Below are positions 1 to 63,884 of a stretch of 63,884 nucleotides of DNA, one piece after another. The first letter of the stretch is position 1; the number at the start of each line of letters is the position of its first letter. Origin of the DNA: a virus; the IMG/VR virus record IMGVR_UViG_3300036985_002667, positions 1 to 63,884 of that record. The stretch is one strand, 5' to 3'. A program made the translations under genes and the position numbers. The notes under the pieces were generated by a model. That model searched no databases, was not told where the DNA came from, and saw only the letters and a program-made list of their open reading frames with translations.

Positions 1-85
1 CAACCCGCAACAAGAAAAAGCCTTCGTTTCGCCTTATGCAGAAGGCGGCACCGTCGAAGACCTGATGAAGATTTTGAGAGGATAG
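1..85 (+). CDS. C-terminal end of the large 59382-63809 protein (partial copy)
   Basis: The frame starting at base 2 reads [16 protein letters not shown] and ends at TAG 83-85. It is identical to the last 27 residues of the 1475-aa protein at the right end. It is partial only because the linear record opens inside the gene; it is not a broken gene. An SD-like AGAGG lies just before its stop and serves the next gene, which begins 4 bases later. Confidence 0.93.
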   Translation, partial: NPQQEKAFVSPYAEGGTVEDLMKILRG

Positions 86-160
86 CCCGTGGTTGATTAT
101 GAAGATCAAGGAGTAGATGTAAACATCTTACCGCCTGATACCCCAAACATTGACTGGGAC
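1..160. repeat. Terminal redundancy, left copy
   Basis: These bases match 63725-63884 at 159 of 160 positions. The single difference is T34 against G63758, a synonymous third codon position (Pro CCT or CCG) in the fibre-like gene that spans the junction. This is the usual sign of a circular or circularly permuted genome written with overlapping ends. A true short terminal repeat is possible but less likely, because the repeat cuts through coding sequence. Confidence 0.93.
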
Positions 161-910
161 AGTATTAACTTACCAACGGACACCAGTTACGGCTCCCTTC
201 AAAACTGGGGCTACGATGCTCCCGCCGGAATGTTTGCAAACTTGTTCTCTGGGAACTACGGCCAAGCGGCGCAGCAAGCTCTCAGCGGCATCGGCGGATT
301 GTCGTCAAGCGCGCTTAAAACCTTGCTGTACGACAAGAACGATAAGCTCGACATGCAGAAACTCGCCACTATCGGTGGCGGGTTGGCAGGCTTGCTCGGT
401 GCAGGCAAAGGCCAGACAGAGAAGGTAGGCTACCAAGGCCAGATTCCCGTGCTCTCCGCGGTACGTGAACGTGTGCCGCAGGCTGCCTCATCGCAGCGCC
501 CCGGTGCGGGCGGTAAACGGTATTTCTCCGACACGCAGTATGTAGCCCCGGACCAAGCTGCCGCAGCTAAAGCCGCTGCCGCTCAGCAAGCCGCTGGGCT
601 GGCTCAGCTCAATGCAGCACGCCCGACACCGGCCTACGCTGAAGGCGGTATTGCTCAGGGGTATTATTTGGGCGGCGATACGGATGGTATGGCAGATGAG
701 ATTCCGGCGAACATCGACGGTAAACAACCCGCTAAACTCAGCGACGGGGAGTTCGTGGTGCCTGCGGACGTAGTAAGTCATCTTGGCAACGGGAATTCTG
801 AAGCTGGTGCGCAACGGCTGTATGAAATGATGGACCGTATCCGCAAGGCGCGCACTGGCACGACCAAGCAAGGTCGCCAGATTAACCCCAATAAACTTCT
901 TCCTAAGTGA
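89..910 (+). CDS. Putative internal virion protein with conserved phage C-terminus
   Basis: This 273-aa protein has a GTG start at 89, 4 bases after the upstream stop, preceded by AGAGGATAGCCC. The first 90 residues are Asp/Gly rich and the middle (about 150-190) is Ala/Gln rich. The last 80 residues carry YAEGG, DGMADEIPA, LSDGEFVVPADVV and GAQRLYEMMDRIR. I recognise these as a tail segment recurring in many environmental phage proteins of unknown role. It sits in the cassette leading to the 2267-aa polyvalent protein, so an internal or ejected virion role is inferred from position only. The start of the gene is repeated at the right end of the window. Confidence 0.72.
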   Translation: MVDYEDQGVDVNILPPDTPNIDWDSINLPTDTSYGSLQNWGYDAPAGMFANLFSGNYGQAAQQALSGIGGLSSSALKTLLYDKNDKLDMQKLATIGGGLAGLLGAGKGQTEKVGYQGQIPVLSAVRERVPQAASSQRPGAGGKRYFSDTQYVAPDQAAAAKAAAAQQAAGLAQLNAARPTPAYAEGGIAQGYYLGGDTDGMADEIPANIDGKQPAKLSDGEFVVPADVVSHLGNGNSEAGAQRLYEMMDRIRKARTGTTKQGRQINPNKLLPK

Positions 911-917
911 GCTAATT

Positions 918-1931
918 ATGGCTACTCCTTCTACTGCTGGGCTTACATCTACAGGCACAACGGGCTCGCAACCACTCGTTGGCATGGAATCGTCCCTGTC
1001 TAACTGGGTTGGCCCTTATGTAACCAACATGCTTGGCAAAGGCCAAGCGCTGGCGAGCACGCCCTATCAAGCCTACCAAGGCCCGCTGACTGCTGGCCCC
1101 AGCGCGTTGCAAAACCAAGCGTTTCAAGGGCTGGCGGGGCTGACTATGCCCGCAGGCATTGGCGCAGCGGAACAGCGCAGTGCGCAGCTTGGCCAGCAGA
1201 TGGGCGCGATGAACTACGCGCCGACAACGTTCTCCGCTGACCAGTTCACACCCGCAGCGGCGCAGCAGTACATGAACCCGTACTTGCAGGCATCGCTTAA
1301 CCCCCAGATTGCGGAAGCGCAGCGTCAGGCTGAGATTCAGCGTGTGCAGCAGGCGGGGCGCATGACACAGGCGGGTGCGTTTGGCGGTAGCCGGCAGGCC
1401 ATTATGGAGTCGGAAGGTGCACGCAACCTTCAGCAGAATCTGGCCAACATTACCGGCCAAGGTTACAACCAAGCGTACCAGCAGGCCGCTGGCCAGTTCC
1501 AAGCTGACCAGCAACGCAAGGCCGCTGCTCAAGCCGCTAGTGAACAGAGCAAACAGTTTGGTGCAGGCTATGGCCTGCAAGGTTTGCAAGGCGCACTCGG
1601 TGCTGCCCAACAACAAGCGGGGCTGGCGGGCATGGGCCAGCAGTACGGGCTGGGTAATCTGCAAGCGCAGCTGGCAGCAGGCCAGATGCAGAGGGGCATT
1701 ACAGGCGAAGGCATTGGGGCCGAGAAAGCGCAGTTCGAAGAAGAACGCGACTACCCGTACAAGCAGGTGCAGTACCAGCAGTCTCTGCTGCAAGGGCTGC
1801 CGCTCGCTGCGCAAAGCAATACCTACCAACAGCCGTCGCTGATACAAGAAATCTCCGGTGGGGCGTCAGGTATTCGTGATCTGTATAACACGCTGTTTGG
1901 TGATCCAAACGCTAAAACCCCGGCTAAATAA
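918..1931 (+). CDS. Gln/Ala/Gly-rich putative ejection or internal virion protein
   Basis: This 337-aa protein starts 7 bases after the previous stop; the SD is weak. Residues about 100-260 are dense in Gln, Ala and Gly with repeated QQA and AQ steps, suggesting long helices. I see no enzyme motif. Composition and its place between two other internal-type proteins fit a podovirus ejection protein, but no family was recognised. It could equally be a tail-tip component. Confidence 0.65.
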   Translation: MATPSTAGLTSTGTTGSQPLVGMESSLSNWVGPYVTNMLGKGQALASTPYQAYQGPLTAGPSALQNQAFQGLAGLTMPAGIGAAEQRSAQLGQQMGAMNYAPTTFSADQFTPAAAQQYMNPYLQASLNPQIAEAQRQAEIQRVQQAGRMTQAGAFGGSRQAIMESEGARNLQQNLANITGQGYNQAYQQAAGQFQADQQRKAAAQAASEQSKQFGAGYGLQGLQGALGAAQQQAGLAGMGQQYGLGNLQAQLAAGQMQRGITGEGIGAEKAQFEEERDYPYKQVQYQQSLLQGLPLAAQSNTYQQPSLIQEISGGASGIRDLYNTLFGDPNAKTPAK

Positions 1932-1940
1932 GGACTGCTC

Positions 1941-3764
1941 ATGAATAACGGAATCGAAGGCGATGTTCAGTCCCGGATGGATGCGTTCCGGGGTAATCCA
2001 CAAGCACTGGCCCAACGCTACGCGCAAGATCAGCAGCTGATTGATTTGCTCGCGTTGCAGAAGCTCAAGTCGGAGAAAGATGCCGCTGCTCGCCAGATGC
2101 AGATGCAAGCTGGCCAAGGTCAGATGCCCACTATCGCGCAACAGCGCGAACAAGAACTGATGGGCATGGCCAAGCAAGAAGTCGCTCAGCGTGTGGGTGC
2201 GGTGGGCCAGCAGCAAGCCCAGCAGCAACAGAAGAACCTCCAGCAAGCCATGCAAGGCGGCATCGCCCAAGCCCCGGCTCCGAACATGATGCCTCCGCAA
2301 GCGATGGCCTCGGGTGGGATTGTGGCGTTTGCTGATGGGGGAGAAACCGCGTTTACTCGCGGGTTGAAATCGGCATTTAGTATTTCTCCTCCGTCTGAAG
2401 AAGAAGCCGCACGTCGCAAACGCCGAGAAGCACTTGCTGAAATCGAATCTGAATACGAAAGCGGACCGTTGCAGGGGGCGCTCACACTGCCTTCTGGTGA
2501 ATACGACCGCCGCACTGCTGTGCGGGACTACATTCGAAAAAACCGCAGCGAGCTGATTAGCAACCCGCAGATGTTCTCCGCATTTAAAGCTAACCCAGAC
2601 GCATTTATTTCTGGCGGTATGCGTACTGCGGCAGGCCAAATTACGCCTGCGCAAGCGGCACCAGTGCCTGCGCAAGCGCAGGCACAAGCGCAAGGCATCG
2701 CTCAAGCTGCACCATCACCGGCATTTGCCCGGCAAGATCAAAGTTACGCTTCAAAAGAAGCGAGAGGTATTGCGCCACCGGCAGCACTGCCCACAGGTGA
2801 TTTCCAAGGCGATCCGCAGCAAATTTCAGCGGAGCTGGCAACAATTTCTGACCCTGCTGAACGCGCCGCCGCTACCGCAGCTTTTCAACGGCAAATGGCC
2901 GCTGGGAATCTGGCTCCGCAAGGCCAAGGCGCACCACAAGCGCAAGGCCAAACCGCCCAACAACCCGCGCAGCCTAGCGGCCTGCAAGCAGAACAAGAAG
3001 CCTATCTGGCTAGAGGACTGAAGTCAGACCCTGAAGCTGCCGCTGCCGCTGAGAGAGCCGCATACGCTAAGCTGGTTGACCCGCTGTATCAACAGCAGCG
3101 CGAACTCTCCCAGCAAGGCATTGCTCAGCTTCAGCAGCGCATGGCGCAGCAGCCCAAGAAAGACCCGATCTCAGAGTTCCTGCGCGGGATGTCTACCCAA
3201 CGTACGCTGGGCATGGCGCTGGGTGCTGGTGGTGCCGGTATAACGGCCGCGCAGCGTGCCAACTTCGAACAGCAAGCTGAGCTTGAAGATCAGCTTCAGA
3301 AGCTGCGCGAGACCGGGCTAGGTGCACAAATCACGCAAGAAAAAGAGAAGTACGGCGCGGGGGATAAGCGACGTACGGAAGCGCTAGGTTTAGGCAAGGA
3401 TGCGGCAACGATTGCTGGGCCATACTTGTCTAGAGAAGCGCAAGTTGCAGCATCTATTGAAATTGCAAAACGCGATGCGGTTATTCGAGAGCACAACCGT
3501 GAACTGGGGCTGGATGCAAAAATATCCAACATGCTTTTGCAACGGGTCAAAGAGGCCAATACCGTAATTGCTAATAATAAGAAGTATCAGTTTGCCCACA
3601 CGGATGCTAAGCAAGCAGCGGATATGAAAGCGGAAATGCTCGAGAGCGAGCGCAAGATTTACGCTGAATTTGGTAAAACGCCGCCTAGCGTAGCTGCCCC
3701 CGCCGCTGGCCCCGCCATCCCGCCCCCGCCCGAGCACGCCGTCCGGCTAAAAGGAGCTAAGTAA
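1941..3764 (+). CDS. Gln/Ala-rich putative internal virion protein
   Basis: This 607-aa protein has the SD AAGGAC before its ATG. The N-terminal 110 residues are helical and Gln rich. A glycine motif (ASGGIVAFADGG, about 130) follows, then low-complexity Ala/Pro/Gln stretches (about 235-345). The C-terminal half is charged and helical and ends in a Pro-rich tail (AAPAAGPAIPPPPEH). Its stop overlaps the next start by one base (TAATG), implying translational coupling to the polyvalent protein. The function is not recognised; an ejection or internal core protein is inferred from context. Confidence 0.65.
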   Translation: MNNGIEGDVQSRMDAFRGNPQALAQRYAQDQQLIDLLALQKLKSEKDAAARQMQMQAGQGQMPTIAQQREQELMGMAKQEVAQRVGAVGQQQAQQQQKNLQQAMQGGIAQAPAPNMMPPQAMASGGIVAFADGGETAFTRGLKSAFSISPPSEEEAARRKRREALAEIESEYESGPLQGALTLPSGEYDRRTAVRDYIRKNRSELISNPQMFSAFKANPDAFISGGMRTAAGQITPAQAAPVPAQAQAQAQGIAQAAPSPAFARQDQSYASKEARGIAPPAALPTGDFQGDPQQISAELATISDPAERAAATAAFQRQMAAGNLAPQGQGAPQAQGQTAQQPAQPSGLQAEQEAYLARGLKSDPEAAAAAERAAYAKLVDPLYQQQRELSQQGIAQLQQRMAQQPKKDPISEFLRGMSTQRTLGMALGAGGAGITAAQRANFEQQAELEDQLQKLRETGLGAQITQEKEKYGAGDKRRTEALGLGKDAATIAGPYLSREAQVAASIEIAKRDAVIREHNRELGLDAKISNMLLQRVKEANTVIANNKKYQFAHTDAKQAADMKAEMLESERKIYAEFGKTPPSVAAPAAGPAIPPPPEHAVRLKGAK

Positions 3765-6700
3765 TGCCTACATACGACGTGACTGTTGAGGGGTCTGATT
3801 ATGAAGTAGATGCCCCGGATGAAAACACGGCGTGGCAATGGGCGTACATGACGCACCAGCAAAGGCCGGCCCCTTCCAAAGCGCGAACAATGGGCGAAGC
3901 AGTAACCGACATTGGTGCGCAATTTAAGGGGGGTATCGGAAAGCTAGCGCAGTTCCCCGGCCAGCTCTATGGGTTGGCTACGGGCGACTTTTCTGACACG
4001 GGCTTGTATGGCTACGGCAAGGAGATGGAAGCCAATGCGGAAGCGGCAAAATCTGCCGGTCTGAAAGCTCGGGAAGCTGCGCGGGCACAGGCTATTGCTG
4101 AAGCGGAAAAGACGGGCCAGTTGGCGGCGGCTAAGACTGCGATTGGAGAGACGATCACAGACCCGGCATTGCTGTTGGGTTTGTTGGCTGAGAATGTGCC
4201 AAGCATGATTGTGCCTGCTGGTGCCGCTGTTGGGGTTGGTCGTGCCGCGCTGCAAAAGGGTTTGGCTAAAGGTGTTGAAGCGGCTGCCGCAAGGGAAGCG
4301 GCTATTAAGGCCGGCACACGAGCGGCTGTTGGCACAGGCGCTGTACAGCAAGGTGCAGACGTAGGCACCGGCGCGTATGAGGAAGTTTACAAGCGGTTAG
4401 TGTCGCAGGGTATGCCTGAACCGGAAGCCGCAGCAGAAACTATCAACCGCGCTAGAGCCGCAGGACTAGCCGGTGGGGTTATCTCGCTCTTGGCGCAGCG
4501 ACTGCCCGGGGCAAAACGGTTGGAAGAAGTGCTCGCTGGCAAGACCACGGGAGCAGGGCTTGGGCGAGCCGTGTTGGGTGGTGCCGCAGGTGAAGCCTTT
4601 GGCGAAGTGCCAGAAGAAGTCGGCGGCAAGCTCGCACAGAACGTGGCACTACGTACGGTTGATCCAACACAGTCTCTGACCGCAGGGCTGGGCGAGACGG
4701 CGGGTATGGCTGCCTTGGCTGGTGCGGGGCTGGGCGGTCTGGGCGGTGGGGTTAGCGCCATGCGCGGCACGCCTGAAGCTGCGGGCACCGCAGACGCAGC
4801 ACGCCAAGAGGCACAGCAACGCATACTGGAAGCGCGGGAGCGTGAGCGCGTTAAGGCCGAAGGGGAGACACCCATCGGTGCGATGGGTCCGTATATGCAG
4901 GAGCAATACGGGCAGCTGGAGCAGGAGAAGCAACAGTTGTTGCAAGGCCCGCAGGCCCCCAACGTCAAAGAGCGTATTGCCGAGATCACCAAGCAGCAGA
5001 AGCAGATGACTATCGCGGCGATTACGCGAGGTCGAGAAGAGAAAGCCCAGCAAGAGAGCGAAGCCAAGAAGGCTGCTGCAAGTGCATTCTCACAACCCGA
5101 AGTGCGCGAGACGCCTGAAGGTCAGGGGGAGTTGTTCTCTCAATTCGAAGCGCCTCAAGCTCGGGTACAGCCTGAGCCTGAGCCTGCGGTTGTGCCGCCA
5201 CAAGCGGAAGTAACGACCCCGCCTGAACAGATGGAGCTTGGCCTGCCTGTGGCACGCGGCACAAGCTGGGCACAGAAAGAGCTTGATCTGCTCAAGGCGG
5301 GACCGAGAACGCCCGAGAGCCGGGCGCGGATGGAAGACCTCAAAGGTTTTTTGAAAGAGGAATCAGATCGAAGCAAAGCACTTGCCGCCAGAGGCTACAC
5401 AGCGCAGGGCCAAGGCCGGCTGTTTACGCCGACTGAGATGCGGGAGTCGGGACTTGAGCGAGGCAAGGAGCCGCTAGCCGCTGAGCCCAAGACCACAACA
5501 CCCAAGCAGATGGAACGTGCCGGGCAAGGGGCGTTCAAGTTTGAAGCACCCAAAGCCGAAGCACCCAAAGCCGAAGCACCCAAAGCCGAAGCGGGAACTA
5601 CAGGCATCGCGCAGATTGAACAAGGCGAGCTAACTCCGCTTGCGCCGGTAACTGAGCCTGTACCGGAACCTACGCTAGCACCCAAACGTGTTGTGCCGCC
5701 GGAACTTCAGCCGGTTATTGATTCACTCACCGCAGCGGGTGTAAGACCCGAGACGAAAACATGGGCTGAGAATGGGCGGAATCGTCCGTTCCTGCGTAAG
5801 CTTGTGAGCATGGCTGCGATGGCCCCAGAGGCCAGACAGGCTGCGCGCAAAGCGCTTAAGCTTGAAGAAGGCTCACATAAAGCGGAGGCATTCGATGCAC
5901 TATTCCCAGCACCCCGAGTTCCTGCATTTGAACCTGCCGCCGGAGCAGGTAAGCCTAGCGTGGGCATACCTAGCAAGCCTAGACCTGTCGCGCCCGCCGA
6001 GCCCACTGCCACCGGAGCTGGAGAAACTGTCCGACGCGGAGTGGTACCTGTTAGAAGAACTCCTCCAACACCAGCTGCGCCTGAAGTCGCTGCAAAGCCT
6101 GCACTAGAAAAACCCACGCCCAAGAAGACCTCGCTCAAAGAAGCCGAGGCCGCATGGGAAGATAACAACGTCGAAGGTGCCGGCACTCGCATGGCCTTCA
6201 AAGACTTGTCTTCCGAGCGCAAGAAGATTTGGAAAGACTCGGTTGAAGACGGCACGGCTACGATTGAGGAGTACGAACGCCTTGCGAAAGACCAAGCGGA
6301 TATAGTCAAAGCCGAGAAGCGGAAAGCTGCTGCCACTGAGGAAGCTAAGCGCGCCACTGAGGAAGCGGAAGCTGCCGAGAAAAAAGCGCAACTGGCCGCA
6401 CAAATCCGCGAGCGCGAGCAAGCCAAACGCGATAAGGCCGAAGCTAAGCGCAAGGAAGAAGAGCGGGTCAAAGCCGAACGGGAAGCTGAGGCTAAGGCTA
6501 AAGCCGAGGCTGCCGCAGCGCGGGAGCGGGCAAAGCGGGAAGCCATTAAACCTGATGTGCTGTGGAACGAATTTAACGACGACCCGAACAAGGGGCGGTT
6601 CTTGCCGTTCAAAAAGCTTCTCAAACGCGGCCAACGTGAATGGGAAACCGCAGTTGCAAACGGCACGGCGGATATAGATACCTACCGGCAAATTGCCGGG

Positions 6701-9700
6701 GCACAGCTTAAGGCGGACTCTGATCGAGAAGCAGCTAAGTTAAACGCTATCTTGGAATCCAGCGTTGCTACGGCTAAACGGCGTATGGCAGAAGCAGAGG
6801 AAGCTGCGCCGAAGGCAGTGTTTGGCGAAAGCGACAAACATCCTGAGTGGGCTACAAAGCACGAAAGTTCTGTCGGCGGTCGGATTGTGTATTCCGACGA
6901 GGAAGGCGCTTTGCTTCGCGGGTTTAGCGTGTTGACTGGGCAGTATGTATACACGCCTGTTGAACCGGATGGCCGTTACCGGCTCGACGTAGATTCCAAA
7001 CTGCTCAACGAAAAGATTCCGGCTGAACGACTGGCAAAACTGCGCGGGGCTAAAGCCAGACTGGTTAAGGAAGAAGCTGCCAAGCTGGCTAAATACCCGG
7101 ACGGGCCGTTTACCGGTGCGAAGGGCAATGTTGTCGCCAGCGATGGAGTCGATGCGCGGTATGCGGGCTACCTTACCAACCTCATGCAGGACCTTGGGCT
7201 GGGCAACATCCGTGTGTTTTTGCTGCACCCGGAAGATGTGCGAGCCAAAGACGGGATTGAAAAATACCGACTCTATGCGGACTGGGCGGCAGCGCAATCT
7301 GCGGGGCTAGATTCCGGGGAAAACGGGTCCATCCGAGTTTATGGGACGGATAGAAAATCGTTCTATATTGCGTTGCAATCGGGAATGTCTGAGCAACGTA
7401 CGATTGAGACGCTGTCTCACGAGCTTGGGCACTTGATCCAACGCGTTTCGTACGACACAGCCCCCACAAACGTACAAAAGGAAGTCAGAGCCGAGTACGA
7501 GCAGTGGCTGGTGCAGACCAAAGGCAAGACTGCCCGCGAGCTGATTCAATCGCTGCGTAACCGAGAGACTGCTGCGGCACATGCGGAGTCTGTATCTGAA
7601 GGCCGAATGGCTACTGATTTGTCTAGCTACTGGACTTCGTTTTCTGAATGGTTTGCAGACAACGTATCTAAGTGGGCAACCACCGATGAGCGTCCCGTAT
7701 CCGTAGTAGAGAAGTTCTTCAAGTCTGTAGCCGACAAGCTGCGTGCTTTAGTTTCGGCTGTTACCGGGCGTGATTTTGCTCCTGCCAAAACCGTTGCCTC
7801 GTTCCTCGACAAGATGGGACCGGCAAACCCGGTCATGTGGGCCGGCACCACAGACACCAAGGCGCAGCAGTCTCGCGCACCCAGCCCCACCGAGGGACTG
7901 GCCGAGCAAAGTGAGCTGATGAAGGAAGCGCCGGGGGAGTTTAAGACGGCGATGAAAGACTTCACGCGGATATTTACCGAGAAGGATGACGTGTCGTATG
8001 TCACTCGGTTCCGCACGGAGACCACGGACGCCAGTGCCTCGGTGGTCAATCGCACAAACATTCTGTTTGATGGCGGGGTGCGTGATGAACTCACAGGAAT
8101 AAATAACCCCGAAGCCTTGATGCGGCAGGCAGGTGACACGGAAGCCTTGGCCAATCCGTTTTTCCAAACTGGCGGAATCGAGAAAGATGCCACCACAGAT
8201 GCGTGGGTTGTGACTGACAAGGCTGGGCCGGGCGGGTCAATTGCAGACATGCTGGCGGCCATCAAGAACTGGAGTGATGCCAAAGGCATGGACTTCAAGC
8301 TGGGCTATGCCGAGGCCAGCAAGCTGCTGGAAGCTCGACGCCTTGACGCCATGCGGCAGGAGAATGTGGAGCGCAAGAAGAAAAACCAAGAGCTGTTTCC
8401 CATTCACAAGCTGGTACAAAAAGACGACCGGTCTCCCGATGAGCAGATTGATGCCGCCCTGCGCGGGCTGAAGGCTAACCCGGAGATTCAAAAAGTTGCC
8501 GACATGATGGACCAGCAGCGCAGTTACATGATTGACCACATGGTTGCTGTGGGGCGAATCTCGAAAGAGACATCGCAGGAATGGAAAGACGCTGCGGGGT
8601 ATGTGCCGTTCGACCGAGTGGAAGATTTCTTCGATAAGTATGTGCCCCGGCGTACGTCCGGGCGCGGGATAACGCAGTTGGGCTCCCTGCCGAAGTATGT
8701 AGGTAGTACGCAGCGAGAAGTGGGCAACGTACTCAACAATCACGTCAAGCTGATGGGGTGGATGCTCAAGCAGACAATCAAGCACGACGCGGGATCGACC
8801 ATGCTTAATTTGCTGGCAGATATGGGCCAAGCCCGGCGCTTGCACGGCAATAAGCTAGCCGCAAACAACGCGGGTAACGTTGTAAAAAGCTACAAAAAAG
8901 GGCAGGAAGAATACTTTGAAGTGCGGTCGCACTGGGATGCAAAAGCGTTTTTGGCTGCCCCAGAGCCGAAGCTAGCGATCTTTAAGTTGTTCGCGCAGGT
9001 ATCCAACATCTTGCGCAAGATTGTGACGGTGATGCCGCCGTTTATTGCTAAACAGGTAACAGACGACATTCAACGCGGGTTTTTGACATCTGGCGTAAGG
9101 AGCCCATCACGGTTGATTATTCCGGCGATTACTAACTTCCTGCGGATTGCCGGGCATGAAGTGATATTCGGCAAGGACCATCCCTTTACTAAAGAGTTTG
9201 CCAAAAAGGGGTTGGTCGGGAACATCGACTACAACGCCAGCAACCCGGCAGAAACGATTCTGTTTAGCATGGGCTACTCCAAACGCGGTTGGCTCAGTGA
9301 GCTGCATCACCGGCTGGAGTCAATCACTCGGGCGTCGGACCTTGCCATGCGCAAGGCAATCTACGACCGAACGATGGTGGAAGAAAACAATAATGTGGCG
9401 CTTGCCACAGTTCGCGCTCGGGAGTTCATCAACTTCCGTCGCCGTGGTGCCAGCACGACTATCAATCTAGGCGTTGCCACAATTCCCTTCTTCAATGCCT
9501 ACTTGCAGGCAAACGATTTGTTGCTGCGCAGTATGGTCGGACGCGGATCAAGCACTACTGAGAAGGCGGTAGCCCGACGGTTGTTCTGGACACAGGCTGC
9601 CAAGATGACTGGCTTTGCGTTGATCTATTCTTTGGCAAATAGCGACGATGAAGAATACAAAAAACAGACCTTAGCGGACCGGTCTAACAACTGGATCATT

Positions 9701-10567
9701 GGCGGCAAGACATTGCCAGTGCCGGGGGATATGGCCGCGTTGTTCAAGGTGCCCGTGGAAGTGCTGGTGCAGTACATGGCACGCCAAGGCACCGAGAAAG
9801 AGCAGATGACCAGCGAAGCGGTGAAGCAGGTGCTGGGATATGCGTATGAGCAATATGTAGGTCGCGTGACGCCTATACCGCAAGCAATTCGCCCTGTGGT
9901 GGAAGCCTTGACGAACCATTCGTTTTTGACTAACCGCGATCTGGTCGGTACCTACCAACAAGGGATGCCGAAGCCGTTGCAGACTACGACTACGACTAGC
10001 GAGCTGGCCAAGGCGATTGCTACCTTTGCGTTTAACAACATCAAAGACCCAGTTACTGATACGCCGCTTCAGCTGTCGCCCGTCATCATTGATAACTACG
10101 CTCGCGGCTATCTTGGCGGAGTAGTGCCCTTGATGAATATGCTGATCGACCAGCTTTTGAATCCGAACAAGACGGACAGACCGCTGAGCAAGTATTGGTT
10201 CCTGAGCCAGTACCTCACACCGGAGGTGCCGACTGGGCCGAAAGAAGAGTTCTACGATCTGGTCAACAAGGTGATGCCGGTCAAGCGTGCGCTTGCCCAG
10301 CTGGAGAAGACGGACATGCCCGCCGCGATGGCGTATTACGAGAAAAACAAAGACAACTTGCTGATGGCTGAGCTGGTGAACAAAGCCTTGCAAGAAATCG
10401 AGCAGACTCGGGCATACATCAAGTATCTCGACAGCGCGGAAGGTGCCAAGGCAATTGAAAGCGGTGCTGAACGGCTTAAGATGAAGCAGGAAGTCGAGCG
10501 GTACGAGAACAAAAACTTGGAGTGGGTACGCAGCGCCAAGGCCCAGATTTTCGGGAAGAAGGAGTAA
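3764..10567 (+). CDS. 2267-aa large polyvalent internal virion protein with zincin motif
   Basis: This is the largest gene, with SD AAGGAG before ATG 3764. The N-terminal 330 residues contain Ala/Gly-rich hydrophobic helices that could insert into membrane. Residues about 330-680 are low complexity, including three EAPKA copies encoded by a 15-bp repeat at 5540-5595. A charged coiled coil covers about 850-930. A metalloprotease motif H1219-E-L-G-H1223 is followed by SEWFADNVSKW near 1290, which could supply the third zinc ligand. The C-terminal third, with FIAKQVTDDIQRGF and INFRRRGAS, resembles the LPD38-type domain of phage polyvalent proteins. Such proteins are thought to enter the host with the DNA. 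Protease activity is inferred from the motif only. Confidence 0.8.
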   Translation: MPTYDVTVEGSDYEVDAPDENTAWQWAYMTHQQRPAPSKARTMGEAVTDIGAQFKGGIGKLAQFPGQLYGLATGDFSDTGLYGYGKEMEANAEAAKSAGLKAREAARAQAIAEAEKTGQLAAAKTAIGETITDPALLLGLLAENVPSMIVPAGAAVGVGRAALQKGLAKGVEAAAAREAAIKAGTRAAVGTGAVQQGADVGTGAYEEVYKRLVSQGMPEPEAAAETINRARAAGLAGGVISLLAQRLPGAKRLEEVLAGKTTGAGLGRAVLGGAAGEAFGEVPEEVGGKLAQNVALRTVDPTQSLTAGLGETAGMAALAGAGLGGLGGGVSAMRGTPEAAGTADAARQEAQQRILEARERERVKAEGETPIGAMGPYMQEQYGQLEQEKQQLLQGPQAPNVKERIAEITKQQKQMTIAAITRGREEKAQQESEAKKAAASAFSQPEVRETPEGQGELFSQFEAPQARVQPEPEPAVVPPQAEVTTPPEQMELGLPVARGTSWAQKELDLLKAGPRTPESRARMEDLKGFLKEESDRSKALAARGYTAQGQGRLFTPTEMRESGLERGKEPLAAEPKTTTPKQMERAGQGAFKFEAPKAEAPKAEAPKAEAGTTGIAQIEQGELTPLAPVTEPVPEPTLAPKRVVPPELQPVIDSLTAAGVRPETKTWAENGRNRPFLRKLVSMAAMAPEARQAARKALKLEEGSHKAEAFDALFPAPRVPAFEPAAGAGKPSVGIPSKPRPVAPAEPTATGAGETVRRGVVPVRRTPPTPAAPEVAAKPALEKPTPKKTSLKEAEAAWEDNNVEGAGTRMAFKDLSSERKKIWKDSVEDGTATIEEYERLAKDQADIVKAEKRKAAATEEAKRATEEAEAAEKKAQLAAQIREREQAKRDKAEAKRKEEERVKAEREAEAKAKAEAAAARERAKREAIKPDVLWNEFNDDPNKGRFLPFKKLLKRGQREWETAVANGTADIDTYRQIAGAQLKADSDREAAKLNAILESSVATAKRRMAEAEEAAPKAVFGESDKHPEWATKHESSVGGRIVYSDEEGALLRGFSVLTGQYVYTPVEPDGRYRLDVDSKLLNEKIPAERLAKLRGAKARLVKEEAAKLAKYPDGPFTGAKGNVVASDGVDARYAGYLTNLMQDLGLGNIRVFLLHPEDVRAKDGIEKYRLYADWAAAQSAGLDSGENGSIRVYGTDRKSFYIALQSGMSEQRTIETLSHELGHLIQRVSYDTAPTNVQKEVRAEYEQWLVQTKGKTARELIQSLRNRETAAAHAESVSEGRMATDLSSYWTSFSEWFADNVSKWATTDERPVSVVEKFFKSVADKLRALVSAVTGRDFAPAKTVASFLDKMGPANPVMWAGTTDTKAQQSRAPSPTEGLAEQSELMKEAPGEFKTAMKDFTRIFTEKDDVSYVTRFRTETTDASASVVNRTNILFDGGVRDELTGINNPEALMRQAGDTEALANPFFQTGGIEKDATTDAWVVTDKAGPGGSIADMLAAIKNWSDAKGMDFKLGYAEASKLLEARRLDAMRQENVERKKKNQELFPIHKLVQKDDRSPDEQIDAALRGLKANPEIQKVADMMDQQRSYMIDHMVAVGRISKETSQEWKDAAGYVPFDRVEDFFDKYVPRRTSGRGITQLGSLPKYVGSTQREVGNVLNNHVKLMGWMLKQTIKHDAGSTMLNLLADMGQARRLHGNKLAANNAGNVVKSYKKGQEEYFEVRSHWDAKAFLAAPEPKLAIFKLFAQVSNILRKIVTVMPPFIAKQVTDDIQRGFLTSGVRSPSRLIIPAITNFLRIAGHEVIFGKDHPFTKEFAKKGLVGNIDYNASNPAETILFSMGYSKRGWLSELHHRLESITRASDLAMRKAIYDRTMVEENNNVALATVRAREFINFRRRGASTTINLGVATIPFFNAYLQANDLLLRSMVGRGSSTTEKAVARRLFWTQAAKMTGFALIYSLANSDDEEYKKQTLADRSNNWIIGGKTLPVPGDMAALFKVPVEVLVQYMARQGTEKEQMTSEAVKQVLGYAYEQYVGRVTPIPQAIRPVVEALTNHSFLTNRDLVGTYQQGMPKPLQTTTTTSELAKAIATFAFNNIKDPVTDTPLQLSPVIIDNYARGYLGGVVPLMNMLIDQLLNPNKTDRPLSKYWFLSQYLTPEVPTGPKEEFYDLVNKVMPVKRALAQLEKTDMPAAMAYYEKNKDNLLMAELVNKALQEIEQTRAYIKYLDSAEGAKAIESGAERLKMKQEVERYENKNLEWVRSAKAQIFGKKE

Positions 10568-10819
10568 CTACTCAAGCCGCCAGATACGGACGCCGTAGCG
10601 TCCGTATTCGCAGCGGTTAGCTACACCGAGTGAGATTTGCAGATGTTCTTCGGCAGGGGCCAGTAGTTCGGCCACCTGCTTATCTGTTGCTGTCGTAGGT
10701 AGAAAGAACGAGCACCCCTTGCGCACGTCCTCCCAAGGGATGAAGTATTGCGCGCCGAGGATAGTCAGAATCCTGATCTCGTCAGGAAGTTTCAATCGCA
10801 TTGGCCATGCCCACTGCAT
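10568..10819 (-). CDS. Small hypothetical protein, last leftward gene
   Basis: The frame gives about 83 aa from ATG 10819; ATG 10801 is an alternative and neither has a strong SD. It overlaps the end of the primase-helicase gene. Its stop codon (10568-10570) directly abuts the stop of the rightward 2267-aa gene. The C-terminal codons form one arm of a 10-bp hairpin, so the reading frame and a terminator may share sequence. No family was recognised. Read-through translation from the primase gene is the likely way it is expressed. Confidence 0.5.
   Translation of the reverse strand: MQWAWPMRLKLPDEIRILTILGAQYFIPWEDVRKGCSFFLPTTATDKQVAELLAPAEEHLQISLGVANRCEYGRYGVRIWRLE
10584..10607. terminator. 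Bidirectional hairpin at the convergent junction
   Basis: ATACGGACGC and GCGTCCGTAT form a perfect 10-bp stem around CGTA. It starts 17 bases after the rightward stop and lies inside the last codons of the leftward gene. The tail is poor in T, so this is an intrinsic-terminator candidate or a blocker of antisense transcripts rather than a textbook terminator. Confidence 0.5.
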
Positions 10820-13649
10820 CACTGTCAAAACAATAACTGCGCACGGACGGCACGCTCATGCTGCCGATTGATCCTGCTGCGATCCGCTTGGCTATCGCCC
10901 TGCCTTCGTTCTTTAGCATCTTCAGGCTCATCAGACCTTTGATTGTCTGCCGCACGTCAACCTGATGCTCAACCAGATAGGAACGGAGCTCGTGTGCTGG
11001 TATCCACAGCTCTTTGCGGTCGGGCTCGTAGCGTAGCTTCAACGCATTGCGCGGTGCCTCGATGGGAGCTGCGGGCAGTCCGTTCTTGGGCGACTCGATG
11101 ATGAGCGCGTTCGCCAAATTGTCGTTGATGTAGCGCCCGAGGATTTCCGCTGCGAGAGAGTCCCCGTGGCTGACGGAAGCCTTATTTGAAATCTTGACGC
11201 CTGTTAGCTCCTTGAGCATGTACTGATAGATCGGCGCGATCTTGATGTCGATCAGCCCCAGCTGGCGTGCGAAGTAGGCACCTGTGAATGAACATGCCAA
11301 CGTGCCGGAATGGAATCGATCTGATTTGTCCAAGTTTAGCTCCTCGTCGATCTTGCGCTGCATCTGGTGCAGTGTCTCAATGACCAGCGCTTTGTTCTTC
11401 AGGACGAAGCTGACGAAGATCGGACCGGCGAGCCCGTAGTTGCTGGCGAGCTTGCGGAAGATTTCATCGGCCTCGGCCTTGGAGATGTCGGCACTGCCCG
11501 CTACGTAGATGTCGATGAGTCGGGCTTGCTCACCACCAGACGTGGCCTTGATGCTGCTGATGGCATCGGAGAACACCGAGTTGCTGGAGGTGACGACGAT
11601 GCTGCTCCATGTGGTGTTGTTGTTCCGCAGCTTGTTAGCCTGCGAATCCATCCGGTGCCGGGCTCGGCCTCGGGTAACGGAGTAGATGAAGTCGGACAGT
11701 TCCTCGGGCTTGGTGTTGGTCATCTCGTCGAAGGACGGGCTGATGTTATTCAGCATGCCGATATGTTGGAACTTGGCCAAGTATGTATCGTCTGAGGAGC
11801 CCAGCAGCTTGGCTGGATTACCGAAGATGGAGTCCTTGACCATCATGGCCGTGGTCTTGCCTGTGCCGGATTCGTTCGACACCAGATTGATAACCGCACC
11901 TTTCACATCGAAACCGCCCAGCAGCGGCATAAGCACCGAGCCGAAGCCGCAGAACAGCGTGAAGGCGTGCGGCTCTAGTCCGGGCCGACCGTAAAAGTTA
12001 GCGATTGATTTCCACTCTTCGAGACTACCCGCTGGTTGGAAGGCAGGTGCCAGCTGCCGAGTGCTGCTGGCTGGGGGCGCGAGCTTGGGACCCGCGATGG
12101 TGTATTCGATCTCGCCCACCACGAACCCGGATTCGTCCGGTGTCCAACCCATCTGACTACGAGTCTTGCAGGCGCTAGCGTCTTTTTGCAGCTTACGAAT
12201 TGCGGAAGCGAAGTAGGCCATGATGACATCCCATTGTTTGCTGTAGGCAACGACCCCGTGCTTGACCAGTGTCGTTTGTAGTTTCTCCCGATTAAGAAGG
12301 GCTGTGGCGGGCGCGTAGAAAACACGCACGCCGTCATGGGGTAGGTGCAGGCATACGCCCAGCAGTTCACCCTCACCGTCGCCGTGGTCGTCCGAATCGT
12401 AGAATCGGTTGGTGAGGTACAAGTCTTGAGGGTAGACCTCGATGACTGTCTCCTCGCCATCGGCATCAGTCTTCTTGCAATACACCCCGCCCGATGCGCC
12501 CCGATAGTAGGGGAACGGATAGACCGGGATGTTGACCGTCACCTCCAGATGCGCGCCGTCTGCGTCCGGGATGGTGTGCTCGACCTTGTAGACCTCGGCA
12601 CCGTCCTCGACCACCACAGGCGCAGCGGGAACCATGCGACCCAGCATGATGGGGCTGGTGATCTTGTGCGTGCACCCCTTGCAGTTCTCAGGGTAGTTGT
12701 CCTTGAACCACTGGCAGGTGTAGGGCTTGCCGGTTACCCGCTGCGCCTTGTCTATAGTCGCCCCGGAGGAATAGCCCGGGTGCTGCTCAGATACGGTATG
12801 GATCGCGGTGTCTGCGTCCACACAGGTGGCAGCGACAGACAGCACAGCCCGCCACAGGGGCTCCACCACTGACGCTTGGCTCTCATAGGCGTGCTTGACC
12901 TGCGCACAGCCTGTGCCCCGCAGGCTCTTGTCGAGCAGTAGCGAGAACTCACAGTCCGGCAGGTCGCCACCGCTGCGTGCCAGCGAGGCGGTGATGTCGT
13001 CCATACCCAGTGCTGCCGCAGGCACCAGCTCTGAGGCAGGCGTGGCGAACTTCTCCCGCAGTGTAGCGAACGGCGTGGGCTGGCCGAGGTGCACCAGCAC
13101 CGCCAGCGGGTGGTCCGGCGAGTTGTAGTTAACCGTGCCGGGCATGCGCATGATACGCGCAGCGTCGCCCGTCACCTGCGGGTCGATCTTCAGCCCATTG
13201 GCAAAACAGAACGCCTTGAGCGCACGGGCGACCGGCAGCCACTCCGCGATAGGCACAGCCTCTGTGAGTGCCCAGTATGCCTGCACCCCGCGCCCTGAGA
13301 ACACGATAGTGGGCTTGGGCAGGCCAGTGTCTACGACAAACTTTTTAAGCGCCTTGCTGGCCTCGGAGGGTGTCGCGTACGGCACGCCGTCATGGCTATC
13401 GAGCTCAAGGAACAGGCACTTCATTTCAACTGCGTTTGCGGCAGTGCGACCTGCCGCAGAGTCCGCGTAGGTAGCGATGGCTACGTACACATTCCAGAAC
13501 TCTTCATTCAGCTCCTGAGCTAGCTGCGAAGCTTCTTCTTTGGTGCTGCAAAACCTATGTTGGACTGCTTTTTTATTTTTGCTGTTGATACGTGCAACAC
13601 AATATGTACCAGCAGACGGCAGTATGGCGTCTAGGAAGGTGGTGCTCAC
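10782..13649 (-). CDS. Primase-helicase (RepA-like primase plus DUF927-like helicase)
   Basis: This 955-aa protein starts at GTG 13649 with GAGG 5 bases upstream. The first 220 residues resemble a phage or plasmid PrimPol/RepA-type primase (FLELDSHDG, SGRGVQAYWAL, DAARIMRMPGTVNY). A Cys cluster (CQWFKDNYPENCKGC, about 310) may bind zinc. The C-terminal half has Walker A SNESGTGKTT near residue 595, followed by SFDEMTN and SIVVTSSN, as in DUF927-type helicases. It is probably the replicative primase and helicase that works with the polymerase at 18085. It is followed only by a small overlapping gene. Confidence 0.82.
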   Translation of the reverse strand: MSTTFLDAILPSAGTYCVARINSKNKKAVQHRFCSTKEEASQLAQELNEEFWNVYVAIATYADSAAGRTAANAVEMKCLFLELDSHDGVPYATPSEASKALKKFVVDTGLPKPTIVFSGRGVQAYWALTEAVPIAEWLPVARALKAFCFANGLKIDPQVTGDAARIMRMPGTVNYNSPDHPLAVLVHLGQPTPFATLREKFATPASELVPAAALGMDDITASLARSGGDLPDCEFSLLLDKSLRGTGCAQVKHAYESQASVVEPLWRAVLSVAATCVDADTAIHTVSEQHPGYSSGATIDKAQRVTGKPYTCQWFKDNYPENCKGCTHKITSPIMLGRMVPAAPVVVEDGAEVYKVEHTIPDADGAHLEVTVNIPVYPFPYYRGASGGVYCKKTDADGEETVIEVYPQDLYLTNRFYDSDDHGDGEGELLGVCLHLPHDGVRVFYAPATALLNREKLQTTLVKHGVVAYSKQWDVIMAYFASAIRKLQKDASACKTRSQMGWTPDESGFVVGEIEYTIAGPKLAPPASSTRQLAPAFQPAGSLEEWKSIANFYGRPGLEPHAFTLFCGFGSVLMPLLGGFDVKGAVINLVSNESGTGKTTAMMVKDSIFGNPAKLLGSSDDTYLAKFQHIGMLNNISPSFDEMTNTKPEELSDFIYSVTRGRARHRMDSQANKLRNNNTTWSSIVVTSSNSVFSDAISSIKATSGGEQARLIDIYVAGSADISKAEADEIFRKLASNYGLAGPIFVSFVLKNKALVIETLHQMQRKIDEELNLDKSDRFHSGTLACSFTGAYFARQLGLIDIKIAPIYQYMLKELTGVKISNKASVSHGDSLAAEILGRYINDNLANALIIESPKNGLPAAPIEAPRNALKLRYEPDRKELWIPAHELRSYLVEHQVDVRQTIKGLMSLKMLKNEGRAIAKRIAAGSIGSMSVPSVRSYCFDSDAVGMANAIETS

Positions 13650-13686
13650 GTAGCCTCACACGGGATTCGGTTGGCGGGGAAAAGGT

Positions 13687-13712
13687 GAGGCGGCGGCCCC
13701 GTGGTCCGCCTC
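13687..13712 (-). other. Hairpin in the leader of the primase-helicase gene
   Basis: GAGGCGG and CCGCCTC form a 7-bp GC stem with a 12-base GC-rich loop, 38 bases ahead of the GTG start. It has no T tract. It may be a weak terminator for the upstream HTH gene or a leader structure; the role is unknown. Confidence 0.35.
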
Positions 13713-13750
13713 GTCGCTACGGGATCAGCGCAGCCTAGCCTCGATACTGA

Positions 13751-13993
13751 TTATGCCGACTCAAGTTGATAAACCAAAATAAGAATCTGTTCCAAGTGTT
13801 TGGTTCGGGGGGTTGTTTTCCCACTGAACCACCGGTAGATGATAGGCCGACTAACGCCTAGCATTCGTGACACCTCCCAGACCGAGACGCCTCGATCAAT
13901 GCACACTCTGGCTAAGCGAATAGTCGGCAGCGACGGGTTAGCCGCAGCCACTTTTTGTACGAGCGCTGTGCTATACCCACGCGAATCACTCAT
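13751..13993 (-). CDS. Small helix-turn-helix DNA-binding protein
   Basis: This 80-aa protein has a classical HTH at about residues 33-58 (GVSVWEVSRMLGVSRPIIYRWFSGK), of the XRE/homeodomain-like type. It overlaps the end of the putative SSB gene by 8 bases, so it is probably translationally coupled. A single-domain HTH protein at the end of a replication cluster suggests a transcriptional regulator, perhaps of the replication genes. It is one of three candidates for binding the dyad array upstream, but no dyad lies beside it. Confidence 0.75.
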   Translation of the reverse strand: MSDSRGYSTALVQKVAAANPSLPTIRLARVCIDRGVSVWEVSRMLGVSRPIIYRWFSGKTTPRTKHLEQILILVYQLESA

Positions 13994-14906
13994 CGTCGTC
14001 CGTGCCCCAATCGCTCAGGATTTCGGAAACATTCGGCTTGTCTGCCGGAATGTCAGGAACAACTACTTTCTTGGTTCTTTTGACCGGCTCGGCTACTTCC
14101 TCAGCGGGTGCTACCTCCATAGCTACGGGTGCTACCTCCATAGCTGCCGGACTTTGCGTGAATGCAACGGCAAGCACTTGAGGTTTGTCCGCTTTGACCG
14201 CGAACTTGAACTCCACAGCACGGCGGGCATCATCCGAAGCGCCTTGCGCCTTGGACAGCTCCCACTCTTCCCGGGTCAGCGGACGCACGGCCTTGAAGCG
14301 CAGCACAGGCACGGCCTCGGCAGTATCGAAACGCATCTCGGTCACGACACCGCTGATCGGCACGCCATGCCCTGCCAAGAAGTTGGCGTAGGCTTGCAGG
14401 CTCATCTTGCCATCCACAGGCTTGCCGAAGATCGACTTGGCCGGGAGTTGCAGGCGGTAGATGTCGCCACCGATGTCGTTCTCAAGGGACACAGCCATGC
14501 GACGACTGAAGCGGCAAGCGCGGGTCTTGCCATCGCCAGAGCCTTCGATGTTCTGCGGGCAGTTGGCGCAATTATCAAACTGACGCTGCTCGGCAGGCAC
14601 TTCGTCGTTGGGTTTGACGCCATCGGCAGACCAGCAGGTGGGGCCGACATCTTTGCCTTCTTCGTATTTGCCGATGAAGAACGTACGGGAGTTGGTCTTG
14701 GCAGCGGCCACGATCACAACATTCATGGCGCGGTCTTCGTTGCGAGCGATCTCTTCGCCGCCAGACATCATGCGCCACACACCACCCTTGATGGAGATGG
14801 ATTTGGAATTGCTTTGGCCAGCCAATGACTTGGTGATGTCGTCTTCAGGGTTGCGCAGGTAGTCAGGCAGAGATGCACCGGAATTGAATAGGGTCATATT
14901 GCTCAT
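13986..14906 (-). CDS. Putative single-stranded DNA-binding protein
   Basis: This 306-aa protein has SD AAGGAA 6 bases before ATG 14906. Residues about 85-155 hold a Cys group (CWSADG, CANCP, ACRFSRR) that could bind zinc, inside a beta-rich core. A Pro/Ala/Val linker (about 255-285) includes a repeated VAPVAMEVAP, and the protein ends in an acidic tail, SDWGTDDDE. A flexible linker plus acidic tip is the hallmark of phage SSBs that recruit replication partners. Its place between helicase and primase fits. The identity is inferred from architecture, not a recognised family. Confidence 0.6.
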   Translation of the reverse strand: MSNMTLFNSGASLPDYLRNPEDDITKSLAGQSNSKSISIKGGVWRMMSGGEEIARNEDRAMNVVIVAAAKTNSRTFFIGKYEEGKDVGPTCWSADGVKPNDEVPAEQRQFDNCANCPQNIEGSGDGKTRACRFSRRMAVSLENDIGGDIYRLQLPAKSIFGKPVDGKMSLQAYANFLAGHGVPISGVVTEMRFDTAEAVPVLRFKAVRPLTREEWELSKAQGASDDARRAVEFKFAVKADKPQVLAVAFTQSPAAMEVAPVAMEVAPAEEVAEPVKRTKKVVVPDIPADKPNVSEILSDWGTDDDE

Positions 14907-14938
14907 GGTTGTTCCTTTTGGTTGAGTAATTACCGGCG

Positions 14939-15325
14939 TTACTTTGCCCGACGTACAGTGATGCTGTACTTCGAGTCAACGTTCAAGCCGACTGGCAGCT
15001 TATCAGGGTTTGCTTCCATGAATTCCTTAAAATTTCCTTGGTGAATGCGTCGTTCGAGTATTTGCGGCACATCGTTTTCCTTGATGAATCCGTACATGCT
15101 GTCCCAATCATTTGTCCAATAACGAGTTTTTATTGTCTTGGAGAAAGACCCGTACGTAGTCTTGCCTCCGTCTTGTCCTGTGGCTTTGCAGATTTCCAAT
15201 AATTCCTGTTCGACAATTCCCATTTGCTCAGTTAGCTCGGCTAGCTTGGTCTCGTGCTCTCGTACCATCAGTTCCTTAGCGTCTCGCATCTTTAGATAAA
15301 CTTGTACTAATTTCGCAGCGTCCAT
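14939..15325 (-). CDS. Conserved phage protein with coiled-coil N-terminus
   Basis: This 128-aa protein has SD AAGGAG before ATG 15325. The first 50 residues are a charged coiled coil. The rest contains YGSFSKTIKTRYWTNDWDS and GLNVDSKYSITVRRAK, a pattern I recognise from phage replication regions but without a known role. The layout loosely recalls Gam-like DNA-end protectors; that is only a suggestion. A TAAGTTAACTAAG sequence just upstream resembles the repeats of the divergent control region. Confidence 0.65.
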   Translation of the reverse strand: MDAAKLVQVYLKMRDAKELMVREHETKLAELTEQMGIVEQELLEICKATGQDGGKTTYGSFSKTIKTRYWTNDWDSMYGFIKENDVPQILERRIHQGNFKEFMEANPDKLPVGLNVDSKYSITVRRAK

Positions 15326-15350
15326 CGTGGTCTCCTTGGTGTTTACTTAG

Positions 15351-16895
15351 TTAACTTATTTCCTGTTTATACATCTCAACTAGGGATTGATGCAAGTCAA
15401 TTTTGTTCTGGAGCATGGCGTACATCCGCTTCTCGACGGGGCTGCCTTGCAAGTGCGTGACCGTGACGTTGCGTGTCTGGCCTTGGCGGTGCGCCCGGGC
15501 GTTGGCTTGCAGGTACATCTCGGTGGAAGACACTGGCCCCCACCACACCACCTGATCGGCGCGGGTGAGCGTGATGCCATGCGCTGTGGCCTGCGGCACC
15601 AGCAGCAACACCTGCGGGCTGTCTTGGGTCTGGAACCGTTTGATGATCTCGGCCCGAGCGCCTGCGGCTACGCCGCCGTGGATAGTCTCGACGGTGAACG
15701 CGGTGAGCTCGTCGCGCAGCATGTCGATAACGTGCCGGAAGGGTACGAAGACCAGCACCTTGCGGTCGGTCTGCTCGATGATGCTGACTAGCTCCGCCAG
15801 ACGATTCTTGATGTCAAACTGAATGACTTCCTTGGTGTCGGTATACGCGCACCCGCACGATATTTGCAGTAGCTTGTTGAGCATGCCCGCTGCGTTGGCC
15901 GCCGTGATCTCTTCACCGGCGGCACGGGTAATCATCTCTTGCTTGATGGCGTTGTAATACTTCTGTTGCTGCGGTGTAAGGGGCACTTCCCGGGTCGCAT
16001 AGAGCAGATCGGGCAAGTCCAAGCACTCTTCCTTCGTGAACCGAATAGCCGGCTGTAGCGCGTCATGCACAATAGTCTGAGAGTCATTGCGGGGCACCCA
16101 CTTGTATTGAGTAATCTTGGTCATGACCTTGTCGCGCCATGCACCGAAGAACCTAGGCACGTTGTCCGGGTTGACCAGCTTGGCTAGGCCATACGCATCC
16201 AGCGGAGACTGAGAGGCCGGGGTGCCGGTCATCATCCACAGCCGGGTGTCGGCACGGATGAGCGAGGCGAGTGCTTTCCAGCGGTCAGTCGACACGCTTT
16301 TTACGGCATTGGCTTCGTCGACAATGATAAGATCGAACTCTCCTGCCGCGAGTGCCGGAGTGACCACCTTTACGCCATCGAAATTGATAATGACGAACTC
16401 GTAGTTCCCCGCAATAACCGCCTCGCGTTTTCTTCTGTCCCCTGTGGCAATCGCCACTGTCCTGTGCATCACCGTACGGAACAAGTCCGCCCGCCACGCG
16501 GTGTCCATGATCGACACCGGGCAGATCACCAGCACGCGCTTCACGCGGCCTTTGTTCATGAGGTAGTCAGCAGCCCATGCGGCAGCACTGGTCTTGCCTG
16601 TGCCCGGCTCGTTAAAGCAAAAACACCGTGGGTGCGTGGCAAAGAACGCAGCCGTGGTGCGCTGATGTTCGAACGGCGTGTAGACGCCGGGCCAGTCGTA
16701 AGTACCCAGTATGGGATGCGGCGGCGCTTTGATCTTGAGGTTGCGCAGAATCTGCACCTCGTCCGGGCCCCAGTTGACGAGTATCTTTGCTAATAGCCCA
16801 TTGCGCTCAATGATGTGCGACTTGGGGATCAGGGCTTTAATCTGATCTGCTTTGCGCGTGACAAAGAGCAGTGCGCGGTTCTCCACGATCTGCAT
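15351..16895 (-). CDS. SNF2-like superfamily 2 helicase/ATPase
   Basis: This 514-aa protein has the full SF2 motif set: Q-like FEHQ (76-79), Walker A GTGKT (98-102), motif II DEAN (193-196) instead of DEAH, motif III MTGTP, and motif VI QANARAHRQGQTRNV typical of SNF2. Such proteins translocate on duplex DNA and occur in phage replication modules, where they may help fork restart or recombination. The start at 16895 has a weak SD. The DEAN box retains the catalytic DE, so ATPase activity is expected. Confidence 0.87.
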   Translation of the reverse strand: MQIVENRALLFVTRKADQIKALIPKSHIIERNGLLAKILVNWGPDEVQILRNLKIKAPPHPILGTYDWPGVYTPFEHQRTTAAFFATHPRCFCFNEPGTGKTSAAAWAADYLMNKGRVKRVLVICPVSIMDTAWRADLFRTVMHRTVAIATGDRRKREAVIAGNYEFVIINFDGVKVVTPALAAGEFDLIIVDEANAVKSVSTDRWKALASLIRADTRLWMMTGTPASQSPLDAYGLAKLVNPDNVPRFFGAWRDKVMTKITQYKWVPRNDSQTIVHDALQPAIRFTKEECLDLPDLLYATREVPLTPQQQKYYNAIKQEMITRAAGEEITAANAAGMLNKLLQISCGCAYTDTKEVIQFDIKNRLAELVSIIEQTDRKVLVFVPFRHVIDMLRDELTAFTVETIHGGVAAGARAEIIKRFQTQDSPQVLLLVPQATAHGITLTRADQVVWWGPVSSTEMYLQANARAHRQGQTRNVTVTHLQGSPVEKRMYAMLQNKIDLHQSLVEMYKQEIS

Positions 16896-16938
16896 AAACT
16901 TGCTACTTTCAGTAGGTAAACTGCTACTTTTGGCGTGA

Positions 16939-17196
16939 TTACTTCACTTTGTTGCTACTGGTACGCGCAAAGCTTCTGTTCTTCGACTTGGGCACAGCCC
17001 GTAGATTGCTTAGTTTGCTGGTGCCGCCTTTGCTCAAAGGCTTCACGTGGTCAATGTCCATGCTGGCAGGCACAGGACCGTTCGCTTTTTCATACGCACG
17101 GCGAGCTTTGTGCCGCTCGGATTGCTTCTTCAGCTGCGCGGGAGTGCCCTGATACAACTCGTATTCACGCTTGTAGTTACGTGGTTTAGTGGCCAT
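16939..17196 (-). CDS. HNH endonuclease
   Basis: This 85-aa protein starts at ATG 17196 (GGAG 7 bases upstream). A Lys/Arg-rich first half precedes the HNH core DIDHVKPLSKGG, SNLRAVPKSKN at about 46-75, with the His, Asn and second Asn/His positions in place; no zinc Cys pairs are visible. It is short, like solitary phage HNH nucleases that act in homing or nick DNA during replication or packaging. It lies between helicase and exonuclease genes, preceded by a structured 200-base leader, so it may be a mobile insertion. Confidence 0.78.
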   Translation of the reverse strand: MATKPRNYKREYELYQGTPAQLKKQSERHKARRAYEKANGPVPASMDIDHVKPLSKGGTSKLSNLRAVPKSKNRSFARTSSNKVK

Positions 17197-17213
17197 GAGC
17201 ATCTCCGATAAAT

Positions 17214-17288
17214 TGGTGGAGTCGTCCCGGTTTCGCACCGGGTGTCGTTCCCTTGTCGGGCCGCGTGTCCTACCACACCGCCGACTCC
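17214..17288 (-). ncRNA. tRNA-like element (possible degenerate tRNA)
   Basis: Read on the minus strand this 75-base stretch has a 7-bp acceptor (GGAGTCG with CGACTCC), then ACCA, a perfect T-arm-like hairpin (CCCGG, loop TGCGAAA, CCGGG) and a 4-bp D-like hairpin (GTGT, GGTAGG, ACAC). The anticodon arm does not form a normal 5-bp stem: only CCC/GGG pair, around GACAA. Position 8 is G, the T-loop starts TG rather than TT, and one base is inserted before the acceptor. It is either a decayed tRNA or a tRNA mimic. It lies in the leader of the HNH gene. Confidence 0.45.
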
Positions 17289-17396
17289 ACGCCCTGTCTT
17301 TCCAGAGTGTCCGTTGTATCAGCAGGGGAGATTCCTAGGGAGGACCTGCCTACAACCGCCAAGGTTTTGTCCCACCATTAGCTAGGGGTTTGAGCA
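17289..17396 (-). other. Structured intergenic segment, no gene seen
   Basis: This segment holds no open frame with an SD. On the minus strand GTTGTA/TACAAC and GCAGG/CCTGC enclose a smaller TCCT/AGGA hairpin, suggesting a branched RNA next to the tRNA-like element. I do not recognise a riboswitch or intron core. Confidence 0.35.
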
Positions 17397-18053
17397 CTAC
17401 CGATGCTCGCATGCCTCGTTGGTCACCGGGCAGAACCGACACAATGGGGAGGGCTTAGCCCCCCACGCACCGTGTTCCACTGCTGACTCGATCATACTAG
17501 CGCGTCCCGCCCACTTTGACCAGATGGTAGGCAGATCGGAACGCTTATATTCCGCCTTCACCACTTTCGCGGCCACCACAAACAACAAGATGCCGGACAC
17601 GACCTGCACCTGCGGGTAGTGGGCCATGATCATTGCCGCCATTAGCTCGAGCTGGTCGGGGTCGGCAAAGCGCGCAGACTTCCCGGTCTTGTAGTCGGCC
17701 ACTCGGGCTTTGGTCTTGCTGATCGCCAAGAAGTCGGGCACGCCTCGGAACCATACATCCTTATCGAAAAAGTCACACGGTGTGAAATCGGCACGGATGG
17801 CCATCTTTTGTTCGCACAGCACGTCGCCTTTGATCTGCCTCAACGGCGCGACGAACAACTCAAACATCTTGAATTGCTCGGGCAAGGGCGTGCCGTCCCG
17901 GATGTAGTCTTCGAATGCTTTATGCACAGCGGTGCCGTATAGCGTGGCGGCGGTGTCTTGTGACTTGAACTTCTTGAGAATGCGAACTTCGTGATACCGA
18001 CGCGGGCACCCCTCGAAGTCTTTAACCGATGAGTACGAATGCGCGAGTGCCAT
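17397..18053 (-). CDS. PD-(D/E)XK exonuclease, RecB/Cas4-like
   Basis: This 218-aa protein has SD AAGGAA before ATG 18053. Motifs run in the family order: GTAVHKAFEDY (about 40), FRGVPDFLAI (catalytic Asp, about 105), RVADYKTGK (D-x-K, about 117-125), QLELMAAMI, and C-terminal Cys LCRFCPVTNEAC. With the N-terminal CPRRY these could hold an iron-sulfur cluster as in Cas4/AddB nucleases. It probably processes DNA ends during replication or recombination alongside the polymerase immediately upstream. No CRISPR array is present, so a phage recombination role is more likely than adaptation. Confidence 0.85.
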   Translation of the reverse strand: MALAHSYSSVKDFEGCPRRYHEVRILKKFKSQDTAATLYGTAVHKAFEDYIRDGTPLPEQFKMFELFVAPLRQIKGDVLCEQKMAIRADFTPCDFFDKDVWFRGVPDFLAISKTKARVADYKTGKSARFADPDQLELMAAMIMAHYPQVQVVSGILLFVVAAKVVKAEYKRSDLPTIWSKWAGRASMIESAVEHGAWGAKPSPLCRFCPVTNEACEHR

Positions 18054-18084
18054 GTGGATTCCTTAGTATGGAACCCAGTTTAAC

Positions 18085-19974
18085 CTAACAATCGCCGTAT
18101 GCGTCACCGAATCCAGCCTCGCATGATAACGGCAAACCTGTCGACCATTTGGGGTTCCATGACATGCACTCGACGACGTACGCCATAGCGTGCTCCGCTT
18201 GATCCATAGGAGCGATACACGCCACCGAGTCGTGCACCGTGAGCACCACCGGATACCGCTTGCGGATGCGTAGCAACTGCTCGGCCACCACACAGCGGGC
18301 GATAGCCTGAGTAAAATTTTCGACGCAAAGTCCGGGATACACGCGGGTGGGCATGCCCTTGGTGGTGTAGCGCCACTCGGGCTTCTTGTCGTCATTGTAT
18401 TCACGGCGCAGGCCGGGGTACTGGATGTGCAGGCCACTGGGTAGGGTAAGCCCCTTGCCCGGCTCGACACGCACCAGACCGGGCACATCGACCACCATAG
18501 ACTGACCGTTGTGCAGGGCTTGGATGGCTTGGTTGGCCTTGTCCCAAAGATATGGGATGCAGCTGTAGGTGTTGCGGTATGAGTTGATGATGCGCTTGGC
18601 CTCGGCCTCAGTCACCTCGACGCCCGCCATCGACTTGAGGAACGCCTTGAGCTTGACGTGACCAACGCCATAGCCTGCCCCGAGCACCACGACCTTGCCG
18701 ACCTGCCGCTGGGTCTTGTCGATCTGGTCGGCAGCCACGCCATAGATGTGGCTGGCCATGATTTTGTACACGTCCTGCTTGTCCCGGAAGGCTTGCACGA
18801 GGTCGTGCTGGCCCGCCAGCCACGCCAAACACCGGGCTTCGATCTGGGCTGAGTCGCAGTCGATCACGACATGGCCGCGTGGTGCCTTGATAGCGCGCTT
18901 GAGTGCCTTGGCATACGGCCCACGAGTCGGCAGGTTCTGGAGGTTGACCGAGTCTTGGCCACTCCATCTTCCAGAGTGAGCGCCGTAGTAGCGCAGGGGC
19001 ACCGGGAACGCACCGCGCCCAGCCATGCCGATGAACCGCTCAGTGCGGGTCTCCTCGAGGGTGGTCTTATTGCCAAGGCGAGCGGCGACGAGTGCCTGCA
19101 CCCGTACGTCGGGATGCTCGGCCAATTCCTTGAACTGCTCATCGGTCTTGGCGAAGGCGTAGGCGGGCTTGCCTGTGGCCGGGCTGACCTTCATGGGTGG
19201 CACAACGTCGAGGCGTTCGAGCTGCTTGGCAAACTTATCGTTCGACATGAGGAGCTTCTTGAGCCCTTCAAGGCCACTGCTGAACAGAGCCTGCACAGCC
19301 TCGGGGTCGGAGTAGTCTCCGATGAGCGTATCCCGTACGTCCTCAAGCAACTGCTGCTTGTAGTCTTTAACGGCGGCAAGGTGGGAGACGAGCAGGTCTT
19401 TGTCCAGCACCAGCCGAGGCTCGAGGAACATGCGCAGCGTGGCGTCGATGAGACGCAGCTCCTGCTTGGGGAAGCCCATGCTGAGGTAGCGATGAAAGAG
19501 CGTGTGCGTGAGCTCTACGTCGTTGACGCAGTAGGCAGCGTAGCGAGCGAGTTCGTCCGGGGTGAAGTCAACGTAATGCTTACCCAGTGCGTTGAGGACT
19601 TCGTTGCCCTTGACGCCTACGCCGAGGCGAGTGGCTTGGGAGGACAGGCTGTGTGATTTGTCGTGGGGGTAGAGAGCGCGTGACATGCCGAGGATGTCAG
19701 CCCACGCCAGCGGAGAAACGTCATAGTGCCACTTCAGAATGGCACCATCGAATGCTGTGTTCTGGCACACAACCATCTTGTCCGACCAGTCTATGCTGGT
19801 AAGGGCTGCGGCTACGTCAGGCTGGGGATACCACTCGGTGGGTGCGTCACCGATCTTGATGGCAATACCGATTGTCTCGAATCTTGGGTCACGTACGTAG
19901 GCTTCGGTGGTTAGCTTGGTGAGACTGAAGTCGCGGTCGTAGAAAGTTTCTAGGTCCAGCACGAGTGGTATCAT
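18085..19974 (-). CDS. Family A DNA polymerase with 3'-5' exonuclease domain
   Basis: This 629-aa protein has an exonuclease domain that opens with D7-L-E9 and contains DKSHSLSSQATRLG. Polymerase motif A is D372-C-DSAQIEAR, motif B RQVGKVVVLGAGYG, and motif C VH581-D582-S. All catalytic acids are present, so it is probably the replicative polymerase. Ser follows HD in motif C where Glu is usual. There is no SD before ATG 19974. Instead a GTCTAA dyad ends 6 bases from the start codon, so initiation may be leaderless-like, coupled or controlled by dyad occupancy. Confidence 0.92.
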   Translation of the reverse strand: MIPLVLDLETFYDRDFSLTKLTTEAYVRDPRFETIGIAIKIGDAPTEWYPQPDVAAALTSIDWSDKMVVCQNTAFDGAILKWHYDVSPLAWADILGMSRALYPHDKSHSLSSQATRLGVGVKGNEVLNALGKHYVDFTPDELARYAAYCVNDVELTHTLFHRYLSMGFPKQELRLIDATLRMFLEPRLVLDKDLLVSHLAAVKDYKQQLLEDVRDTLIGDYSDPEAVQALFSSGLEGLKKLLMSNDKFAKQLERLDVVPPMKVSPATGKPAYAFAKTDEQFKELAEHPDVRVQALVAARLGNKTTLEETRTERFIGMAGRGAFPVPLRYYGAHSGRWSGQDSVNLQNLPTRGPYAKALKRAIKAPRGHVVIDCDSAQIEARCLAWLAGQHDLVQAFRDKQDVYKIMASHIYGVAADQIDKTQRQVGKVVVLGAGYGVGHVKLKAFLKSMAGVEVTEAEAKRIINSYRNTYSCIPYLWDKANQAIQALHNGQSMVVDVPGLVRVEPGKGLTLPSGLHIQYPGLRREYNDDKKPEWRYTTKGMPTRVYPGLCVENFTQAIARCVVAEQLLRIRKRYPVVLTVHDSVACIAPMDQAEHAMAYVVECMSWNPKWSTGLPLSCEAGFGDAYGDC

Positions 19975-19980
19975 GGTCGG

Positions 19981-19995
19981 GTCTAATCGTTAGAC
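19981..19995 (-). promoter_or_regulatory. Dyad site 1 (polymerase leader)
   Basis: GTCTAA-TCG-TTAGAC is a perfect 6-3-6 dyad, 6 bases upstream of the DNA polymerase start on the minus strand and 2 bases before the tRNA on the plus strand. It also contains the TAG stop of the 76-aa gene. It occupies the place where an SD would normally be. Confidence 0.75.
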
Positions 19996-20213
19996 TTGCT
20001 GGCGTAGCTCAGTTGGTAGTAGCACCGCTCTTGTAAAGCGGATGTCGAGGGTTCGATTCCTTCCGCCAGCACCAGCTTTTTGTTTTTCTTTCGGGCCAAG
20101 TCGCGCTCGCGTCTGCGCAGTAACTTAGTCTCTTCTTCACTCAGCGTCCGGGTCAGTAATTGGCCGGTCAAAATCTCGCCAATTTGATCGAGCGGTGTTT
20201 TGTTCGAGTCCAT
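19983..20213 (-). CDS. Small charged protein whose 3' end is antisense to the tRNA
   Basis: The frame is 76 aa with a good SD (AGAGG, 6 bases before ATG 20213), overlapping the end of the VRR-NUC gene. The first 46 residues (PLDQIGEILTGQLL, RRRERDLARKKNKK) look like a normal small protein. The remaining 30 (GIEPSTSALQERCYYQLSYAS) are the well-known spurious translation of a tRNA complement. Either the tRNA was inserted into the gene end or the frame simply runs through it. The stop lies in dyad site 1. Confidence 0.45.
   Translation of the reverse strand: MDSNKTPLDQIGEILTGQLLTRTLSEEETKLLRRRERDLARKKNKKLVLAEGIEPSTSALQERCYYQLSYASKSND
19998..20074 (+). tRNA. tRNA-Thr (anticodon TGT), with encoded CCA
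   Basis: This 77-base cloverleaf has acceptor GCTGGCG with CGCCAGC, discriminator A and encoded CCA. The anticodon stem is CCGCT/AGCGG with loop CTTGTAA (TGT, reading ACA) and the T-arm is GAGGG, TTCGATT, CCTTC. The D-arm carries an extra T (GGTAGTAGC), leaving only three Watson-Crick pairs. It is the only convincing tRNA and lies on the strand opposite to all its neighbours, so it needs its own rightward transcript; no clear promoter is visible. Confidence 0.93.
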
Positions 20214-20481
20214 CCAGCACCTCTAAGTTCTTCTCATTGATGATGAACGCCAGTCCGCCCGCTGCCTCGATCTTCTCAAGGTTGCGTAGCTGCAACTGTG
20301 TGGGCTTACCACGTCCGGCCTTGCACTCAATGCCGATGAACTTGCCCTGATAGCAGGCCAGAATATCGGGAGTCCCGCTGTTTGCATAGAGACCCCCGAT
20401 GTAGTTCACCGCGTAGGCTCCGATTGCTTTGAGCCTAGCGTGAACACGTGCCTTCACAGCGGCTTCAGGCGTTGCGGCCAT
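20137..20481 (-). CDS. VRR-NUC domain nuclease
   Basis: This 114-aa protein is essentially one VRR-NUC domain of the PD-(D/E)XK superfamily. It has NSGTPDILACYQGKFIGIEC with K at 53 and following, then KPTQLQLRNLEKIEAAGG. The motif GxPD...ECK is complete. Single-domain VRR-NUC proteins in phages act as structure-specific nucleases, probably Holliday-junction resolvases used before packaging. It overlaps the gene before it by 17 bases and lies directly upstream of the polymerase module. Confidence 0.88.
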   Translation of the reverse strand: MAATPEAAVKARVHARLKAIGAYAVNYIGGLYANSGTPDILACYQGKFIGIECKAGRGKPTQLQLRNLEKIEAAGGLAFIINEKNLEVLDGLEQNTARSNWRDFDRPITDPDAE

Positions 20482-20845
20482 GTTCCAATTCGATCAGCTT
20501 GTCGAGGTAATGCCGGGCTTTCTCAAGGTCTTGCACGCCGCCCTTGTCCCGGAAGCGCATGATGTACTTCAGCGCGTTGCCATCGAAGAACCCCATCTCA
20601 TTGTTCTCGATCACTTCCCACGGCTGGATGGCCAGCTTGGTGTAATGATTGCCGCCCACTTGGTGCGTGTCGACAGCAGGCAGGGCGGGCTCGGCAACAA
20701 CTTCTACAGGGGCAGACTCCGCTCGCATCTTACTGCGTACTGCGTAGACCGTCACTTTGGATACGCCCAGCTTATCGGCTATCTCCGCCACTGTCAGGTT
20801 GATGTTGCGGGTCAGAAGGGCTCGAATCTTGTCGCTCTTTGTCAT
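20465..20845 (-). CDS. HTH plus DUF3310 (nucleotide-kinase-like) protein
   Basis: This 126-aa protein has AGGA 7 bases before ATG 20845. Residues 1-40 are an HTH (LTVAEIADKLGVSKVTVYAVRSKMR). After a Pro/Val linker, residues 58-122 match DUF3310 (VGGNHYTKLAIQPWEVI, NALKYIMRFRDKGGVQDLEKARHYLDKLIE), a phage family often named SaV-like or nucleotide kinase on thin evidence. DUF3310 usually stands alone; the added HTH suggests DNA binding. It is another candidate regulator in the leftward block. Confidence 0.85.
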   Translation of the reverse strand: MTKSDKIRALLTRNINLTVAEIADKLGVSKVTVYAVRSKMRAESAPVEVVAEPALPAVDTHQVGGNHYTKLAIQPWEVIENNEMGFFDGNALKYIMRFRDKGGVQDLEKARHYLDKLIELEHGRNA

Positions 20846-20954
20846 GCTTGGTTCCTGCTAAAAAATTAAATTCTGAAAGAAGCTTGTGGACCTTGGCCTC
20901 AAACAAATCCATACCGGCCTGCGCAAACGCTGTGTCTTGCCATTTGTCAGTCAT
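20772..20954 (-). CDS. Small hypothetical protein
   Basis: The frame gives 60 aa from ATG 20954, which overlaps the previous stop as ATGA. It begins MTDKWQDTAFAQAGMDLFEAKVHK and has a hydrophilic Ser/Asp/Gln tail. It overlaps the next gene by 74 bases in another frame, which is long for this region. The coupled start makes it plausible, and no family was recognised. Confidence 0.5.
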   Translation of the reverse strand: MTDKWQDTAFAQAGMDLFEAKVHKLLSEFNFLAGTKHDKERQDSSPSDPQHQPDSGGDSR

Positions 20955-21151
20955 ATCGATCCCATGAACTTTGGTAGGGGTGCCCAGTGTGTCCAGTACG
21001 TATCCTTGCGATTGTAGATGCCATACGTAGCACAACCCATCTTCTTATTGACGAGCTGCACCTTACGCCCCACCGGGCACGTATCGATTGGTCGCCAAGG
21101 ATACTCCTGATCCACTGCCGCAGCACCGTCCGATGAAGTCTTGACGGTCAT
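20951..21151 (-). CDS. DUF551-like small phage protein
   Basis: This 66-aa protein has the pattern WRPIDTCPVGRKVQL followed by THWAPLPKF, which matches DUF551-type proteins common in phages and prophages; the function is unknown. It has 4-base ATGA overlaps with genes on both sides, so it belongs to a translationally coupled chain. Confidence 0.72.
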   Translation of the reverse strand: MTVKTSSDGAAAVDQEYPWRPIDTCPVGRKVQLVNKKMGCATYGIYNRKDTYWTHWAPLPKFMGSI

Positions 21152-21432
21152 TCCTCACCCCTCCACGGATAGAGTGGCACCCATCCGGTCTTGTCGTTGA
21201 AACAGGCGATGTTTCTTGCCAGCATGCCGCTCTTAACGCACTGCCATGCCGTAGGTTCCGTTTCCTCATAGGTCAGCGGCTTACCCACACGCTCGGACAT
21301 TGTCTGCGTAATCGCATCCTTGAGTGCGGTGATCTCAACGTTCAAGTCCACTCGAACTGCGCCTTCGTGGATTACTTCTCCGTTCAAAAACTCCAGCGCA
21401 TCAAGCGCCAGTCTCATGGCTTCAATAGTCAT
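21148..21432 (-). CDS. Conserved small phage protein
   Basis: This 94-aa protein has a helical N-terminus (MTIEAMRLALDALEFL) and a C-terminus with PTAWQCVKSG and GWVPLYPWRG. The layout, a helix followed by AW...PLY, recurs in accessory phage proteins of unknown role and in the next gene upstream. It is coupled by ATGA overlaps on both sides. Confidence 0.65.
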   Translation of the reverse strand: MTIEAMRLALDALEFLNGEVIHEGAVRVDLNVEITALKDAITQTMSERVGKPLTYEETEPTAWQCVKSGMLARNIACFNDKTGWVPLYPWRGEE

Positions 21433-22031
21433 CCCTCACCCCCAATGCCATGCGCTCGCTCGATTGCGCGAACAAATGTCACTTCGTTTGATGAAGCATC
21501 TCCCCAGCCAACTGCGTCGTTCCATAGCTTGTTGATCGTTTCAATAGAAAGCGGCTCCTGTTTCTTTATGAAGCCCGCACGCGAAAGCGTATCCCCGACC
21601 GTCATCAGCATTGGCCCGCGTGTCGTGTCCGTGTCGATGGGGTACTCGTTCCAGGCCCATGACTTAACTGTTAAGTTATCCTTAATAGTTGGCTTCATCT
21701 CCTGCTGCACGTCAGTCAGCGGCTTGTGCTGTGGCAGGGTGGTGTAGAGGGGCAGATAATCTGGATGCTTATGAAAATCAATATGCCCACGATCAACCCG
21801 CACCCACGCCACCGGCTCAACTGGTGTGTATTCGTTATCCACACTAGTGTGTGTTTTTTCCATCTCCTGTTGCACATCCGTCAGCCGTTGCATGGCTTCC
21901 TCGGCAAGCGCGGCGCGGAGGGCGGTGACGGTCTTGTTCAGGTTGCTTGCTGGCACCAACCAGAACGAAGAATTCTTGTTTGTGTCAACGATGAAGTCCA
22001 TTGCCAACTGTGCTGCTTCTCTTAGGTTCAT
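21429..22031 (-). CDS. Conserved phage protein, same architecture as its neighbour
   Basis: This 200-aa protein has a helical start (LREAAQLAMDFIVD) and an internal repeat of LTDVQQEM (about 50 and 105). The segment PVAWVRVDRG...YLPLYTTLP parallels the downstream 94-aa protein, and the C-terminus is helical (SIETINKLWNDAVGWGDASSNEV). The repeat suggests it grew by duplication. It is coupled by 4-base overlaps; the function is unknown. Confidence 0.65.
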   Translation of the reverse strand: MNLREAAQLAMDFIVDTNKNSSFWLVPASNLNKTVTALRAALAEEAMQRLTDVQQEMEKTHTSVDNEYTPVEPVAWVRVDRGHIDFHKHPDYLPLYTTLPQHKPLTDVQQEMKPTIKDNLTVKSWAWNEYPIDTDTTRGPMLMTVGDTLSRAGFIKKQEPLSIETINKLWNDAVGWGDASSNEVTFVRAIERAHGIGGEG

Positions 22032-22339
22032 TCCTCACCTCTTGCTCTGATAGCGGCAGCGCAGGCTCTGACGCCGTTGTTATACGGCTTGTCCGTGTGC
22101 TCCAACTTGGAAAGTTGAGTTTCACACACCTTCGCACACGCCTCACGTTCGGCAGCAACAAGTTCCACAAGTGCTTTGATGTGCGTGTTAACCTGCTCAA
22201 TCACTGGCGCGTTTGCCGCAAAGATGCGCTCACGTTCTGCCGCAGAAACAAGAGCGGCGAAGCGTTCAAGCATAACGTCCTGCTCAAAGTCATCAAACCC
22301 AACTTCTCGCGCCATGCGGATAATATCTTCGCGGTTCAT
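22028..22339 (-). CDS. Conserved small phage protein, helical
   Basis: This 103-aa protein opens MNREDIIRMAREVGF and ends EREACAKVCE...NGVRACAAAIRARGEE, a pattern common in phage accessory regions without known function. It is mostly alpha helix with three Cys near the end. ATGA overlaps couple it to both neighbours. Confidence 0.68.
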   Translation of the reverse strand: MNREDIIRMAREVGFDDFEQDVMLERFAALVSAAERERIFAANAPVIEQVNTHIKALVELVAAEREACAKVCETQLSKLEHTDKPYNNGVRACAAAIRARGEE

Positions 22340-22680
22340 TCCTTATCCCTCCCAATCTCAGCCGCAGCCCTGACGATTGCGCGGCGGGTGGCGGCGTAGG
22401 GGTCGTCGCCATGAGGTTCTGTGCCGATGCACTGTCCTGTGCTGCCCACAACGTAAGTGCGGCAATCTTCATCGTCCACTTGGACGGTGAGCCACAACTT
22501 CACAACCAGTCGCAGCGCGTCGCCGTCATCGGTGAGCGGGTTCCAGCCGCTTGTAGAGGCCTTAATGATTCCGGGCTCCGGAGGGTGTTTGTAAGTGCCC
22601 TTCGGCTCTCCGCTTAAGTTAAGCGACGGTACTACTCCCGCAGCCTTCGCAGCCAGTTCCAGCAATTCGTGGTCAGTCAT
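22336..22680 (-). CDS. Conserved small phage protein
   Basis: This 114-aa protein has WNPLTDDGDALRLVVKL at about 45-62 and AATRRAIVRAAAEIG near the end, both familiar from phage and prophage accessory proteins of unknown function. It sits in the coupled chain with 4-base overlaps on both sides. Confidence 0.68.
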   Translation of the reverse strand: MTDHELLELAAKAAGVVPSLNLSGEPKGTYKHPPEPGIIKASTSGWNPLTDDGDALRLVVKLWLTVQVDDEDCRTYVVGSTGQCIGTEPHGDDPYAATRRAIVRAAAEIGRDKE

Positions 22681-22781
22681 TTCTTATCCCCCATCCCCAC
22701 CTGAGCGATCACCCAGCCAAGGAGCCAGCCGACAAGTGCGCCTCCGACCATTACCAGCAACTCAAAATAGTCGCTCATCAT
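22677..22781 (-). CDS. 34-aa single-span membrane protein
   Basis: The frame starts at ATG 22781 (ATG 22778 is possible), overlaps the previous stop by 4 bases and the next start by 4 bases, and encodes MMSDYFELLVMVGGALVGW with a Gly-rich membrane helix and a short Lys tail. The double coupling supports a real gene despite its size. Its role is unknown; a membrane effector or a minor holin-like peptide is possible. Confidence 0.55.
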   Translation of the reverse strand: MMSDYFELLVMVGGALVGWLLGWVIAQVGMGDKK

Positions 22782-22948
22782 TCCGCGATCTCCACATCAG
22801 CCCAAGCTGCCAGATGCACAACATTGCCATTGTCGTCAGTACAGTAGCTGTACATGCCGTCCACATGATGGAACAGCAGAGTGGTTTCGTTTCCTTGGTC
22901 ATCGCTTAGTTTCACCTTAGTGTTTCTGGGAACGTCGTAGAGTTTCAT
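22778..22948 (-). CDS. 56-aa small beta-rich protein
   Basis: It starts at ATG 22948, with a 4-base overlap with the secreted-protein gene. It begins MKLYDVPRNTKVKLSDD and contains FHHVDGMYSYCTDDNGNVVHL, a likely small beta barrel. I recognise similar short phage proteins but no function. It is coupled on both sides. Confidence 0.62.
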   Translation of the reverse strand: MKLYDVPRNTKVKLSDDQGNETTLLFHHVDGMYSYCTDDNGNVVHLAAWADVEIAE

Positions 22949-23301
22949 TTCTGTTGCCCCATGTAGTACGCGAGGCAGGAATTAAATGCGAGGTGGTCAT
23001 ACGCCCGGGTGCCGTCAATAGACCACGCATGGGTGTTAACCGATTTGGGGGTGTCCGCGATTTGAATCGTGCCGAATGCTTTGTTGCAGTCGCTCACCGT
23101 CACGGTCCAACGCCATGAATACGGAGCCGAATTCACATCCCACAGAGCTACGACTTTGGGCACGTCTTTAGTGCCGATATTGCGGACGGACGTGGGGAGG
23201 AACACGTAGGAGGCATCTGTAATAGAAAACGAATACGGGTTCGCCTCCTGTGCCAATGCCAAAGTGGGGACAAACAACAGTGCGGTAAGTAGCTTCTTCA
23301 T
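22945..23301 (-). CDS. Secreted or periplasmic small protein
   Basis: This 118-aa protein has a clear signal peptide (MKKLLTALLFVPTLALAQE, cleavage after ALA near 17). The mature part has Trp/Tyr-rich beta segments (YSWRWTVTVSDC) and two Cys that could form a disulfide. An exported phage protein in an early accessory cluster could act in the periplasm, for example in superinfection exclusion or envelope modification. This is inferred from location only. It is coupled by a 4-base overlap. Confidence 0.68.
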   Translation of the reverse strand: MKKLLTALLFVPTLALAQEANPYSFSITDASYVFLPTSVRNIGTKDVPKVVALWDVNSAPYSWRWTVTVSDCNKAFGTIQIADTPKSVNTHAWSIDGTRAYDHLAFNSCLAYYMGQQK

Positions 23302-23696
23302 TTAACTTTGCTCCCGAGCCAGATCATCGCTGCGCCGAGGACGCCGGCACCGGCTGCTACGGCCAGACCTAACGGCCCGAGGGCTACGATAGACAGCAAG
23401 CCGCCGACTACGCCAACGCTTGAGATGATCGCGCCTGCTCCCAGCAGAACCCGTTTAAACACGCTTGGTTTGGCGGCCTGCGCCGGGGCGGGTGTTGGTG
23501 CGGGCGCTATGGTGGGACGGCTGGGCGGTACGCGATTGACTTGGCTCATAGCGCGGGCCATCTGCGCGGCTTTGATCGTGGGCACGAGCGGGCTGTCCGT
23601 GTTGCGTAGCTCGGTGCGGTCGGGGCGTGGTGCTGCCCGTGCTGGGCTGGTCACTGAGGCTTCGGTTTGCGCTGGCGAAATGCGTTCGATCTTCAT
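23298..23696 (-). CDS. Proline-rich membrane protein, paralogue of its upstream neighbour
   Basis: This 132-aa protein starts at ATG 23696 (AAGGAA 7 bases upstream). The soluble N-terminal 80 residues are Pro/Ala rich and start MKIERISPAQ. Two Gly/Ala hydrophobic helices follow (about 86-128). The upstream protein begins MNVDRVSPRQ with the same soluble-plus-membrane plan, so the two look like diverged duplicates. The role is unknown. The start lies inside the frame of the upstream gene. Confidence 0.65.
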   Translation of the reverse strand: MKIERISPAQTEASVTSPARAAPRPDRTELRNTDSPLVPTIKAAQMARAMSQVNRVPPSRPTIAPAPTPAPAQAAKPSVFKRVLLGAGAIISSVGVVGGLLSIVALGPLGLAVAAGAGVLGAAMIWLGSKVK

Positions 23697-24105
23697 GGTC
23701 TTTTCCTTGGTTGATAAGTCGTTCGTGTTTAATAAAATACATTGCTGAAACAAAAGCACAGATACCGGTGATAACGAGGGCGCCGGGGCCGAACGCCGGG
23801 ATCAGCAACAGGCTGCCTATCGCACACCACGCCATCGCTCTCCCTGCTGCTTTCGCCGGAGTCTCCGGGGTTACATACGGGGGTCTCGGGGGAGGCTTTT
23901 CTGGCTTCTGCTCCACCTGCACCTTCTTGGCACGAGGGGCGGCAGTCTTGAGGGCTGACTCCAGCCTGCTCGCGTGCAGCGTCGAGCGTGTCGCATTGAT
24001 CGGATCAGACGAAGTGAAGGTCTTCACCTGCGGTACAGGGTCAAACCGTACCCGACGCTGAGCTGTGGGCTGATACTGCCGAGGCGATACGCGGTCGACG
24101 TTCAT
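23455..24105 (-). CDS. Proline-rich membrane protein with unusually long 3' overlap
   Basis: The frame is 216 aa. The first 135 residues have the same plan as the next gene: MNVDRVSPRQ, a Pro-rich linker, then two hydrophobic helices near 88-125. The last 80 residues are a Ser/Arg/Gln-rich sequence that overlaps the neighbour in another frame for about 240 bases. This part may be a fortuitous extension after a lost stop or an indel. The true functional protein may end near residue 136. Confidence 0.55.
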   Translation of the reverse strand: MNVDRVSPRQYQPTAQRRVRFDPVPQVKTFTSSDPINATRSTLHASRLESALKTAAPRAKKVQVEQKPEKPPPRPPYVTPETPAKAAGRAMAWCAIGSLLLIPAFGPGALVITGICAFVSAMYFIKHERLINQGKDHEDRTHFASANRSLSDQPSTGSTTPRPHRATQHGQPARAHDQSRADGPRYEPSQSRTAQPSHHSARTNTRPGAGRQTKRV

Positions 24106-24239
24106 GAGAAAAGTCTAACCAGTAGACCCACACCCACTACAGCCAGCGCGCCGAGGATACCACCCATAATCACGCCACTGCCGTAGCCCTCGGTGTAGCC
24201 TTCCTCAAACACGGTGGTGAATTCGTCTTCTGTAATCAC
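24102..24239 (-). CDS. 45-aa single-span membrane protein
   Basis: It starts at GTG 24239, overlapping the previous stop as GTGA, and overlaps the next start as ATGA. It has an acidic N-terminus (MITEDEFTTVFEEGYTEGYG) followed by one Gly/Leu/Val membrane helix. Coupling on both sides supports it. The role is unknown; together with the next two genes it forms a three-gene membrane cluster. Confidence 0.58.
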   Translation of the reverse strand: MITEDEFTTVFEEGYTEGYGSGVIMGGILGALAVVGVGLLVRLFS

Positions 24240-24706
24240 TGCTGTTTCCTTAAGTTAGTGGCGCGTCCTGATGTAATTTCTTTTTGGGCTAGCTTGATGG
24301 CTGTGTCCATCTCACGTACGGTTACTATCTCCATCTGCGCATCGTGCAGTTCCAGCAATTGGTTGAGTATCGTGATCTCCGGGCCAGTGGGCACGTACTT
24401 CCCCACCTTATGGCTGCGGTGAACAATATCCATCAATGTCTGACGCCCTGCTGTGACTTCGTCCGCATACTCTTTACCGAAACCCATCTTGTGCAGGGCT
24501 TCGGTAATGTTGTACATGGTGATGAGCATGCTCATGTGAGACGGCCCCGCCTCGCCTTGCAACAGGGCAAGCATCGCGGCGTGGTTCTTGAGCCGCAACG
24601 TTACCAGTTGATCGGCGTGGTCAGTCATTGGGGCAAACCCATCTTTCACATAGCCCATCGGGTTCAGAATCACACCCTTGGGCCGGTACTTACTTCTCTT
24701 GCGCAT
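24236..24706 (-). CDS. Conserved phage protein of unknown function
   Basis: This 156-aa protein has the basic start MRKRSKYRPKGVILNPMGYV and is otherwise helical (LVTLRLKNHAAMLALLQGEA, TLMDIVHRSHKVGKY, NQLLELHDAQMEIVTVREMDTAI). I recognise the family from phage and prophage accessory loci without an assigned role. The start overlaps the previous gene by 17 bases. Confidence 0.68.
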   Translation of the reverse strand: MRKRSKYRPKGVILNPMGYVKDGFAPMTDHADQLVTLRLKNHAAMLALLQGEAGPSHMSMLITMYNITEALHKMGFGKEYADEVTAGRQTLMDIVHRSHKVGKYVPTGPEITILNQLLELHDAQMEIVTVREMDTAIKLAQKEITSGRATNLRKQQ

Positions 24707-24863
24707 CGGCTCTCACCAAGGCAAGTGCTTCTTTGACCAACTCACGTACTTGCTTGGCGTCTTCTCGACCTTCTGCGGTCTGTAAGTGCGCGCCTGAGTG
24801 AATCGCAATGCCTAACAAACTATCTGCTGCGTGTAATGCCGCACTAATTAGTTCCTTGTTCAT
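24690..24863 (-). CDS. Small helical protein
   Basis: This 57-aa protein starts at ATG 24863 with GGAG 8 bases upstream. It begins MNKELISAALHAADSLLGIA and ends in a Lys/Glu/Ala helix. It overlaps both neighbours by about 17-20 bases. No function was recognised. Confidence 0.58.
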   Translation of the reverse strand: MNKELISAALHAADSLLGIAIHSGAHLQTAEGREDAKQVRELVKEALALVRADAQEK

Positions 24864-25008
24864 CTGTTTTCTCCCTTGTAAGACGCGCTTTGACTTTGGC
24901 GGTGCAGGTTGCGCATCGCCAGCGTTTGCCACTAGATGTTTTGAGCCACCCACCCCCAGCAGCAGGGCGGGTCTTCATGCAGTTGCTACAGAAGTGTGTG
25001 TCTGTCAT
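24844..25008 (-). CDS. 54-aa zinc-ribbon protein
   Basis: It starts at ATG 25008 and has two Cys pairs, C7-x2-C10 and C32-x2-C35, separated by a Gly/Trp loop (AAGGGWLKTSSGKRWR), with a Lys/Arg-rich tail. This is the layout of a small zinc ribbon that could bind nucleic acid or protein. It overlaps its neighbours by about 20 bases on each side. Confidence 0.65.
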   Translation of the reverse strand: MTDTHFCSNCMKTRPAAGGGWLKTSSGKRWRCATCTAKVKARLTREKTDEQGTN

Positions 25009-25252
25009 GGAAAATATCAATGTCCACTAAGTTGAAGTTCTCGTCGACCGAGAACCACAGAACTCTATCAGGTGGAGGCTCAACAACTTTAAGAAAATGC
25101 TCACCCGCCCGGGCCATGTCGGCAATGGCGACCAGCCACGCCGGGCGCTGGGACAAGGGCAGGTCGATGTGCGAGTCCGTGTCGAGTTCGGTGCTGAACA
25201 CAGACAAGTAGTAGCGTTCCTTGTGCTCGGTGTAGCGCATCTCAACAGTCAT
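24986..25252 (-). CDS. Hypothetical protein
   Basis: This 88-aa protein has two halves: MTVEMRYTEHKERYYLSV, then WLVAIADMARAGEHFLKVV and VLWFSVDENFNLVDIDIF. An alpha/beta fold is likely. It overlaps the upstream gene by 4 bases (ATGA). No family was recognised. Confidence 0.58.
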   Translation of the reverse strand: MTVEMRYTEHKERYYLSVFSTELDTDSHIDLPLSQRPAWLVAIADMARAGEHFLKVVEPPPDRVLWFSVDENFNLVDIDIFHDRHTLL

Positions 25253-25488
25253 GACTTCTCGTCCTCGAGCTTAGTCACCAGCTGCATCGCGCCGTACTCG
25301 TGCAGCGTCATCATGGTGCCTTTCAAAGACTCAGACGTAACGTAGGGTCGGAGCAGCTTGAGGTACTTGGAGTTGCCTACGTACTTGTCCTCGATACGCT
25401 CGGCACCGTCGAGTGCTTCGGATAATTTTTTTAGTTGCGGTTGGGTCAACAGCACTTTGGTATTGGCAATCTCAAGCAGGAACTTCAT
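25249..25488 (-). CDS. Hypothetical protein
   Basis: This 79-aa protein starts at ATG 25488 (AAGGAG upstream). It begins MKFLLEIANTKVLLTQPQ and contains LSEALDGAERIEDKYVG, then YVTSESLKGTMMTLHEYG. It is a soluble alpha/beta protein of unknown role, overlapping the upstream gene by 17 bases. Confidence 0.6.
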   Translation of the reverse strand: MKFLLEIANTKVLLTQPQLKKLSEALDGAERIEDKYVGNSKYLKLLRPYVTSESLKGTMMTLHEYGAMQLVTKLEDEKS

Positions 25489-26071
25489 CGTCGTCTCCTT
25501 CGTAGTCAAAAGTAATTTCGTTTGCTTCGCACATCTCAAGAAAGTGTTCTTCGGATGTTTCGTACTCGTAGGTCTTTTGCAACCGCGTGGCTAGCTCATG
25601 GCCTTGGTCTGTGACCCAGTCCTCGATCAGTGAGTAGATGCCCGACTGCTCTAGCTGCTCCTGCAACATGTCCTCCCAGTCTTGCGGGTCCATGTCAGAG
25701 AACACACCCTCCGGCACGGTGTAGGCGATGTTGTCGTTCCAGTCGAGCGAGAAGCCACTGCGGCGATTGTTGTTAGACACCCGTACATAGCTGCCGTCTT
25801 GGGCAAAGGCTACGTACATCGGATACCACTTCTCGTCCAGCTTCTGAGCCTGCATCCACGGGGCAATCTTAATGCGCCCGTTAAAGCCCGCCGTCCAGCC
25901 GTAGTGATCTTCGAAATAGATAGAGTCGACGTGCACCCCCATAGGGGAAACCTGCTCGGTGAAGTCGGACTCGATGAAGTCCCACCACTCGTGGTCTGGG
26001 TAGTGGTTGCACAACTCCTGCTCGTAACGCTTGGGGTCTTTCTCTTTGAGCTGCAAGGCTGTGAGCTGCAT
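25472..26071 (-). CDS. Acidic, Trp-rich conserved hypothetical protein
   Basis: This 199-aa protein has GGAG 6 bases before ATG 26071. Its features are HYPDHEWWDFIESDF, WTAGFNGRIKIAPWM, RRSGFSLDWNDNI and an acidic C-terminus ending DYEGDDDEVPA. It starts 2 bases before the stop of the VWA-metallopeptidase gene and dyad site 2 lies 36 bases upstream, so it may be both coupled and dyad-controlled. The acidic surface could reflect protein or DNA mimicry. I cannot assign a function. Confidence 0.65.
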   Translation of the reverse strand: MQLTALQLKEKDPKRYEQELCNHYPDHEWWDFIESDFTEQVSPMGVHVDSIYFEDHYGWTAGFNGRIKIAPWMQAQKLDEKWYPMYVAFAQDGSYVRVSNNNRRSGFSLDWNDNIAYTVPEGVFSDMDPQDWEDMLQEQLEQSGIYSLIEDWVTDQGHELATRLQKTYEYETSEEHFLEMCEANEITFDYEGDDDEVPA

Positions 26072-26072
26072 G

Positions 26073-27257
26073 TCAGTCTCCGATGTGCACGACGCTGCCG
26101 TAGGGTGGTCTAATCGTTAGACTCGTGAGTGCCCACAGCACGGGGTAGGGCGGGGCTGTATTGAACGGGGTGTGCCCGTCAGTGAGCACGACACAGGCGT
26201 CAGGCTTGATGTGCTTGGCACGCAGGTAGTCGAACGCCACGGGCAGGTCGGTGCCGCCACCGCCACGGGGTTGCAGGTCTGCTACGGCGAACTGGCCGTG
26301 CTCGAATGTCTGGTGGGCGGCAACGCGAGTGTCGACGTACATCACATCTACGTACGTGGGCTTAACCTGCTCGATGATGGCAGCCAGCTCGGACACGAAC
26401 CGCGTGGCAATGTCTGTGCCGAAGCACGACCCGCTGGTGTCGAACACCACCGCCAGACGCGTCATAGTAGTGCTCACCATAGACGGCAGGTAAATGTCCA
26501 TGTCCATGTACCGTCTGTTCGGTCTGCGCCATGTCGCCTCGTCACGGCCTGTGCACGTCTCACTCACGAACTCACGCAGCACCTCGCGCCAGTTACGGGT
26601 CGGGTGCAGCAGCTCACCGAATGCGGGGGTATTGTCGAGGCCCATCTGGGCAGCACGTCGCTTGGCAAGTATCTCGCCTTGGCGCAGGGCTTGGTCGATC
26701 TCCTTGATGCGCTTGTCGTCGAACGCTTGCTGCGCTGCGTCAGCGTCGGCAGTGGTGGCGTCGGGTGGGGGTGCGTCGTCGGGCAGATGCTCGTCGAACG
26801 ACTGTGGTGGGGTAGGGGGTGGGTTCTTCTTGAGGTCGGCAAAGATACGACCGACTGACCAGCCCCGGTACTTAGGCTCAGGCTGCACACCTAGGGCGGG
26901 CATGGCAAGGAAGTCATCTCCGTTGTTCATGTCCATCAGGGTCAGGTTCACGAAGTGATCCATCGCAATGTTAGCGAGCTGGGCATTTTCTGTGATGAGT
27001 GAGCGCCATACCCGCATGTGGCGGTAGGCTTTGTGTTGCTGCTCGTGCAGGATGAGCAGACGCAGTTGCGGGTCGGATAGCGTGTCGACGAACTCAGGGT
27101 TGATGAGCACGTTCCACCCGTCAGTCGCAGCGGTAGGCACGGTGTCCGTGATAGTGAGCTTGCCACATGCCATGATGCCGGCGTACCGGCAGAAGCGTGG
27201 GTGTCTCATGATGGCGATCTTGGCCTTGTTGATACGGTCTTGAGTTGGGACTTGCAT
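26073..27257 (-). CDS. Putative metallopeptidase with C-terminal VWA domain
   Basis: This 394-aa protein has SD AAGGAA before ATG 27257. The N-terminal half has a zincin motif H71-E-Q-Q-H75 after LLIL, as in bacterial DUF2201-type putative metallopeptidases. The C-terminal VWA-like domain has a complete MIDAS: D273-T-S-G-S277, GGGGTDLPVAF and VVLTDGH. In bacteria such proteins are commonly encoded beside MoxR AAA+ ATPases; here one lies 1.5 kb upstream in the same direction. A MoxR-driven remodelling or protease complex acting on host proteins is inferred. The linker (about 155-195) is Pro/Asp/Ala rich. Confidence 0.85.
   Translation of the reverse strand: MQVPTQDRINKAKIAIMRHPRFCRYAGIMACGKLTITDTVPTAATDGWNVLINPEFVDTLSDPQLRLLILHEQQHKAYRHMRVWRSLITENAQLANIAMDHFVNLTLMDMNNGDDFLAMPALGVQPEPKYRGWSVGRIFADLKKNPPPTPPQSFDEHLPDDAPPPDATTADADAAQQAFDDKRIKEIDQALRQGEILAKRRAAQMGLDNTPAFGELLHPTRNWREVLREFVSETCTGRDEATWRRPNRRYMDMDIYLPSMVSTTMTRLAVVFDTSGSCFGTDIATRFVSELAAIIEQVKPTYVDVMYVDTRVAAHQTFEHGQFAVADLQPRGGGGTDLPVAFDYLRAKHIKPDACVVLTDGHTPFNTAPPYPVLWALTSLTIRPPYGSVVHIGD
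26108..26122 (-). promoter_or_regulatory. Dyad site 2
   Basis: GTCTAA-TCG-TTAGAC is a perfect dyad inside the last codons (SLTIRP) of the metallopeptidase-VWA gene, 36 bases ahead of the next start. Its preservation within coding sequence suggests selection on the DNA word. Confidence 0.7.
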
Positions 27258-27285
27258 GGTTGTTCCTTAGTGGTTAGTGGTGTGG

Positions 27286-27696
27286 CTAGTCTCGGTACAG
27301 GTACGTATGCCCTTCGATCTCGATCTCGTCGTAGTCAGATCGGCAGTTGTCGGCAGTCGCTTTCCAATCGATCTCGATGTACCACGGTAAGGGTTTGGGC
27401 ACGTCGCCGCAGTTTTCTAGTGTGTCCTTGATGTAGTCGACGAAGTGGTCGTCGGCAATAAGGTAGTCGGCACTACCAATCTCCTCCAGCGCGTCGGTCA
27501 GCATTAGCCACTCGACCCCCTCGGGCTGGTGTTTCTCCCATACCTCGACAGTCTGCTCGCGCAGGTTGTCGTAGTCGTCGTGGTCCTCGTCGATGCCAGC
27601 AGACTCGCACATCTCATCAAGGAACTGCTCGCGCTCTGCGTCTAGCTCCTCGATCCTGTCTTCAATCACTTGCCTGCTGATAAAGTCACCGTGCAT
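27286..27696 (-). CDS. Strongly acidic protein, possible DNA mimic or antirestriction protein
   Basis: This 136-aa protein is very rich in Asp and Glu (IEELDAEREQFLDEMCES, IDEDHDDYDN). It ends PWYIEIDWKATADNCRSDYDEIEIEGHTYLY, which resembles the IDW...DY...G-TY ending of a phage family sometimes annotated as antirestriction. The charge and size recall DNA-mimic inhibitors such as Ocr or ArdA. This is inference from composition and one motif. It overlaps the upstream gene by 11 bases. Confidence 0.62.
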   Translation of the reverse strand: MHGDFISRQVIEDRIEELDAEREQFLDEMCESAGIDEDHDDYDNLREQTVEVWEKHQPEGVEWLMLTDALEEIGSADYLIADDHFVDYIKDTLENCGDVPKPLPWYIEIDWKATADNCRSDYDEIEIEGHTYLYRD

Positions 27697-27859
27697 GGCG
27701 TGCCTCCTTAAGTAGTGCCGTCTGTAGTCGTGTCAGGTCGCGCTGGTGGTCGTACATCTGAGGGCGTGGGGCGTAGGATCGGCTGATCCGTGTCGGGTTC
27801 CAGTCCTTGTGTAATCGCACGATAGTGCGTCCGTTTGATGTGGTCTCAAGTCGTAGCAT
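27686..27859 (-). CDS. 57-aa basic protein
   Basis: It has the strong SD AAGGAGATCACC before ATG 27859, and dyad site 3 sits 20 bases upstream of the start. It begins MLRLETTSNGRTIVRLHKDW and ends in an Arg/Lys-rich helix (QRDLTRLQTALLKEARHAR). Its stop falls inside the next gene. The leader signals make it a convincing gene; no family was recognised. Confidence 0.62.
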   Translation of the reverse strand: MLRLETTSNGRTIVRLHKDWNPTRISRSYAPRPQMYDHQRDLTRLQTALLKEARHAR

Positions 27860-27879
27860 GGTGATCTCCTTGGTAGTGG

Positions 27880-27894
27880 GTCTAACGGTTAGAA
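27880..27894 (-). promoter_or_regulatory. Dyad site 3
   Basis: The core TCTAA-CGG-TTAGA is intact, with G outside on the left and A on the right. It contains the TAA stop of the DUF2591 gene and precedes the 57-aa gene by 20 bases. Confidence 0.68.
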
Positions 27895-28173
27895 TGGCAC
27901 GTCTACCTCGTCGCCTATCTTGCTGGCGACGTATGCACGCATGGCTGCAACGAGTGGGGTGGGGCCTTCGCTATAGCGGGGTGGATAGTCTTCGGTTCGC
28001 GCATACCAGTGCGCCGAGGGGGTGGCCGTAATGCAGAGCCTCTCACGCTCAATGATCGGCCCTCCATGCTCCCATTTGCCGCAGTAGTTGACCGGGGACA
28101 GCACGCCCGTCAGTCTCTCTGCATGGTTCACTGCCCAATTAAGGGCGTCGCCTGTCAGTTCACTTGTTTTCAT
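27889..28173 (-). CDS. DUF2591-like phage protein
   Basis: This 94-aa protein has MKTSELTGDALNWAVNHAE at the start, GGPIIERERLCI in the middle, and GPTPLVAAMRAYVASKIGDEVDVP at the end, an excellent match to DUF2591 as remembered from phages and prophages. The function is unknown. It has a 4-base ATGA overlap with the gene before it, and its stop codon is part of dyad site 3. Confidence 0.88.
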   Translation of the reverse strand: MKTSELTGDALNWAVNHAERLTGVLSPVNYCGKWEHGGPIIERERLCITATPSAHWYARTEDYPPRYSEGPTPLVAAMRAYVASKIGDEVDVPF

Positions 28174-28448
28174 TTCACATACTCCTCTAGGGTTTGGATT
28201 AACTTCTTGCGTTGCTCGGGGTGGTGCCTTGGGTCAGACAGGTGGGCCAGAGTCAGCCGTATCATCTTCTTCACCGTCTCCTCCCGCTCGGCGTTCAGCT
28301 TGAGTAGCTTCTCGATGTTGTCGGTCAGCTGGGGCACAAGAGTGGCAGCGCGCTCCATCTCGGCCACGTGGTAGTCGGGCCACTGACTCTCGGGATACTC
28401 GCCCTTGATAGTGTTAGCGGCGAACGTCAGTAGGTCATGCAGCTTCAT
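28170..28448 (-). CDS. Helical hypothetical protein
   Basis: This 92-aa protein is almost all helix, with a probable coiled coil at 44-70 (IEKLLKLNAEREETVKKM). It is coupled by ATGA overlaps to both neighbours. No function was recognised. Confidence 0.62.
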   Translation of the reverse strand: MKLHDLLTFAANTIKGEYPESQWPDYHVAEMERAATLVPQLTDNIEKLLKLNAEREETVKKMIRLTLAHLSDPRHHPEQRKKLIQTLEEYVK

Positions 28449-28780
28449 TTCCCCTCCTTGTCCCAGTTCTGGTCCGCTTTGCGTATTGCTTCATTGGCCA
28501 TACCCATGATCGCGTCGAGCCGCTCGCCGTCGTGATAGTCGTAGACATACGCAGGAGTGGACACGATCTTCTTGAGTGCAGCCAGCAGGTCGGGTGCAGC
28601 GGCCACAAGCTGTGCATCAGCACGCCCTCGGGCTTCGGTTTCTGGGGTGTATACGCCGTGTGCGTTGCACGAAACTACAGCGGCAACGCATAGCCCGCCC
28701 TTAACGGGGCCTACATATACATGCCGTGGGTCATTGTCGTGGTTCCAAACTTCCCACGGCCCGGGTGTGTGTTGTGTCAT
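28445..28780 (-). CDS. Conserved phage protein (HTPGPW / AAAPDLLAAL type)
   Basis: This 111-aa protein starts MTQHTPGPWEVW and contains ADAQLVAAAPDLLAALKKI, a signature seen in a very common phage accessory family of unknown function. The SD is GAGGAG before ATG 28780, and dyad site 4 lies 24 bases upstream of the start. Confidence 0.82.
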   Translation of the reverse strand: MTQHTPGPWEVWNHDNDPRHVYVGPVKGGLCVAAVVSCNAHGVYTPETEARGRADAQLVAAAPDLLAALKKIVSTPAYVYDYHDGERLDAIMGMANEAIRKADQNWDKEGK

Positions 28781-28804
28781 AGTGGTCTCCTCGGTAACGG
28801 GTGG

Positions 28805-28819
28805 GTCTAACCGTTAGAA
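28805..28819 (-). promoter_or_regulatory. Dyad site 4
   Basis: The core TCTAA-CCG-TTAGA is intact, with outer bases G and A. It holds the TAA stop of the MoxR-like gene and lies in the leader of the 111-aa gene. Confidence 0.68.
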
Positions 28820-29887
28820 GTATTTGCCCATGTCGCTGGCTGCGCGCCGGAACAGTGCGTCGGCACAGGCCATCGGTGCCTTGTCACGGTTACCTGCCAC
28901 GGTGGTGATGTACAGCGCCCGGGCCTCGAACGACTCCCAGCGGTTGACGTACGTCATGACAGGGGCGATTGTCGTGCGGGTCGTGTCCATCGCCAGCCGG
29001 AAGGCCAAGATAAAGTAACTGGCCGTGTCCGGGGGCAGTGGGGCAGTCTCAGGATGGGTAGTGATAGTCTCGGTGGGCGGCAGCTTGTCAGACAGGCGCA
29101 GCAGTGCGTCCATGTCGCGGGCAGCAGACTCACCCACGGTGCCGATCAGGGCAGGTAGTGTAGCCTCGCCTAGCGTGTGGCGATGGCTGACGATGTGTGA
29201 GGCGTGAGCAAGAGACCGAGGGCTACAGAAGGCCCGGGTCTGGTTGTTGAGTGGGTTGAATATGTACGGGTTCTTGGTCGTGGGATCGTCGGCATAACAC
29301 TCGAACACTTGGGAGTATTCTTGAGCGAAGGCCAGCACCTCTGCTGCGATGGCGTTGTGAGAGGCTGTGGCCCAGTTGATCCACTCATCTGCCGTGGGGT
29401 TGGCAACAGGCAACACAGTCATGCGGTTGTAAGCATGGGCCGGGATGTTATCTCCCACGCCGTCAGTGTCGAGGTTAGTCGTGGCAAAGACTATAGAGCC
29501 CGGGGGCAGCGGGTGGTCACCGAGGCGTCGTTCGAGGATGACCGGCAACAACATGTTGAGCACAGGGCGGGACGCCTTGCCCAGCTCGTCGAGCATGATA
29601 AGCACGGGACGTGGCTGGTGTGCACCGAACCGCACATTGGGTGCATAGGTCGTGGTGGGTATGGCGGAGGGTGAGGAGGGTGAGGGTCGGTCGATGATAG
29701 GCAGCCCGAGGTCGCCTAGGTCTAGGTTGGCACAGTCGATGTAGCAGGGGTGGTAGTCAGGCATGTGACGTGCAATAGTCGTGAGGATGCTCGACTTGCC
29801 AATGCCCGGGGCACCGCGCAGCAGAAACGTATTAGTGTGTCCGCATGTTTGCACGAGGGTGGCAGCTTGCTGGAGAGTGACTTTCAT
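28814..29887 (-). CDS. MoxR-type AAA+ ATPase
   Basis: This 357-aa protein has Walker A G25-APGIGKS32, Walker B V95-LIMLDE101, and sensor 1 FATTN at 134-138 followed by RMTVLPVANPTADEW. The early strand-helix layout and the insert before the lid fit MoxR-family ATPases, which remodel protein complexes together with VWA partners. The partner here is most likely the HExxH-VWA protein at 26073, transcribed in the same direction. The C-terminal 130 residues are helical with no extra domain recognised. The leader carries dyad site 5 and the CACCTA dyad; the SD is AAGGA. Confidence 0.86.
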   Translation of the reverse strand: MKVTLQQAATLVQTCGHTNTFLLRGAPGIGKSSILTTIARHMPDYHPCYIDCANLDLGDLGLPIIDRPSPSSPSAIPTTTYAPNVRFGAHQPRPVLIMLDELGKASRPVLNMLLPVILERRLGDHPLPPGSIVFATTNLDTDGVGDNIPAHAYNRMTVLPVANPTADEWINWATASHNAIAAEVLAFAQEYSQVFECYADDPTTKNPYIFNPLNNQTRAFCSPRSLAHASHIVSHRHTLGEATLPALIGTVGESAARDMDALLRLSDKLPPTETITTHPETAPLPPDTASYFILAFRLAMDTTRTTIAPVMTYVNRWESFEARALYITTVAGNRDKAPMACADALFRRAASDMGKYF

Positions 29888-29913
29888 GGTGTGTCCTTAG
29901 TGGTTGGTAGTGG

Positions 29914-29934
29914 GTGGTCTAACGGTTAGACCAC
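29914..29934 (-). promoter_or_regulatory. Dyad site 5 (longest copy)
   Basis: GTGGTCTAA and TTAGACCAC flank CGG, a perfect 9-3-9 dyad, the longest of the set. It lies 26 bases upstream of the MoxR-like start and shares its last bases with the adjoining CACCTA-type dyad. Confidence 0.78.
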
Positions 29935-29947
29935 CTATTGCTAGGTG
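29932..29947 (-). promoter_or_regulatory. CACCTA dyad, copy A
   Basis: CACCTA-TTGC-TAGGTG is a perfect 6-4-6 dyad immediately after the stop of the 255-aa gene and touching dyad site 5. An identical 16-mer is at 31032-31047. There is no T tract, so a binding site is more likely than a terminator. Confidence 0.6.
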
Positions 29948-30715
29948 TTAGACCGGGATGTGCGTCGTCGTGGTCTCTATCGTGTGGTACATGGGCTCCT
30001 TGGCCTTAGTGAGGATGTGGTTGAGGGCGTCCTTGGCCGGCAGCTTGTGCTGTTGCCACGTGACGTAAAGGGTCGGATAACTGTATGACGCGGCAATGGC
30101 AGGCCACAGCTCAGGCTGTGTGGTGACGGCAAGCTCTAGCGCTCGAGAGTCGTATAGCTTGTGCTTGTAATAGAGCTGTTGCGTCTCGTTGGCAGCGGCA
30201 GCGTCCTTAGTGTCCGGCACTCCTGCGTGCAGCACAGGGAACACTGAGCGGAACTCCCGTGCCTGCTTATGGAATGGCCGGGACTGAGTGGTGTCGATAC
30301 ACCGGCGCTTGAACGGGAGAGGGCGTCGTGGGGTGCCGTGTTGGTTGAGGTGCATGCCATCGTAGAAGGCGTAGTGGCCGTGACCGGGCACGTAGAGGTG
30401 CCACTGGCTGAGCCCGAACCGCTTGCATGAATAGATACGGGTGGGCAGCTTGATAGTGGCAAGAGCTTGGTTGAGCGTGTCCTTGGTGATGTTAGTGCGC
30501 CACGAGGCGGCAGATAGCTGCACACGCCCATCGGGGTACGCTCGCAGTATTGTCGTCTTGTGGCACACAACCTCTGCGTGGGTGGGGGAGATGGCAACGC
30601 GCTGGTTGGTGCGGCGGCGGTTGTGGGCGTAGAGCGGGGCGTACCCCACGTATGCACCTCGTTTGTATTTGTATTCGTCGTAGTGGGCAGTCAGCAGGTC
30701 GTAGGCAGTGGTCAT
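29948..30715 (-). CDS. Conserved hypothetical protein
   Basis: This 255-aa protein has SD AGGAG before ATG 30715. It is basic and Tyr/His rich. The segment VVCHKTTILRAYPDGRVQL followed by WRTNITKDTLNQAL recalls a family in environmental phages with a V-x-L-(S/N)-x-G/A-W-x-T pattern; the role is unknown. Dyad site 6 is in its leader. It lies in the same transcript as the MoxR gene and may serve the same early function. Confidence 0.65.
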   Translation of the reverse strand: MTTAYDLLTAHYDEYKYKRGAYVGYAPLYAHNRRRTNQRVAISPTHAEVVCHKTTILRAYPDGRVQLSAASWRTNITKDTLNQALATIKLPTRIYSCKRFGLSQWHLYVPGHGHYAFYDGMHLNQHGTPRRPLPFKRRCIDTTQSRPFHKQAREFRSVFPVLHAGVPDTKDAAAANETQQLYYKHKLYDSRALELAVTTQPELWPAIAASYSYPTLYVTWQQHKLPAKDALNHILTKAKEPMYHTIETTTTHIPV

Positions 30716-30730
30716 GGTGTCTCCTAGGCA

Positions 30731-30745
30731 GTCTAACGGTTAGAA
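30731..30745 (-). promoter_or_regulatory. Dyad site 6
   Basis: The sequence is GTCTAA-CGG-TTAGAA. It contains the TAA stop of the 58-aa gene and lies 15 bases ahead of the 255-aa gene start. Confidence 0.68.
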
Positions 30746-30916
30746 CGTGGGGGTGTGAACGACGGGGGTACCGTCGGGGCGTGCGGCAACAACTACCGAC
30801 ACTTCGTATGCACGCTTGGCCTTGAACAGGGCAGCGGCAATGTCTCGGGCTTCGAGTGAGGTGTTAGCTTGCACCTCACGCTGTTGATTCTTATAAAAGG
30901 CAACGTATGTATACAT
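30740..30916 (-). CDS. 58-aa hypothetical protein, first gene after a consensus promoter
   Basis: It starts at ATG 30916 with AAGGGG upstream. It begins MYTYVAFYKNQQREVQANTS and contains DIAAALFKAKRAYEVSVVV, a plausible small alpha/beta fold. It is the first gene of a transcript from the TTGACA-17-TATAAT promoter at 31000-31028, and dyad site 7 is in the leader. Its stop lies in dyad site 6. Confidence 0.65.
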   Translation of the reverse strand: MYTYVAFYKNQQREVQANTSLEARDIAAALFKAKRAYEVSVVVAARPDGTPVVHTPTF

Positions 30917-30934
30917 GGTGTCCCCTTAGTGGTA

Positions 30935-30951
30935 GGTCTAACGATTAGACC
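30935..30951 (-). promoter_or_regulatory. Dyad site 7
   Basis: GGTCTAA-CGA-TTAGACC is a perfect 7-3-7 dyad. It begins about 42 bases downstream of the predicted start of transcription and ends 18 bases before the ATG of the 58-aa gene. Confidence 0.78.
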
Positions 30952-30981
30952 CGGCGCAAGGTGGCTGGGTCGTGGGTGAGA

Positions 30982-30995
30982 ACTCAGTATTGAGT
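30982..30995. promoter_or_regulatory. Short dyad at the predicted transcription start
   Basis: ACTCA-GTAT-TGAGT straddles the expected +1 of the 31.0-kb promoter. Its position suits a repressor site, but it is short and seen once. Confidence 0.35.
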
Positions 30996-30999
30996 ATAT

Positions 31000-31028
31000 A
31001 TTATACCATACATTAGTCTATTTGTCAA
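31000..31028 (-). promoter_or_regulatory. Sigma70-type promoter, perfect consensus
   Basis: On the minus strand TTGACA (31028-31023) and TATAAT (31005-31000) are separated by 17 bases. The -35 box lies 3 bases beyond the CACCTA dyad copy B. It should drive the 58-aa, 255-aa and MoxR-like genes with host RNA polymerase. Confidence 0.85.
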
Positions 31029-31030
31029 GT

Positions 31031-31399
31031 TCACCTATTGCTAGGTGGTGGGTCGGTCGGAGGCAGGGCGTTGGCAACGGCTGTGGCTCGCAGCTGGTCG
31101 ACGATCTGCTTCACACGCTGGCGGGACAGGCCGTGGACGGCACCAGCCTTCGCCATGCTCTGGCCCTCGTATGTGACGCGCTTATAAATATCTTGGTCCC
31201 GCGTGGACGTGGGCAGGGTGGCAAGGGATAGGGTTGGGAGGGTGTCGGGGCTTGAGTAGTGCTGGAGAGTGGCAACAAACTCCGCTAGAGGGTAGAGGCG
31301 GCCCGTGAGCATGACATAGCGCACGCCTTCTATATATTGTATAGGCAAGGGGAGACCGTCGAGGGTCGGCAACAGTTCGAGTTGAGGGCGAGAGGTCAT
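31031..31399 (-). CDS. Putative regulator with sigma-region-4-like HTH
   Basis: This 122-aa protein has GGAG 7 bases before ATG 31399. Residues about 77-104 (YEGQSMAKAGAVHGLSRQRVKQIVDQL) have the spacing of the sigma70 region 4 HTH. The N-terminal 65 residues are hydrophobic and Leu/Pro rich and could dimerise. It has its own consensus promoter and dyad site 8 in the leader, so autoregulation is likely. It is my best candidate for the protein that binds the dyad array. The stop overlaps the CACCTA dyad. Confidence 0.7.
   Translation of the reverse strand: MTSRPQLELLPTLDGLPLPIQYIEGVRYVMLTGRLYPLAEFVATLQHYSSPDTLPTLSLATLPTSTRDQDIYKRVTYEGQSMAKAGAVHGLSRQRVKQIVDQLRATAVANALPPTDPPPSNR
31032..31047 (-). 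promoter_or_regulatory. CACCTA dyad, copy B
   Basis: CACCTA-TTGC-TAGGTG is identical to 29932-29947. It covers the stop codon of the 122-aa regulator gene and ends 3 bases from the -35 box of the 31.0-kb promoter, an activator-like position. Confidence 0.62.
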
Positions 31400-31414
31400 T
31401 TGAGGCTCCGGTGA

Positions 31415-31431
31415 GGTCTAACGATTAGACC
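31415..31431 (-). promoter_or_regulatory. Dyad site 8
   Basis: GGTCTAA-CGA-TTAGACC is identical to site 7 and is placed alike, starting about 41 bases after the predicted transcription start and 15 bases before the ATG of the regulator gene. Confidence 0.78.
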
Positions 31432-31478
31432 CCAAATTATAGGGGGGTATGATGGAAAAAGAGTAGTCAATAGAGAAT

Positions 31479-31507
31479 ATTATACCACAGGATAGCGGGT
31501 TTGTCAA
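31479..31507 (-). promoter_or_regulatory. Sigma70-type promoter, perfect consensus
   Basis: On the minus strand TTGACA (31507-31502) and TATAAT (31484-31479) are separated by 17 bases. It should drive the 122-aa regulator. A second TATAAT at 31441-31436 lacks a good -35 box. Confidence 0.84.
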
Positions 31508-31978
31508 GGTATATGTTTTGGAAGACATACCCTCCTATTATATGTGTCGATTTGTGTATAAAAAAGGTAAAAGTATTAACACAATAGATACGAAAAAACG
31601 TTACAGTGATACAAATTAGTTGTTTTAAATCAACGGGTTAAAAATGTATAGGTTACCTAATAAGCCGAAAAAGCCTTTAGAATCAACGGGGTATCAGTGT
31701 AACGTAACTTTTTGAAAAAGAGGGGGCTCCCGGCAGACCTTTGGAGGACTTGAAAAACGGCAGCGTGTATGTAAAGGATATGAAAGCAGCCGATTAGGGG
31801 AAAAAAGAATTTCCCGGCGGCGCTCCTCAAAAACAGCGTTACAGCGTCACATATACTTATTATAAATTAATTAATCTCTCTCTCTCTCCTCTGAAAACAC
31901 TCCTTTTGCCACATATAAACCGTGTAACGTTGCCAACGTTACACGGCGGCTAAAAACGTTACAGCGTCACATCTACAT
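31508..31978. other. AT-rich non-coding region with iterons, candidate replication origin
   Basis: No gene is visible in these 470 bases. They hold four iteron-like copies of ACGTTACA(G/C)-rich words: 31597-31613, an inverted copy at 31692-31705, 31837-31856 and 31955-31976. Two AATCAACGGG repeats lie near 31628 and 31681. An AT-rich run with TAAATTAATTAAT and a CT tract spans 31851-31890, and there is a 27-base inverted repeat. Iterons plus an AT-rich unwinding element are typical of origins. A regulatory region is the alternative. Confidence 0.5.
31920..31946. repeat. 27-base perfect inverted repeat
   Basis: CCGTGTAACGTTG and CAACGTTACACGG flank a single C. The arms contain the same TAACGTT word as the nearby iterons, so one protein may bind both. 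Confidence 0.75.
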
Positions 31979-32320
31979 TTACCTACCCTCAATTAGAGTT
32001 TTTCCGTCCGGCAGCCGTGTCACCCGAACCTTGCCCGCCATCAGCTTGCAGAACGCTCTGAGCCGGGTTTTGTCTGGGAATAGGGTTGCCAGAGTGTCGC
32101 CTTCTTCTGCGGTAAGCGTCAGGCTTAGCCCCGCCGTGTCCGGCAGCCTTGTCACGGTGCCTGTGCCGTCCCAATTGGATTTCCACGACATACGCTTATT
32201 ACACCCTCCTGCGTATACGTGGACGTAGGCGCGGGCTTTCTTCGCTTTGTCGCGGGGGATAGTGCAGCTCTCGCCCACTTTCAACATCTTGAACGGCCAT
32301 TCTTCTCTGAAGTTCATCAT
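31979..32320 (-). CDS. DUF7303-like DNA-associated small protein
   Basis: This 113-aa protein has SD GAGGAG before ATG 32320. The N-terminal segment (WPFKMLKVGESCTIPRDKA...ARAYVHVYAGG...KRMSWKSNWDG) follows a pattern of short phage early proteins (WPF..M.VG.S...P), remembered as DUF7303. A Lys/Arg-rich surface suggests nucleic acid binding. Its promoter and dyad site 9 lie directly upstream. It could be another regulator, or an initiator acting on the neighbouring iteron region; both ideas come from position. Confidence 0.6.
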   Translation of the reverse strand: MMNFREEWPFKMLKVGESCTIPRDKAKKARAYVHVYAGGCNKRMSWKSNWDGTGTVTRLPDTAGLSLTLTAEEGDTLATLFPDKTRLRAFCKLMAGKVRVTRLPDGKTLIEGR

Positions 32321-32332
32321 TGCTCCTCTGTG

Positions 32333-32347
32333 GTCTAACGGTTAGAC
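32333..32347 (-). promoter_or_regulatory. Dyad site 9
   Basis: GTCTAA-CGG-TTAGAC is a perfect dyad placed at about +1 to +15 of the 32.36-kb promoter, where a bound protein would block transcription. It is 12 bases before the ATG of the 113-aa gene. Confidence 0.76.
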
Positions 32348-32353
32348 ATACTC

Positions 32354-32382
32354 ATATTACACCCTACTCTCGCCCGCCTCAA
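32354..32382 (-). promoter_or_regulatory. Sigma70-like promoter
   Basis: On the minus strand TTGAGG and TAATAT are separated by 17 bases, giving a start near 32347. It drives the 113-aa gene. The upstream flank 32383-32470 is very C-rich with two ACTATGACG copies (32407-32415 and 32456-32464) and no gene. Confidence 0.65.
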
Positions 32383-32486
32383 GCGCTCACTCGCCCGCCC
32401 CCAGCCACTATGACGCCCCCGCGCCCGCTCGCCTGCCCCTCGCTCGCTACTAACTACTATGACGTTTCGCCCGCAAGGGGCGCAAA

Positions 32487-32509
32487 AAAGCCCGCCGAAG
32501 CGGGCTTGT
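32487..32509 (-). terminator. Rho-independent terminator
   Basis: On the minus strand AGCCCGC, TTCG and GCGGGCT form a 7-bp stem with a stable tetraloop followed by TTTTT. It ends the transcript that starts at the 33.7-kb promoter, just after the 27-aa gene. Confidence 0.88.
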
Positions 32510-32510
32510 C

Positions 32511-32594
32511 CTACCATTCAAAGAGCCATGCCAGAAACACAAAGCCCGCCATTATCGCCAGCGTGAGCCAGCCTACCTCTTGCCCGAGCGTCAT
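32511..32594 (-). CDS. 27-aa single-span membrane peptide
   Basis: It starts at ATG 32594, which overlaps the previous stop as ATGA. It encodes MTLGQEVGWLTLAIMAGFVF and a Trp/Phe end. It is the last gene before the terminator. Coupling and a clean membrane helix support it; the role is unknown. Confidence 0.52.
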   Translation of the reverse strand: MTLGQEVGWLTLAIMAGFVFLAWLFEW

Positions 32595-32746
32595 ATCTCA
32601 AGCCTTTCCACTTCATCCTGCCACCCTAGCAGTGCATCGCACTGCGCGAGAGTATCTTTGACTACCGTATCAACCCGGCGGGCCAGCTCGGGTGGCAGGG
32701 TGCCGCTAATGCGGCATTCAAGCAACAAGGCGAGTAGTTCGAACAT
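32591..32746 (-). CDS. 51-aa helical protein
   Basis: It starts at ATG 32746 with AAGGGA 9 bases upstream, and dyad site 10 is 15 bases before the start. The sequence MFELLALLLECRISGTLPPE then ARRVDTVVKDTLAQCDALL suggests two amphipathic helices. It is coupled to the following membrane peptide. The function is unknown. Confidence 0.6.
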   Translation of the reverse strand: MFELLALLLECRISGTLPPELARRVDTVVKDTLAQCDALLGWQDEVERLEI

Positions 32747-32761
32747 GTTATTTTTCCCTTA

Positions 32762-32780
32762 GGTTCTAACGATTAGAACC
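32762..32780 (-). promoter_or_regulatory. Dyad site 10 (compensated variant)
   Basis: GGTTCTAA-CGA-TTAGAACC is an 8-3-8 dyad. Both outer G/C pairs of the consensus are changed together to T/A, so the symmetry is kept. This argues that symmetry itself is selected. Confidence 0.76.
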
Positions 32781-32800
32781 CCGCGCCTCGCGACGCGGGG
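32779..32800 (-). terminator. GC hairpin after the first early gene
   Basis: CCCCGCG and CGCGGGG pair around an 8-base loop, 8 bases after the stop of the 259-aa gene and touching dyad site 10. There is no T tract; it may attenuate or mark mRNA processing. Confidence 0.45.
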
Positions 32801-32808
32801 TGAGCGTG

Positions 32809-33588
32809 TTACTCAGCGAAAAGGTTATTGTCCGCGAGAATTTCGCGCACCTCAGACGCGACAGAAAGCTCTCCAATGCTCTCAAGCATCGCCACCAATG
32901 CGGTGGCATGCAAAGCCACTTCGTGACGCGTCAGGGCCTTTACCGGGCCTGACTTAGGTGCCGCCTTGCGTCCGCCGGTTTTTTGGCTGATAGGTGCGGC
33001 ATCAATCGCCTTGCGCACCTCAGATTGTGCCTTCTCCGCGTCAAGCTTTGCCTGCGCAGCCGCAAGCTTTACCTCGTCGGTGGCTTTTGCCTTCGCGGCC
33101 TTGCTGGCCAGCTCTTTTGCCTCAGCGGCTTTTTCAGCCGCGAGGGTTTCCGCTGCAATAAGCTTTTCCGCGTGCTCGGATTCTTTTTTAACCTTGGCAG
33201 CATCCAACGTGTCTTTGTACAAAGACACATAAAATGGAACCCCCGTCGCGAAGGATATTTCCATGCCCTTCGCGTATGCTCGCGAAGTGGAGTATCCAAG
33301 CTTCCATGTGGTGCCGTAATCCGTGATTTTGCCCGCTATTTTCGTTGGTGGAATCCCCTTTTCGTTTTTCACAAGGGACACGGGTTTGACCACGCTTTCC
33401 ATAATATCTGCTACGGCTACCTTTGCAGATACGCCAGTCTCTCGGGCGATATCTAACAGATCGTTGATTGCCTGAGCCCGCATAACATCCGCGGATAGGA
33501 TCGCTTCAGTCAATCCCTTGCCGATGCTTTCCAACGCTTTGCGCGTTGCAAGAAGTTCGTTTTCTGGCATTGTCTTGATAATTTCCAC
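32809..33588 (-). CDS. First early leftward protein, Ala/Lys coiled coil
   Basis: This 259-aa protein starts at GTG 33588 with AGGAG 7 bases upstream. The N-terminal 125 residues are mixed alpha/beta (TMPENELLATRKALESIGKG, PPTKIAGKITDYGTTWKLG). Residues 130-195 are an Ala/Lys/Glu coiled coil. A basic linker (SQKTGGRKAAPKSG) leads to a helical end. It is the first gene from the strongest early promoter, so it is probably made first. H-NS-like or histone-like DNA binding is possible from the basic linker and coiled coil, but no family was recognised. Confidence 0.68.
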   Translation of the reverse strand: MEIIKTMPENELLATRKALESIGKGLTEAILSADVMRAQAINDLLDIARETGVSAKVAVADIMESVVKPVSLVKNEKGIPPTKIAGKITDYGTTWKLGYSTSRAYAKGMEISFATGVPFYVSLYKDTLDAAKVKKESEHAEKLIAAETLAAEKAAEAKELASKAAKAKATDEVKLAAAQAKLDAEKAQSEVRKAIDAAPISQKTGGRKAAPKSGPVKALTRHEVALHATALVAMLESIGELSVASEVREILADNNLFAE

Positions 33589-33667
33589 GGTGTAACTCCT
33601 CTTTGTAGTGCCTAGGCGCTTAGGTAAAGAGCTGCAAGGTGCGCCGTTAAACCTTACAACAGACTAC

Positions 33668-33696
33668 ATAATATCTTTTACTGAACAGACTGTCAA
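33668..33696 (-). promoter_or_regulatory. Early leftward promoter
   Basis: On the minus strand TTGACA (33696-33691) and TATTAT (33673-33668) are separated by 17 bases, with a start near 33661 and a 72-base leader. It is the first promoter of the leftward block. Confidence 0.83.
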
Positions 33697-33700
33697 GGGC

Positions 33701-33714
33701 TCTAACGGTTAGAC
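33701..33714 (-). promoter_or_regulatory. Dyad site 11, upstream of the -35 box
   Basis: TCTAA-CGG-TTAGA ends 4 bases upstream of the -35 box of the early promoter. It lies outside the transcript, so this copy must act as DNA. Confidence 0.72.
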
Positions 33715-33804
33715 CAGCGCATCGCGCACGAACGCGCCGGGCGCGACCCCACCCATACCCCACCCCCCGCGACCCATGATGGGACTCCTCCCTTGTGCTT
33801 GTGC

Positions 33805-33821
33805 TGAGTTTCGGAAACTCA
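33805..33821. promoter_or_regulatory. TGAGTTT-CGG-AAACTCA dyad
   Basis: This perfect 7-3-7 dyad has the same CGG centre and spacing as the dispersed array but different arms. It lies in the divergent control region; the function is unknown. Confidence 0.5.
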
Positions 33822-33825
33822 AAGC

Positions 33826-33893
33826 CCACTACGCCACCTAAGTTAACTCAGAAAAATATATTTTGGCCACTACGCCACCTAAGTTAACTCAGA
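33826..33893 (+). repeat. 27-base direct repeats in the divergent control region
   Basis: 33826-33852 and 33867-33893 are identical (CCACTACGCCACC then TAAGTTAACTCAGA), offset 41 bases, about four helical turns. A third partial copy, TAAGTTAACTCAG, is at 33935-33947 and a variant is at 15345-15357. Regular phasing suggests cooperative protein binding between the two divergent promoters. Confidence 0.75.
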
Positions 33894-33965
33894 TAACGCC
33901 CATGCGTAAAAATATAGCGCGTAGCAAAACGGTATAAGTTAACTCAGTTAAGCCCCCATACGCGC

Positions 33966-33993
33966 TTGCGCTTACGTGGAACCGTGCTATATT
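33966..33993 (+). promoter_or_regulatory. Rightward promoter of the structural block
   Basis: TTGCGC and TATATT are separated by 16 bases, with a start near 34000 and the small terminase ATG at 34021. It is weaker than the leftward promoters, in keeping with later or activated expression. Confidence 0.55.
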
Positions 33994-34020
33994 CGAGCCT
34001 CACCCTAGTGCGGGTTGCCT

Positions 34021-34572
34021 ATGTATACGCCAGTCGTAGATACTGACATTGAATTTTCTGAATACCAGCCGACGTTCGAGACTTTGCAGGCTCGCGTCGA
34101 TACCGCCTTTGCCGCACTGGCAGAGTTAGAGACTAATGTGTTTGTGTCGGATGACGACATGACCACAGCACGGTCTGTGTTTATGGGTACGCAGAACGCC
34201 ACAGACCTCGACCTCTCCAGCCCGGGGACGGTAGTGCACCTAAAGGCAATCCTTTCAGAATACGACACCAAAGTCGTAGAGTCTGCCGTCCAGCTACGTA
34301 CGTACATTACCAACAAGCTGTTGCTGGAGAGTGCCCACTCCGACCCCCGCATTCGGATTAAGGCCCTTGAGTTGCTGGGCAAGATCAGCGACGTGGGCTT
34401 GTTCACGGAAAAAGCCGAGATTACGCTACGCCATCGCCCAACCGAAGAGCTGGAGCAGATGCTGCGCGAACGTCTATCCAAGGTAATTGAAGGCGAGCAT
34501 ATGACGATGCCGTCGTCACCGATCCGCCGCAATGAGACTATCGACGACGTGTTTGCCACCCCCGCGCAATGA
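34021..34572 (+). CDS. Putative terminase small subunit
   Basis: This 183-aa protein starts at ATG 34021; an in-frame TTG at 34015 is an alternative and no good SD is seen. It is mostly helical (TFETLQARVDTAFAALAEL, SDPRIRIKALELLGKISDV, PTEELEQMLRERLSKVIEG). Identity rests on position: its stop overlaps the start of the large terminase by 4 bases. An N-terminal DNA-binding helix pair is not obvious. It should recognise phage DNA for packaging. Confidence 0.72.
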   Translation: MYTPVVDTDIEFSEYQPTFETLQARVDTAFAALAELETNVFVSDDDMTTARSVFMGTQNATDLDLSSPGTVVHLKAILSEYDTKVVESAVQLRTYITNKLLLESAHSDPRIRIKALELLGKISDVGLFTEKAEITLRHRPTEELEQMLRERLSKVIEGEHMTMPSSPIRRNETIDDVFATPAQ

Positions 34573-36071
34573 ACCTAACGCACCTGCCGGACGCGGAGAA
34601 AGCTGACCTGCTGGCGTTGCTGGACGAGCTGGAGTCGCGTAAGCGCGTATCCATCTGCCAGAACGACTTTCTTGCGTTCATTGCAGCCCTCGATGCCACC
34701 TATAAGTTTGGTACGCACCTCAAGCGGCTCGGTGCGTTGCTGACGGAAGTTGAGCAAGGGTATAAGGATCGGATTGCCGTCAGCATGGCTCCGCGTATGG
34801 GCAAGAGCCAGATGATTTCCATCTATTACCCGGCATGGTATTTGGGTAAGAACCCCACGCACAAGGTCATTGTTGCCTCACACACTGCCGAATTGGCGGT
34901 GGATATGGCCCGTAAAGTGCGGAATTTGATGCAAACTGCCGAGTATCGGAGGATTTTCCCCGATACAACCATCGCATCCGACGCTAAAGCTGCCGGTAAG
35001 TGGAATACCAGCCAAGGTGGTGAGTATTTTGCCATCGGTACAGGGGGTGCGCTGGCTGGTCGAGGTGCCGATCTGATCGTTGCCGACGATCCGTTGTCGG
35101 AACAGGACATTAAAGCGGGTAATTTCGACTCCCTTGACGCGCTATATGAGTGGTTTTCTGCCGGCTTACGCACGCGACTCATGCCGGGCGGGAAGATATG
35201 TATATTGCACACCCGCTGGCACCAGCGAGACCTCATTGGACGCCTGATTAAGGACTCTGCGACTAACCCGGACGGCGACCAGTACGAGATTTTCGAGTTT
35301 CCTGCCATTCTCAACGAGGAGTCGACCGACCCGGACAACCCGCCGAAGTCACTTTGGCCGGAACAGTGGTCACTTGAGTCGTTGCTGCGCACAAAAGCGT
35401 CGATGTCGCACATTCTGTGGCAGTGGAATGCGCAGTACATGCAGAATCCGACCGCGTCAGAGTCTGCCATCATCAAGCGGGAGTGGATTAAGTGGTGGCC
35501 GCACGAAGACCCGCCTAAAGTCGACTTTATTGTGCAGTCATACGACACGGCGCTCACTACCAAGACCCGGTCGGACTATAGCGTGTGCCAGACTTGGGGC
35601 GTTTTCTTCAACGAAGAAGACAATTCGACTAATGTCATCTTGCTCAACCAAGTAAAAGGCAAGTGGGAGTTCCCTGAGCTCAAGCAGATGGCCCTTGAGC
35701 AGTACCGAGACTGGGAGCCAGACTCCGTGATCGTCGAAGCCAAGGCCAGCGGCCAGCCGCTGATCGATGAGATGCGTCGCAGCGGTATCTTTGTGCAGGA
35801 CTACAGCCCGGGCAAGGGCCAAGACAAGATCGCACGGCTCAACGCCGTTGCCGATATGTTTGCCAGCGGCCACGTATGGTTCCCGGAGACCCACTGGGCG
35901 CAAGCTACCGTAGAAGAGATCGTATCGTTCCCCGCCGCCGAGCATGACGACGCGGTCGACGCCTGTACCTTGGCCTTAGCACGTGTGCGTAAGGGCGGGT
36001 TGCTGTCCTTGCGGACTGATAACGAGGACAATGAACCAGTCTTTTTCCGCCGCAAAGGCGGCTACTACTGA
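34569..36071 (+). CDS. Terminase large subunit
   Basis: This 500-aa protein has ATPase motifs MAPRMGKSQ (about 73-81, Walker A) and LIVADD (169-174, Walker B), and DTALTTKTRSDYS opening the nuclease domain at D326. It then has VIVEAKASGQPLIDE and EHDDAVDACTLAL (D460) as the nuclease acids. It packages genomic DNA through the portal and cuts concatemers. The start overlaps the small subunit by ATGA. Confidence 0.95.
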   Translation: MNLTHLPDAEKADLLALLDELESRKRVSICQNDFLAFIAALDATYKFGTHLKRLGALLTEVEQGYKDRIAVSMAPRMGKSQMISIYYPAWYLGKNPTHKVIVASHTAELAVDMARKVRNLMQTAEYRRIFPDTTIASDAKAAGKWNTSQGGEYFAIGTGGALAGRGADLIVADDPLSEQDIKAGNFDSLDALYEWFSAGLRTRLMPGGKICILHTRWHQRDLIGRLIKDSATNPDGDQYEIFEFPAILNEESTDPDNPPKSLWPEQWSLESLLRTKASMSHILWQWNAQYMQNPTASESAIIKREWIKWWPHEDPPKVDFIVQSYDTALTTKTRSDYSVCQTWGVFFNEEDNSTNVILLNQVKGKWEFPELKQMALEQYRDWEPDSVIVEAKASGQPLIDEMRRSGIFVQDYSPGKGQDKIARLNAVADMFASGHVWFPETHWAQATVEEIVSFPAAEHDDAVDACTLALARVRKGGLLSLRTDNEDNEPVFFRRKGGYY

Positions 36072-36091
36072 CCCAATTAAGGACCGACCCA

Positions 36092-38572
36092 ATGGCAACA
36101 AACGTTGATAAGGCGCTGACCTCCGCCAACCCGCTGCTCGATAACGAGCCGTTCCAGCTTGAGCTCGACTTCGACCTCGAATCCCCCTCGACACAGACCC
36201 AGCTTGAAGACGGCTCCGTTGAAATCACCCTCAACCCATCCTCCAGCTCCGACACCGACGAAGACATCCCGTTTGATGCCAACTTGGCTGACTACCTCGA
36301 TGAGTCCGTTCTTGCCACGCTAGCGTCTGATCTAATCGACGAAGTCGAGACAGACATCCAGTCCAGAAAAGACTGGGTTGAGACGTATGTCAAAGGTATG
36401 GAAGTGCTGGGCTTGAAGTATGAAGAGCGGATGGAGCCGTGGGAGGACGCCTGTGGCGTGTACTCCGCCGTCTTGTCGGAAGCTGCCATTCGGTTCCAAG
36501 CTGAGACTATGCAGGAGACGTTCCCTGCCGCTGGCCCCGTGAAGACGCTGATCCTCGGTGAGTCTACGCCGGAGAAAGAGAAAGCTGCCGAGCGTGTGCG
36601 GGACGACATGAACTACCAGATCACGGAAGTGATGAGCGAGTATCGGACGGAGCACGAGCGGGCTCTGTTTAATCTGGCGCTGGCGGGTAGCGTGTTCAAG
36701 AAGGTCTACTTTGACCCTAACCTTGACCGGCAAGTTAGCATCACCGTGCCGGCTGAAGACATTATTGTGCCGTGGGGTGCCACTGACCTGAACACTGCTG
36801 AGCGCGTGACGCACATCCTGCGCAAGACCAAGCTGGAGATGCAGAAGTTGCAGGCATCCGAGTTTTATCGGGATGTGGATTTGGGCGAAGCGCGGTCGTA
36901 TCACACCGACCTTGAGAAGAAGAAGGCTGAGGACTCGGGCTTTACGATCACCGATGACAATCGGTATTCGCTGTTTGAGTGCCACGCGGACCTCGTCATT
37001 CCCGGGTTCGACGCCGCAGAAGACGAAGACAACTCCTCGCCCCTGCCGTCCCCGTACGTCGTAACGCTCGACCGTGGGTCACAGACTATCCTCTCTATCC
37101 GTCGTAACTGGGAGCCGCACCTGCCGTCGCCAGCACACCCCACGGGGACTGCGACACAACGGCCCACACCGACACCGCTCAAGCGCCAGCACTTCGTACA
37201 CTACCCGTACATTATCGGGTTTGGGTTCTACGGCCTCGGGCTGATCCACATCATCGGCGGGTACGCACGCGCAGGCACGTCTCTCATTCGTCAGCTGGTG
37301 GACGCAGGCACGCTGAACAACTTGCCGGGTGGCCTCAAGGCCCGTGGCATGCGTATCAAGGGCGACGACACGCCCATCGCACCGGGAGAGTTCCGGGACG
37401 TAGACATCCCCTCGGGGGCCATCCGCGACAACATCATGCCGCTGCCGTACAAGGAGCCGTCTCAAGTCCTGCTGGCCCTGCTGAACCAGATTACCGAAGA
37501 AGGCCGACGTTTAGGGGCTATCAGCGATCTTAATGTTAGCGATATGTCGGCTAACGCGCCCGTGGGCACGACGCTGGCGATTCTGGAGCGCACCCTCAAG
37601 CCGATGGCTGCGGTGCAGGCGCGCGTGCACTACGCCATGAAACAGGAGTTCAAGCTGCTGAAGGCGATCATTGCCGAGTATGCCCCGACGAGCTACGACT
37701 ACGAGCCCAGCCACGCTAACCGTAAGGCACGGCGCGAGGACTACGCGACGACTGAGGTGATCCCGGTCAGCGACCCGAACAGCTCGACGATGGCCCAGCG
37801 GGTTGTGCAGTATCAGGCGATCATGCAGATGGCGCAGGCTGCGCCTCAGATTTATGACTTGCCGTATCTGCACAGACAGATGATCGAGGTGCTGGGGGTA
37901 AAGAACGCCGACAAGATTCTGCCGATGCCCGAGGACCAGACGCCACGCGATCCGATCTCCGAGAACATGGCGGTGATGATTGGCAAGCCAGTCAAAGCGT
38001 TTATCTACCAAGACCACGATGCGCATATCTCCGCGCACATGACGTTCCTGCAAGACCCGATGATTGCCGCAACACTCGGTCAGAATCCGATGGCCCAGCA
38101 GATGCAGGCAGCCCTCATGGCGCACGTTGCAGAGCATCTGGGGTATAGCTATCGCAAGCAGATCGAGGAACAGCTTGGCGTGCCTCTGCCGCCCCCGGAT
38201 GCGCCCTTGCCGGAGGAGTTTGAGGTGCAGTTGTCGCGCCTCGTGGCGGATGCGTCCAAGCAGCTGGTGCAGATGCACCAGAGTCAGGCCGCCCAGCAGC
38301 AGGCTCAGCAGCAGGCTCAGGACCCGCTGTTGCAGATTCAGCAGCAGGAGTTGCAGGTCAAGCAGCAGGACATCCAGCGTAAGGCTCAGAAAGATGCGCT
38401 CGACGCCAAGCAAGCGGACCGTCGCCTGTCACTTGAGGAACAGCGCCTGACGCTGGACGCGCAGAAGAGTGGCGCTCAGTTGCAAGCACAGGACAAGCAG
38501 AATGCAGATCGTTTGAAGATGGACCTGATGAAGACCGTAGTGCAGCAGCAACGAAAACCCAAGGAGAAATAA
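36092..38572 (+). CDS. Portal protein
   Basis: This 826-aa protein has SD AAGGAC before its ATG. It follows the terminase and has portal-like segments: DWVETYVKGMEVLGLKYEER, VYSAVLSEAAIRFQAE, EHERALFNLALAGSVFKKVY, FGFYGLGLIHIIGGYARAG. The last 130 residues are extremely Gln rich (QQQAQQQAQDPLLQIQQ) with heptads, like the barrel/crown of podovirus portals. It is long compared with P22 portal (725 aa). It forms the DNA channel at one capsid vertex. Confidence 0.85.
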   Translation: MATNVDKALTSANPLLDNEPFQLELDFDLESPSTQTQLEDGSVEITLNPSSSSDTDEDIPFDANLADYLDESVLATLASDLIDEVETDIQSRKDWVETYVKGMEVLGLKYEERMEPWEDACGVYSAVLSEAAIRFQAETMQETFPAAGPVKTLILGESTPEKEKAAERVRDDMNYQITEVMSEYRTEHERALFNLALAGSVFKKVYFDPNLDRQVSITVPAEDIIVPWGATDLNTAERVTHILRKTKLEMQKLQASEFYRDVDLGEARSYHTDLEKKKAEDSGFTITDDNRYSLFECHADLVIPGFDAAEDEDNSSPLPSPYVVTLDRGSQTILSIRRNWEPHLPSPAHPTGTATQRPTPTPLKRQHFVHYPYIIGFGFYGLGLIHIIGGYARAGTSLIRQLVDAGTLNNLPGGLKARGMRIKGDDTPIAPGEFRDVDIPSGAIRDNIMPLPYKEPSQVLLALLNQITEEGRRLGAISDLNVSDMSANAPVGTTLAILERTLKPMAAVQARVHYAMKQEFKLLKAIIAEYAPTSYDYEPSHANRKARREDYATTEVIPVSDPNSSTMAQRVVQYQAIMQMAQAAPQIYDLPYLHRQMIEVLGVKNADKILPMPEDQTPRDPISENMAVMIGKPVKAFIYQDHDAHISAHMTFLQDPMIAATLGQNPMAQQMQAALMAHVAEHLGYSYRKQIEEQLGVPLPPPDAPLPEEFEVQLSRLVADASKQLVQMHQSQAAQQQAQQQAQDPLLQIQQQELQVKQQDIQRKAQKDALDAKQADRRLSLEEQRLTLDAQKSGAQLQAQDKQNADRLKMDLMKTVVQQQRKPKEK

Positions 38573-38770
38573 TTGGCGAAGACAGTGTTTGAAGCCCTTC
38601 GGAGCAATCTGGAGGGTGAGAGTGTGCGGATAAGTAATCACCTCGCTGAAGGCAAGGCGGGGGATTACGCGACGTATAAGGAGCTGTGTGGGGTCGTCCG
38701 AGGGCTGACCCATGCAGTAGCAGCGATTACAGACCTTGAGCAGAACTACTTGGAACGAGATGATGACTGA
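38573..38770 (+). CDS. Small conserved phage protein
   Basis: This 65-aa protein starts at TTG 38573, fixed by AAGGAG 6 bases upstream. It is helical (FEALRSNLEGESVRISNHLAEG, YATYKELCGVVRGLTHAVAAI). Short proteins of this type are common just after portal genes; the function is unknown. It overlaps the co-chaperonin start. Confidence 0.7.
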   Translation: MAKTVFEALRSNLEGESVRISNHLAEGKAGDYATYKELCGVVRGLTHAVAAITDLEQNYLERDDD

Positions 38771-39128
38771 GCCCGTATTCACTGAAGAAGAACTGGAAGC
38801 GCAACTGCCCAAGCCGGTTGGCTACATGTTGCTGATCGCCCTGCCCAAGATCGACGAGACGTATGAGTCTGGCATCGTCAAAGATGCCAAGACTGTGCAT
38901 TACGAGAAGGTGCTGTCGACCATCGGGCTGGTGCTGGACATGGGCTCGCAGGCATACAAAGACCCTGAGCGGTTCCCGCATGGGCCGTGGTGTTCCGCCG
39001 GTGAGTATGTGATGTTCCGCAGCAACAGCGGCACGCGGTTCACATTCCGAGGGGTGGAGTATCGCCTCATGTCTGATGACAGCATCGAGGCTGTTGTTGC
39101 TGATCCCCGTGGCATTAGCCGCCCGTAA
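38760..39128 (+). CDS. GroES-like co-chaperonin
   Basis: This 122-aa protein starts at ATG 38760 (ATG 38763 also possible), overlapping the previous gene. The sequence KPVGYMLLIALPKIDETYESG (beta start plus mobile-loop region) then TIGLVLDMGSQAY and GEYVMFRSNSGTRFTFRGVEYRLMSDDSIEAVV fits the 10-kDa chaperonin fold. It probably replaces host GroES on GroEL to fold the major capsid protein, like T4 gp31. The position between portal and scaffold supports this. Confidence 0.78.
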   Translation: MMTEPVFTEEELEAQLPKPVGYMLLIALPKIDETYESGIVKDAKTVHYEKVLSTIGLVLDMGSQAYKDPERFPHGPWCSAGEYVMFRSNSGTRFTFRGVEYRLMSDDSIEAVVADPRGISRP

Positions 39129-39137
39129 GGAGGGTAT

Positions 39138-40088
39138 ATGGAAAAGTTTGAATTTGAATTTCCCGATCCCGACAAGGGAGAGGCCAAGGATAAAGCCCCC
39201 GCCGCTGAAGCAGACGACAATGGGTTCGAAGTCGAAGTAGTCGACGATACGCCGGCGAAAGATCGCGGGCGCAAGCCTGCTGAGCCGCCGACAGATGTGA
39301 CCGACGATGAGCTGGAAGGCTATTCGGACAAGGTCAAGAAGCGTATTCAGCACTTTACGCGGGGCTATCACGACGAGCGTCGGGCGAAAGAATCCGCCTT
39401 GCGCGAACGTGAGGAAGCCCTGAAGCTGGCGCAGTCGATTATCGAAGAGAATAAAAAGCTCAAAAGTACCGTTAATCAGAACCAAGAAGCCCTTCTTGAA
39501 CAAGCCAAACGCTCAGCTGACATCGAGCTGGCTCAAGCCAAGGCACAGTTTCGTGCGGCCTACGAAGAAGGCGACCCCGATAAGGTAACTGCCGCTCAGG
39601 AAAGCATGACATCCGCCAAGCTTAAAGCGGATCGAGTGGCTAACTTCCGGCTGCCGACTTTACAAGAGGAAGAATCTCCTGTAGAAATTCGGAATAACGC
39701 TCCAGTACAACAGACGCAACCTAAGTTAGACCCGCGAGTCGCTGCATGGCAACAAGACAATTCGTGGTTCGGGGCTGACGATGAGATGACGAGTTTTGCG
39801 CTGGGGCTGCATCAGAAGCTTATCAAGCAGGGTGTCGACCCTCAATCCGACGACTACTACGACGCTATCAACCGTCGTATGCGCCAAGTGTTCCCCGATC
39901 AGTTCGAGGAATCTGAACCAGACGAGAAACCACGCCGTAAACCGGTGGTGGCTCCTGCGACCCGCACTGCCGCACCCCGAAAAATCGTACTGACAACATC
40001 GCAACAGGCTATTGCCAAACGGCTTGGTCTAACTTTGGAGCAGTACGCTCGACAGGTTGCTGAAGACATGAGGAAACAAAATGGCTGA
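39138..40088 (+). CDS. Putative scaffolding protein
   Basis: This 316-aa protein has SD AAGGAGG before its ATG. It has an acidic N-terminus (FEFEFPDPDKGEAKDK), a charged coiled coil at about 70-160 (KESALREREEALKLAQSIIEENKKLKS), a disordered middle and a basic helical C-terminus (AIAKRLGLTLEQYARQVAEDM). Acidic coiled coil plus basic end is the standard layout of capsid scaffolds, and it lies just before the capsid genes. The next gene overlaps it by 8 bases. Confidence 0.78.
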   Translation: MEKFEFEFPDPDKGEAKDKAPAAEADDNGFEVEVVDDTPAKDRGRKPAEPPTDVTDDELEGYSDKVKKRIQHFTRGYHDERRAKESALREREEALKLAQSIIEENKKLKSTVNQNQEALLEQAKRSADIELAQAKAQFRAAYEEGDPDKVTAAQESMTSAKLKADRVANFRLPTLQEEESPVEIRNNAPVQQTQPKLDPRVAAWQQDNSWFGADDEMTSFALGLHQKLIKQGVDPQSDDYYDAINRRMRQVFPDQFEESEPDEKPRRKPVVAPATRTAAPRKIVLTTSQQAIAKRLGLTLEQYARQVAEDMRKQNG

Positions 40089-40515
40089 GAACAGAACTTC
40101 ACGTGATGCGGCAATTCGTAAACGCCGCTGGGCACCCGCTTCCCTGCTGCCTGATCCTAATCCCGAACCGGGATATGTGTTTCGCTGGGTACGTATGTCC
40201 ACGATGAATCAAGCTGATCCCATGAACGTTTCTTCCAAACTTCGTGAAGGTTGGGAACCGGTTAAGGCGTCGGCTCACCCCGAGATTCAGCTGGCTGCTA
40301 TCGAAAACGATAAGCACCGCGACAATATCGTGATTGGTGGCTTGATGCTCTGCAAAATCCCCACTGAGATGGCTGAAGACCGTGATGCGTACTATCGCAC
40401 GCAAGCGGAAAATCAGATGCATGCAGTTGATAACACTTTTATGCGCGAGAATGATCCTCGGATGCCTCTGTTCGCAGAGAAAAAATCCAAGGTCACTTTC
40501 GGTAACGGAACCTAA
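40081..40515 (+). CDS. Conserved head-region protein
   Basis: This 144-aa protein has a basic start (NRTSRDAAIRKRRWAPASLLP), a centre PGYVFRWVRMSTMNQADPMNVSSKLREGW, and MLCKIPTEMAEDRDAYYRTQAENQMHAVDN at 82-120. I recognise the type from head modules between scaffold and capsid genes, without known role. Capsid assembly or a minor head protein is inferred from position. Confidence 0.7.
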   Translation: MAENRTSRDAAIRKRRWAPASLLPDPNPEPGYVFRWVRMSTMNQADPMNVSSKLREGWEPVKASAHPEIQLAAIENDKHRDNIVIGGLMLCKIPTEMAEDRDAYYRTQAENQMHAVDNTFMRENDPRMPLFAEKKSKVTFGNGT

Positions 40516-40527
40516 TAGGAGCTACAC

Positions 40528-41190
40528 ATGGCGTCTACGCTTTCTCCTTATGGCCTGCGTCCGATCCAGTTGGTCGGCGGTCAGGTCTTCGCGGGTCAAT
40601 TCCGCGAATACAAATTCTCGGTTAACACAGCCGCCGCGATCTTCGCTGGCGATGTGATCGCTCTTGCCAGCACTGGCGAACCGGCTTCCATCACTACAAC
40701 TCCAGTTGGTATCAAGATTCCGGCTACGTCTGCTGACGCAACTGCCGGTATTGTTGGTGTGTGCGTTGGCGTTCGCTACGTTACCCCCAATCTGAACCAG
40801 CAACAGTTCGCCCAGTACCTGCCCGCCAACGCGGTCACAGCTGGCTACACTGACATTTTTGTTCGCGTGGTTGATGATCCTGATGCACTGTTCCAGATTC
40901 AAGGCACAGCCGCTCTGGGCACATTCAACAGCGGCACCAACGGCTCCGGCTGGTCTGGCGCTATCGGCAAGAACGCCGCCCTTGGTTTTGTCACTCCGGG
41001 CAACACCCGCACAGGCAATTCCGGCGTCAACCTGATTGTCGGCTCCAACGGTGCCGGTCTGGTGACTACCGCTGCTACCGCAATGCGCGTTGTTGATGTT
41101 GTGCGCGGCACTGAATCTGATCTGTACCCCGAGTTTGTGGTCAAGTTCAATCAGGGCGTGCACTCTTACTACAACTCGCTCGGCGTCTAA
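40528..41190 (+). CDS. Putative head decoration or minor capsid protein
   Basis: This 220-aa protein has TAGGAGCTACAC before its ATG. It begins ASTLSPYGLRPIQLVGGQ, is beta rich with many small residues (GDVIALASTGEPASITT, GIVGVCVGVRYVTP), and ends VVKFNQGVHSYYNSLGV. It lies immediately upstream of the major capsid gene, as decoration proteins often do. The identification is structural and positional. Confidence 0.65.
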   Translation: MASTLSPYGLRPIQLVGGQVFAGQFREYKFSVNTAAAIFAGDVIALASTGEPASITTTPVGIKIPATSADATAGIVGVCVGVRYVTPNLNQQQFAQYLPANAVTAGYTDIFVRVVDDPDALFQIQGTAALGTFNSGTNGSGWSGAIGKNAALGFVTPGNTRTGNSGVNLIVGSNGAGLVTTAATAMRVVDVVRGTESDLYPEFVVKFNQGVHSYYNSLGV

Positions 41191-41202
41191 GGAGACTGAA
41201 GC

Positions 41203-42114
41203 ATGGCTATTTCACGTTCACAGCTACTCAAAGAACTTCTCCCGGGCCTGAATGCGTTGTTCGGTCTGGAGTACAAGCGCTACGGCGAAGAGCACAAGGA
41301 AATCTACGAAATCGAGACTTCCGAGCGTTCGTTTGAAGAAGAAACCAAGCTGTCTGGTTTCGGTCAAGCGCCGGTCAAAAACGAAGGTTCCGCAATTGTG
41401 TACGACAATGCCCAAGAAGCTTGGACGGCGCGTTACACACACGAGACCATCGCCCTTGGTTTCTCGATCACTGAAGAAGCGATTGAAGATAACTTGTACG
41501 ACAGCCTGTCTGCTCGTTACACCAAGGCTCTGGCCCGTGGTATGGCCTACACCAAGCAAGTCAAAGCCGCTGCGATTCTGAACAACGGCTTTACTGGTGG
41601 CCCGACCTACGGCGACGGCAAGACTCTGTTTGCCACAGACCACCCGCTGGTCAATGGCGCAACAAACAGCAACCGCCCGACCACTGGCGCTGACCTGAAC
41701 GAGACTTCCTTGGAAGCCGCCGTTATTCAGATCGCCGCTTGGACAGACGAGCGTGGCCTGCTGATCGCTGCCAAGCCCCGTAAGTTGATTGTTCCGCCCG
41801 CACTGATGTTCGTTGCAACTCGCCTGCTCGAAACAGAGCTGCGTGTCAGCACAACTGACAACGACATCAACGCGCTGAAGAACAACGGCTCGATCCCCGA
41901 AGGTTACGCAGTCAACCACTACTTGACCGACGTTAACGGCTGGTTCCTGCTGACCGACGTGCCTAACGGTATGAAGCACTTTGTTCGTACCGCGATGCAA
42001 ACCGGAATGGATGGAGACTTTGAGACGGGCAATACCCGTTACAAGGCCCGCGAACGTTATTCCTTTGGGGTCAGCGATCCGTTGGGCGTGTTTGGTTCGC
42101 CCGGCGCGGCTTGA
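41203..42114 (+). CDS. Major capsid protein, Mu gpT-like
   Basis: This 303-aa protein resembles the Mu major head subunit (gpT) family: RYGEEHKEIYEIETSERSFEEE, an N-arm, LGFSITEEAIEDNLYD, TLFATDHPLVNG, and GFMVATRLLE-like PPALMFVATRLLETEL. It forms the HK97-fold capsid lattice. It has strong codon bias toward C-ending codons compared with neighbours, as expected for the most abundant virion protein, and is followed by a strong terminator. Confidence 0.9.
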   Translation: MAISRSQLLKELLPGLNALFGLEYKRYGEEHKEIYEIETSERSFEEETKLSGFGQAPVKNEGSAIVYDNAQEAWTARYTHETIALGFSITEEAIEDNLYDSLSARYTKALARGMAYTKQVKAAAILNNGFTGGPTYGDGKTLFATDHPLVNGATNSNRPTTGADLNETSLEAAVIQIAAWTDERGLLIAAKPRKLIVPPALMFVATRLLETELRVSTTDNDINALKNNGSIPEGYAVNHYLTDVNGWFLLTDVPNGMKHFVRTAMQTGMDGDFETGNTRYKARERYSFGVSDPLGVFGSPGAA

Positions 42115-42135
42115 TAAGTAGTTGATTTGTAGCAG

Positions 42136-42159
42136 AAAAGGGGCTTCGGCCCCTTTTTT
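42136..42159 (+). terminator. Rho-independent terminator after the capsid gene
   Basis: AAAAGGGGC, TTCG and GCCCCTTTT form a 9-bp stem with a tetraloop, then TT. It is the clearest rightward terminator and ends or reduces the head transcript. Confidence 0.93.
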
Positions 42160-42190
42160 GTTGATATGCGCGATACAAAGCTAGAGACCC

Positions 42191-42220
42191 TTGACAAGTC
42201 TTAGGCTGGTTAGCTATATT
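42191..42220 (+). promoter_or_regulatory. Promoter of the GIY-YIG gene
   Basis: TTGACA and TATATT are separated by 18 bases, ending 27 bases before the ATG, with AAGGAG in between. It gives the endonuclease its own transcription after the capsid terminator. Confidence 0.75.
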
Positions 42221-42247
42221 TCGATTGTTACCAGAAAGGAGCTAGCT

Positions 42248-43180
42248 ATGGCCGTCATATATCGCATCACCAACATGACAACAAGGGACTACTACATCGG
42301 CAGTGCGGAGTCTTTTGCCCGCAGGGAGTGGCAACACAAATATGATTTGCGGCGTGGGGCGCATAAAAATCCCCGACTTCAAGCCGCGTGGAACAAGTAC
42401 GGGGAAGAAATGTTTGTGTTTGAAATAATTGAAGATGTGCCGGAAGGCCGCAGTGCTTTTGATATTGAGAACACCTACTTGTATAAATGCGTCGGACAAT
42501 CCGATTGCTACAACATCAACACCGACGCAGTAGGAATGCGTACGGGCATTAAAATGACTGAAGAAACTAAAGCCAAACTAAGTGCGAGCCGAAAAGGAAA
42601 ACATGCGGGCGTCGCACATTACCGTTACGGCAAAACTCTTTCTGAGGAACTTAAAGCAAAAATCAGTGCCGCCCAGAAAGGCAGACCAAACCCCCGCAAG
42701 GGGCAGCTTATGTCAGAACAAGGCCGGATCAATGTATCTGCGGCGGTAAAGCGGGGGGAAGAGTCGCATTTTTATGGCAAACGACCTGTCAATGCGGATG
42801 ACTTTCAAAGACCAATCGTGGCACGGTTGCCTGATTGCACGATGCAGGAGTTTTCCAGCCTTACGTACATGCGCGATACGTTCGGCGTATCCATCGCAAC
42901 GATCATTCGGGCATGCAAAACGGGAAACCCCATCCGACAAGGAGCGATTGCGGGGTGGGTGTTAGCGTATAAAGGGGAAGAGCTGATTGCACCAGTAATC
43001 CCTGAAGAATTTGCATCATTACCGCGTAGCAGGTCGCAAGCCAAAACCGAAGGCGCAAAACAATATTTCACAGGCATTCCATGCGAGCGAGGGCATATAT
43101 TTCCTCGCGCTACTAAGGGTACGTGCATTCTTTGCCGCAGGGAGGATGATGCCGTAGCTCGCAAGAAAAAGCTTGCTTGA
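42248..43180 (+). CDS. GIY-YIG homing endonuclease with NUMOD3 repeats
   Basis: This 310-aa protein starts at ATG 42248. Residues 1-95 are the GIY-YIG domain: VIYRIT, YYIGSA, catalytic Arg in FARREWQHK, and Glu in FDIENTYLYKCV followed by CYNIN. Two NUMOD3 DNA-binding segments follow (TEETKAKLSASRKGKHAG, SEELKAKISAAQKGRPNPRKG), and a C-terminal Cys/His group (CERGH, CILC) may bind zinc. It cuts unmodified relatives to spread itself. It stands alone between terminator and hairpins with its own promoter; there is no intron evidence. Confidence 0.92.
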   Translation: MAVIYRITNMTTRDYYIGSAESFARREWQHKYDLRRGAHKNPRLQAAWNKYGEEMFVFEIIEDVPEGRSAFDIENTYLYKCVGQSDCYNINTDAVGMRTGIKMTEETKAKLSASRKGKHAGVAHYRYGKTLSEELKAKISAAQKGRPNPRKGQLMSEQGRINVSAAVKRGEESHFYGKRPVNADDFQRPIVARLPDCTMQEFSSLTYMRDTFGVSIATIIRACKTGNPIRQGAIAGWVLAYKGEELIAPVIPEEFASLPRSRSQAKTEGAKQYFTGIPCERGHIFPRATKGTCILCRREDDAVARKKKLA

Positions 43181-43190
43181 CCCCCACCAC

Positions 43191-43230
43191 CCTACGTGTT
43201 AAAACGTAGGTATTCCGGGGCTTACCCCGG
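43191..43230 (+). terminator. Tandem hairpins after the endonuclease gene
   Basis: CCTACGT/ACGTAGG (43191-43210) and CCGGGG/CCCCGG (43215-43230) form two neighbouring hairpins without a T tract. They may isolate the cassette or mark its right edge. Confidence 0.5.
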
Positions 43231-43294
43231 TATGCGCGACGTCCCCGGACGATGACATGCAAACGCCCATACCGAACTCGCATGTGAGGACAAT

Positions 43295-43771
43295 ATGAGC
43301 TTTTCTACATTTTCCGGCCCCGTCCGTGTTGGCACCGTGCGCGAAGGCGCTGGCCGCAACACTGGCTTGGTTGTACTGACGCAAGCCTACGATTCTGGCG
43401 ATCTGACGGGTACTACTACCGGCACGCTGGACATCAACTCGGGCATCATCCTGCCGCAAGGCGCGCAAATCATCAATATCGTGATTGACCAAGTGGTCGC
43501 TTCGACCACTGGCACGACTACGGTTTCCGTTGGCAATGCCTCCGGTGGCGCACAACTCTCCGCCGCTGTTGCTACAACGGCGGGTGGCCGTTTCACAGGC
43601 GTCACTACTGCCGCTACTCAGCTGGCATGGCAGACATCCACCACAGCGGACACAACCGTGTGGATTCGGAACGTCACTGGCACTGCCACATTGGGCTCGG
43701 GCCGCTTCATTGTTACTGTGAATTACGCTCAGCGTGCGCCTAACGGCACTGCTAACCCTGTTAGCGCTTAA
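43295..43771 (+). CDS. Putative head fibre or decoration protein
   Basis: This 158-aa protein has GAGG before its ATG. It is Thr/Gly/Val-rich beta sequence (SFSTFSGPVRVGTVREGAGRN, INIVIDQVVASTTGTTTVSVG, ATLGSGRFIVTVNYAQRAPN). The type is common in environmental phages next to capsid genes. The function is inferred from composition and place. Confidence 0.65.
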   Translation: MSFSTFSGPVRVGTVREGAGRNTGLVVLTQAYDSGDLTGTTTGTLDINSGIILPQGAQIINIVIDQVVASTTGTTTVSVGNASGGAQLSAAVATTAGGRFTGVTTAATQLAWQTSTTADTTVWIRNVTGTATLGSGRFIVTVNYAQRAPNGTANPVSA

Positions 43772-43784
43772 TTAGGAGCGCATC

Positions 43785-44066
43785 ATGGGGATGCAAACTG
43801 ACGTAAAAGCCGCACACGCGGAAGCTACCGGATCGATGGTATCGGGCCGAACTCGGTTAAAGGGCTATCAATGCCTTTCAGGCGGGACGGCTGGCGATAT
43901 TGTTTTTACCGACGGCAACGGCGGCGCGGAACTACTGCGTTTCAACATACCGGCCAACACCAACAACCCCTTTGCCAATTTGATTCCGGGCGAAGGCATT
44001 TTGGCGACAACGGGTATTTATGTGACGCTGCCGACCGCCGCAAAAGTTACGGTGTTTTATGGCTAA
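43785..44066 (+). CDS. Small structural-region protein
   Basis: This 93-aa protein has AGGAG before ATG 43785. A beta pattern runs KGYQCLSGGTAGDIVFTDGNGG, then PGEGILATTGIYVTLPTAAKVTVFYG. It looks like a small beta-sandwich virion protein. It overlaps the next gene by 8 bases. Confidence 0.62.
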   Translation: MGMQTDVKAAHAEATGSMVSGRTRLKGYQCLSGGTAGDIVFTDGNGGAELLRFNIPANTNNPFANLIPGEGILATTGIYVTLPTAAKVTVFYG

Positions 44067-44331
44067 GAAGGCTGTGTCATTGGCGGTAGGGCGAGGAGAA
44101 AAGCTCCCGGTATCTCAGGGAGCGGGCCTTACCGCCAAAGGCCGTGCGCGGTACAACGCGGCTACAGGGTCAAACCTGAAAGCGCCTGCGCCTAGCCCGA
44201 AAACCAAAGCTGATGCTGGCCGTAAGAAATCGTTCTGCGCCCGTATGAGCGGTATGCCCGGCCCGATGACGGATGAAAAAGGGCGTCCTACTCGTAAGGC
44301 TGCTAGTCTTAAACGGTGGGGCTGTAAATGA
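44059..44331 (+). CDS. Basic small protein, DUF6321-like
   Basis: This 90-aa protein is Lys/Arg rich. The C-terminus (KKSFCARMSGMPGPMTDEKG, then RKAASLKRWGC) is a highly conserved phage signature I associate with DUF6321; the role is unknown. Its Cys and basic residues suggest DNA or capsid contact. It has ATGA coupling to the next gene. Confidence 0.8.
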   Translation: MAKKAVSLAVGRGEKLPVSQGAGLTAKGRARYNAATGSNLKAPAPSPKTKADAGRKKSFCARMSGMPGPMTDEKGRPTRKAASLKRWGCK

Positions 44332-44522
44332 GCGAAGCAACAAGCGAGACTGTAAAACATGCAGTGGATGCCTTATCAATCGTTACAGTCGTTGGGACGC
44401 TGGTGAACATGCTGCCCTCCATCGCAGCGGTATTCACAATCGTGTGGACAGCGATTCGCATCTACGAGACGGATACCGTGCAAGGCTGGTTTGGCAAAAA
44501 GGGAAGCGGCGATGCCGAGTAG
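44328..44522 (+). CDS. Putative holin
   Basis: This 64-aa protein has two hydrophobic segments at about 13-45 (VDALSIVTVVGTLVNMLPSIAAVFTIVW) followed by AIRIYETDTVQGW and a charged end. This is like short class II holins of podoviruses. It would form membrane holes that release the endolysin (55608). It is unusual in lying 11 kb from the lysozyme. It overlaps both neighbours. Confidence 0.62.
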   Translation: MSEATSETVKHAVDALSIVTVVGTLVNMLPSIAAVFTIVWTAIRIYETDTVQGWFGKKGSGDAE

Positions 44523-44868
44523 TTCCAAAAAACAGGCGGACTTCATGCGCGCTGTCGCGCATAGCCCCAAGTTTGCCAAGAAGGTCGGCGTTCCTGTATC
44601 GGTGGGTAAAGATTTCTCTGCGGCTGACAAAGGCCGTCAATTTAAAGAGGGTGGCGAAATGGCTAAAGAATCTAAAGCAATGGTTAAGAAAGAAATGGCC
44701 TTCATGAAGGCCAAAGGCGCTCCCAAGGCCATGATTAAGCATGAAAAAGCGGAAGCCAAGGGCATGAAGACGGGCGGCGCTTGCTACGCCAAAGGCGGCG
44801 GCATTGAGTCCAAGGGCAAGACCAAGGGCAAGATCGTTAAGATGGCCGCTGGCGGCAAGTGCAAATAA
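44512..44868 (+). CDS. Lys/Gly-rich basic small protein
   Basis: This 118-aa protein starts at ATG 44512 inside the end of the holin gene. The first 45 residues (PSSSKKQADFMRAVAHSPKFAKKVGVP) are a well-conserved phage segment. The remainder is Lys/Met/Gly rich with CYAKGG and ends KGKTKGKIVKMAAGGKCK. It is very basic, so DNA or virion interior binding is plausible. The function is unknown. Confidence 0.7.
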   Translation: MPSSSKKQADFMRAVAHSPKFAKKVGVPVSVGKDFSAADKGRQFKEGGEMAKESKAMVKKEMAFMKAKGAPKAMIKHEKAEAKGMKTGGACYAKGGGIESKGKTKGKIVKMAAGGKCK

Positions 44869-44878
44869 GGGGAATGTG

Positions 44879-45466
44879 ATGGCTGCTACTGAAGATGATG
44901 TGCCAGAAGGCGGTAAGTTTGAACCTGAAACCTATGCTAAAGCGCGGGCACAAGCTTCTACACCCAGTACCTTTGGCCAAGCTTTCAAAAAAGCTAGGGC
45001 TGATGGCGATAGCACATTTACTTGGCAAGGTAAAAAGTACACCACTGAAATGGCTTCTGCCAAAAAACCGGCATCTCGTAATGAAAATTACGGCAATGAA
45101 GGGCGCGGAGCTAGTACCGCTAAACCTTATTCCGGCACAAAAACTGTTTCGAAGTTGGATAATCCGGAGCCCGGGCTGGAAGAATCTGGCCCCTTGGAAA
45201 GCCTGCTGGGCCCGGTAAAAGTTGCCGGTGGGGCAGCAGCTGCGGGTGTCGCCGCACTTAAAGCGGCTCGTGCAGCCAGAGCCGCCCGTGCGGGTAAATC
45301 CACTACGGACTTTTCTGCTCGTCGCGCATCTCCGCGCAATACTGCGGAAGAAACGATGGCGGGTGAAGGCGGCCCTAATTTCAAACGGGGCGGCAAAGTT
45401 AGCTCCGCGTCCAAACGGGCTGACGGCTGCGCTACAAAGGGCAAGACCAAGGGTAGGGTCTGCTAA
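44879..45466 (+). CDS. Basic protein with conserved RGG/KGKTKG tail
   Basis: This 195-aa protein starts at ATG 44879 after AAGGGGAATGTG. A disordered Lys/Ser/Thr N-terminus contains FTWQGKKYTTEMASAK. An Ala/Arg helix (about 115-145) follows, then the conserved tail FKRGGKVSSASKRADGCATKG. That tail is shared by many phage structural-region proteins. Its stop overlaps the next start (TAATG). The role is unknown. Confidence 0.7.
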   Translation: MAATEDDVPEGGKFEPETYAKARAQASTPSTFGQAFKKARADGDSTFTWQGKKYTTEMASAKKPASRNENYGNEGRGASTAKPYSGTKTVSKLDNPEPGLEESGPLESLLGPVKVAGGAAAAGVAALKAARAARAARAGKSTTDFSARRASPRNTAEETMAGEGGPNFKRGGKVSSASKRADGCATKGKTKGRVC

Positions 45467-45711
45467 TGCGTCCAAGTCGCGGAATGGGGGCAATTAACCC
45501 TGCCAAACAACCCAAACCGAAGCGGGTGGTCAAGCGTAAAGACCGCCCGCAAGACGTGGACGTGTACGCCGAAGGCGGGCTGTACGAGAACATTAACGCT
45601 AAGCAGAAACGAATCGCCGCAGGATCGGGTGAGAAGATGCGCAAGCCGGGGGCTCCCGGCGCACCGACGGCAGCAGCATTTAAGGCTTCGGCTAAAACGG
45701 CAAAGAGGTAA
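45466..45711 (+). CDS. Small basic protein with YAEGG motif
   Basis: This 81-aa protein is Lys/Pro rich (NPAKQPKPKRVVKRKDRPQD) with VYAEGGLYENINAK, the same YAEGG word found in the ejection proteins. No domain was recognised. It is one of a run of small basic genes between capsid and tail adaptors. Confidence 0.65.
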   Translation: MRPSRGMGAINPAKQPKPKRVVKRKDRPQDVDVYAEGGLYENINAKQKRIAAGSGEKMRKPGAPGAPTAAAFKASAKTAKR

Positions 45712-45713
45712 GC

Positions 45714-46400
45714 ATGACCACATCCGGCACAACCGCGTTTAATATGGATTTCGCAGAGATTGCGGAAGAGGCGTGGGAGCGTGCCGGTCGTGAGATGCGT
45801 TCGGGCTACGATCTGCGCACAGCGCGCAGGTCCATGAACCTGTTGACGATTGAGTGGCAAAACCGTGGTCTTAACATGTGGACGTTCGAGCAAGGCACTC
45901 AAGTGCTTACGCCCGGCACGGCTACATACACCCTTCCCGCAGACACTATCGACCTTCTCGATCATGTCCTTCGCACCGGCAGCGGCACGACGCAAGCTGA
46001 TCTGGCAGTCTCGCGTATCAGCGTCTCAACCTACGCAACTATCCCCAACAAGAACAGCACGGGGCGTCCGATTCAGCTCTATGTTCAGCGGTTGCGGGAT
46101 GCACCCCAAGTCACAGTTTGGCCTGTGCCTGATACCACGCAACCCTACACGCTAGTGTACTGGCGCATGCGGCGTATTCAAGATGCCGGCAATGGTGTGG
46201 AAACGTCTGATGTTCAATTCCGTTTTCTGCCCTGTTTGGTCGCAGGACTGGCGTACTACATCGCCATGAAAGACCCAGCACTGATGGAACGGGTGCCAAT
46301 GCTCAAAGCTGTGTACGACGAGCAGTTTGATCTTGCCGCGGGCGAAGACCGGGAAAAAGCCTCGGTTCGGTTTGTACCGCGAATGTTTAGGTCGAGGTAA
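45714..46400 (+). CDS. Head-tail connector protein, P22 gp4-like type
   Basis: This 228-aa protein runs FNMDFAEIAEEAWERAGREM, DLRTARRSMNLLTIEWQNRG, LNMWTFEQGTQVLTPGTATY, PVPDTTQPYTLVYWRMRRI and FLPCLVAGLAYYIAMKDPAL. This pattern is typical of phage packaged-DNA stabilisation or tail accessory proteins (gp4-like) that cap the portal. Its place before the second adaptor fits. Confidence 0.72.
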   Translation: MTTSGTTAFNMDFAEIAEEAWERAGREMRSGYDLRTARRSMNLLTIEWQNRGLNMWTFEQGTQVLTPGTATYTLPADTIDLLDHVLRTGSGTTQADLAVSRISVSTYATIPNKNSTGRPIQLYVQRLRDAPQVTVWPVPDTTQPYTLVYWRMRRIQDAGNGVETSDVQFRFLPCLVAGLAYYIAMKDPALMERVPMLKAVYDEQFDLAAGEDREKASVRFVPRMFRSR

Positions 46401-46402
46401 TC

Positions 46403-46768
46403 ATGGGCAACCGGTTTGCAGCAGGCAAACGGGCGTTCGGGTTCTGCGATATTTGCTCGTTCCGGTACCCCTTGCCGAAGCTAAAAGAGCTGATTGTTCG
46501 GACTAAAAAGACGAACATGCTGGCATGCACGGCGTGCTGGAGTCCTGACCACCCGCAGAACATGCAGGGCATGTATCCTGTAGATGATCCACAGGCACTG
46601 CGCCGACCAAGACCCGATCTATCCTTGGTGGCAACCTCAGTTGCGACGGGGTCTCGGGAGATTCAGTGGGGCTGGAATCCGGTTGGGGGTGCCCGTGATT
46701 TCGTTGCAGCCGAAACCCCGAATGATTTAGTTGCCGTAGGAATTATCGGCACCGTAACGATAACGTGA
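46403..46768 (+). CDS. Zinc-ribbon-like phage protein
   Basis: This 121-aa protein starts 3 bases after the connector gene. It has two Cys pairs, FCDICSFRYPLPKLKEL (C14-x2-C17) and MLACTACWSPDHPQ (C42-x2-C45), forming a zinc ribbon, and a beta C-terminal half. It is conserved in environmental phages next to connectors; the function is unknown. Confidence 0.72.
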   Translation: MGNRFAAGKRAFGFCDICSFRYPLPKLKELIVRTKKTNMLACTACWSPDHPQNMQGMYPVDDPQALRRPRPDLSLVATSVATGSREIQWGWNPVGGARDFVAAETPNDLVAVGIIGTVTIT

Positions 46769-46778
46769 GAGGTTAAAC

Positions 46779-46964
46779 ATGGATAAGTCTGCAATGAAGC
46801 AAGTCGCCAAGACTGAAGTCAAAGCGCACGAAAAGAAAATGCACGGCGCTAAAGGTTTCGCCAAGGGCGGCAAGACCAGCCTGCAAATGAAGCAGATGGG
46901 TCGTGGTCTGGCTAAAGTGGCCAACCAAAAGAAGTCGTCGTTCACCTACAAAAAAGGTGCTTGA
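46779..46964 (+). CDS. 61-aa Lys-rich protein
   Basis: It has SD GAGAGG before its ATG. It encodes MDKSAMKQVAKTEVKAHEKK and GFAKGGKTS. It is extremely basic, like its neighbours, and may associate with DNA or the head interior. No family was recognised. Confidence 0.6.
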   Translation: MDKSAMKQVAKTEVKAHEKKMHGAKGFAKGGKTSLQMKQMGRGLAKVANQKKSSFTYKKGA

Positions 46965-46965
46965 T

Positions 46966-47139
46966 ATGAAAAAGCCTGTCCTGCCTGCGGAAAATCAGAA
47001 GAAGTTTGTCGATAACCTTGCTACGTCTGCTGGCAACACGCGCCGTCCCGAGTACCCCGCTGTTAAGACCAGCGGCGTCAAAACACGTGGCAATGGTGCT
47101 GCAACAAAGGGCGTAACAGCTCGCGGCCCGATGGCTTGA
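46966..47139 (+). CDS. 57-aa basic protein
   Basis: It starts at ATG 46966, 1 base after the previous stop codon. The sequence KKPVLPAENQKKFVDNLATS is followed by a low-complexity Lys/Gly/Thr tail (TRGNGAATKGVTARG). It is short but directly between two well-supported genes. The role is unknown. Confidence 0.58.
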   Translation: MKKPVLPAENQKKFVDNLATSAGNTRRPEYPAVKTSGVKTRGNGAATKGVTARGPMA

Positions 47140-47146
47140 GGTAACG

Positions 47147-47776
47147 ATGGACTACTTATCCCTTTGCACTAATATTCAAGACATCTGTGAAAACACATTC
47201 ACAGCGGACCAGCTCGCCATGTTCACGGAGCAGGCCGAACAAAAGATTTACAACTCAGTTCAGATTCCCGCACTGCGCAAAAACGTGACGGGAACAATGT
47301 CGGCTAACAACAAGTATCTGGCAGTGCCTGCTGACTTTCTGTATGCCTATTCATTGGCAGCAGTAGCGCCTGACGGGGCTTACCAGTTTTTGTTGAACAA
47401 AGACGTGAACTTTATGCGGGAAGCCTACCCAACGCCGACTGTTACAGGGTTTCCAAAACATTATGCGTACTTCGATAGCAGTGCTTTTATTTTGGGGCCG
47501 ACTCCAGATATTTCGTATAGCACAGAGCTTCACTACGGCTATTACCCGCAATCGATTGTGACCGCAGGCACAACGTGGCTGGGGGACGAGTTTGATTCGG
47601 CCCTGCTCAACGGCGCGTTGATCGAAGCAATCCGGTTCATGAAGGGCGAGCAGGACATGGTGCAGCTCTATCAGACACTCTATGTACAAGCTATCGGACT
47701 TTTGAAAAATTTGGGCGATGGCAAACTGCGTCAGGATGCTTATCGTTCTGGGCAATTCCGCGAAAAGGTAGGCTGA
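47147..47776 (+). CDS. Tail adaptor protein (tail tubular A-like)
   Basis: This 209-aa protein has GAGG before its ATG. The helical start YLSLCTNIQDICENTFTADQLAMF is followed by TEQAEQKIYNSVQIPALRKN, and later by WLGDEFDSALLNGALIEAIRFMKGEQDM and LYQTLYVQAIGLLKNLGDG. This is the usual pattern of adaptor or gatekeeper proteins of podoviruses that bind below the portal. It pairs with the connector at 45714. Confidence 0.74.
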   Translation: MDYLSLCTNIQDICENTFTADQLAMFTEQAEQKIYNSVQIPALRKNVTGTMSANNKYLAVPADFLYAYSLAAVAPDGAYQFLLNKDVNFMREAYPTPTVTGFPKHYAYFDSSAFILGPTPDISYSTELHYGYYPQSIVTAGTTWLGDEFDSALLNGALIEAIRFMKGEQDMVQLYQTLYVQAIGLLKNLGDGKLRQDAYRSGQFREKVG

Positions 47777-47777
47777 T

Positions 47778-48203
47778 ATGCCAATTACACAATGTATGGT
47801 GTCCTCGTTCAAAACTGACATGCTTGGTGGCGTGCAGGATTTGGACACTGATGTAATCAAAATTGCGCTCTACACGAGCGCCGCGACCCTGAATGCGGCT
47901 ACCACGGCCTACACTGCGACAAATGAAGTCTCCAGCGTAGGTACGGGCTATACGGCAGGGGGCAATACGCTTACTGGTGCGGCTATTTCGCTTGATGGCA
48001 CTACAGGCATCTGCACGTTTAGTAACACGTCTTGGACAACGTCGTCGATTACGGCGCGGGGCGCGTTAATCTACAATAGCACCAAGACAAACAAAGCAAT
48101 TGCTGTGTTGGATTTTGGCGCAGACAAGACGTCTACTAGCGGAACCTTTACGGTTAACTTCCCTGCCGCTACCGCAGGTTCAGCCATTATTCAGGTGGGC
48201 TAA
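47778..48203 (+). CDS. Small virion-associated beta protein
   Basis: This 141-aa protein opens MPITQCMVSSFKTDMLGGVQD and continues DTDVIKIALYTSAATLNAATTAY, a strongly conserved environmental-phage pattern of unknown role. A later Thr/Gly beta region suggests a fibre or decoration protein. Its stop overlaps the fibre start (TAATG). Confidence 0.72.
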   Translation: MPITQCMVSSFKTDMLGGVQDLDTDVIKIALYTSAATLNAATTAYTATNEVSSVGTGYTAGGNTLTGAAISLDGTTGICTFSNTSWTTSSITARGALIYNSTKTNKAIAVLDFGADKTSTSGTFTVNFPAATAGSAIIQVG

Positions 48204-50056
48204 TGTCGACAATCGTCACTCGGGCAGGTAAGGGCTCGGCGCTTACCTACGCCGAAGTCGATTCCAACTTTACCAACCTCAATACTGATAAGTATCAATC
48301 AGGCTCAACGGCGTCTTTGGCGTCGTTGACGCTATCTTCCGCACTGCCTGCTCCAAGTGGCGGCACCGGGCAATCAAGCTATGCGGTGGGCGATCTGCTT
48401 TACGCCTCCACCACCACGGCGCTGTCCAAGCTGGCTGATGTCGCCACGGGCAATGCGCTGATCTCGGGCGGTGTGGGTGTGGCCCCTGCATGGGGCAAGA
48501 TCGGCCTGACGACTCACGTCTCCGGCACGCTGCCCGTGGCAAACGGCGGCACCGGTATTACCTCGCTCGGCGCAGGCGTTGCCACATGGCTGGGCACACC
48601 CAGCAGCGCCAATCTGCTCGCAGCGATGACTGATGAGACCGGCACAGGCTCGCTGGTGTTTGGCACCAGCCCGACGCTGGTCACGCCGACGCTCGGCGCA
48701 GCGTCTGCCACCTCAGTGGCGTTTGGGCTTGGCGCAGCAGCCACGCCTTCGATTACTTTCACGGGCGATCTGAATACGGGCGTCTGGTCGCCTGCGGCGG
48801 ATACCTTGGCGGCAAGTACCGCAGGTTTGGAACGGCTGCGGGTTACGAGTGCGGGCGATGCGTTTCTGAATACCACGGGATATACAGTAGGCACCGCTGC
48901 CGGAACAGTCATTCCGCGATTGGGGGCTGTTGGGCCTATTATCTCAATCCGCGCCTCAGCAGGCGGCGGAGAAGCTCGTTATCACCTGTACAACGTCGGG
49001 AGCACAGCGGAATGGCTGATGGGCCAAAAGAGCGGCACAGCCCATAACTTTGTACTCAGCAAAATGGCGTCGGGTGTAGAGTTGGATCACGTTGTGGTTC
49101 AGCCGGCGGGACACGTTGGCATAAGCACCACACCCAGCGCGTGGATTGCGTCTGTGCGGGCGATTCAAATCGGCGTGGGCGGGTCTGTCTCAACGTGGGA
49201 CGGCAGTAACGGCAGCGTGACGCTGGGCGCAAATTTGTATGACGCTGGCAGTGCCGTCATACGATATATCAACAGCGCAGCCGCAGGGGCTTTTGATATT
49301 GTCGCCGGCGCATTTACTTGGCGCACCGCGCCGGCAGGTATTGCGGGTGCTCCAATCACTTTTACGCAAGCAATGACGCTTACGAGTGCCGGAAGGTTAG
49401 GCATCGGCATTTCAGCGCCCTCGACAGCATTGCACGTAAGTGGTGCGGTAGGCACGACGTTTTCCCCCAACGTAATTAATACGGCACTGTTAGGCACGTC
49501 GGCCGCTACATCCGGCAACAGCGGGGCGGGCATCTCGTTCCAAGGCTACACCACTGGCACGACAGCGATCTCCGATCTGGCCTTTATCAGTGGCATCAAA
49601 GAAAACACCACCGACGGGAATTATGCCGGGGCGCTTGTTTTTGGCACTCGCACAAACGGGTCTGGTGGCGGCAACTTTGAGCGGATGCGGATTTTATCCA
49701 GCGGCAACGTCGGCATCGGCACAGCCACCAACCTCAGTACGCTCACTGTCAATGGCTCGTTTGCCAGCAAGTCGCCCAGCACCGTCAATGCTGCCACTTA
49801 CACCGTGGCGGCAACCGATGGCTCGCTGCGTTTTACCACCACCAACTGCACCGTGACATTGCCTGCCCCGGCCAGTTTTCCGGGGCGCATCCTGTATCTC
49901 AACACGATCACCGCCAACAGCGTGATTAGTGCATCGGCTAACGTCATTCCGCTGGGTTCAAACACCGCAGGCACCGCGATTCTTGCTGCCACTCTGGGCA
50001 AGTTTGCAATGTTGCAATCGGACGGCACCAACTGGATCACCATGATGAGCAACTAA
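48203..50056 (+). CDS. Tail fibre protein 1
   Basis: This 617-aa protein has the start SFTNLNTDK-like EVDSNFTNLNTDKYQSG typical of phage fibres, then Gly/Thr/Ser beta repeats. Copies of LRVTSAGDAFLNTTG and ERMRILSSGNVGIGTA are the short repeats of trimeric fibres. The last 100 residues (VNGSFASKSPSTVNAATYTV to DGTNWITMMSN) are paralogous to the end of fibre 2. It probably contacts host surface sugars or proteins. Confidence 0.82.
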   Translation: MSTIVTRAGKGSALTYAEVDSNFTNLNTDKYQSGSTASLASLTLSSALPAPSGGTGQSSYAVGDLLYASTTTALSKLADVATGNALISGGVGVAPAWGKIGLTTHVSGTLPVANGGTGITSLGAGVATWLGTPSSANLLAAMTDETGTGSLVFGTSPTLVTPTLGAASATSVAFGLGAAATPSITFTGDLNTGVWSPAADTLAASTAGLERLRVTSAGDAFLNTTGYTVGTAAGTVIPRLGAVGPIISIRASAGGGEARYHLYNVGSTAEWLMGQKSGTAHNFVLSKMASGVELDHVVVQPAGHVGISTTPSAWIASVRAIQIGVGGSVSTWDGSNGSVTLGANLYDAGSAVIRYINSAAAGAFDIVAGAFTWRTAPAGIAGAPITFTQAMTLTSAGRLGIGISAPSTALHVSGAVGTTFSPNVINTALLGTSAATSGNSGAGISFQGYTTGTTAISDLAFISGIKENTTDGNYAGALVFGTRTNGSGGGNFERMRILSSGNVGIGTATNLSTLTVNGSFASKSPSTVNAATYTVAATDGSLRFTTTNCTVTLPAPASFPGRILYLNTITANSVISASANVIPLGSNTAGTAILAATLGKFAMLQSDGTNWITMMSN

Positions 50057-50057
50057 C

Positions 50058-51188
50058 ATGGCAGACGTAACCGTTACCCTAACCCCAGTACCAGCAGCGT
50101 ATACGACGTTTGCTGAGTATGTTGTCGCGGGTTATTGGGACGACGGTTATGTTGTCAGTTATGCCTGTGCCTACACTGTCACGGGCACCGCCAACGTCTA
50201 CCCGACAGGGGTGTCGGCCACGGGTGCTGTTGGTACTGTATCGGTATCCGCTGGCGCGAATGTTTATCCGACAGGTGTACGTGGTACAGGCGCGGTTGGT
50301 ACGGCAACAGTCACTGCCGGGGCTAATGTCTACCCCACTGGGGTAGTTGCCACGGGCGCAATCGGCACGGCTACGGTCACAGGCACCGCCAACGTCTACC
50401 CGACAGGCGTATTGGCCACTGGAGCGGTTGGCACCGTATCAGTATCCGCTGGCGCGAATGCGTATCCCACGGGGGTATCGGCCACTGGGGCTGTCGGCAC
50501 TGTAAGCGTTACTGGCACAGCGAACGTCTACCCCACTGGGGTAGTTGCCACGGGCGCGGTCGGCACGGCTACGGTTGTGACGGATGTTGTGGTGTCAGTG
50601 ACAGGCGTATCGGTTACAGGTGCGGTTGGCACCGTATCAGTAACGGCTGGCGCTAATGCTGATCCCACAGGCGTATCGGCCACTGGCGCAGTTGGTACTG
50701 TCTCAGTTGTACCTGAAGTCAACGTCTACCCCACGGGCGTGTCGGCCACGGGCGCAGTTGGCACGGTTACGGTTACTGGCACCGCAGAGGTCTATCCGGC
50801 CGGTGTGCGCGCAGTGGGCGTTATTGGTGACGTTAATGTCTGGGGAATTATTGATGACAGCCAGACACCCGATTGGACAGGAATTATCATTCCCAGTGCG
50901 GTTTGGACTCCCATACCGGACGATCAGATTCCTGTCTGGGCGGGCATTGATGATTCACAGATACCAGTTTGGACTAACATCCCGGTAGCGCCAGAAAGCG
51001 GTTGGGCGGCAATCGATGACACGCAGGTTCCCGGGTGGAATAATGTTTCAGATACTCAGACCCCCGGTTGGGGTGCGATAGACGATACACAAGCTCCAGA
51101 ATGGACGCCTGTTACTGATGCACAAGTGCCGACATGGATCGCGGTACCGGATACTCAATCTCCAAATTGGCAGCAGATAGCTGCATAA
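50058..51188 (+). CDS. Tandem-repeat tail protein between the fibres
   Basis: This 376-aa protein has two repeat zones after a 44-aa head. Residues 45-264 are ten 22-aa units of the type ANVYPTGVSATGAVGTVSV. Residues about 265-376 are about nine shorter D(D/T)xQxPxW units (DDTQVPGW, DTQTPGW, DAQVPTW). A repetitive beta rod is likely, possibly a fibre shaft or attachment. The DxQxPxW repeats occur in other environmental phage tail proteins. Confidence 0.7.
   Translation: MADVTVTLTPVPAAYTTFAEYVVAGYWDDGYVVSYACAYTVTGTANVYPTGVSATGAVGTVSVSAGANVYPTGVRGTGAVGTATVTAGANVYPTGVVATGAIGTATVTGTANVYPTGVLATGAVGTVSVSAGANAYPTGVSATGAVGTVSVTGTANVYPTGVVATGAVGTATVVTDVVVSVTGVSVTGAVGTVSVTAGANADPTGVSATGAVGTVSVVPEVNVYPTGVSATGAVGTVTVTGTAEVYPAGVRAVGVIGDVNVWGIIDDSQTPDWTGIIIPSAVWTPIPDDQIPVWAGIDDSQIPVWTNIPVAPESGWAAIDDTQVPGWNNVSDTQTPGWGAIDDTQAPEWTPVTDAQVPTWIAVPDTQSPNWQQIAA
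50190..50849 (+). repeat. Ten tandem 66-base repeats (coding)
   Basis: These are ten near-identical 66-base units encoding 22-aa repeats. Unit 7 has lost the YPTG word (VVVSVTGVSV). High nucleotide similarity makes copy-number change by recombination likely. Confidence 0.85.
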
Positions 51189-51197
51189 GGACAAAAT

Positions 51198-54100
51198 ATG
51201 GCAACTGCATTTACTTCACTTCTCGGGCTGGCTCTTCCGGTAACTGGCGAACTGGCAGGCACATGGGGCGACACAGTCAACAACTCCATCACCTCACTGC
51301 TAGATTCTGCTGTTGCAGGCACCACCGCGCTCAGCACTGACGTTGATGTCACCCTGACAACGACTACCGGTGCGACAAATCAGTCCCGGCAAGCGATCCT
51401 GTTGTGTACAGGCACACGGTCGGTCCTGAGAACAATCACCGCCCCCGCAAGGTCCAAGATGTATGTGGTTATCAACAGCACCACTGGCGGCTTTGGCGTG
51501 AAGCTCGTGGGCGTTGGCCCCACCACAGGCGTGACCGTGGCTAACGGCAAGACCGCCGTGGTTGTGTGGAACGGCTCAGACTTCGTGGAAGTGGCCCCGG
51601 CGACTGCGACAACCGCTACCAATCTCGCGGGCGGCGTGGCAGGCTCCCTGCCCTATCAGACAGCCGCTAGCACCACGACATTCCTCGGCATCGGCGCAGC
51701 GAACTACGTGCTGACCTCGACAGGCACCGCGCCCACATGGACGATCAACACCGGCACGGGCAACGTGGTGCGGGCTACCAGCCCCACAATTACAACGCCC
51801 ACCATCACCACCTCCGCTACTGTGCCTTTGTTGATTGGCGGCACAGCCACGACCAGCACACTGGCCTTGCGCTCGACCAGCGGTGTAGGCACCACCGGCG
51901 CGGACATTATTTTCCAGACCGGCAACAACGGCGCGACGGAAGCAATGCGCGTGCTGAACAACGGGAATGTGGGGGTTGGGACGAATGCCCCGACAGCACT
52001 TTTGCAGGTGCAACAAACTTTAGCTAATACATACGCCTCTACGTCTGCAATAACAGCAACACCAGATGGATCGCTGACCTCGATTGTTAATTTGGCGCAA
52101 GCCACGGATGTCTTTCGCGGGATCAATTTTTCCTCCAGAAGCGCCGCAGGGGATTTACAAAATTCTTACTTTGGCGCGGTATCCACGGCCACTGGAAATT
52201 CCCCAATTTTTGTGTGGGGCCAACGCACTGGAGCAACTGCGTATGCCGAACGCATGCGCATCGACAGCGCGGGCAATGTGGGGGTTGGGACAGTAAGCCC
52301 TGCGGGCCCCCTAGATATTGCAAATACCACTTCTGGCCTTGTGCGTATTACGACTACAAATACAGGAGCCCCACCCGGAGTCTATGCGCAACACGGAAGA
52401 GGTAGCCTTACAGTACCAACAGCAAGCGTAGCAAATGATGTTGTAGGGAGATTGGCAGGTGCTGGGTATGGAACAACTACCTATCAGGCATGTGGACGGT
52501 TTGAGTTGGCGGCGGCAGAAACACTGTCGGATACCAGTAGCGCGGGCTACGCTCGTATTTTCACAACACCGACTGGCAGTGTTACGCCAGTCGAACGCAT
52601 GCGCATCACTAGTGCCGGTGATGTGGGGATTGGAACCGCAAGCCCAACCAGCACGCTGACTGTAGCCGGCACGTTCAATACCACGGGCAACGTTACGCTG
52701 GGTGACGCCACCACCGACACCGTGACGGTGAATGGCTACATGTCAGTAGGCGGAACACCAACGGCTTCGCAAGGGCTGCGAGTAATCCCTGCGGCGCTGA
52801 CTGGAACTATTCAATTTGGTTCCGTACTGGGGATTACGGCCACGTCTGCCGCGACAGTAGGCGTGGAAGCTGCGCGAGTGCAGGCAGGCACCGCAGTTGC
52901 GGCATTTACAACCGCTTACGCGGCAGGCTTATGGGTTCGAGATGCGATACGTGGCGCGGGCTCTACCATTACCAACAATTACGGCATTTACATCGACGAA
53001 AAAGTCGCAGGCACTAACAACTACGGCCTTGCTACCAACATTGCTGCCGGTGCTAATAAATGGAACCTCTATATTGATGGCACGGCGCAAAATTACTTTG
53101 GTGGGGACGTTGGGATTGGGACATCCACCCCGGGATGTAGGCTAGAAGTAGTCGCTTCTGCGGCTGCAAGCATCCCCGCTGCTGGTGCGGCTTCGTCGCA
53201 TGCGGAAATTGGTGTGGGGCTTTATGGAACCATCTTTGGTACGCTGGGTTCCGGTAGAGGCTATATCCAACAACAACGCACTGACGGAACAGCCACGACG
53301 TATGACCTTTTGCTCCAGCCAAATGGCAGTGCTTTAGGTGTTGGAACTACAAACCCGTTGAACGCTGTTCGGCTTCATGTTGAGCAAAATGCTAACGCCA
53401 ACTACAGCACCAGCTTTACTACGGGAACCACCCCGTCTCAATTGGTGCTTCGTGATATTTCGGATGTCGCAACCTATACAAATCCCTTTGCCGCAGTGCA
53501 GTTTGGCGCGGGGAATACAGGGGCTGGCTTTTCGTATATTGCAGGCGCACGAGAAAGTGCGGGCACGTCCTTCTTGGCTTTCGGCACAGGAACTGGCGGC
53601 CAAGCCAGCGAACGCATGCGTATAGACAGCGCAGGCAAAGTGCTTGTGGGCGCTACGACAGCCCGTGCCAATTTCAACAACGCGACACTTTCGCCGCGTA
53701 TGCAGATTGAGGGTGTTGATTCCACCGGAGCGTCATTAGCGATTACCTGCAACACCACAACGGATGCCGATGGCCCAGCATTACTGTTTGGCAAATCAGC
53801 GACGGCGACGGTTGGCAGCAATACCTTAGTAGCAAACGGTGAATCACTCGGATACATCACCTTTGAAGGGAATGACGGAACCGAGTTTGTTCGTGCAGCA
53901 CAGATCAAAGCTGAAGTAGACGGCACACCCGGCGTAAACGATATGCCCGGGCGCCTTGTGTTTTCCACTACAGCAGACGGATCGGCAACAACCGCCGAGC
54001 GCATGCGCATCGACAGCGCAGGTAACGTTGGGATTGGCACTGCAACACCTTCCCTTAAGCTGGATGTTGTAGGGGCTACGAACAATGGAACAATTACTCA

Positions 54101-54851
54101 AGTCGCCACATTCCGTCAAATATCTACGCAGTCCGCTGGGTCAGGCGCAGAAATAGTTTTGTCGGCAAATGATATTACTCGGGCGGTAGCATTGGCGGGC
54201 GTAGTAGATACAGGCAATGGCCATGCAATGCTGTTTAAGACGAGCACAAGTGGCGCGACGCCAACCGAACGCATGCGTATCACCAGCGCAGGCAACTTGC
54301 TAATCGGCGGCACTACCCCGCAAGGAAACTCACGAGTCGAATTGCTTGGAACAAACGACGCAACTTCGGCCATTTCGCTTTACCGCTCAGATTTGTCGCA
54401 CCGTACCATTATTGGGGCCAACTATATTGGCACTTTTACAAATACCACCTTTGATGTTTATACAAACTCAACCTCAAAGCTGTCTATCACCAGCGCAGGC
54501 AACGTCGGCATTGGTGCTGCCTCGCCAGTTAATAAGCTCCAAGTAAATGGCTCATTTGGCCGTAACGCCCCCGTTACTAAAGCAGCTAGCTTTACCCTTG
54601 GCGACGCAGAAAACTGGTTGATCTGCAACGGCACGGCAACGATTACCGTAACACTTCCGGCAGCGTCTAGCTGGACTGGGCGTGAGGTGATGATTAAAAC
54701 CATCGCCGCATTCACGGTGGTGTCGGCTTCGAGCAACGTGGTGCCTTTGGTGGGTGGCGCAGCGGGTACGGCAATTTTGGCGGCGACGGCTGGCAAGTTT
54801 GCAACGCTGGTGTCGGATGGTACAAACTGGATCATCATGCAAGGCAACTAA
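51198..54851 (+). CDS. Tail fibre protein 2 (large)
   Basis: This 1217-aa protein has SD AAGGAC before its ATG. The N-terminus, FTSLLGLALPVTGELAGTWGDTVN, is a standard phage fibre start. The shaft has at least six ERMRI(D/T)SAG(N/D)VGIGT repeats spread over residues 250-1110. The C-terminal 100 residues end NWIIMQGN and parallel fibre 1. It is probably the main receptor-binding fibre; the two fibres arose by duplication of at least the end domain. There is no chaperone cleavage motif that I can see. Confidence 0.84.
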   Translation: MATAFTSLLGLALPVTGELAGTWGDTVNNSITSLLDSAVAGTTALSTDVDVTLTTTTGATNQSRQAILLCTGTRSVLRTITAPARSKMYVVINSTTGGFGVKLVGVGPTTGVTVANGKTAVVVWNGSDFVEVAPATATTATNLAGGVAGSLPYQTAASTTTFLGIGAANYVLTSTGTAPTWTINTGTGNVVRATSPTITTPTITTSATVPLLIGGTATTSTLALRSTSGVGTTGADIIFQTGNNGATEAMRVLNNGNVGVGTNAPTALLQVQQTLANTYASTSAITATPDGSLTSIVNLAQATDVFRGINFSSRSAAGDLQNSYFGAVSTATGNSPIFVWGQRTGATAYAERMRIDSAGNVGVGTVSPAGPLDIANTTSGLVRITTTNTGAPPGVYAQHGRGSLTVPTASVANDVVGRLAGAGYGTTTYQACGRFELAAAETLSDTSSAGYARIFTTPTGSVTPVERMRITSAGDVGIGTASPTSTLTVAGTFNTTGNVTLGDATTDTVTVNGYMSVGGTPTASQGLRVIPAALTGTIQFGSVLGITATSAATVGVEAARVQAGTAVAAFTTAYAAGLWVRDAIRGAGSTITNNYGIYIDEKVAGTNNYGLATNIAAGANKWNLYIDGTAQNYFGGDVGIGTSTPGCRLEVVASAAASIPAAGAASSHAEIGVGLYGTIFGTLGSGRGYIQQQRTDGTATTYDLLLQPNGSALGVGTTNPLNAVRLHVEQNANANYSTSFTTGTTPSQLVLRDISDVATYTNPFAAVQFGAGNTGAGFSYIAGARESAGTSFLAFGTGTGGQASERMRIDSAGKVLVGATTARANFNNATLSPRMQIEGVDSTGASLAITCNTTTDADGPALLFGKSATATVGSNTLVANGESLGYITFEGNDGTEFVRAAQIKAEVDGTPGVNDMPGRLVFSTTADGSATTAERMRIDSAGNVGIGTATPSLKLDVVGATNNGTITQVATFRQISTQSAGSGAEIVLSANDITRAVALAGVVDTGNGHAMLFKTSTSGATPTERMRITSAGNLLIGGTTPQGNSRVELLGTNDATSAISLYRSDLSHRTIIGANYIGTFTNTTFDVYTNSTSKLSITSAGNVGIGAASPVNKLQVNGSFGRNAPVTKAASFTLGDAENWLICNGTATITVTLPAASSWTGREVMIKTIAAFTVVSASSNVVPLVGGAAGTAILAATAGKFATLVSDGTNWIIMQGN

Positions 54852-54860
54852 GGAGCAGCT

Positions 54861-55031
54861 ATGAATGCACAAATTATGGCTTCGTTGGCTCGCCACATTC
54901 TTACGGCGATTTCTGGCGGGTTTTTTATCAAGTATGGTGTGGATGGTGGCGCGGCTGAGGCCATCATCGGCGGCGCTTCGGCGCTGGCCGGTGTGGGCTG
55001 GTCAATTTACGACAAGAAGAAGGGTGAGTAA
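54861..55031 (+). CDS. 56-aa membrane protein, possible holin
   Basis: It has SD AAGGAGCAGCT before ATG 54861. It encodes MNAQIMASLARHILTAISGG then a Gly/Ala membrane segment (AEAIIGGASALAGVGWSIY) and the tail DKKKGE. Close to the lysozyme gene, it is a second holin candidate next to 44328. Confidence 0.62.
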   Translation: MNAQIMASLARHILTAISGGFFIKYGVDGGAAEAIIGGASALAGVGWSIYDKKKGE

Positions 55032-55032
55032 C

Positions 55033-55365
55033 ATGGCTGTGACTTATACATGGGTGTTTAATCCACTGGATGTGAAGCTCTCTGAGGATGGCTTGACCAA
55101 TGTGGTGTATAACGTGAATTGGCGCTTGATCGGCACTGACGGTACTTACTCGGCCGATGTGTACGGCTCTGTTGGTGTGCCCGCTCCGTCGCCCGCAGCT
55201 TTCACACCTTACGATCAGCTTACTGAATCGATGGTGCAAGGGTGGGTGGTGGATGCCTTGGGAACCGAACAAGTGGCCCAATATGAGACAAGCATCGCCG
55301 CTCAAATTGCTTTGCAGCAAAACCCGGTTGATGCGTCCCTTCCACCTCCTTGGAGTAACACATGA
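55033..55365 (+). CDS. DUF7936-like small tail-region protein
   Basis: This 110-aa protein starts at ATG 55033, 1 base after the previous stop codon. The sequence TYTWVFNPLDVKLSEDGLTNVV then VNWRLIGTDGTYSADVYGSV and GWVVDALGTEQVAQYETSIAAQI matches a phage family I recall as DUF7936; the function is unknown. It has an ATGA overlap with the next gene. Confidence 0.75.
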   Translation: MAVTYTWVFNPLDVKLSEDGLTNVVYNVNWRLIGTDGTYSADVYGSVGVPAPSPAAFTPYDQLTESMVQGWVVDALGTEQVAQYETSIAAQIALQQNPVDASLPPPWSNT

Positions 55366-55514
55366 TTAAGCTCGAACTGTCTATTGAAGAAACCCAAATC
55401 GTGCTGGTGGGCTTGTCCAAGCTGCCTTACGAAGCTGTTGCTGCCGTAATCGAGAAGATTAAAGAGCAAGCCCAGCCCCAAGTGCAACCTGCGGAAGAAC
55501 CCGCAGCGGAGTAA
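55362..55514 (+). CDS. 50-aa helical protein
   Basis: It starts at ATG 55362, overlapping the previous gene by 4 bases. The sequence MIKLELSIEETQIVLVGLSK is followed by a helix (YEAVAAVIEKIKEQA) and a Pro/Glu tail. Short proteins of this form are common next to phage lysis genes; the function is unknown. Confidence 0.68.
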   Translation: MIKLELSIEETQIVLVGLSKLPYEAVAAVIEKIKEQAQPQVQPAEEPAAE

Positions 55515-55526
55515 GCAGTACAATGG

Positions 55527-55552
55527 CGGTGAGCAGTCCGGCCTGCTCACCG
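55527..55552 (+). terminator. Hairpin before the endolysin gene
   Basis: CGGTGAGCAG and CTGCTCACCG form a 10-bp stem with a 6-base loop, followed by the T-poor TCTTGCTGT. It is a terminator or mRNA-processing candidate between tail and lysis genes. Confidence 0.55.
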
Positions 55553-55607
55553 TCTTGCTGTCAGCCGTGCCTGTAGGATTTAACCCTCTACGCTCACGGA
55601 CTGACCA

Positions 55608-56120
55608 GTGAAAGAAAACTTCGACAAGGCGTTTGCCAAGCTCATCCGGCATGAAGGCGGCTATGTAAATCATCCGTCTGACCCGGGCGGCATGACCAAT
55701 CTCGGCGTGACTAAGCGCGTTTGGGAAGAATGGATCGGCCACCCTGTCGATGAAAAGACCATGCGCGGTCTGACGCCGGAACAAGTCAAGCCTCTCTACA
55801 AGCGCAAATACTGGGACAAAATTTGCGGCGACGATCTGCCTGCCGGCGTGGATTACTGCGTGTTTGATGCCGCAGTAAACAGCGGCCCCGGTCGTGCGAT
55901 CAAATGGCTTCAGCAATCGCTGGGCACAGCACAAGACGGTGCCCTTGGCCCCAAAACACTCGCCGCTGCTAAAGCCGCCGACCCTCAACTTCTCGTCGTG
56001 GGCTACAACGCTGTGCGTCTTACATTCCTGCAAGACCTGCCGACATGGAACACCTTCGGTAGAGGCTGGAGTCGCCGGGTGGCAGAAGTTAAACAAGACG
56101 CTGCGACCATGACTGCATAA
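55608..56120 (+). CDS. Endolysin, glycoside hydrolase family 108 muramidase
   Basis: This 170-aa protein starts at GTG 55608 with no strong SD. RHE16GGYVNHPSDPGG with the catalytic Glu is the family signature. TNLGVTKRVWEEWIG, VKPLYKRKYWDKICGDDLPAGVD and the peptidoglycan-binding part (VDYCVFDAAVNSGPGRAIKWLQ, DGALGPKTLAAA) complete the GH108 plus PG-binding layout. It cleaves host peptidoglycan at the end of infection. There is no signal peptide, so a holin is needed. Confidence 0.93.
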   Translation: MKENFDKAFAKLIRHEGGYVNHPSDPGGMTNLGVTKRVWEEWIGHPVDEKTMRGLTPEQVKPLYKRKYWDKICGDDLPAGVDYCVFDAAVNSGPGRAIKWLQQSLGTAQDGALGPKTLAAAKAADPQLLVVGYNAVRLTFLQDLPTWNTFGRGWSRRVAEVKQDAATMTA

Positions 56121-56129
56121 GGAGGCATC

Positions 56130-58004
56130 GTGCCCTTAAAAAAGATAGCACTGAAAAGTGGGGTGAACAAAGAAAACACCCGTTACACGTCCGAAAATGG
56201 CTGGTATGACTGCGACAAGGTTCGCTTTCGCCAAGGCACGCCTGAGAAGATCGGCGGCTGGGAGCGTATCTCCGCCAGCACGTTTCTGGGCGTGTGCCGC
56301 AGTTTGTGGAACTGGGTTACTTCAGCCAGCCTTAACTTAATGGGCGTTGGCACTAACCTTAAGTTTTACATTGAATCGGGCGGAGTTTATTCGGACATCA
56401 CCCCAATTAGGGAAACTGTCACGCTGACCAATCCTTTTGCGGCGACGCTAGGCTCATCGGTTATTACCGTAACGCACGCAGCGCATGGATGCGCTACGGA
56501 TGATTTTGTGACGTTTAGCGGTGCTGTTGGGCTGGGCGGGAATGTTACTGCCGCTGTGCTTAATCAAGAATATCAAATAGTCGTAATAAACTCTAACACG
56601 TACACCATTACGGTAGCCGCGACGGCTATCGCTGCTGACGTTTCTGGATCGCCGGGCGGTGGCGCTGCCGTATCCGCTGCAATTCAAATTAGTGGCGGCC
56701 CTGCGGTTAGTGTGCCGCGTACAGGTTGGGGGGCAGGCGTATGGAGTAACGGATCATGGGGCATAACGACTTCTCCGACAACCAGCTTGCGCTTATGGAG
56801 TCAAAACAACTTTGGGGAAGATTTGATCTTTAACCCGCGAGGCGGCGGCATTTATTATTGGGACGCATCCAGCGGGCTAACAACACGCGGGGTGGCACTC
56901 TCGTCTTTGGCAGGCGCGTCCAACGTGCCTACGATAGCCAACCTTACGTTTGTGTCCGATACCAGTCGGTTTGTATTTGCCTTCGGCACGACTGATTATT
57001 TGTCGGTTACTTTTGATCCGATGCTGGTGCGTTGGTCCGATCAGGAAAGCGCGGTCAACTGGACGCCCTCTATCACCAATCAGGCAGGCAGCGTGCAACT
57101 GTCGCACGGCTCCGAGATCATCACCTGCTTGCAAGCCCGGCAGGAAATTCTAATCTGGACTGATTCCGCGCTATACGCACTTCAGTATCTCGGTGCACCT
57201 GAAGTGTGGGGATCGCAGCTTATGGGGGACAACCTCTCCATCGCTGGGCCTAACGCGGAAGTAATCGCCAGCGGTGTGGTGTACTGGATGGGCGTCGACA
57301 AGTTTTACAAATACAACGGGACTGTAGACACGCTTCGTTGCGATTTGCGCCAGTTTGTATTTGGCGACTTTAATATCGCGCAACGGGGACAAGTTTTTGC
57401 CAGCACCAACGAAGGCTTCAACGAAGTCTGGTGGTTCTATTGCAGCGCCAACTCCACCACCAATGACCGCTACGTGGTGTACAACTACGCAGAAGACGTG
57501 TGGTACTACGGCACGATGGCACGCACAGCGTGGATTGATAGCGGGCTAAGATCAAACCCAGTGGCGGCCACATACCTGAACAATCTAGTCAATCATGAAT
57601 CCGGTGTCGATGATGAGTCGACAGGAGAAGCGGCTGCAATTGAGGCTTACATTACCTCGGCGCAATTTGACATCGATGACGGGCATAACTTCGCGTTCAT
57701 ATACCGAATGTTGCCGGACGTAACCTTCCGAGGCTCTACAGCGGCTAGCCCCAGCGCCACCATGTATCTGCTGCCATTGGCTAACTCAGGTTCCGGCTAC
57801 AACAACCCCGCCTCGGTGGGCGGGACTAACTCAGCAGTAGTCACGCGGATTGCTACGGTGCCGATTGAAGAATTCACGGGGCAGGTTTACACCCGCGTAC
57901 GTGGCCGACAGTTGGCGATCAAGATGGAGAGCACCGGGCTGGGCGTGCAGTGGCAGTTGGGCTCCCCACGACTCGATTTGCGTCCTGATGGCAGGAGAGG
58001 TTAA
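56130..58004 (+). CDS. P22 gp10-like tail hub/stabilisation protein
   Basis: This 624-aa protein starts at GTG 56130 with AGGAGG upstream. The segment SGVNKENTRYTSENGWYDCDKVRFRQGTPEKIGGW and a later beta-propeller-like run (LVRWSDQESAVNWTPSITNQAGS, ILIWTDSALYALQYLGAPEVW, GVDKFYKYNGTVDTLRCDL, VWWFYCSANSTTNDRYVVYN) resemble phage stabilisation or tail tubular B proteins. It plugs the portal channel. It is longer than P22 gp10 (472 aa) because of an inserted beta domain near residues 90-200. Confidence 0.76.
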   Translation: MPLKKIALKSGVNKENTRYTSENGWYDCDKVRFRQGTPEKIGGWERISASTFLGVCRSLWNWVTSASLNLMGVGTNLKFYIESGGVYSDITPIRETVTLTNPFAATLGSSVITVTHAAHGCATDDFVTFSGAVGLGGNVTAAVLNQEYQIVVINSNTYTITVAATAIAADVSGSPGGGAAVSAAIQISGGPAVSVPRTGWGAGVWSNGSWGITTSPTTSLRLWSQNNFGEDLIFNPRGGGIYYWDASSGLTTRGVALSSLAGASNVPTIANLTFVSDTSRFVFAFGTTDYLSVTFDPMLVRWSDQESAVNWTPSITNQAGSVQLSHGSEIITCLQARQEILIWTDSALYALQYLGAPEVWGSQLMGDNLSIAGPNAEVIASGVVYWMGVDKFYKYNGTVDTLRCDLRQFVFGDFNIAQRGQVFASTNEGFNEVWWFYCSANSTTNDRYVVYNYAEDVWYYGTMARTAWIDSGLRSNPVAATYLNNLVNHESGVDDESTGEAAAIEAYITSAQFDIDDGHNFAFIYRMLPDVTFRGSTAASPSATMYLLPLANSGSGYNNPASVGGTNSAVVTRIATVPIEEFTGQVYTRVRGRQLAIKMESTGLGVQWQLGSPRLDLRPDGRRG

Positions 58005-59374
58005 TGGCACTCGTTGAAGTACGCATGCCTGCTGTGCCCAGCCTGCCCCTAGGCCCGGTACAGTACGAAAAAAAATACATCGACCAGTTCGCAAACGTGT
58101 TGCGACTGTACTTTAACCAGCTTAACAATGTGGTGAGGGAACTCGTGGCAAACCAAGGCCCCTACGAAGTTTATTTCGACGGAAGCAGCGTTGATGCTTT
58201 TGGTCGGTTGCGAGTTAGCAACCCGTTCCCCTTGTTCGATAGCCAAAACAGATATGCAATAGACGATCAGTTTGACACGTCGACAGCCACAGGAGGCACA
58301 ACGACTTTTCTAAGTAACGAGAGTTCAGTTGCGCTTAATACGACCACCAGCTCGGGCAGCGAAGTAATCCGCCAGACCTATCGCGTGTTTCCGTATCAGC
58401 CCGGCAAGGGACTGACGTTCCTTGGCACCTTTGTTATGGCCCCACCGCAGACAAACTTGCGTCAGCGGGTAGGCTACTTCAGCACAAGCAACGGCGCGTT
58501 CCTTCAGCAAGATGGCACTACAGTCTCGTTTGTTTTGCGCTCGAATTCTCTGCCAACTCCGGGCACGCCCAGTGACATTCGTACGGTCAATCAAGCTGAC
58601 TGGAACGTGGATAAAATGGACGGCACCGGCCCAAGTGGGCGCGTGCTGGACCTGACCAAGAACCAGATTCTGTACATGGACTTTGAGTGGCTGGGTACGG
58701 GCGACGTGCGTTGCGGATTCTATGCCGACGGCAAACCTCAGATTTGCCACATCTTCCATAACGACAACACGCAAACGTCTGTTTATATGCAGACGGCCAT
58801 TTTGCCGGTGCGGTATGAGATCACCAACACGGGTGTGACAGCAGTTGCGTCGTCAATGAAGCAGGTTTGCTCCTCGGTTATGAGTGAGGGCGGCTACGAA
58901 GCAGTGTCGGTTGACCATGTGGCGAGACGCATCACAGCATTGGGCACGATTGGCACGACGTTCCTGCCGCTGGTTTCTATCCGACTTGCGTCCACAGCAC
59001 TTGGTGCAGTGGTATTGCCGAACAAAGTACAGGTGTTGCCGACGACCAACCAGAACTACGAAGTCGCCCTTATCAAGAACTCTACCCTGACAGGGGCAAG
59101 CTGGGCAGCGGTTGATACTGACGCCAATGTGCAATACGACGTTGCATCCACGGCGATGACAGGCGGGAGCATTGTGCAGACGGACTACGTGACGACCAGC
59201 GGTAGTGGCGGAGCGGGGATTCTGGTAGCGCCCACCGGGTACAACTTTGACTTGCAGTTGGGCGTATCGCTGGCGGGCGTTAGCGACATTTATACAGTAG
59301 GCATCCGAACGGTTTCGGGTGCTACGACGGGCGATGCCGTAGGCTCGCTGTCGTTCTACGACCTAACTCAGTGA
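58004..59374 (+). CDS. Conserved virion structural protein
   Basis: This 456-aa protein has a start overlapping the gp10-like stop by one base. The helical head ([24 protein letters not shown]) is followed by [21 protein letters not shown] and a beta domain with [19 protein letters not shown] and VRYEITNTG. It is a common protein of environmental phages next to hub genes; a tail needle or fibre-attachment role is possible but unproven. Confidence 0.74.
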
Positions 59375-59381
59375 GGTAGCT

Positions 59382-62300
59382 ATGAAAGAGCGATACTCAG
59401 CGAGCGAAATAGAACAGCAACTAACCAAGCAAGGTGGGTCTATTTCTCCAGAAATGGCGAAAGGGTTACTTGAAAGATTCCGTGACTTTGGCAGCCCCCC
59501 ACCAATCCCCTTTGCGGAATTAGTACGCATTGCCAATATGCCGGCACCTACCCCGTGGAATACGCCCGGGCAGGCTCTGTCGCTTACGCCCGGCGATACC
59601 AAATACGATTACGTCTATCACACTAATTTTGATAAATCACCGTTTTATCAAGGGTTCCGCATGACTTACAACGGCACTCCCGTTGTTTATGTGCCGTCAG
59701 ATTTTGTCAATAAAGGTATGTATGATCCAAATACGCGAGATCAATACTACAGCACCGCTTACCTGAACAAAGATATTTACAACTATCTCAAGCCCGCGCA
59801 ACTTGATCCTGCTATTACAAAAGGATCAAAAGGCACAACTGATTTTTTCTCTAAATTTGAAAATCCGTATAACGGATATATTATCGAAGAGTCCAAGTTC
59901 AAAGAGCTTGGTGGCAGTAAAGCAGTTACTAAGCAAGCAGGGTATGGCGTTCATGCGTTTGGCGAATACAAATGGAACGCGCCGATTCAAGGCATTACAG
60001 AAAAAGACGGTAAGTTAGTATATGCCGGATTGCGTGGTAGCCCTAGCGCCTCTGGCGAATACACAACTTATGGGGAAGACAGTCAAAGTAACCATCAGGC
60101 GTGGCATAAATCTAGTGGCTTTCTTCCCGGCATAAGCCAGTCAATTGCCGAACTAGGCCCTGCTGTTTTGTTGCTTAATTTAGCCGCTCCCGGCTTGGGC
60201 ACTGCTATCTATGCCGGCACTCAAATCGGCCAAGGTATAGCGACGGGAAACATGGGGCAAGTTGCGCGGGGGGCTATTGCACTCATGATGCCGGTAGATG
60301 GGGCTCCCCCCGTCGTCGACATTCCGGGCGTATCGACCCTTGCCAGTACGATTTCTACTGCTACGGGGCTGAGTGTTGCGACGTCTGGCGCTATGTTGCA
60401 GTCGGCTATTAACTACGCCGCTACGGGCGGGAACATTGGGGACTTCCTAAAGGGAGAGCTCGCGTCCTACCTAGGCGCGCAAGCGGGGGGATTCGTTGAT
60501 AAGTTGGTAGGCAGTGCCGGATTTGCTGGCATGAATACAATTGCCAAGGCTGTTGCAAGCAGCTCTACCAAAGCCTTTTTGCTTAACCAAGATGTCAGCA
60601 AGGCCGTTACATCCGCGTTTGCCGACACAGCGGTGCCGCTCGCGCTTAAAAACACGCCGGGCTGGGATAAGCTATCTAAAACACAACAGACTTCGCTCAC
60701 CAATGGGGCGATCAGTGCCGCGAAGGGCGGCAAGGTAGATATTGGCACGGTCATTAAGAACTACACAACCGATGTGTTTTCTGATGCTGCGCTCAAGGCT
60801 ATTCCCGGCTCGGACAAGTGGACTGCTGCTCAGACCAAGCTAGCTAAAGACACGATTGCCGCAGGCGTGCAGGGCAAATCCTTGGATGGCCCGTTGCAGA
60901 GCTACATGATTAACCAAGCCAAGACGGCAGTGAACGATCAAGTAGCAAAGGCTGAAGGCTGGGAAAGCGACGCGCAGAAGCAAGGAGCTAAAGGTCAATA
61001 TGGGTCTGCTATCAAGCCGGATGATTACACGGCACGCCAGCAAGGCTGGGAAGACTTAGCCGCCAAACAAGCGGCTATTAAATCCTACGGCGACACCATT
61101 ACGCCTGTCGGCGTTAAAGAGCGCGACCAAGTCAAAAGCGTTGACCCTAAGTTTGATGCGGAAGCCTACCTCAAGCTGAACGAAGTGACGGGCGATCCGT
61201 TCCAGCACTTCTTGACGCAAGGCAACAAAGCCAAGCTGCCGACCAACTACGAGTCGGGGGCTGAGGCCGCGCTGAAATCGCTTGGCTACAAAGCCAGTGC
61301 CGATGAGGTTAAGCAGGTTGCCGACTTGTTCAAAAAGTCCGCCGACCCCGATGTCGCGCTTGGTAAGTTCTACGACGAGCATTGGGTCACGCAAGAAGAA
61401 GCCGCAGCAGCTGCGAAGCAAGCAGGCTTTGATCTGACGCCGGAACAGCTCAAGACCTTTGTGGGGCAAGCTAGTGCCGGGCAAGACACGGTATTTAAAA
61501 AGCTGGCTTCTGCACCTGCTACAACCGCAGAACCGAGCGTTATGGATCGGATTAAACAGCTTGCGGAGCACATGTTGGGTACATTGATTCCGTCGGCGCA
61601 AGCGGCGGGCGCAACACAAAACCAAACTAGCGGCGGTTCTAAAAATGACAATTTGCAACTTCAACAGAGTGCTGGAGTATCGGGCTACGATTACCAAAAG
61701 TATTTTGAAGTTATGACGCAGGCTAACCCCAACGCTACGTTTGCTTCGTTGTCAGATGCAGACAAAGCGGCAGTGAAACGGGCAGATGCGGACTACTCAA
61801 CGAGATCGGAACAAGCAAAAATAGATTTGATTTTGCAATACAGACGAGGGGCTTTTGCAAGCGAGGCTTTTGCTAAACAAGACCCGTATTTGGCCACGCT
61901 TGTTCAAATCGGAAAAGCTGCGCAAGGTTTACCCCCAGCCGCAGGACAACAGAATATCCCCACGGCATTTTTCGGAGGGGTCGAAGGTGGCGGGTATCAA
62001 GCTCCGGGCACGTCCGGGTGGAGCTTAATTGCTAAGTCCGTGCCAAGCGATCCAAACGTAACGGGGGTATACACCAGCGAAGACAAATCTCGCTCCTTGA
62101 TTACGTATATTGATGGTACATCAAAAGCTATTGACCTTAAAAAAGGCGAGGTCACGCCTGTTTCAGCCGATCAAACGCTAACTTTGGATTTGCGAAATAT
62201 TACTTTTGTGCCTCGTACCGAAGCTGATCGTATTGCCACACCCACACCCACACCCACACCCACACCCACACCCACACCCACACCCACGCCCACGCCCACA

Positions 62301-63809
62301 CCCACACCCACACCCACACCCACGCCCACGCCCACCCCCACACCCACACCCACGCCCACACCGGTTACGCCCACACCGGTTACGCCCACACCGGATACGC
62401 CCACACCCACGCCCGCACCGGGTACGCCCACGCCCACGCCCACGCCCACGCCCACGCCCACGCCCACGCCCACGCCCACGCCCACGCCCACACCCACGCC
62501 CACGCCAACCGCAGCGGATAAGGCCGCAGCCGACAAAGCTGCGGCTGCTAAGGCTGCGGCAGATAAAGCAGCACAGGATGCTGCGGCTGCTAAACAAGCA
62601 GCAGACCAAGCTGCGGCTAAAGCGGCGGCAGACCAAGCTGCGGCTAAAAATGCAGCCGATAAGGCTGCGGCAGATCAAGCAGCGGCTAAGGCTGCGGCAG
62701 ACCAAGCGGCGGCTAAACAAGCAGCCGATAAAGCTGCGGCGGATAAAGCTGCGGCGGATAAAGCAGCACAAGACGCGGCGGCGGCAAAACAAGCAGCAGA
62801 CCAAGCTGCGGCGGCTAAGGCTGCGGCAGACCAAGCTGCGGCGGCTAAAGCTGCGGCGGATACGGCTGCGGCAGGCCAAGCAGACATTCAACTCAAACTT
62901 ACCGCGACTGACAAAAAGCTTTCCGACTTTGCAGTGCAGACGGGGCAGAGCTTTGACGCAGTTAAAGCTCAGTTCAAGGCTGAGTTTGACGCAGCTCAAG
63001 CAGCCGGCAAGTCTTCAGATGCAGCGCTACAAGCGGGCATCGATAAGGTCGGACAGACTGCCGCAGCTAATCAGAAAGCGACCGATGCGCAGCTCGGCCA
63101 ACTTGGGGTAGACGTAGGTGCTGTAAAAACGGGGCTGGAAAATCTCGGTACGTCCACAACGCAACAGTTCGGGGACGTGAACGCTCGTATAGCTGAGCTC
63201 CAGAAGCAAGGACTGACGCAATCTGAGGCCACTAACAAAGCGCTGTTGGAGCTATCGAGTGGGCAGGCAACGCTGGGTCAGCAACAAGCCGCGCAAGCTG
63301 CCGCTGCTAAGGAAGCTGCCGATAAAGCTGCTGCTAACCAGCAAGCTACTCAGACTCAGTTTGGCGACGTGAACGCTCGAATCGTGGAGCTGATGCGGCA
63401 AGGTGCGGACTACCAGACTGCTACTACCCAAGCTCAAACAGAGTTGAAGCAAGGGCAAGCGCAGCTCGGTACTAAGGTGGGTGAGCTCGGTACGCAGGTA
63501 GGGGACTTGGGAACTTTACTAGGCGGACAGATTGCCGGACTGGGGACTCAGCTAACTGCCGCTAAGCAACAATCAGCGCAAGCTCAGCAACAAGCCAACA
63601 TGGGTACTTTGTTTGGATTACTCGGTGGATTCGGCGGACAACAGGCACCTGCACCTGCCCCACAACCGACGCCGCTTGCTAACATTGGCTATGTGTATGA
63701 CATTGGCGGCAAAAGTATCTTTGCCAACCCGCAACAAGAAAAAGCCTTCGTTTCGCCGTATGCAGAAGGCGGCACCGTCGAAGACCTGATGAAGATTTTG
63801 AGAGGATAG
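59382..63809 (+). CDS. 1475-aa internal or tail protein with Pro-Thr tract and coiled coils
   Basis: SD GAGG lies before its ATG. Residues 1-240 are mixed alpha/beta. Residues 250-480 are hydrophobic helices rich in Gly and Ala ([27 protein letters not shown]) that could cross a membrane. Residues 480-800 are helical. Residues 953-1042 are a Pro-Thr tract, 1045-1165 Ala/Asp/Lys repeats ([12 protein letters not shown]), then further coiled coil and a YAEGG end. Hydrophobic helices plus a long rod suggest an ejection protein or penton-like fibre. It crosses the window junction. Confidence 0.75.
62238..62509 (+). repeat. CCCAC(A/G) hexamer array encoding Pro-Thr repeats
   Basis: About 45 hexamers encode PTPT... 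with three PVTPTP/PDTPTP interruptions near the centre. Because the unit is two codons, slippage changes length without shifting the frame. Strand asymmetry is extreme, with almost no G except in CCCACG units. Confidence 0.92.
62515..62880 (+). repeat. Ala/Asp/Lys coiled-coil repeats (coding)
   Basis: Repeated GCNGCNGAYAARGCN-type units encode [14 protein letters not shown]. They are near-periodic at 7-8 residues and suggest a long helical rod. Recombination between units is possible. Confidence 0.8.
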
Positions 63810-63884
63810 CCCGTGGTTGATTATGAAGATCAAGGAGTAGATGTAAACATCTTACCGCCTGATACCCCAAACATTGACTGGGAC
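63725..63884. repeat. Terminal redundancy, right copy
   Basis: This repeats bases 1-160 with one difference (G63758 against T34). Joining the ends gives a circle of about 63,724 bases. It also holds the start of the gene at 89 (GTG 63813). Confidence 0.93.

Follow-up and report, generated by a model that had tools for sequence, protein, structure and literature searches.

A phage MoxR ATPase and its metallopeptidase-VWA partner are divergent orthologues of N4 gp24/gp25 with counterparts on plasmids

The window analysed here (all 63,884 nt of the viral record IMGVR_UViG_3300036985_002667) carries on its minus strand an ORF of 357 aa (28814..29887) and an ORF of 394 aa (26073..27257), with five smaller ORFs between them, as the sequence-only reading had described. 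A near-identity phage search with the window returned no match. By profile, PDB and fold matches the 357-aa ORF encodes a MoxR-type AAA+ ATPase with the fold of the MoxR subfamily; it is a relative of phage N4 gp24 (phrog_1297). It aligned with phrog_1297 over its full length (residues 2-354, E = 2e-44) and scored 21.4 bits against Pfam AAA_5, just under the cut-off of 22, and 15.7 bits against bpMoxR, where the cut-off is 27. Midasin AAA+ domains were its top PDB relatives by sequence profile, and the solved folds nearest to an AlphaFold2 model (pLDDT 85.9) were those of NorQ, including NorQ-NorD complexes, and CbbQ. The Walker A motif (GAPGIGKS, residues 25-32) lies at 29792..29815 and the Walker B motif (IMLDE, residues 97-101) at 29585..29599, both on the minus strand and both recognized by motif and alignment. 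Walker-motif conservation was scored from alignment columns, since regular-expression counts gave false losses. Residues K31, E101, N138 (the sensor-1 Asn), R155 and R224 were each kept in 104 of 104 aligned relatives, and dN/dS against the closest relatives was about 0.16-0.21.

The 394-aa ORF encodes a DUF2201_N zinc-metallopeptidase-like domain followed by a VWA domain (DUF2201) and is related to N4 gp25 (phrog_1314). Both Pfam matches exceed the curated cut-offs (DUF2201, 7.5e-22; DUF2201_N, 2.3e-20), and the match to phrog_1314 is full-length (residues 5-392, 1.8e-76). A predicted zinc-binding and catalytic motif, HEQQH, occupies residues 71-75 (27033..27047, minus strand; motif and alignment), and the VWA MIDAS motif DTSGS, residues 273-277 (26427..26441, minus strand), is completed by T336 and D360. 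In addition to HEQQH, residues H80, N96, D100 and N104 are near-invariant in the alignment of relatives. The ATPase, zincin and MIDAS centres, which had been read as intact, contain all of their catalytic residues, and these are near-invariant across the 104 aligned relatives, so that loss of the HExxH or Walker residues is confined to very few homologues. The dN/dS of this protein against its closest relatives was about 0.21-0.29. Its AlphaFold2 model is of moderate confidence (pLDDT 76.6) and gave weak matches to the NorD VWA domain and, in its N-terminal part, to the metallopeptidase selecase. Hundreds of records label gp25 as an 'HNH endonuclease'.

The closest solved folds belong to the NorQ-NorD, CbbQ-CbbO and RavA-ViaA systems, in which, as would be expected here, a MoxR ring works with a VWA adaptor bearing a MIDAS. 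These systems differ from the phage pair in that they have no DUF2201_N zincin domain and serve dedicated cellular clients, and no long 'finger' insertion is visible in the moderate-confidence model of the phage VWA protein. The structural kinship with NorQ/NorD and CbbQ, together with the report that twisting by NorQD drives metal insertion (PMC13036017), could be taken to mean that the phage pair is a non-proteolytic maturation factor that inserts metal or restores enzyme activity, HExxH being no more than a metal site. The HExxH of the VWA protein may bind metal without cleavage. However, the set formed by H, E and H with a fourth His and Asp/Asn is invariant and zincin-like, the catalytic Glu being retained in 103 of 104 aligned relatives; the DUF2201_N fold weakly matches a true metallopeptidase, and the genes next to the pair included no consistent metalloenzyme client. 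We regard a non-proteolytic maturation role as quite improbable.

The sequence-only reading had proposed that the two genes might be checked for independent distribution in relatives, and they are not independently distributed. All 29 viral loci found through MoxR carried the VWA partner, and MoxR was present at 86 of the 93 loci found through VWA, five of the seven loci without it being truncated at a contig end; both genes were present in each of 21 whole records. Near-full-length relatives of N4 gp24 and gp25 in phage records reach similar totals (612 and 627, respectively). The linkage is obligate and the order, MoxR then VWA on one strand, is the same in the window and its relatives. In other loci the gap between the paired genes has a median of 214 nt and the two are often directly adjacent; in phiKT1024 they stand about 46 kb apart, and in two bacterial contigs MoxR was undetected in the roughly 6 kb upstream of VWA, one of these carrying a VWA fragment only. 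The two proteins also diverge jointly: their evolutionary distances correlate at 0.93, a value that reflects shared ancestry in part, and at the 22 loci with a polymerase the MoxR-VWA correlation was 0.94, compared with 0.80 and 0.86 against the polymerase.

The five ORFs inside the pair (136, 57, 94, 92 and 111 aa), all on the minus strand, are clade-specific passengers. The 'very acidic' protein of the earlier reading is the 136-aa product of 27286..27696 (phrog_25535; pI 4.05, 30% D+E), found only in the closest clade of the window. In order of increasing coordinate it is followed by a basic 57-aa protein (27686..27859), homologues of which also lie inside the pair in several relatives (such as L002-L005, L008, L009, L012-L017); by the DUF2591 protein, also noted earlier and now called Phage_P22_NinX (94 aa, 27889..28173; Pfam 3.4e-15), whose position varies among relatives; by a 92-aa protein (28170..28448) restricted to the window clade; and by a 111-aa protein (28445..28780) assigned to phrog_1273 by PHROG match. 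Across relatives the presence of these genes between the pair is variable, and most relatives lack them. In related viruses the gene immediately upstream of MoxR is usually that of a 255-aa protein (29948..30715, minus strand, in the window), as at 43 of the 63 well-flanked loci, and an acidic 199-aa protein (25472..26071, minus strand; phrog_5162) often lies downstream of VWA.

The pair sits in a leftward block with DNA-replication genes. Three near-perfect leftward sigma70 promoters are predicted upstream of it, at 33696, 31507 and 31028; the last (31000..31028, minus strand) has 12/12 consensus positions plus an extended -10 and reads towards MoxR and VWA, which makes the earlier placement in an 'early block' plausible. 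The perfect dyad GGTCTAACGGTTAGACC (29916..29932) lies 29 nt upstream of the MoxR start. The two dyads reported for this segment are real, but they are not specific to it; they belong to a family of 12 copies across the phage (19980, 24112, 26107, 27879, 28804, 29916, 30730, 30935, 31415, 32332, 32763 and 33699), where 0.13 were expected. The repeat has arms of 5-7 bp and a loop of 3 nt and sits just upstream of the starts of early genes. By arms, loop and placement the dyads were attractive candidates for hairpin promoters of the N4 vRNAP. This assignment was dropped because a search of the window's vRNAP-like ORF for motif B, TxxGR and PDB matches found none of them.

The two genes are divergent orthologues of N4 gp24/gp25, which earlier work had counted among the core genes of N4-like phages (PMC4193335; PMC7650795). 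Both families, their order and strand, and the replication-region neighbourhood are as in N4 (Schitoviridae). The differences are a VWA protein with about 26% identity, five small genes within the pair where N4 has a gap of 167 nt, and a vRNAP-like ORF that is shorter in the window phage and lacks recognizable polymerase motifs. Our searches found no biochemistry in the literature for any phage member of the pair, and nothing on gp24/gp25 in the CRISPRi-ART paper.

For a jumbo-phage pair, Iyer et al. 2021 proposed a virion-assembly chaperone/protease (PMC7824862); such a pair would act on structural proteins, remodelling and processing them as particles mature. There too a vWA protein with an N-terminal metallopeptidase domain adjoins a MoxR gene, in large myoviruses and with a longer ATPase (e.g. 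about 440 aa in PBECO4). A similar role was inferred for Acidianus two-tailed virus, where p618, a MoxR present in the virion, was shown to bind the VWA protein p892 (PMC4124505); that pair is archaeal and a virion component, and no peptidase domain is reported for it. The near-universal presence of the pair in N4-like phages would also suit such a function. On the other hand, the pair lies in the early/replication region, apart from head and tail genes, in the window as well as in N4 and the other phages sampled, and N4 gp24/gp25 are middle transcripts (PMC4193335).

A third gene, DUF3150, recurs beside the pair in related phages, at 46 of the 63 well-flanked loci, and a MoxR-DUF3150-VWA operon was matched on 41 of 42 DUF3150 plasmids. 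These plasmid operons, from Cupriavidus, Burkholderia and Rhodovastum and including conjugative and partition contexts, share with the window MoxR and a DUF2201 metallopeptidase-VWA protein, but have DUF3150 between them. In pCAR1, ORF101-103 comprise MoxR and VWA genes flanking a DUF3150 gene; these are of a different type (NorQ-type MoxR, longer VWA), so divergent that our own profiles did not detect them, and were recognized by Pfam models. No DUF3150 match was found across the whole window or in relatives L003, L004, L005 and L007. The window's own clade is nested among DUF3150 carriers and has lost the gene. A resemblance of the 92-aa ORF to the C-terminus of DUF3150 was considered as a remnant and rejected (E 0.076, not significant). 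We found no paper on DUF3150; its recurrence beside the pair and the plasmid module are new here. Plasmids make no virions, and carriage of homologous operons by them therefore makes virion assembly unlikely as the pair's sole role; overall we consider the assembly explanation doubtful.

The sequence-only reading suggested that the segment may be a host-takeover or counter-defence island; in such a role the pair would destroy or disassemble host defence or regulatory complexes. The early position and strong predicted promoters fit this idea, some bacterial conflict systems contain MoxR-vWA couples (PMC7159879), and resisting host defence is a need common to plasmids and phages. However, neither protein matched a PADLOC defence-system model, and in the flanking ORFs scanned there was no VMAP, iSTAND, FtsH or beta-propeller domain, any of which can be the third component of a ternary conflict system. 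The small genes between the pair are not conserved, the pair is often adjacent elsewhere, and its near-universality in N4-like phages resembles a core function more than an accessory weapon. An ATP-driven protease or remodeller is a plausible description of the co-inherited pair, while the island is unsupported, and we think a counter-defence role unlikely.

We propose that MoxR and the zincin-type metallopeptidase/VWA adaptor probably form one machine with an early intracellular remodelling or processing role. Since the pair lies in a leftward promoter-driven block with replication genes and the same module occurs on virion-less plasmids, this role would not be limited to particle assembly. 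Physical interaction of the two proteins, ring formation and proteolysis are what we infer for such a machine. By analogy with NorQD, ATP hydrolysis by the MoxR ring would power a pull or a twist on the VWA protein, whose MIDAS would hold an acidic patch on the target complex, and the HExxH domain would cut the target or be opened to do so. Acting early in the cell, the machine would process or remodel a host complex or one for replication or propagation. About evenly balanced, in our judgement, is the more specific case in which lytic phages and plasmids share a MoxR-DUF3150-VWA mobile-element machine, with the N4-type pair as its phage branch and the window clade as a reduced form without DUF3150. 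Such a machine would help the element to propagate within the cell, through replication, recombination or the processing of host complexes, and would not serve virion assembly. The targets of the plasmid and phage versions could differ.

For years gp24/gp25 have stood as 'core, function unknown' in N4-like phages. Now that the pair is seen to be inseparable, to keep its catalytic residues and to share an operon type with plasmids, what it does can be tested with N4 and E. coli K-12. The shared operon type argues against the published view of the pair as a virion builder only, and DUF3150 gains a candidate partner and a context.

The MoxR-type AAA+ ATPase gene (28814-29887) and the metallopeptidase-VWA gene (26073-27257) both sit on the minus strand and are separated by five small ORFs, as the sequence-only reading had described. 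The ATPase matched phrog_1297 (2e-44), and the product of the second gene matched phrog_1314 (1.8e-76) and carried DUF2201_N, a putative metallopeptidase domain, together with the VWA-like DUF2201, over curated Pfam cut-offs. These two phrog families are those of gp24 and gp25 of phage N4, whose genes adjoin each other. The ATPase profile matched Midasin AAA+ domains in the PDB, and the folds nearest to its AlphaFold2 model (pLDDT 85.9) are NorQ, including NorQ-NorD complexes, and CbbQ, all of them MoxR proteins. The predicted structure of the VWA protein (pLDDT 76.6) weakly matched numerous VWA domains, NorD among them, while selecase, a small metallopeptidase, was a weak match for the N-terminal portion; none of these matches reached E < 0.001. 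The label of phrog_1314 is "HNH endonuclease", a name inherited by many RefSeq phage records (for example N4 gp25, NC_008720 11164-12306). No Pfam HNH model matched the window VWA protein; the DUF2201 metallopeptidase-VWA models matched instead.

Both catalytic centers had been read as intact, and near-invariant Walker, HExxH and MIDAS residues across 104 aligned relatives bear this out. The Walker A Lys, the Walker B Glu and the sensor Asn of the ATPase are each kept in 104/104 relatives and the Walker B Asp in 103/104. For the VWA protein, both His residues of HExxH, His80, Asp100 and MIDAS residues D273, S275, S277 and D360 are each present in 104/104, the HExxH Glu in 103/104, and T336 in 101 of 104, with Ser in the remaining 3. 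The dN/dS of the pair against its nearest relatives is ~0.16-0.29. There is no decay in either gene.

Examination of co-occurrence showed that the pair travels together. Among viral loci found through the ATPase, the VWA gene lies downstream on the same strand in 29/29. Of the loci found through the VWA gene, on viral and bacterial contigs, 86/93 have a co-directional ATPase gene upstream, with a median gap of 214 nt. Among the seven exceptions, five start ≤450 nt from a contig end; the other two loci, L127 and L138, have ~6 kb of upstream sequence and lack the ATPase, and L138 contains only a VWA fragment. A whole-record search found both genes in 21/21 records, with the pair ~46 kb apart in Vibrio phage phiKT1024. 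Near-full-length relatives in the phage collection numbered 612 for N4 gp24 and 627 for gp25. Pairwise distances of the two proteins correlate at 0.93 (104 loci); in the 22 polymerase-bearing loci the pair correlation is 0.94, versus 0.80 and 0.86 for its members against the polymerase. We conclude that this is a real, intact, conserved and known core gene pair, of which the window copy is a divergent new member. In Vibrio phage JSF3 (L042, 2505-4905), HNH homing-endonuclease genes split the ATPase gene into pieces, from which we infer an intron-like insertion of the kind typical for conserved, valued genes.

The window, a 63,884 bp virus entry of IMG/VR, has N4-like traits (portal, terminase, DNA polymerase, primase and an N-terminal virion-RNA-polymerase-like ORF), and a search of the phage collection found no near relative of it. 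The virion-RNA-polymerase-like ORF (3764-10567, 2267 aa, phrog_2206) resembles N4 vRNAP near its N-terminus only. Searching this ORF with simple patterns revealed neither motif B of T7-type polymerases nor TxxGR, and it had no match in the PDB. It is perhaps an ejection protein whose polymerase was lost or never present.

The proposal that the segment forms a host-takeover or counter-defence island had drawn on the small genes and two dyads. The small genes do not support it, as they are not conserved across relatives: the acidic gene (27286-27696) and the 92-aa gene (28170-28448) were found in the closest clade only, the position of the NinX gene (27889-28173) varies, and many relatives have no gene between the ATPase and VWA genes. 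The dyads are indeed present near the pair but are not specific to its segment, being members of a 12-copy family. The 17 bp dyad GGTCTAACNGTTAGACC occurs 12 times in the window at ≤3 mismatches (0.13 expected), at 19980, 24112, 26107, 27879, 28804, 29916, 30730, 30935, 31415, 32332, 32763 and 33699, all confined to 19.98-33.72 kb (19980-33715). The core TCTAA-N3-TTAGA is exact in 11/12 copies. Of the 12 dyads, 11 end 6-36 nt ahead of a start codon belonging to the leftward block, and the remaining one abuts a sigma70 promoter. Three leftward sigma70 promoters were located on the minus strand (31479-31507, 31000-31028 and 33668-33696), two perfect (12/12) with an extended -10 and one 11/12; each perfect promoter has a dyad 48-49 nt downstream of its -10 box. 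Relatives L002, L012, L017 and L058 share the dyad layout with their own arm and center sequences, such as ATCTAAGCCTTAGAT in L017 and GTTCTAAN3TTAGAAC in L058. The dyads look like scattered regulator sites or operators, stoperator-like sites or RNA hairpins, a matter separate from the pair, with the HTH ORF at 31031-31399 as a candidate regulator.

Neighbor clustering of 119 loci identified a gene of ~290 aa that adjoins the pair in 84. Eight of 14 aligned members match Pfam DUF3150 (E up to 0.01), and the family profile matches DUF3150-annotated proteins on plasmids and in cyanophage MinM2. The DUF3150 gene is present in 46 of 63 well-flanked loci (≥2.5 kb to either side). It invariably shares the strand of the pair but may be placed upstream, between or downstream, which on a tree requires four changes of position. 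A 255-aa protein gene of the window (29948-30715) belongs to a family carried by 43/63 well-flanked related loci, mostly just upstream of MoxR, and absent from the plasmid operons. By accession lists, 41/42 plasmid records with DUF3150 also have the ATPase and metallopeptidase-VWA gene, and the operons read have the order ATPase-DUF3150-VWA. In pCAR1, DUF3150 lies between a NorQ-type ATPase and a VWA protein of a different type; a 2009 paper reported that pCAR1 ORF100-103 are kept in R478, Rts1, SXT and R391 (PMC2642839). Our literature search found no paper naming DUF3150. In L144, a Candidatus Manganitrophus plasmid (2343-5363), DUF3150 adjoins an AAA ATPase accompanied by DUF1257 and DUF2997, and no VWA gene is annotated nearby, a context that differs from MoxR-DUF3150-VWA. 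The sampled jumbo phages and N4 lack DUF3150, as do the window and its relatives L003, L004, L005 and L007. Since the window clade (support 100) is nested within a larger DUF3150-carrying group, its loss in this clade is the simplest account.

NorQD serves as a model system for the mechanism (PMC9976466, PMC13036017). By analogy, the MoxR ring would work on the VWA adaptor, the MIDAS of which would hold a client, and ATP hydrolysis would put strain on that client. Because the adaptor also bears a zincin, it would probably cut the client as well. Virion assembly with proteolysis has been proposed for such a pair in jumbo phages (PMC7824862), but as a sole role this is at odds with the location of the pair among replication genes, with the transcription of N4 gp24/25 as middle genes (PMC4193335), with the sigma70 promoters that read into the pair's block in the window and, the weightiest counterpoint, with the presence of the same operon on plasmids. 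A counter-defence function of the pair is a less likely possibility. The novelty lies outside the window, in the recurrence of DUF3150 as a third component and in the link to plasmids.
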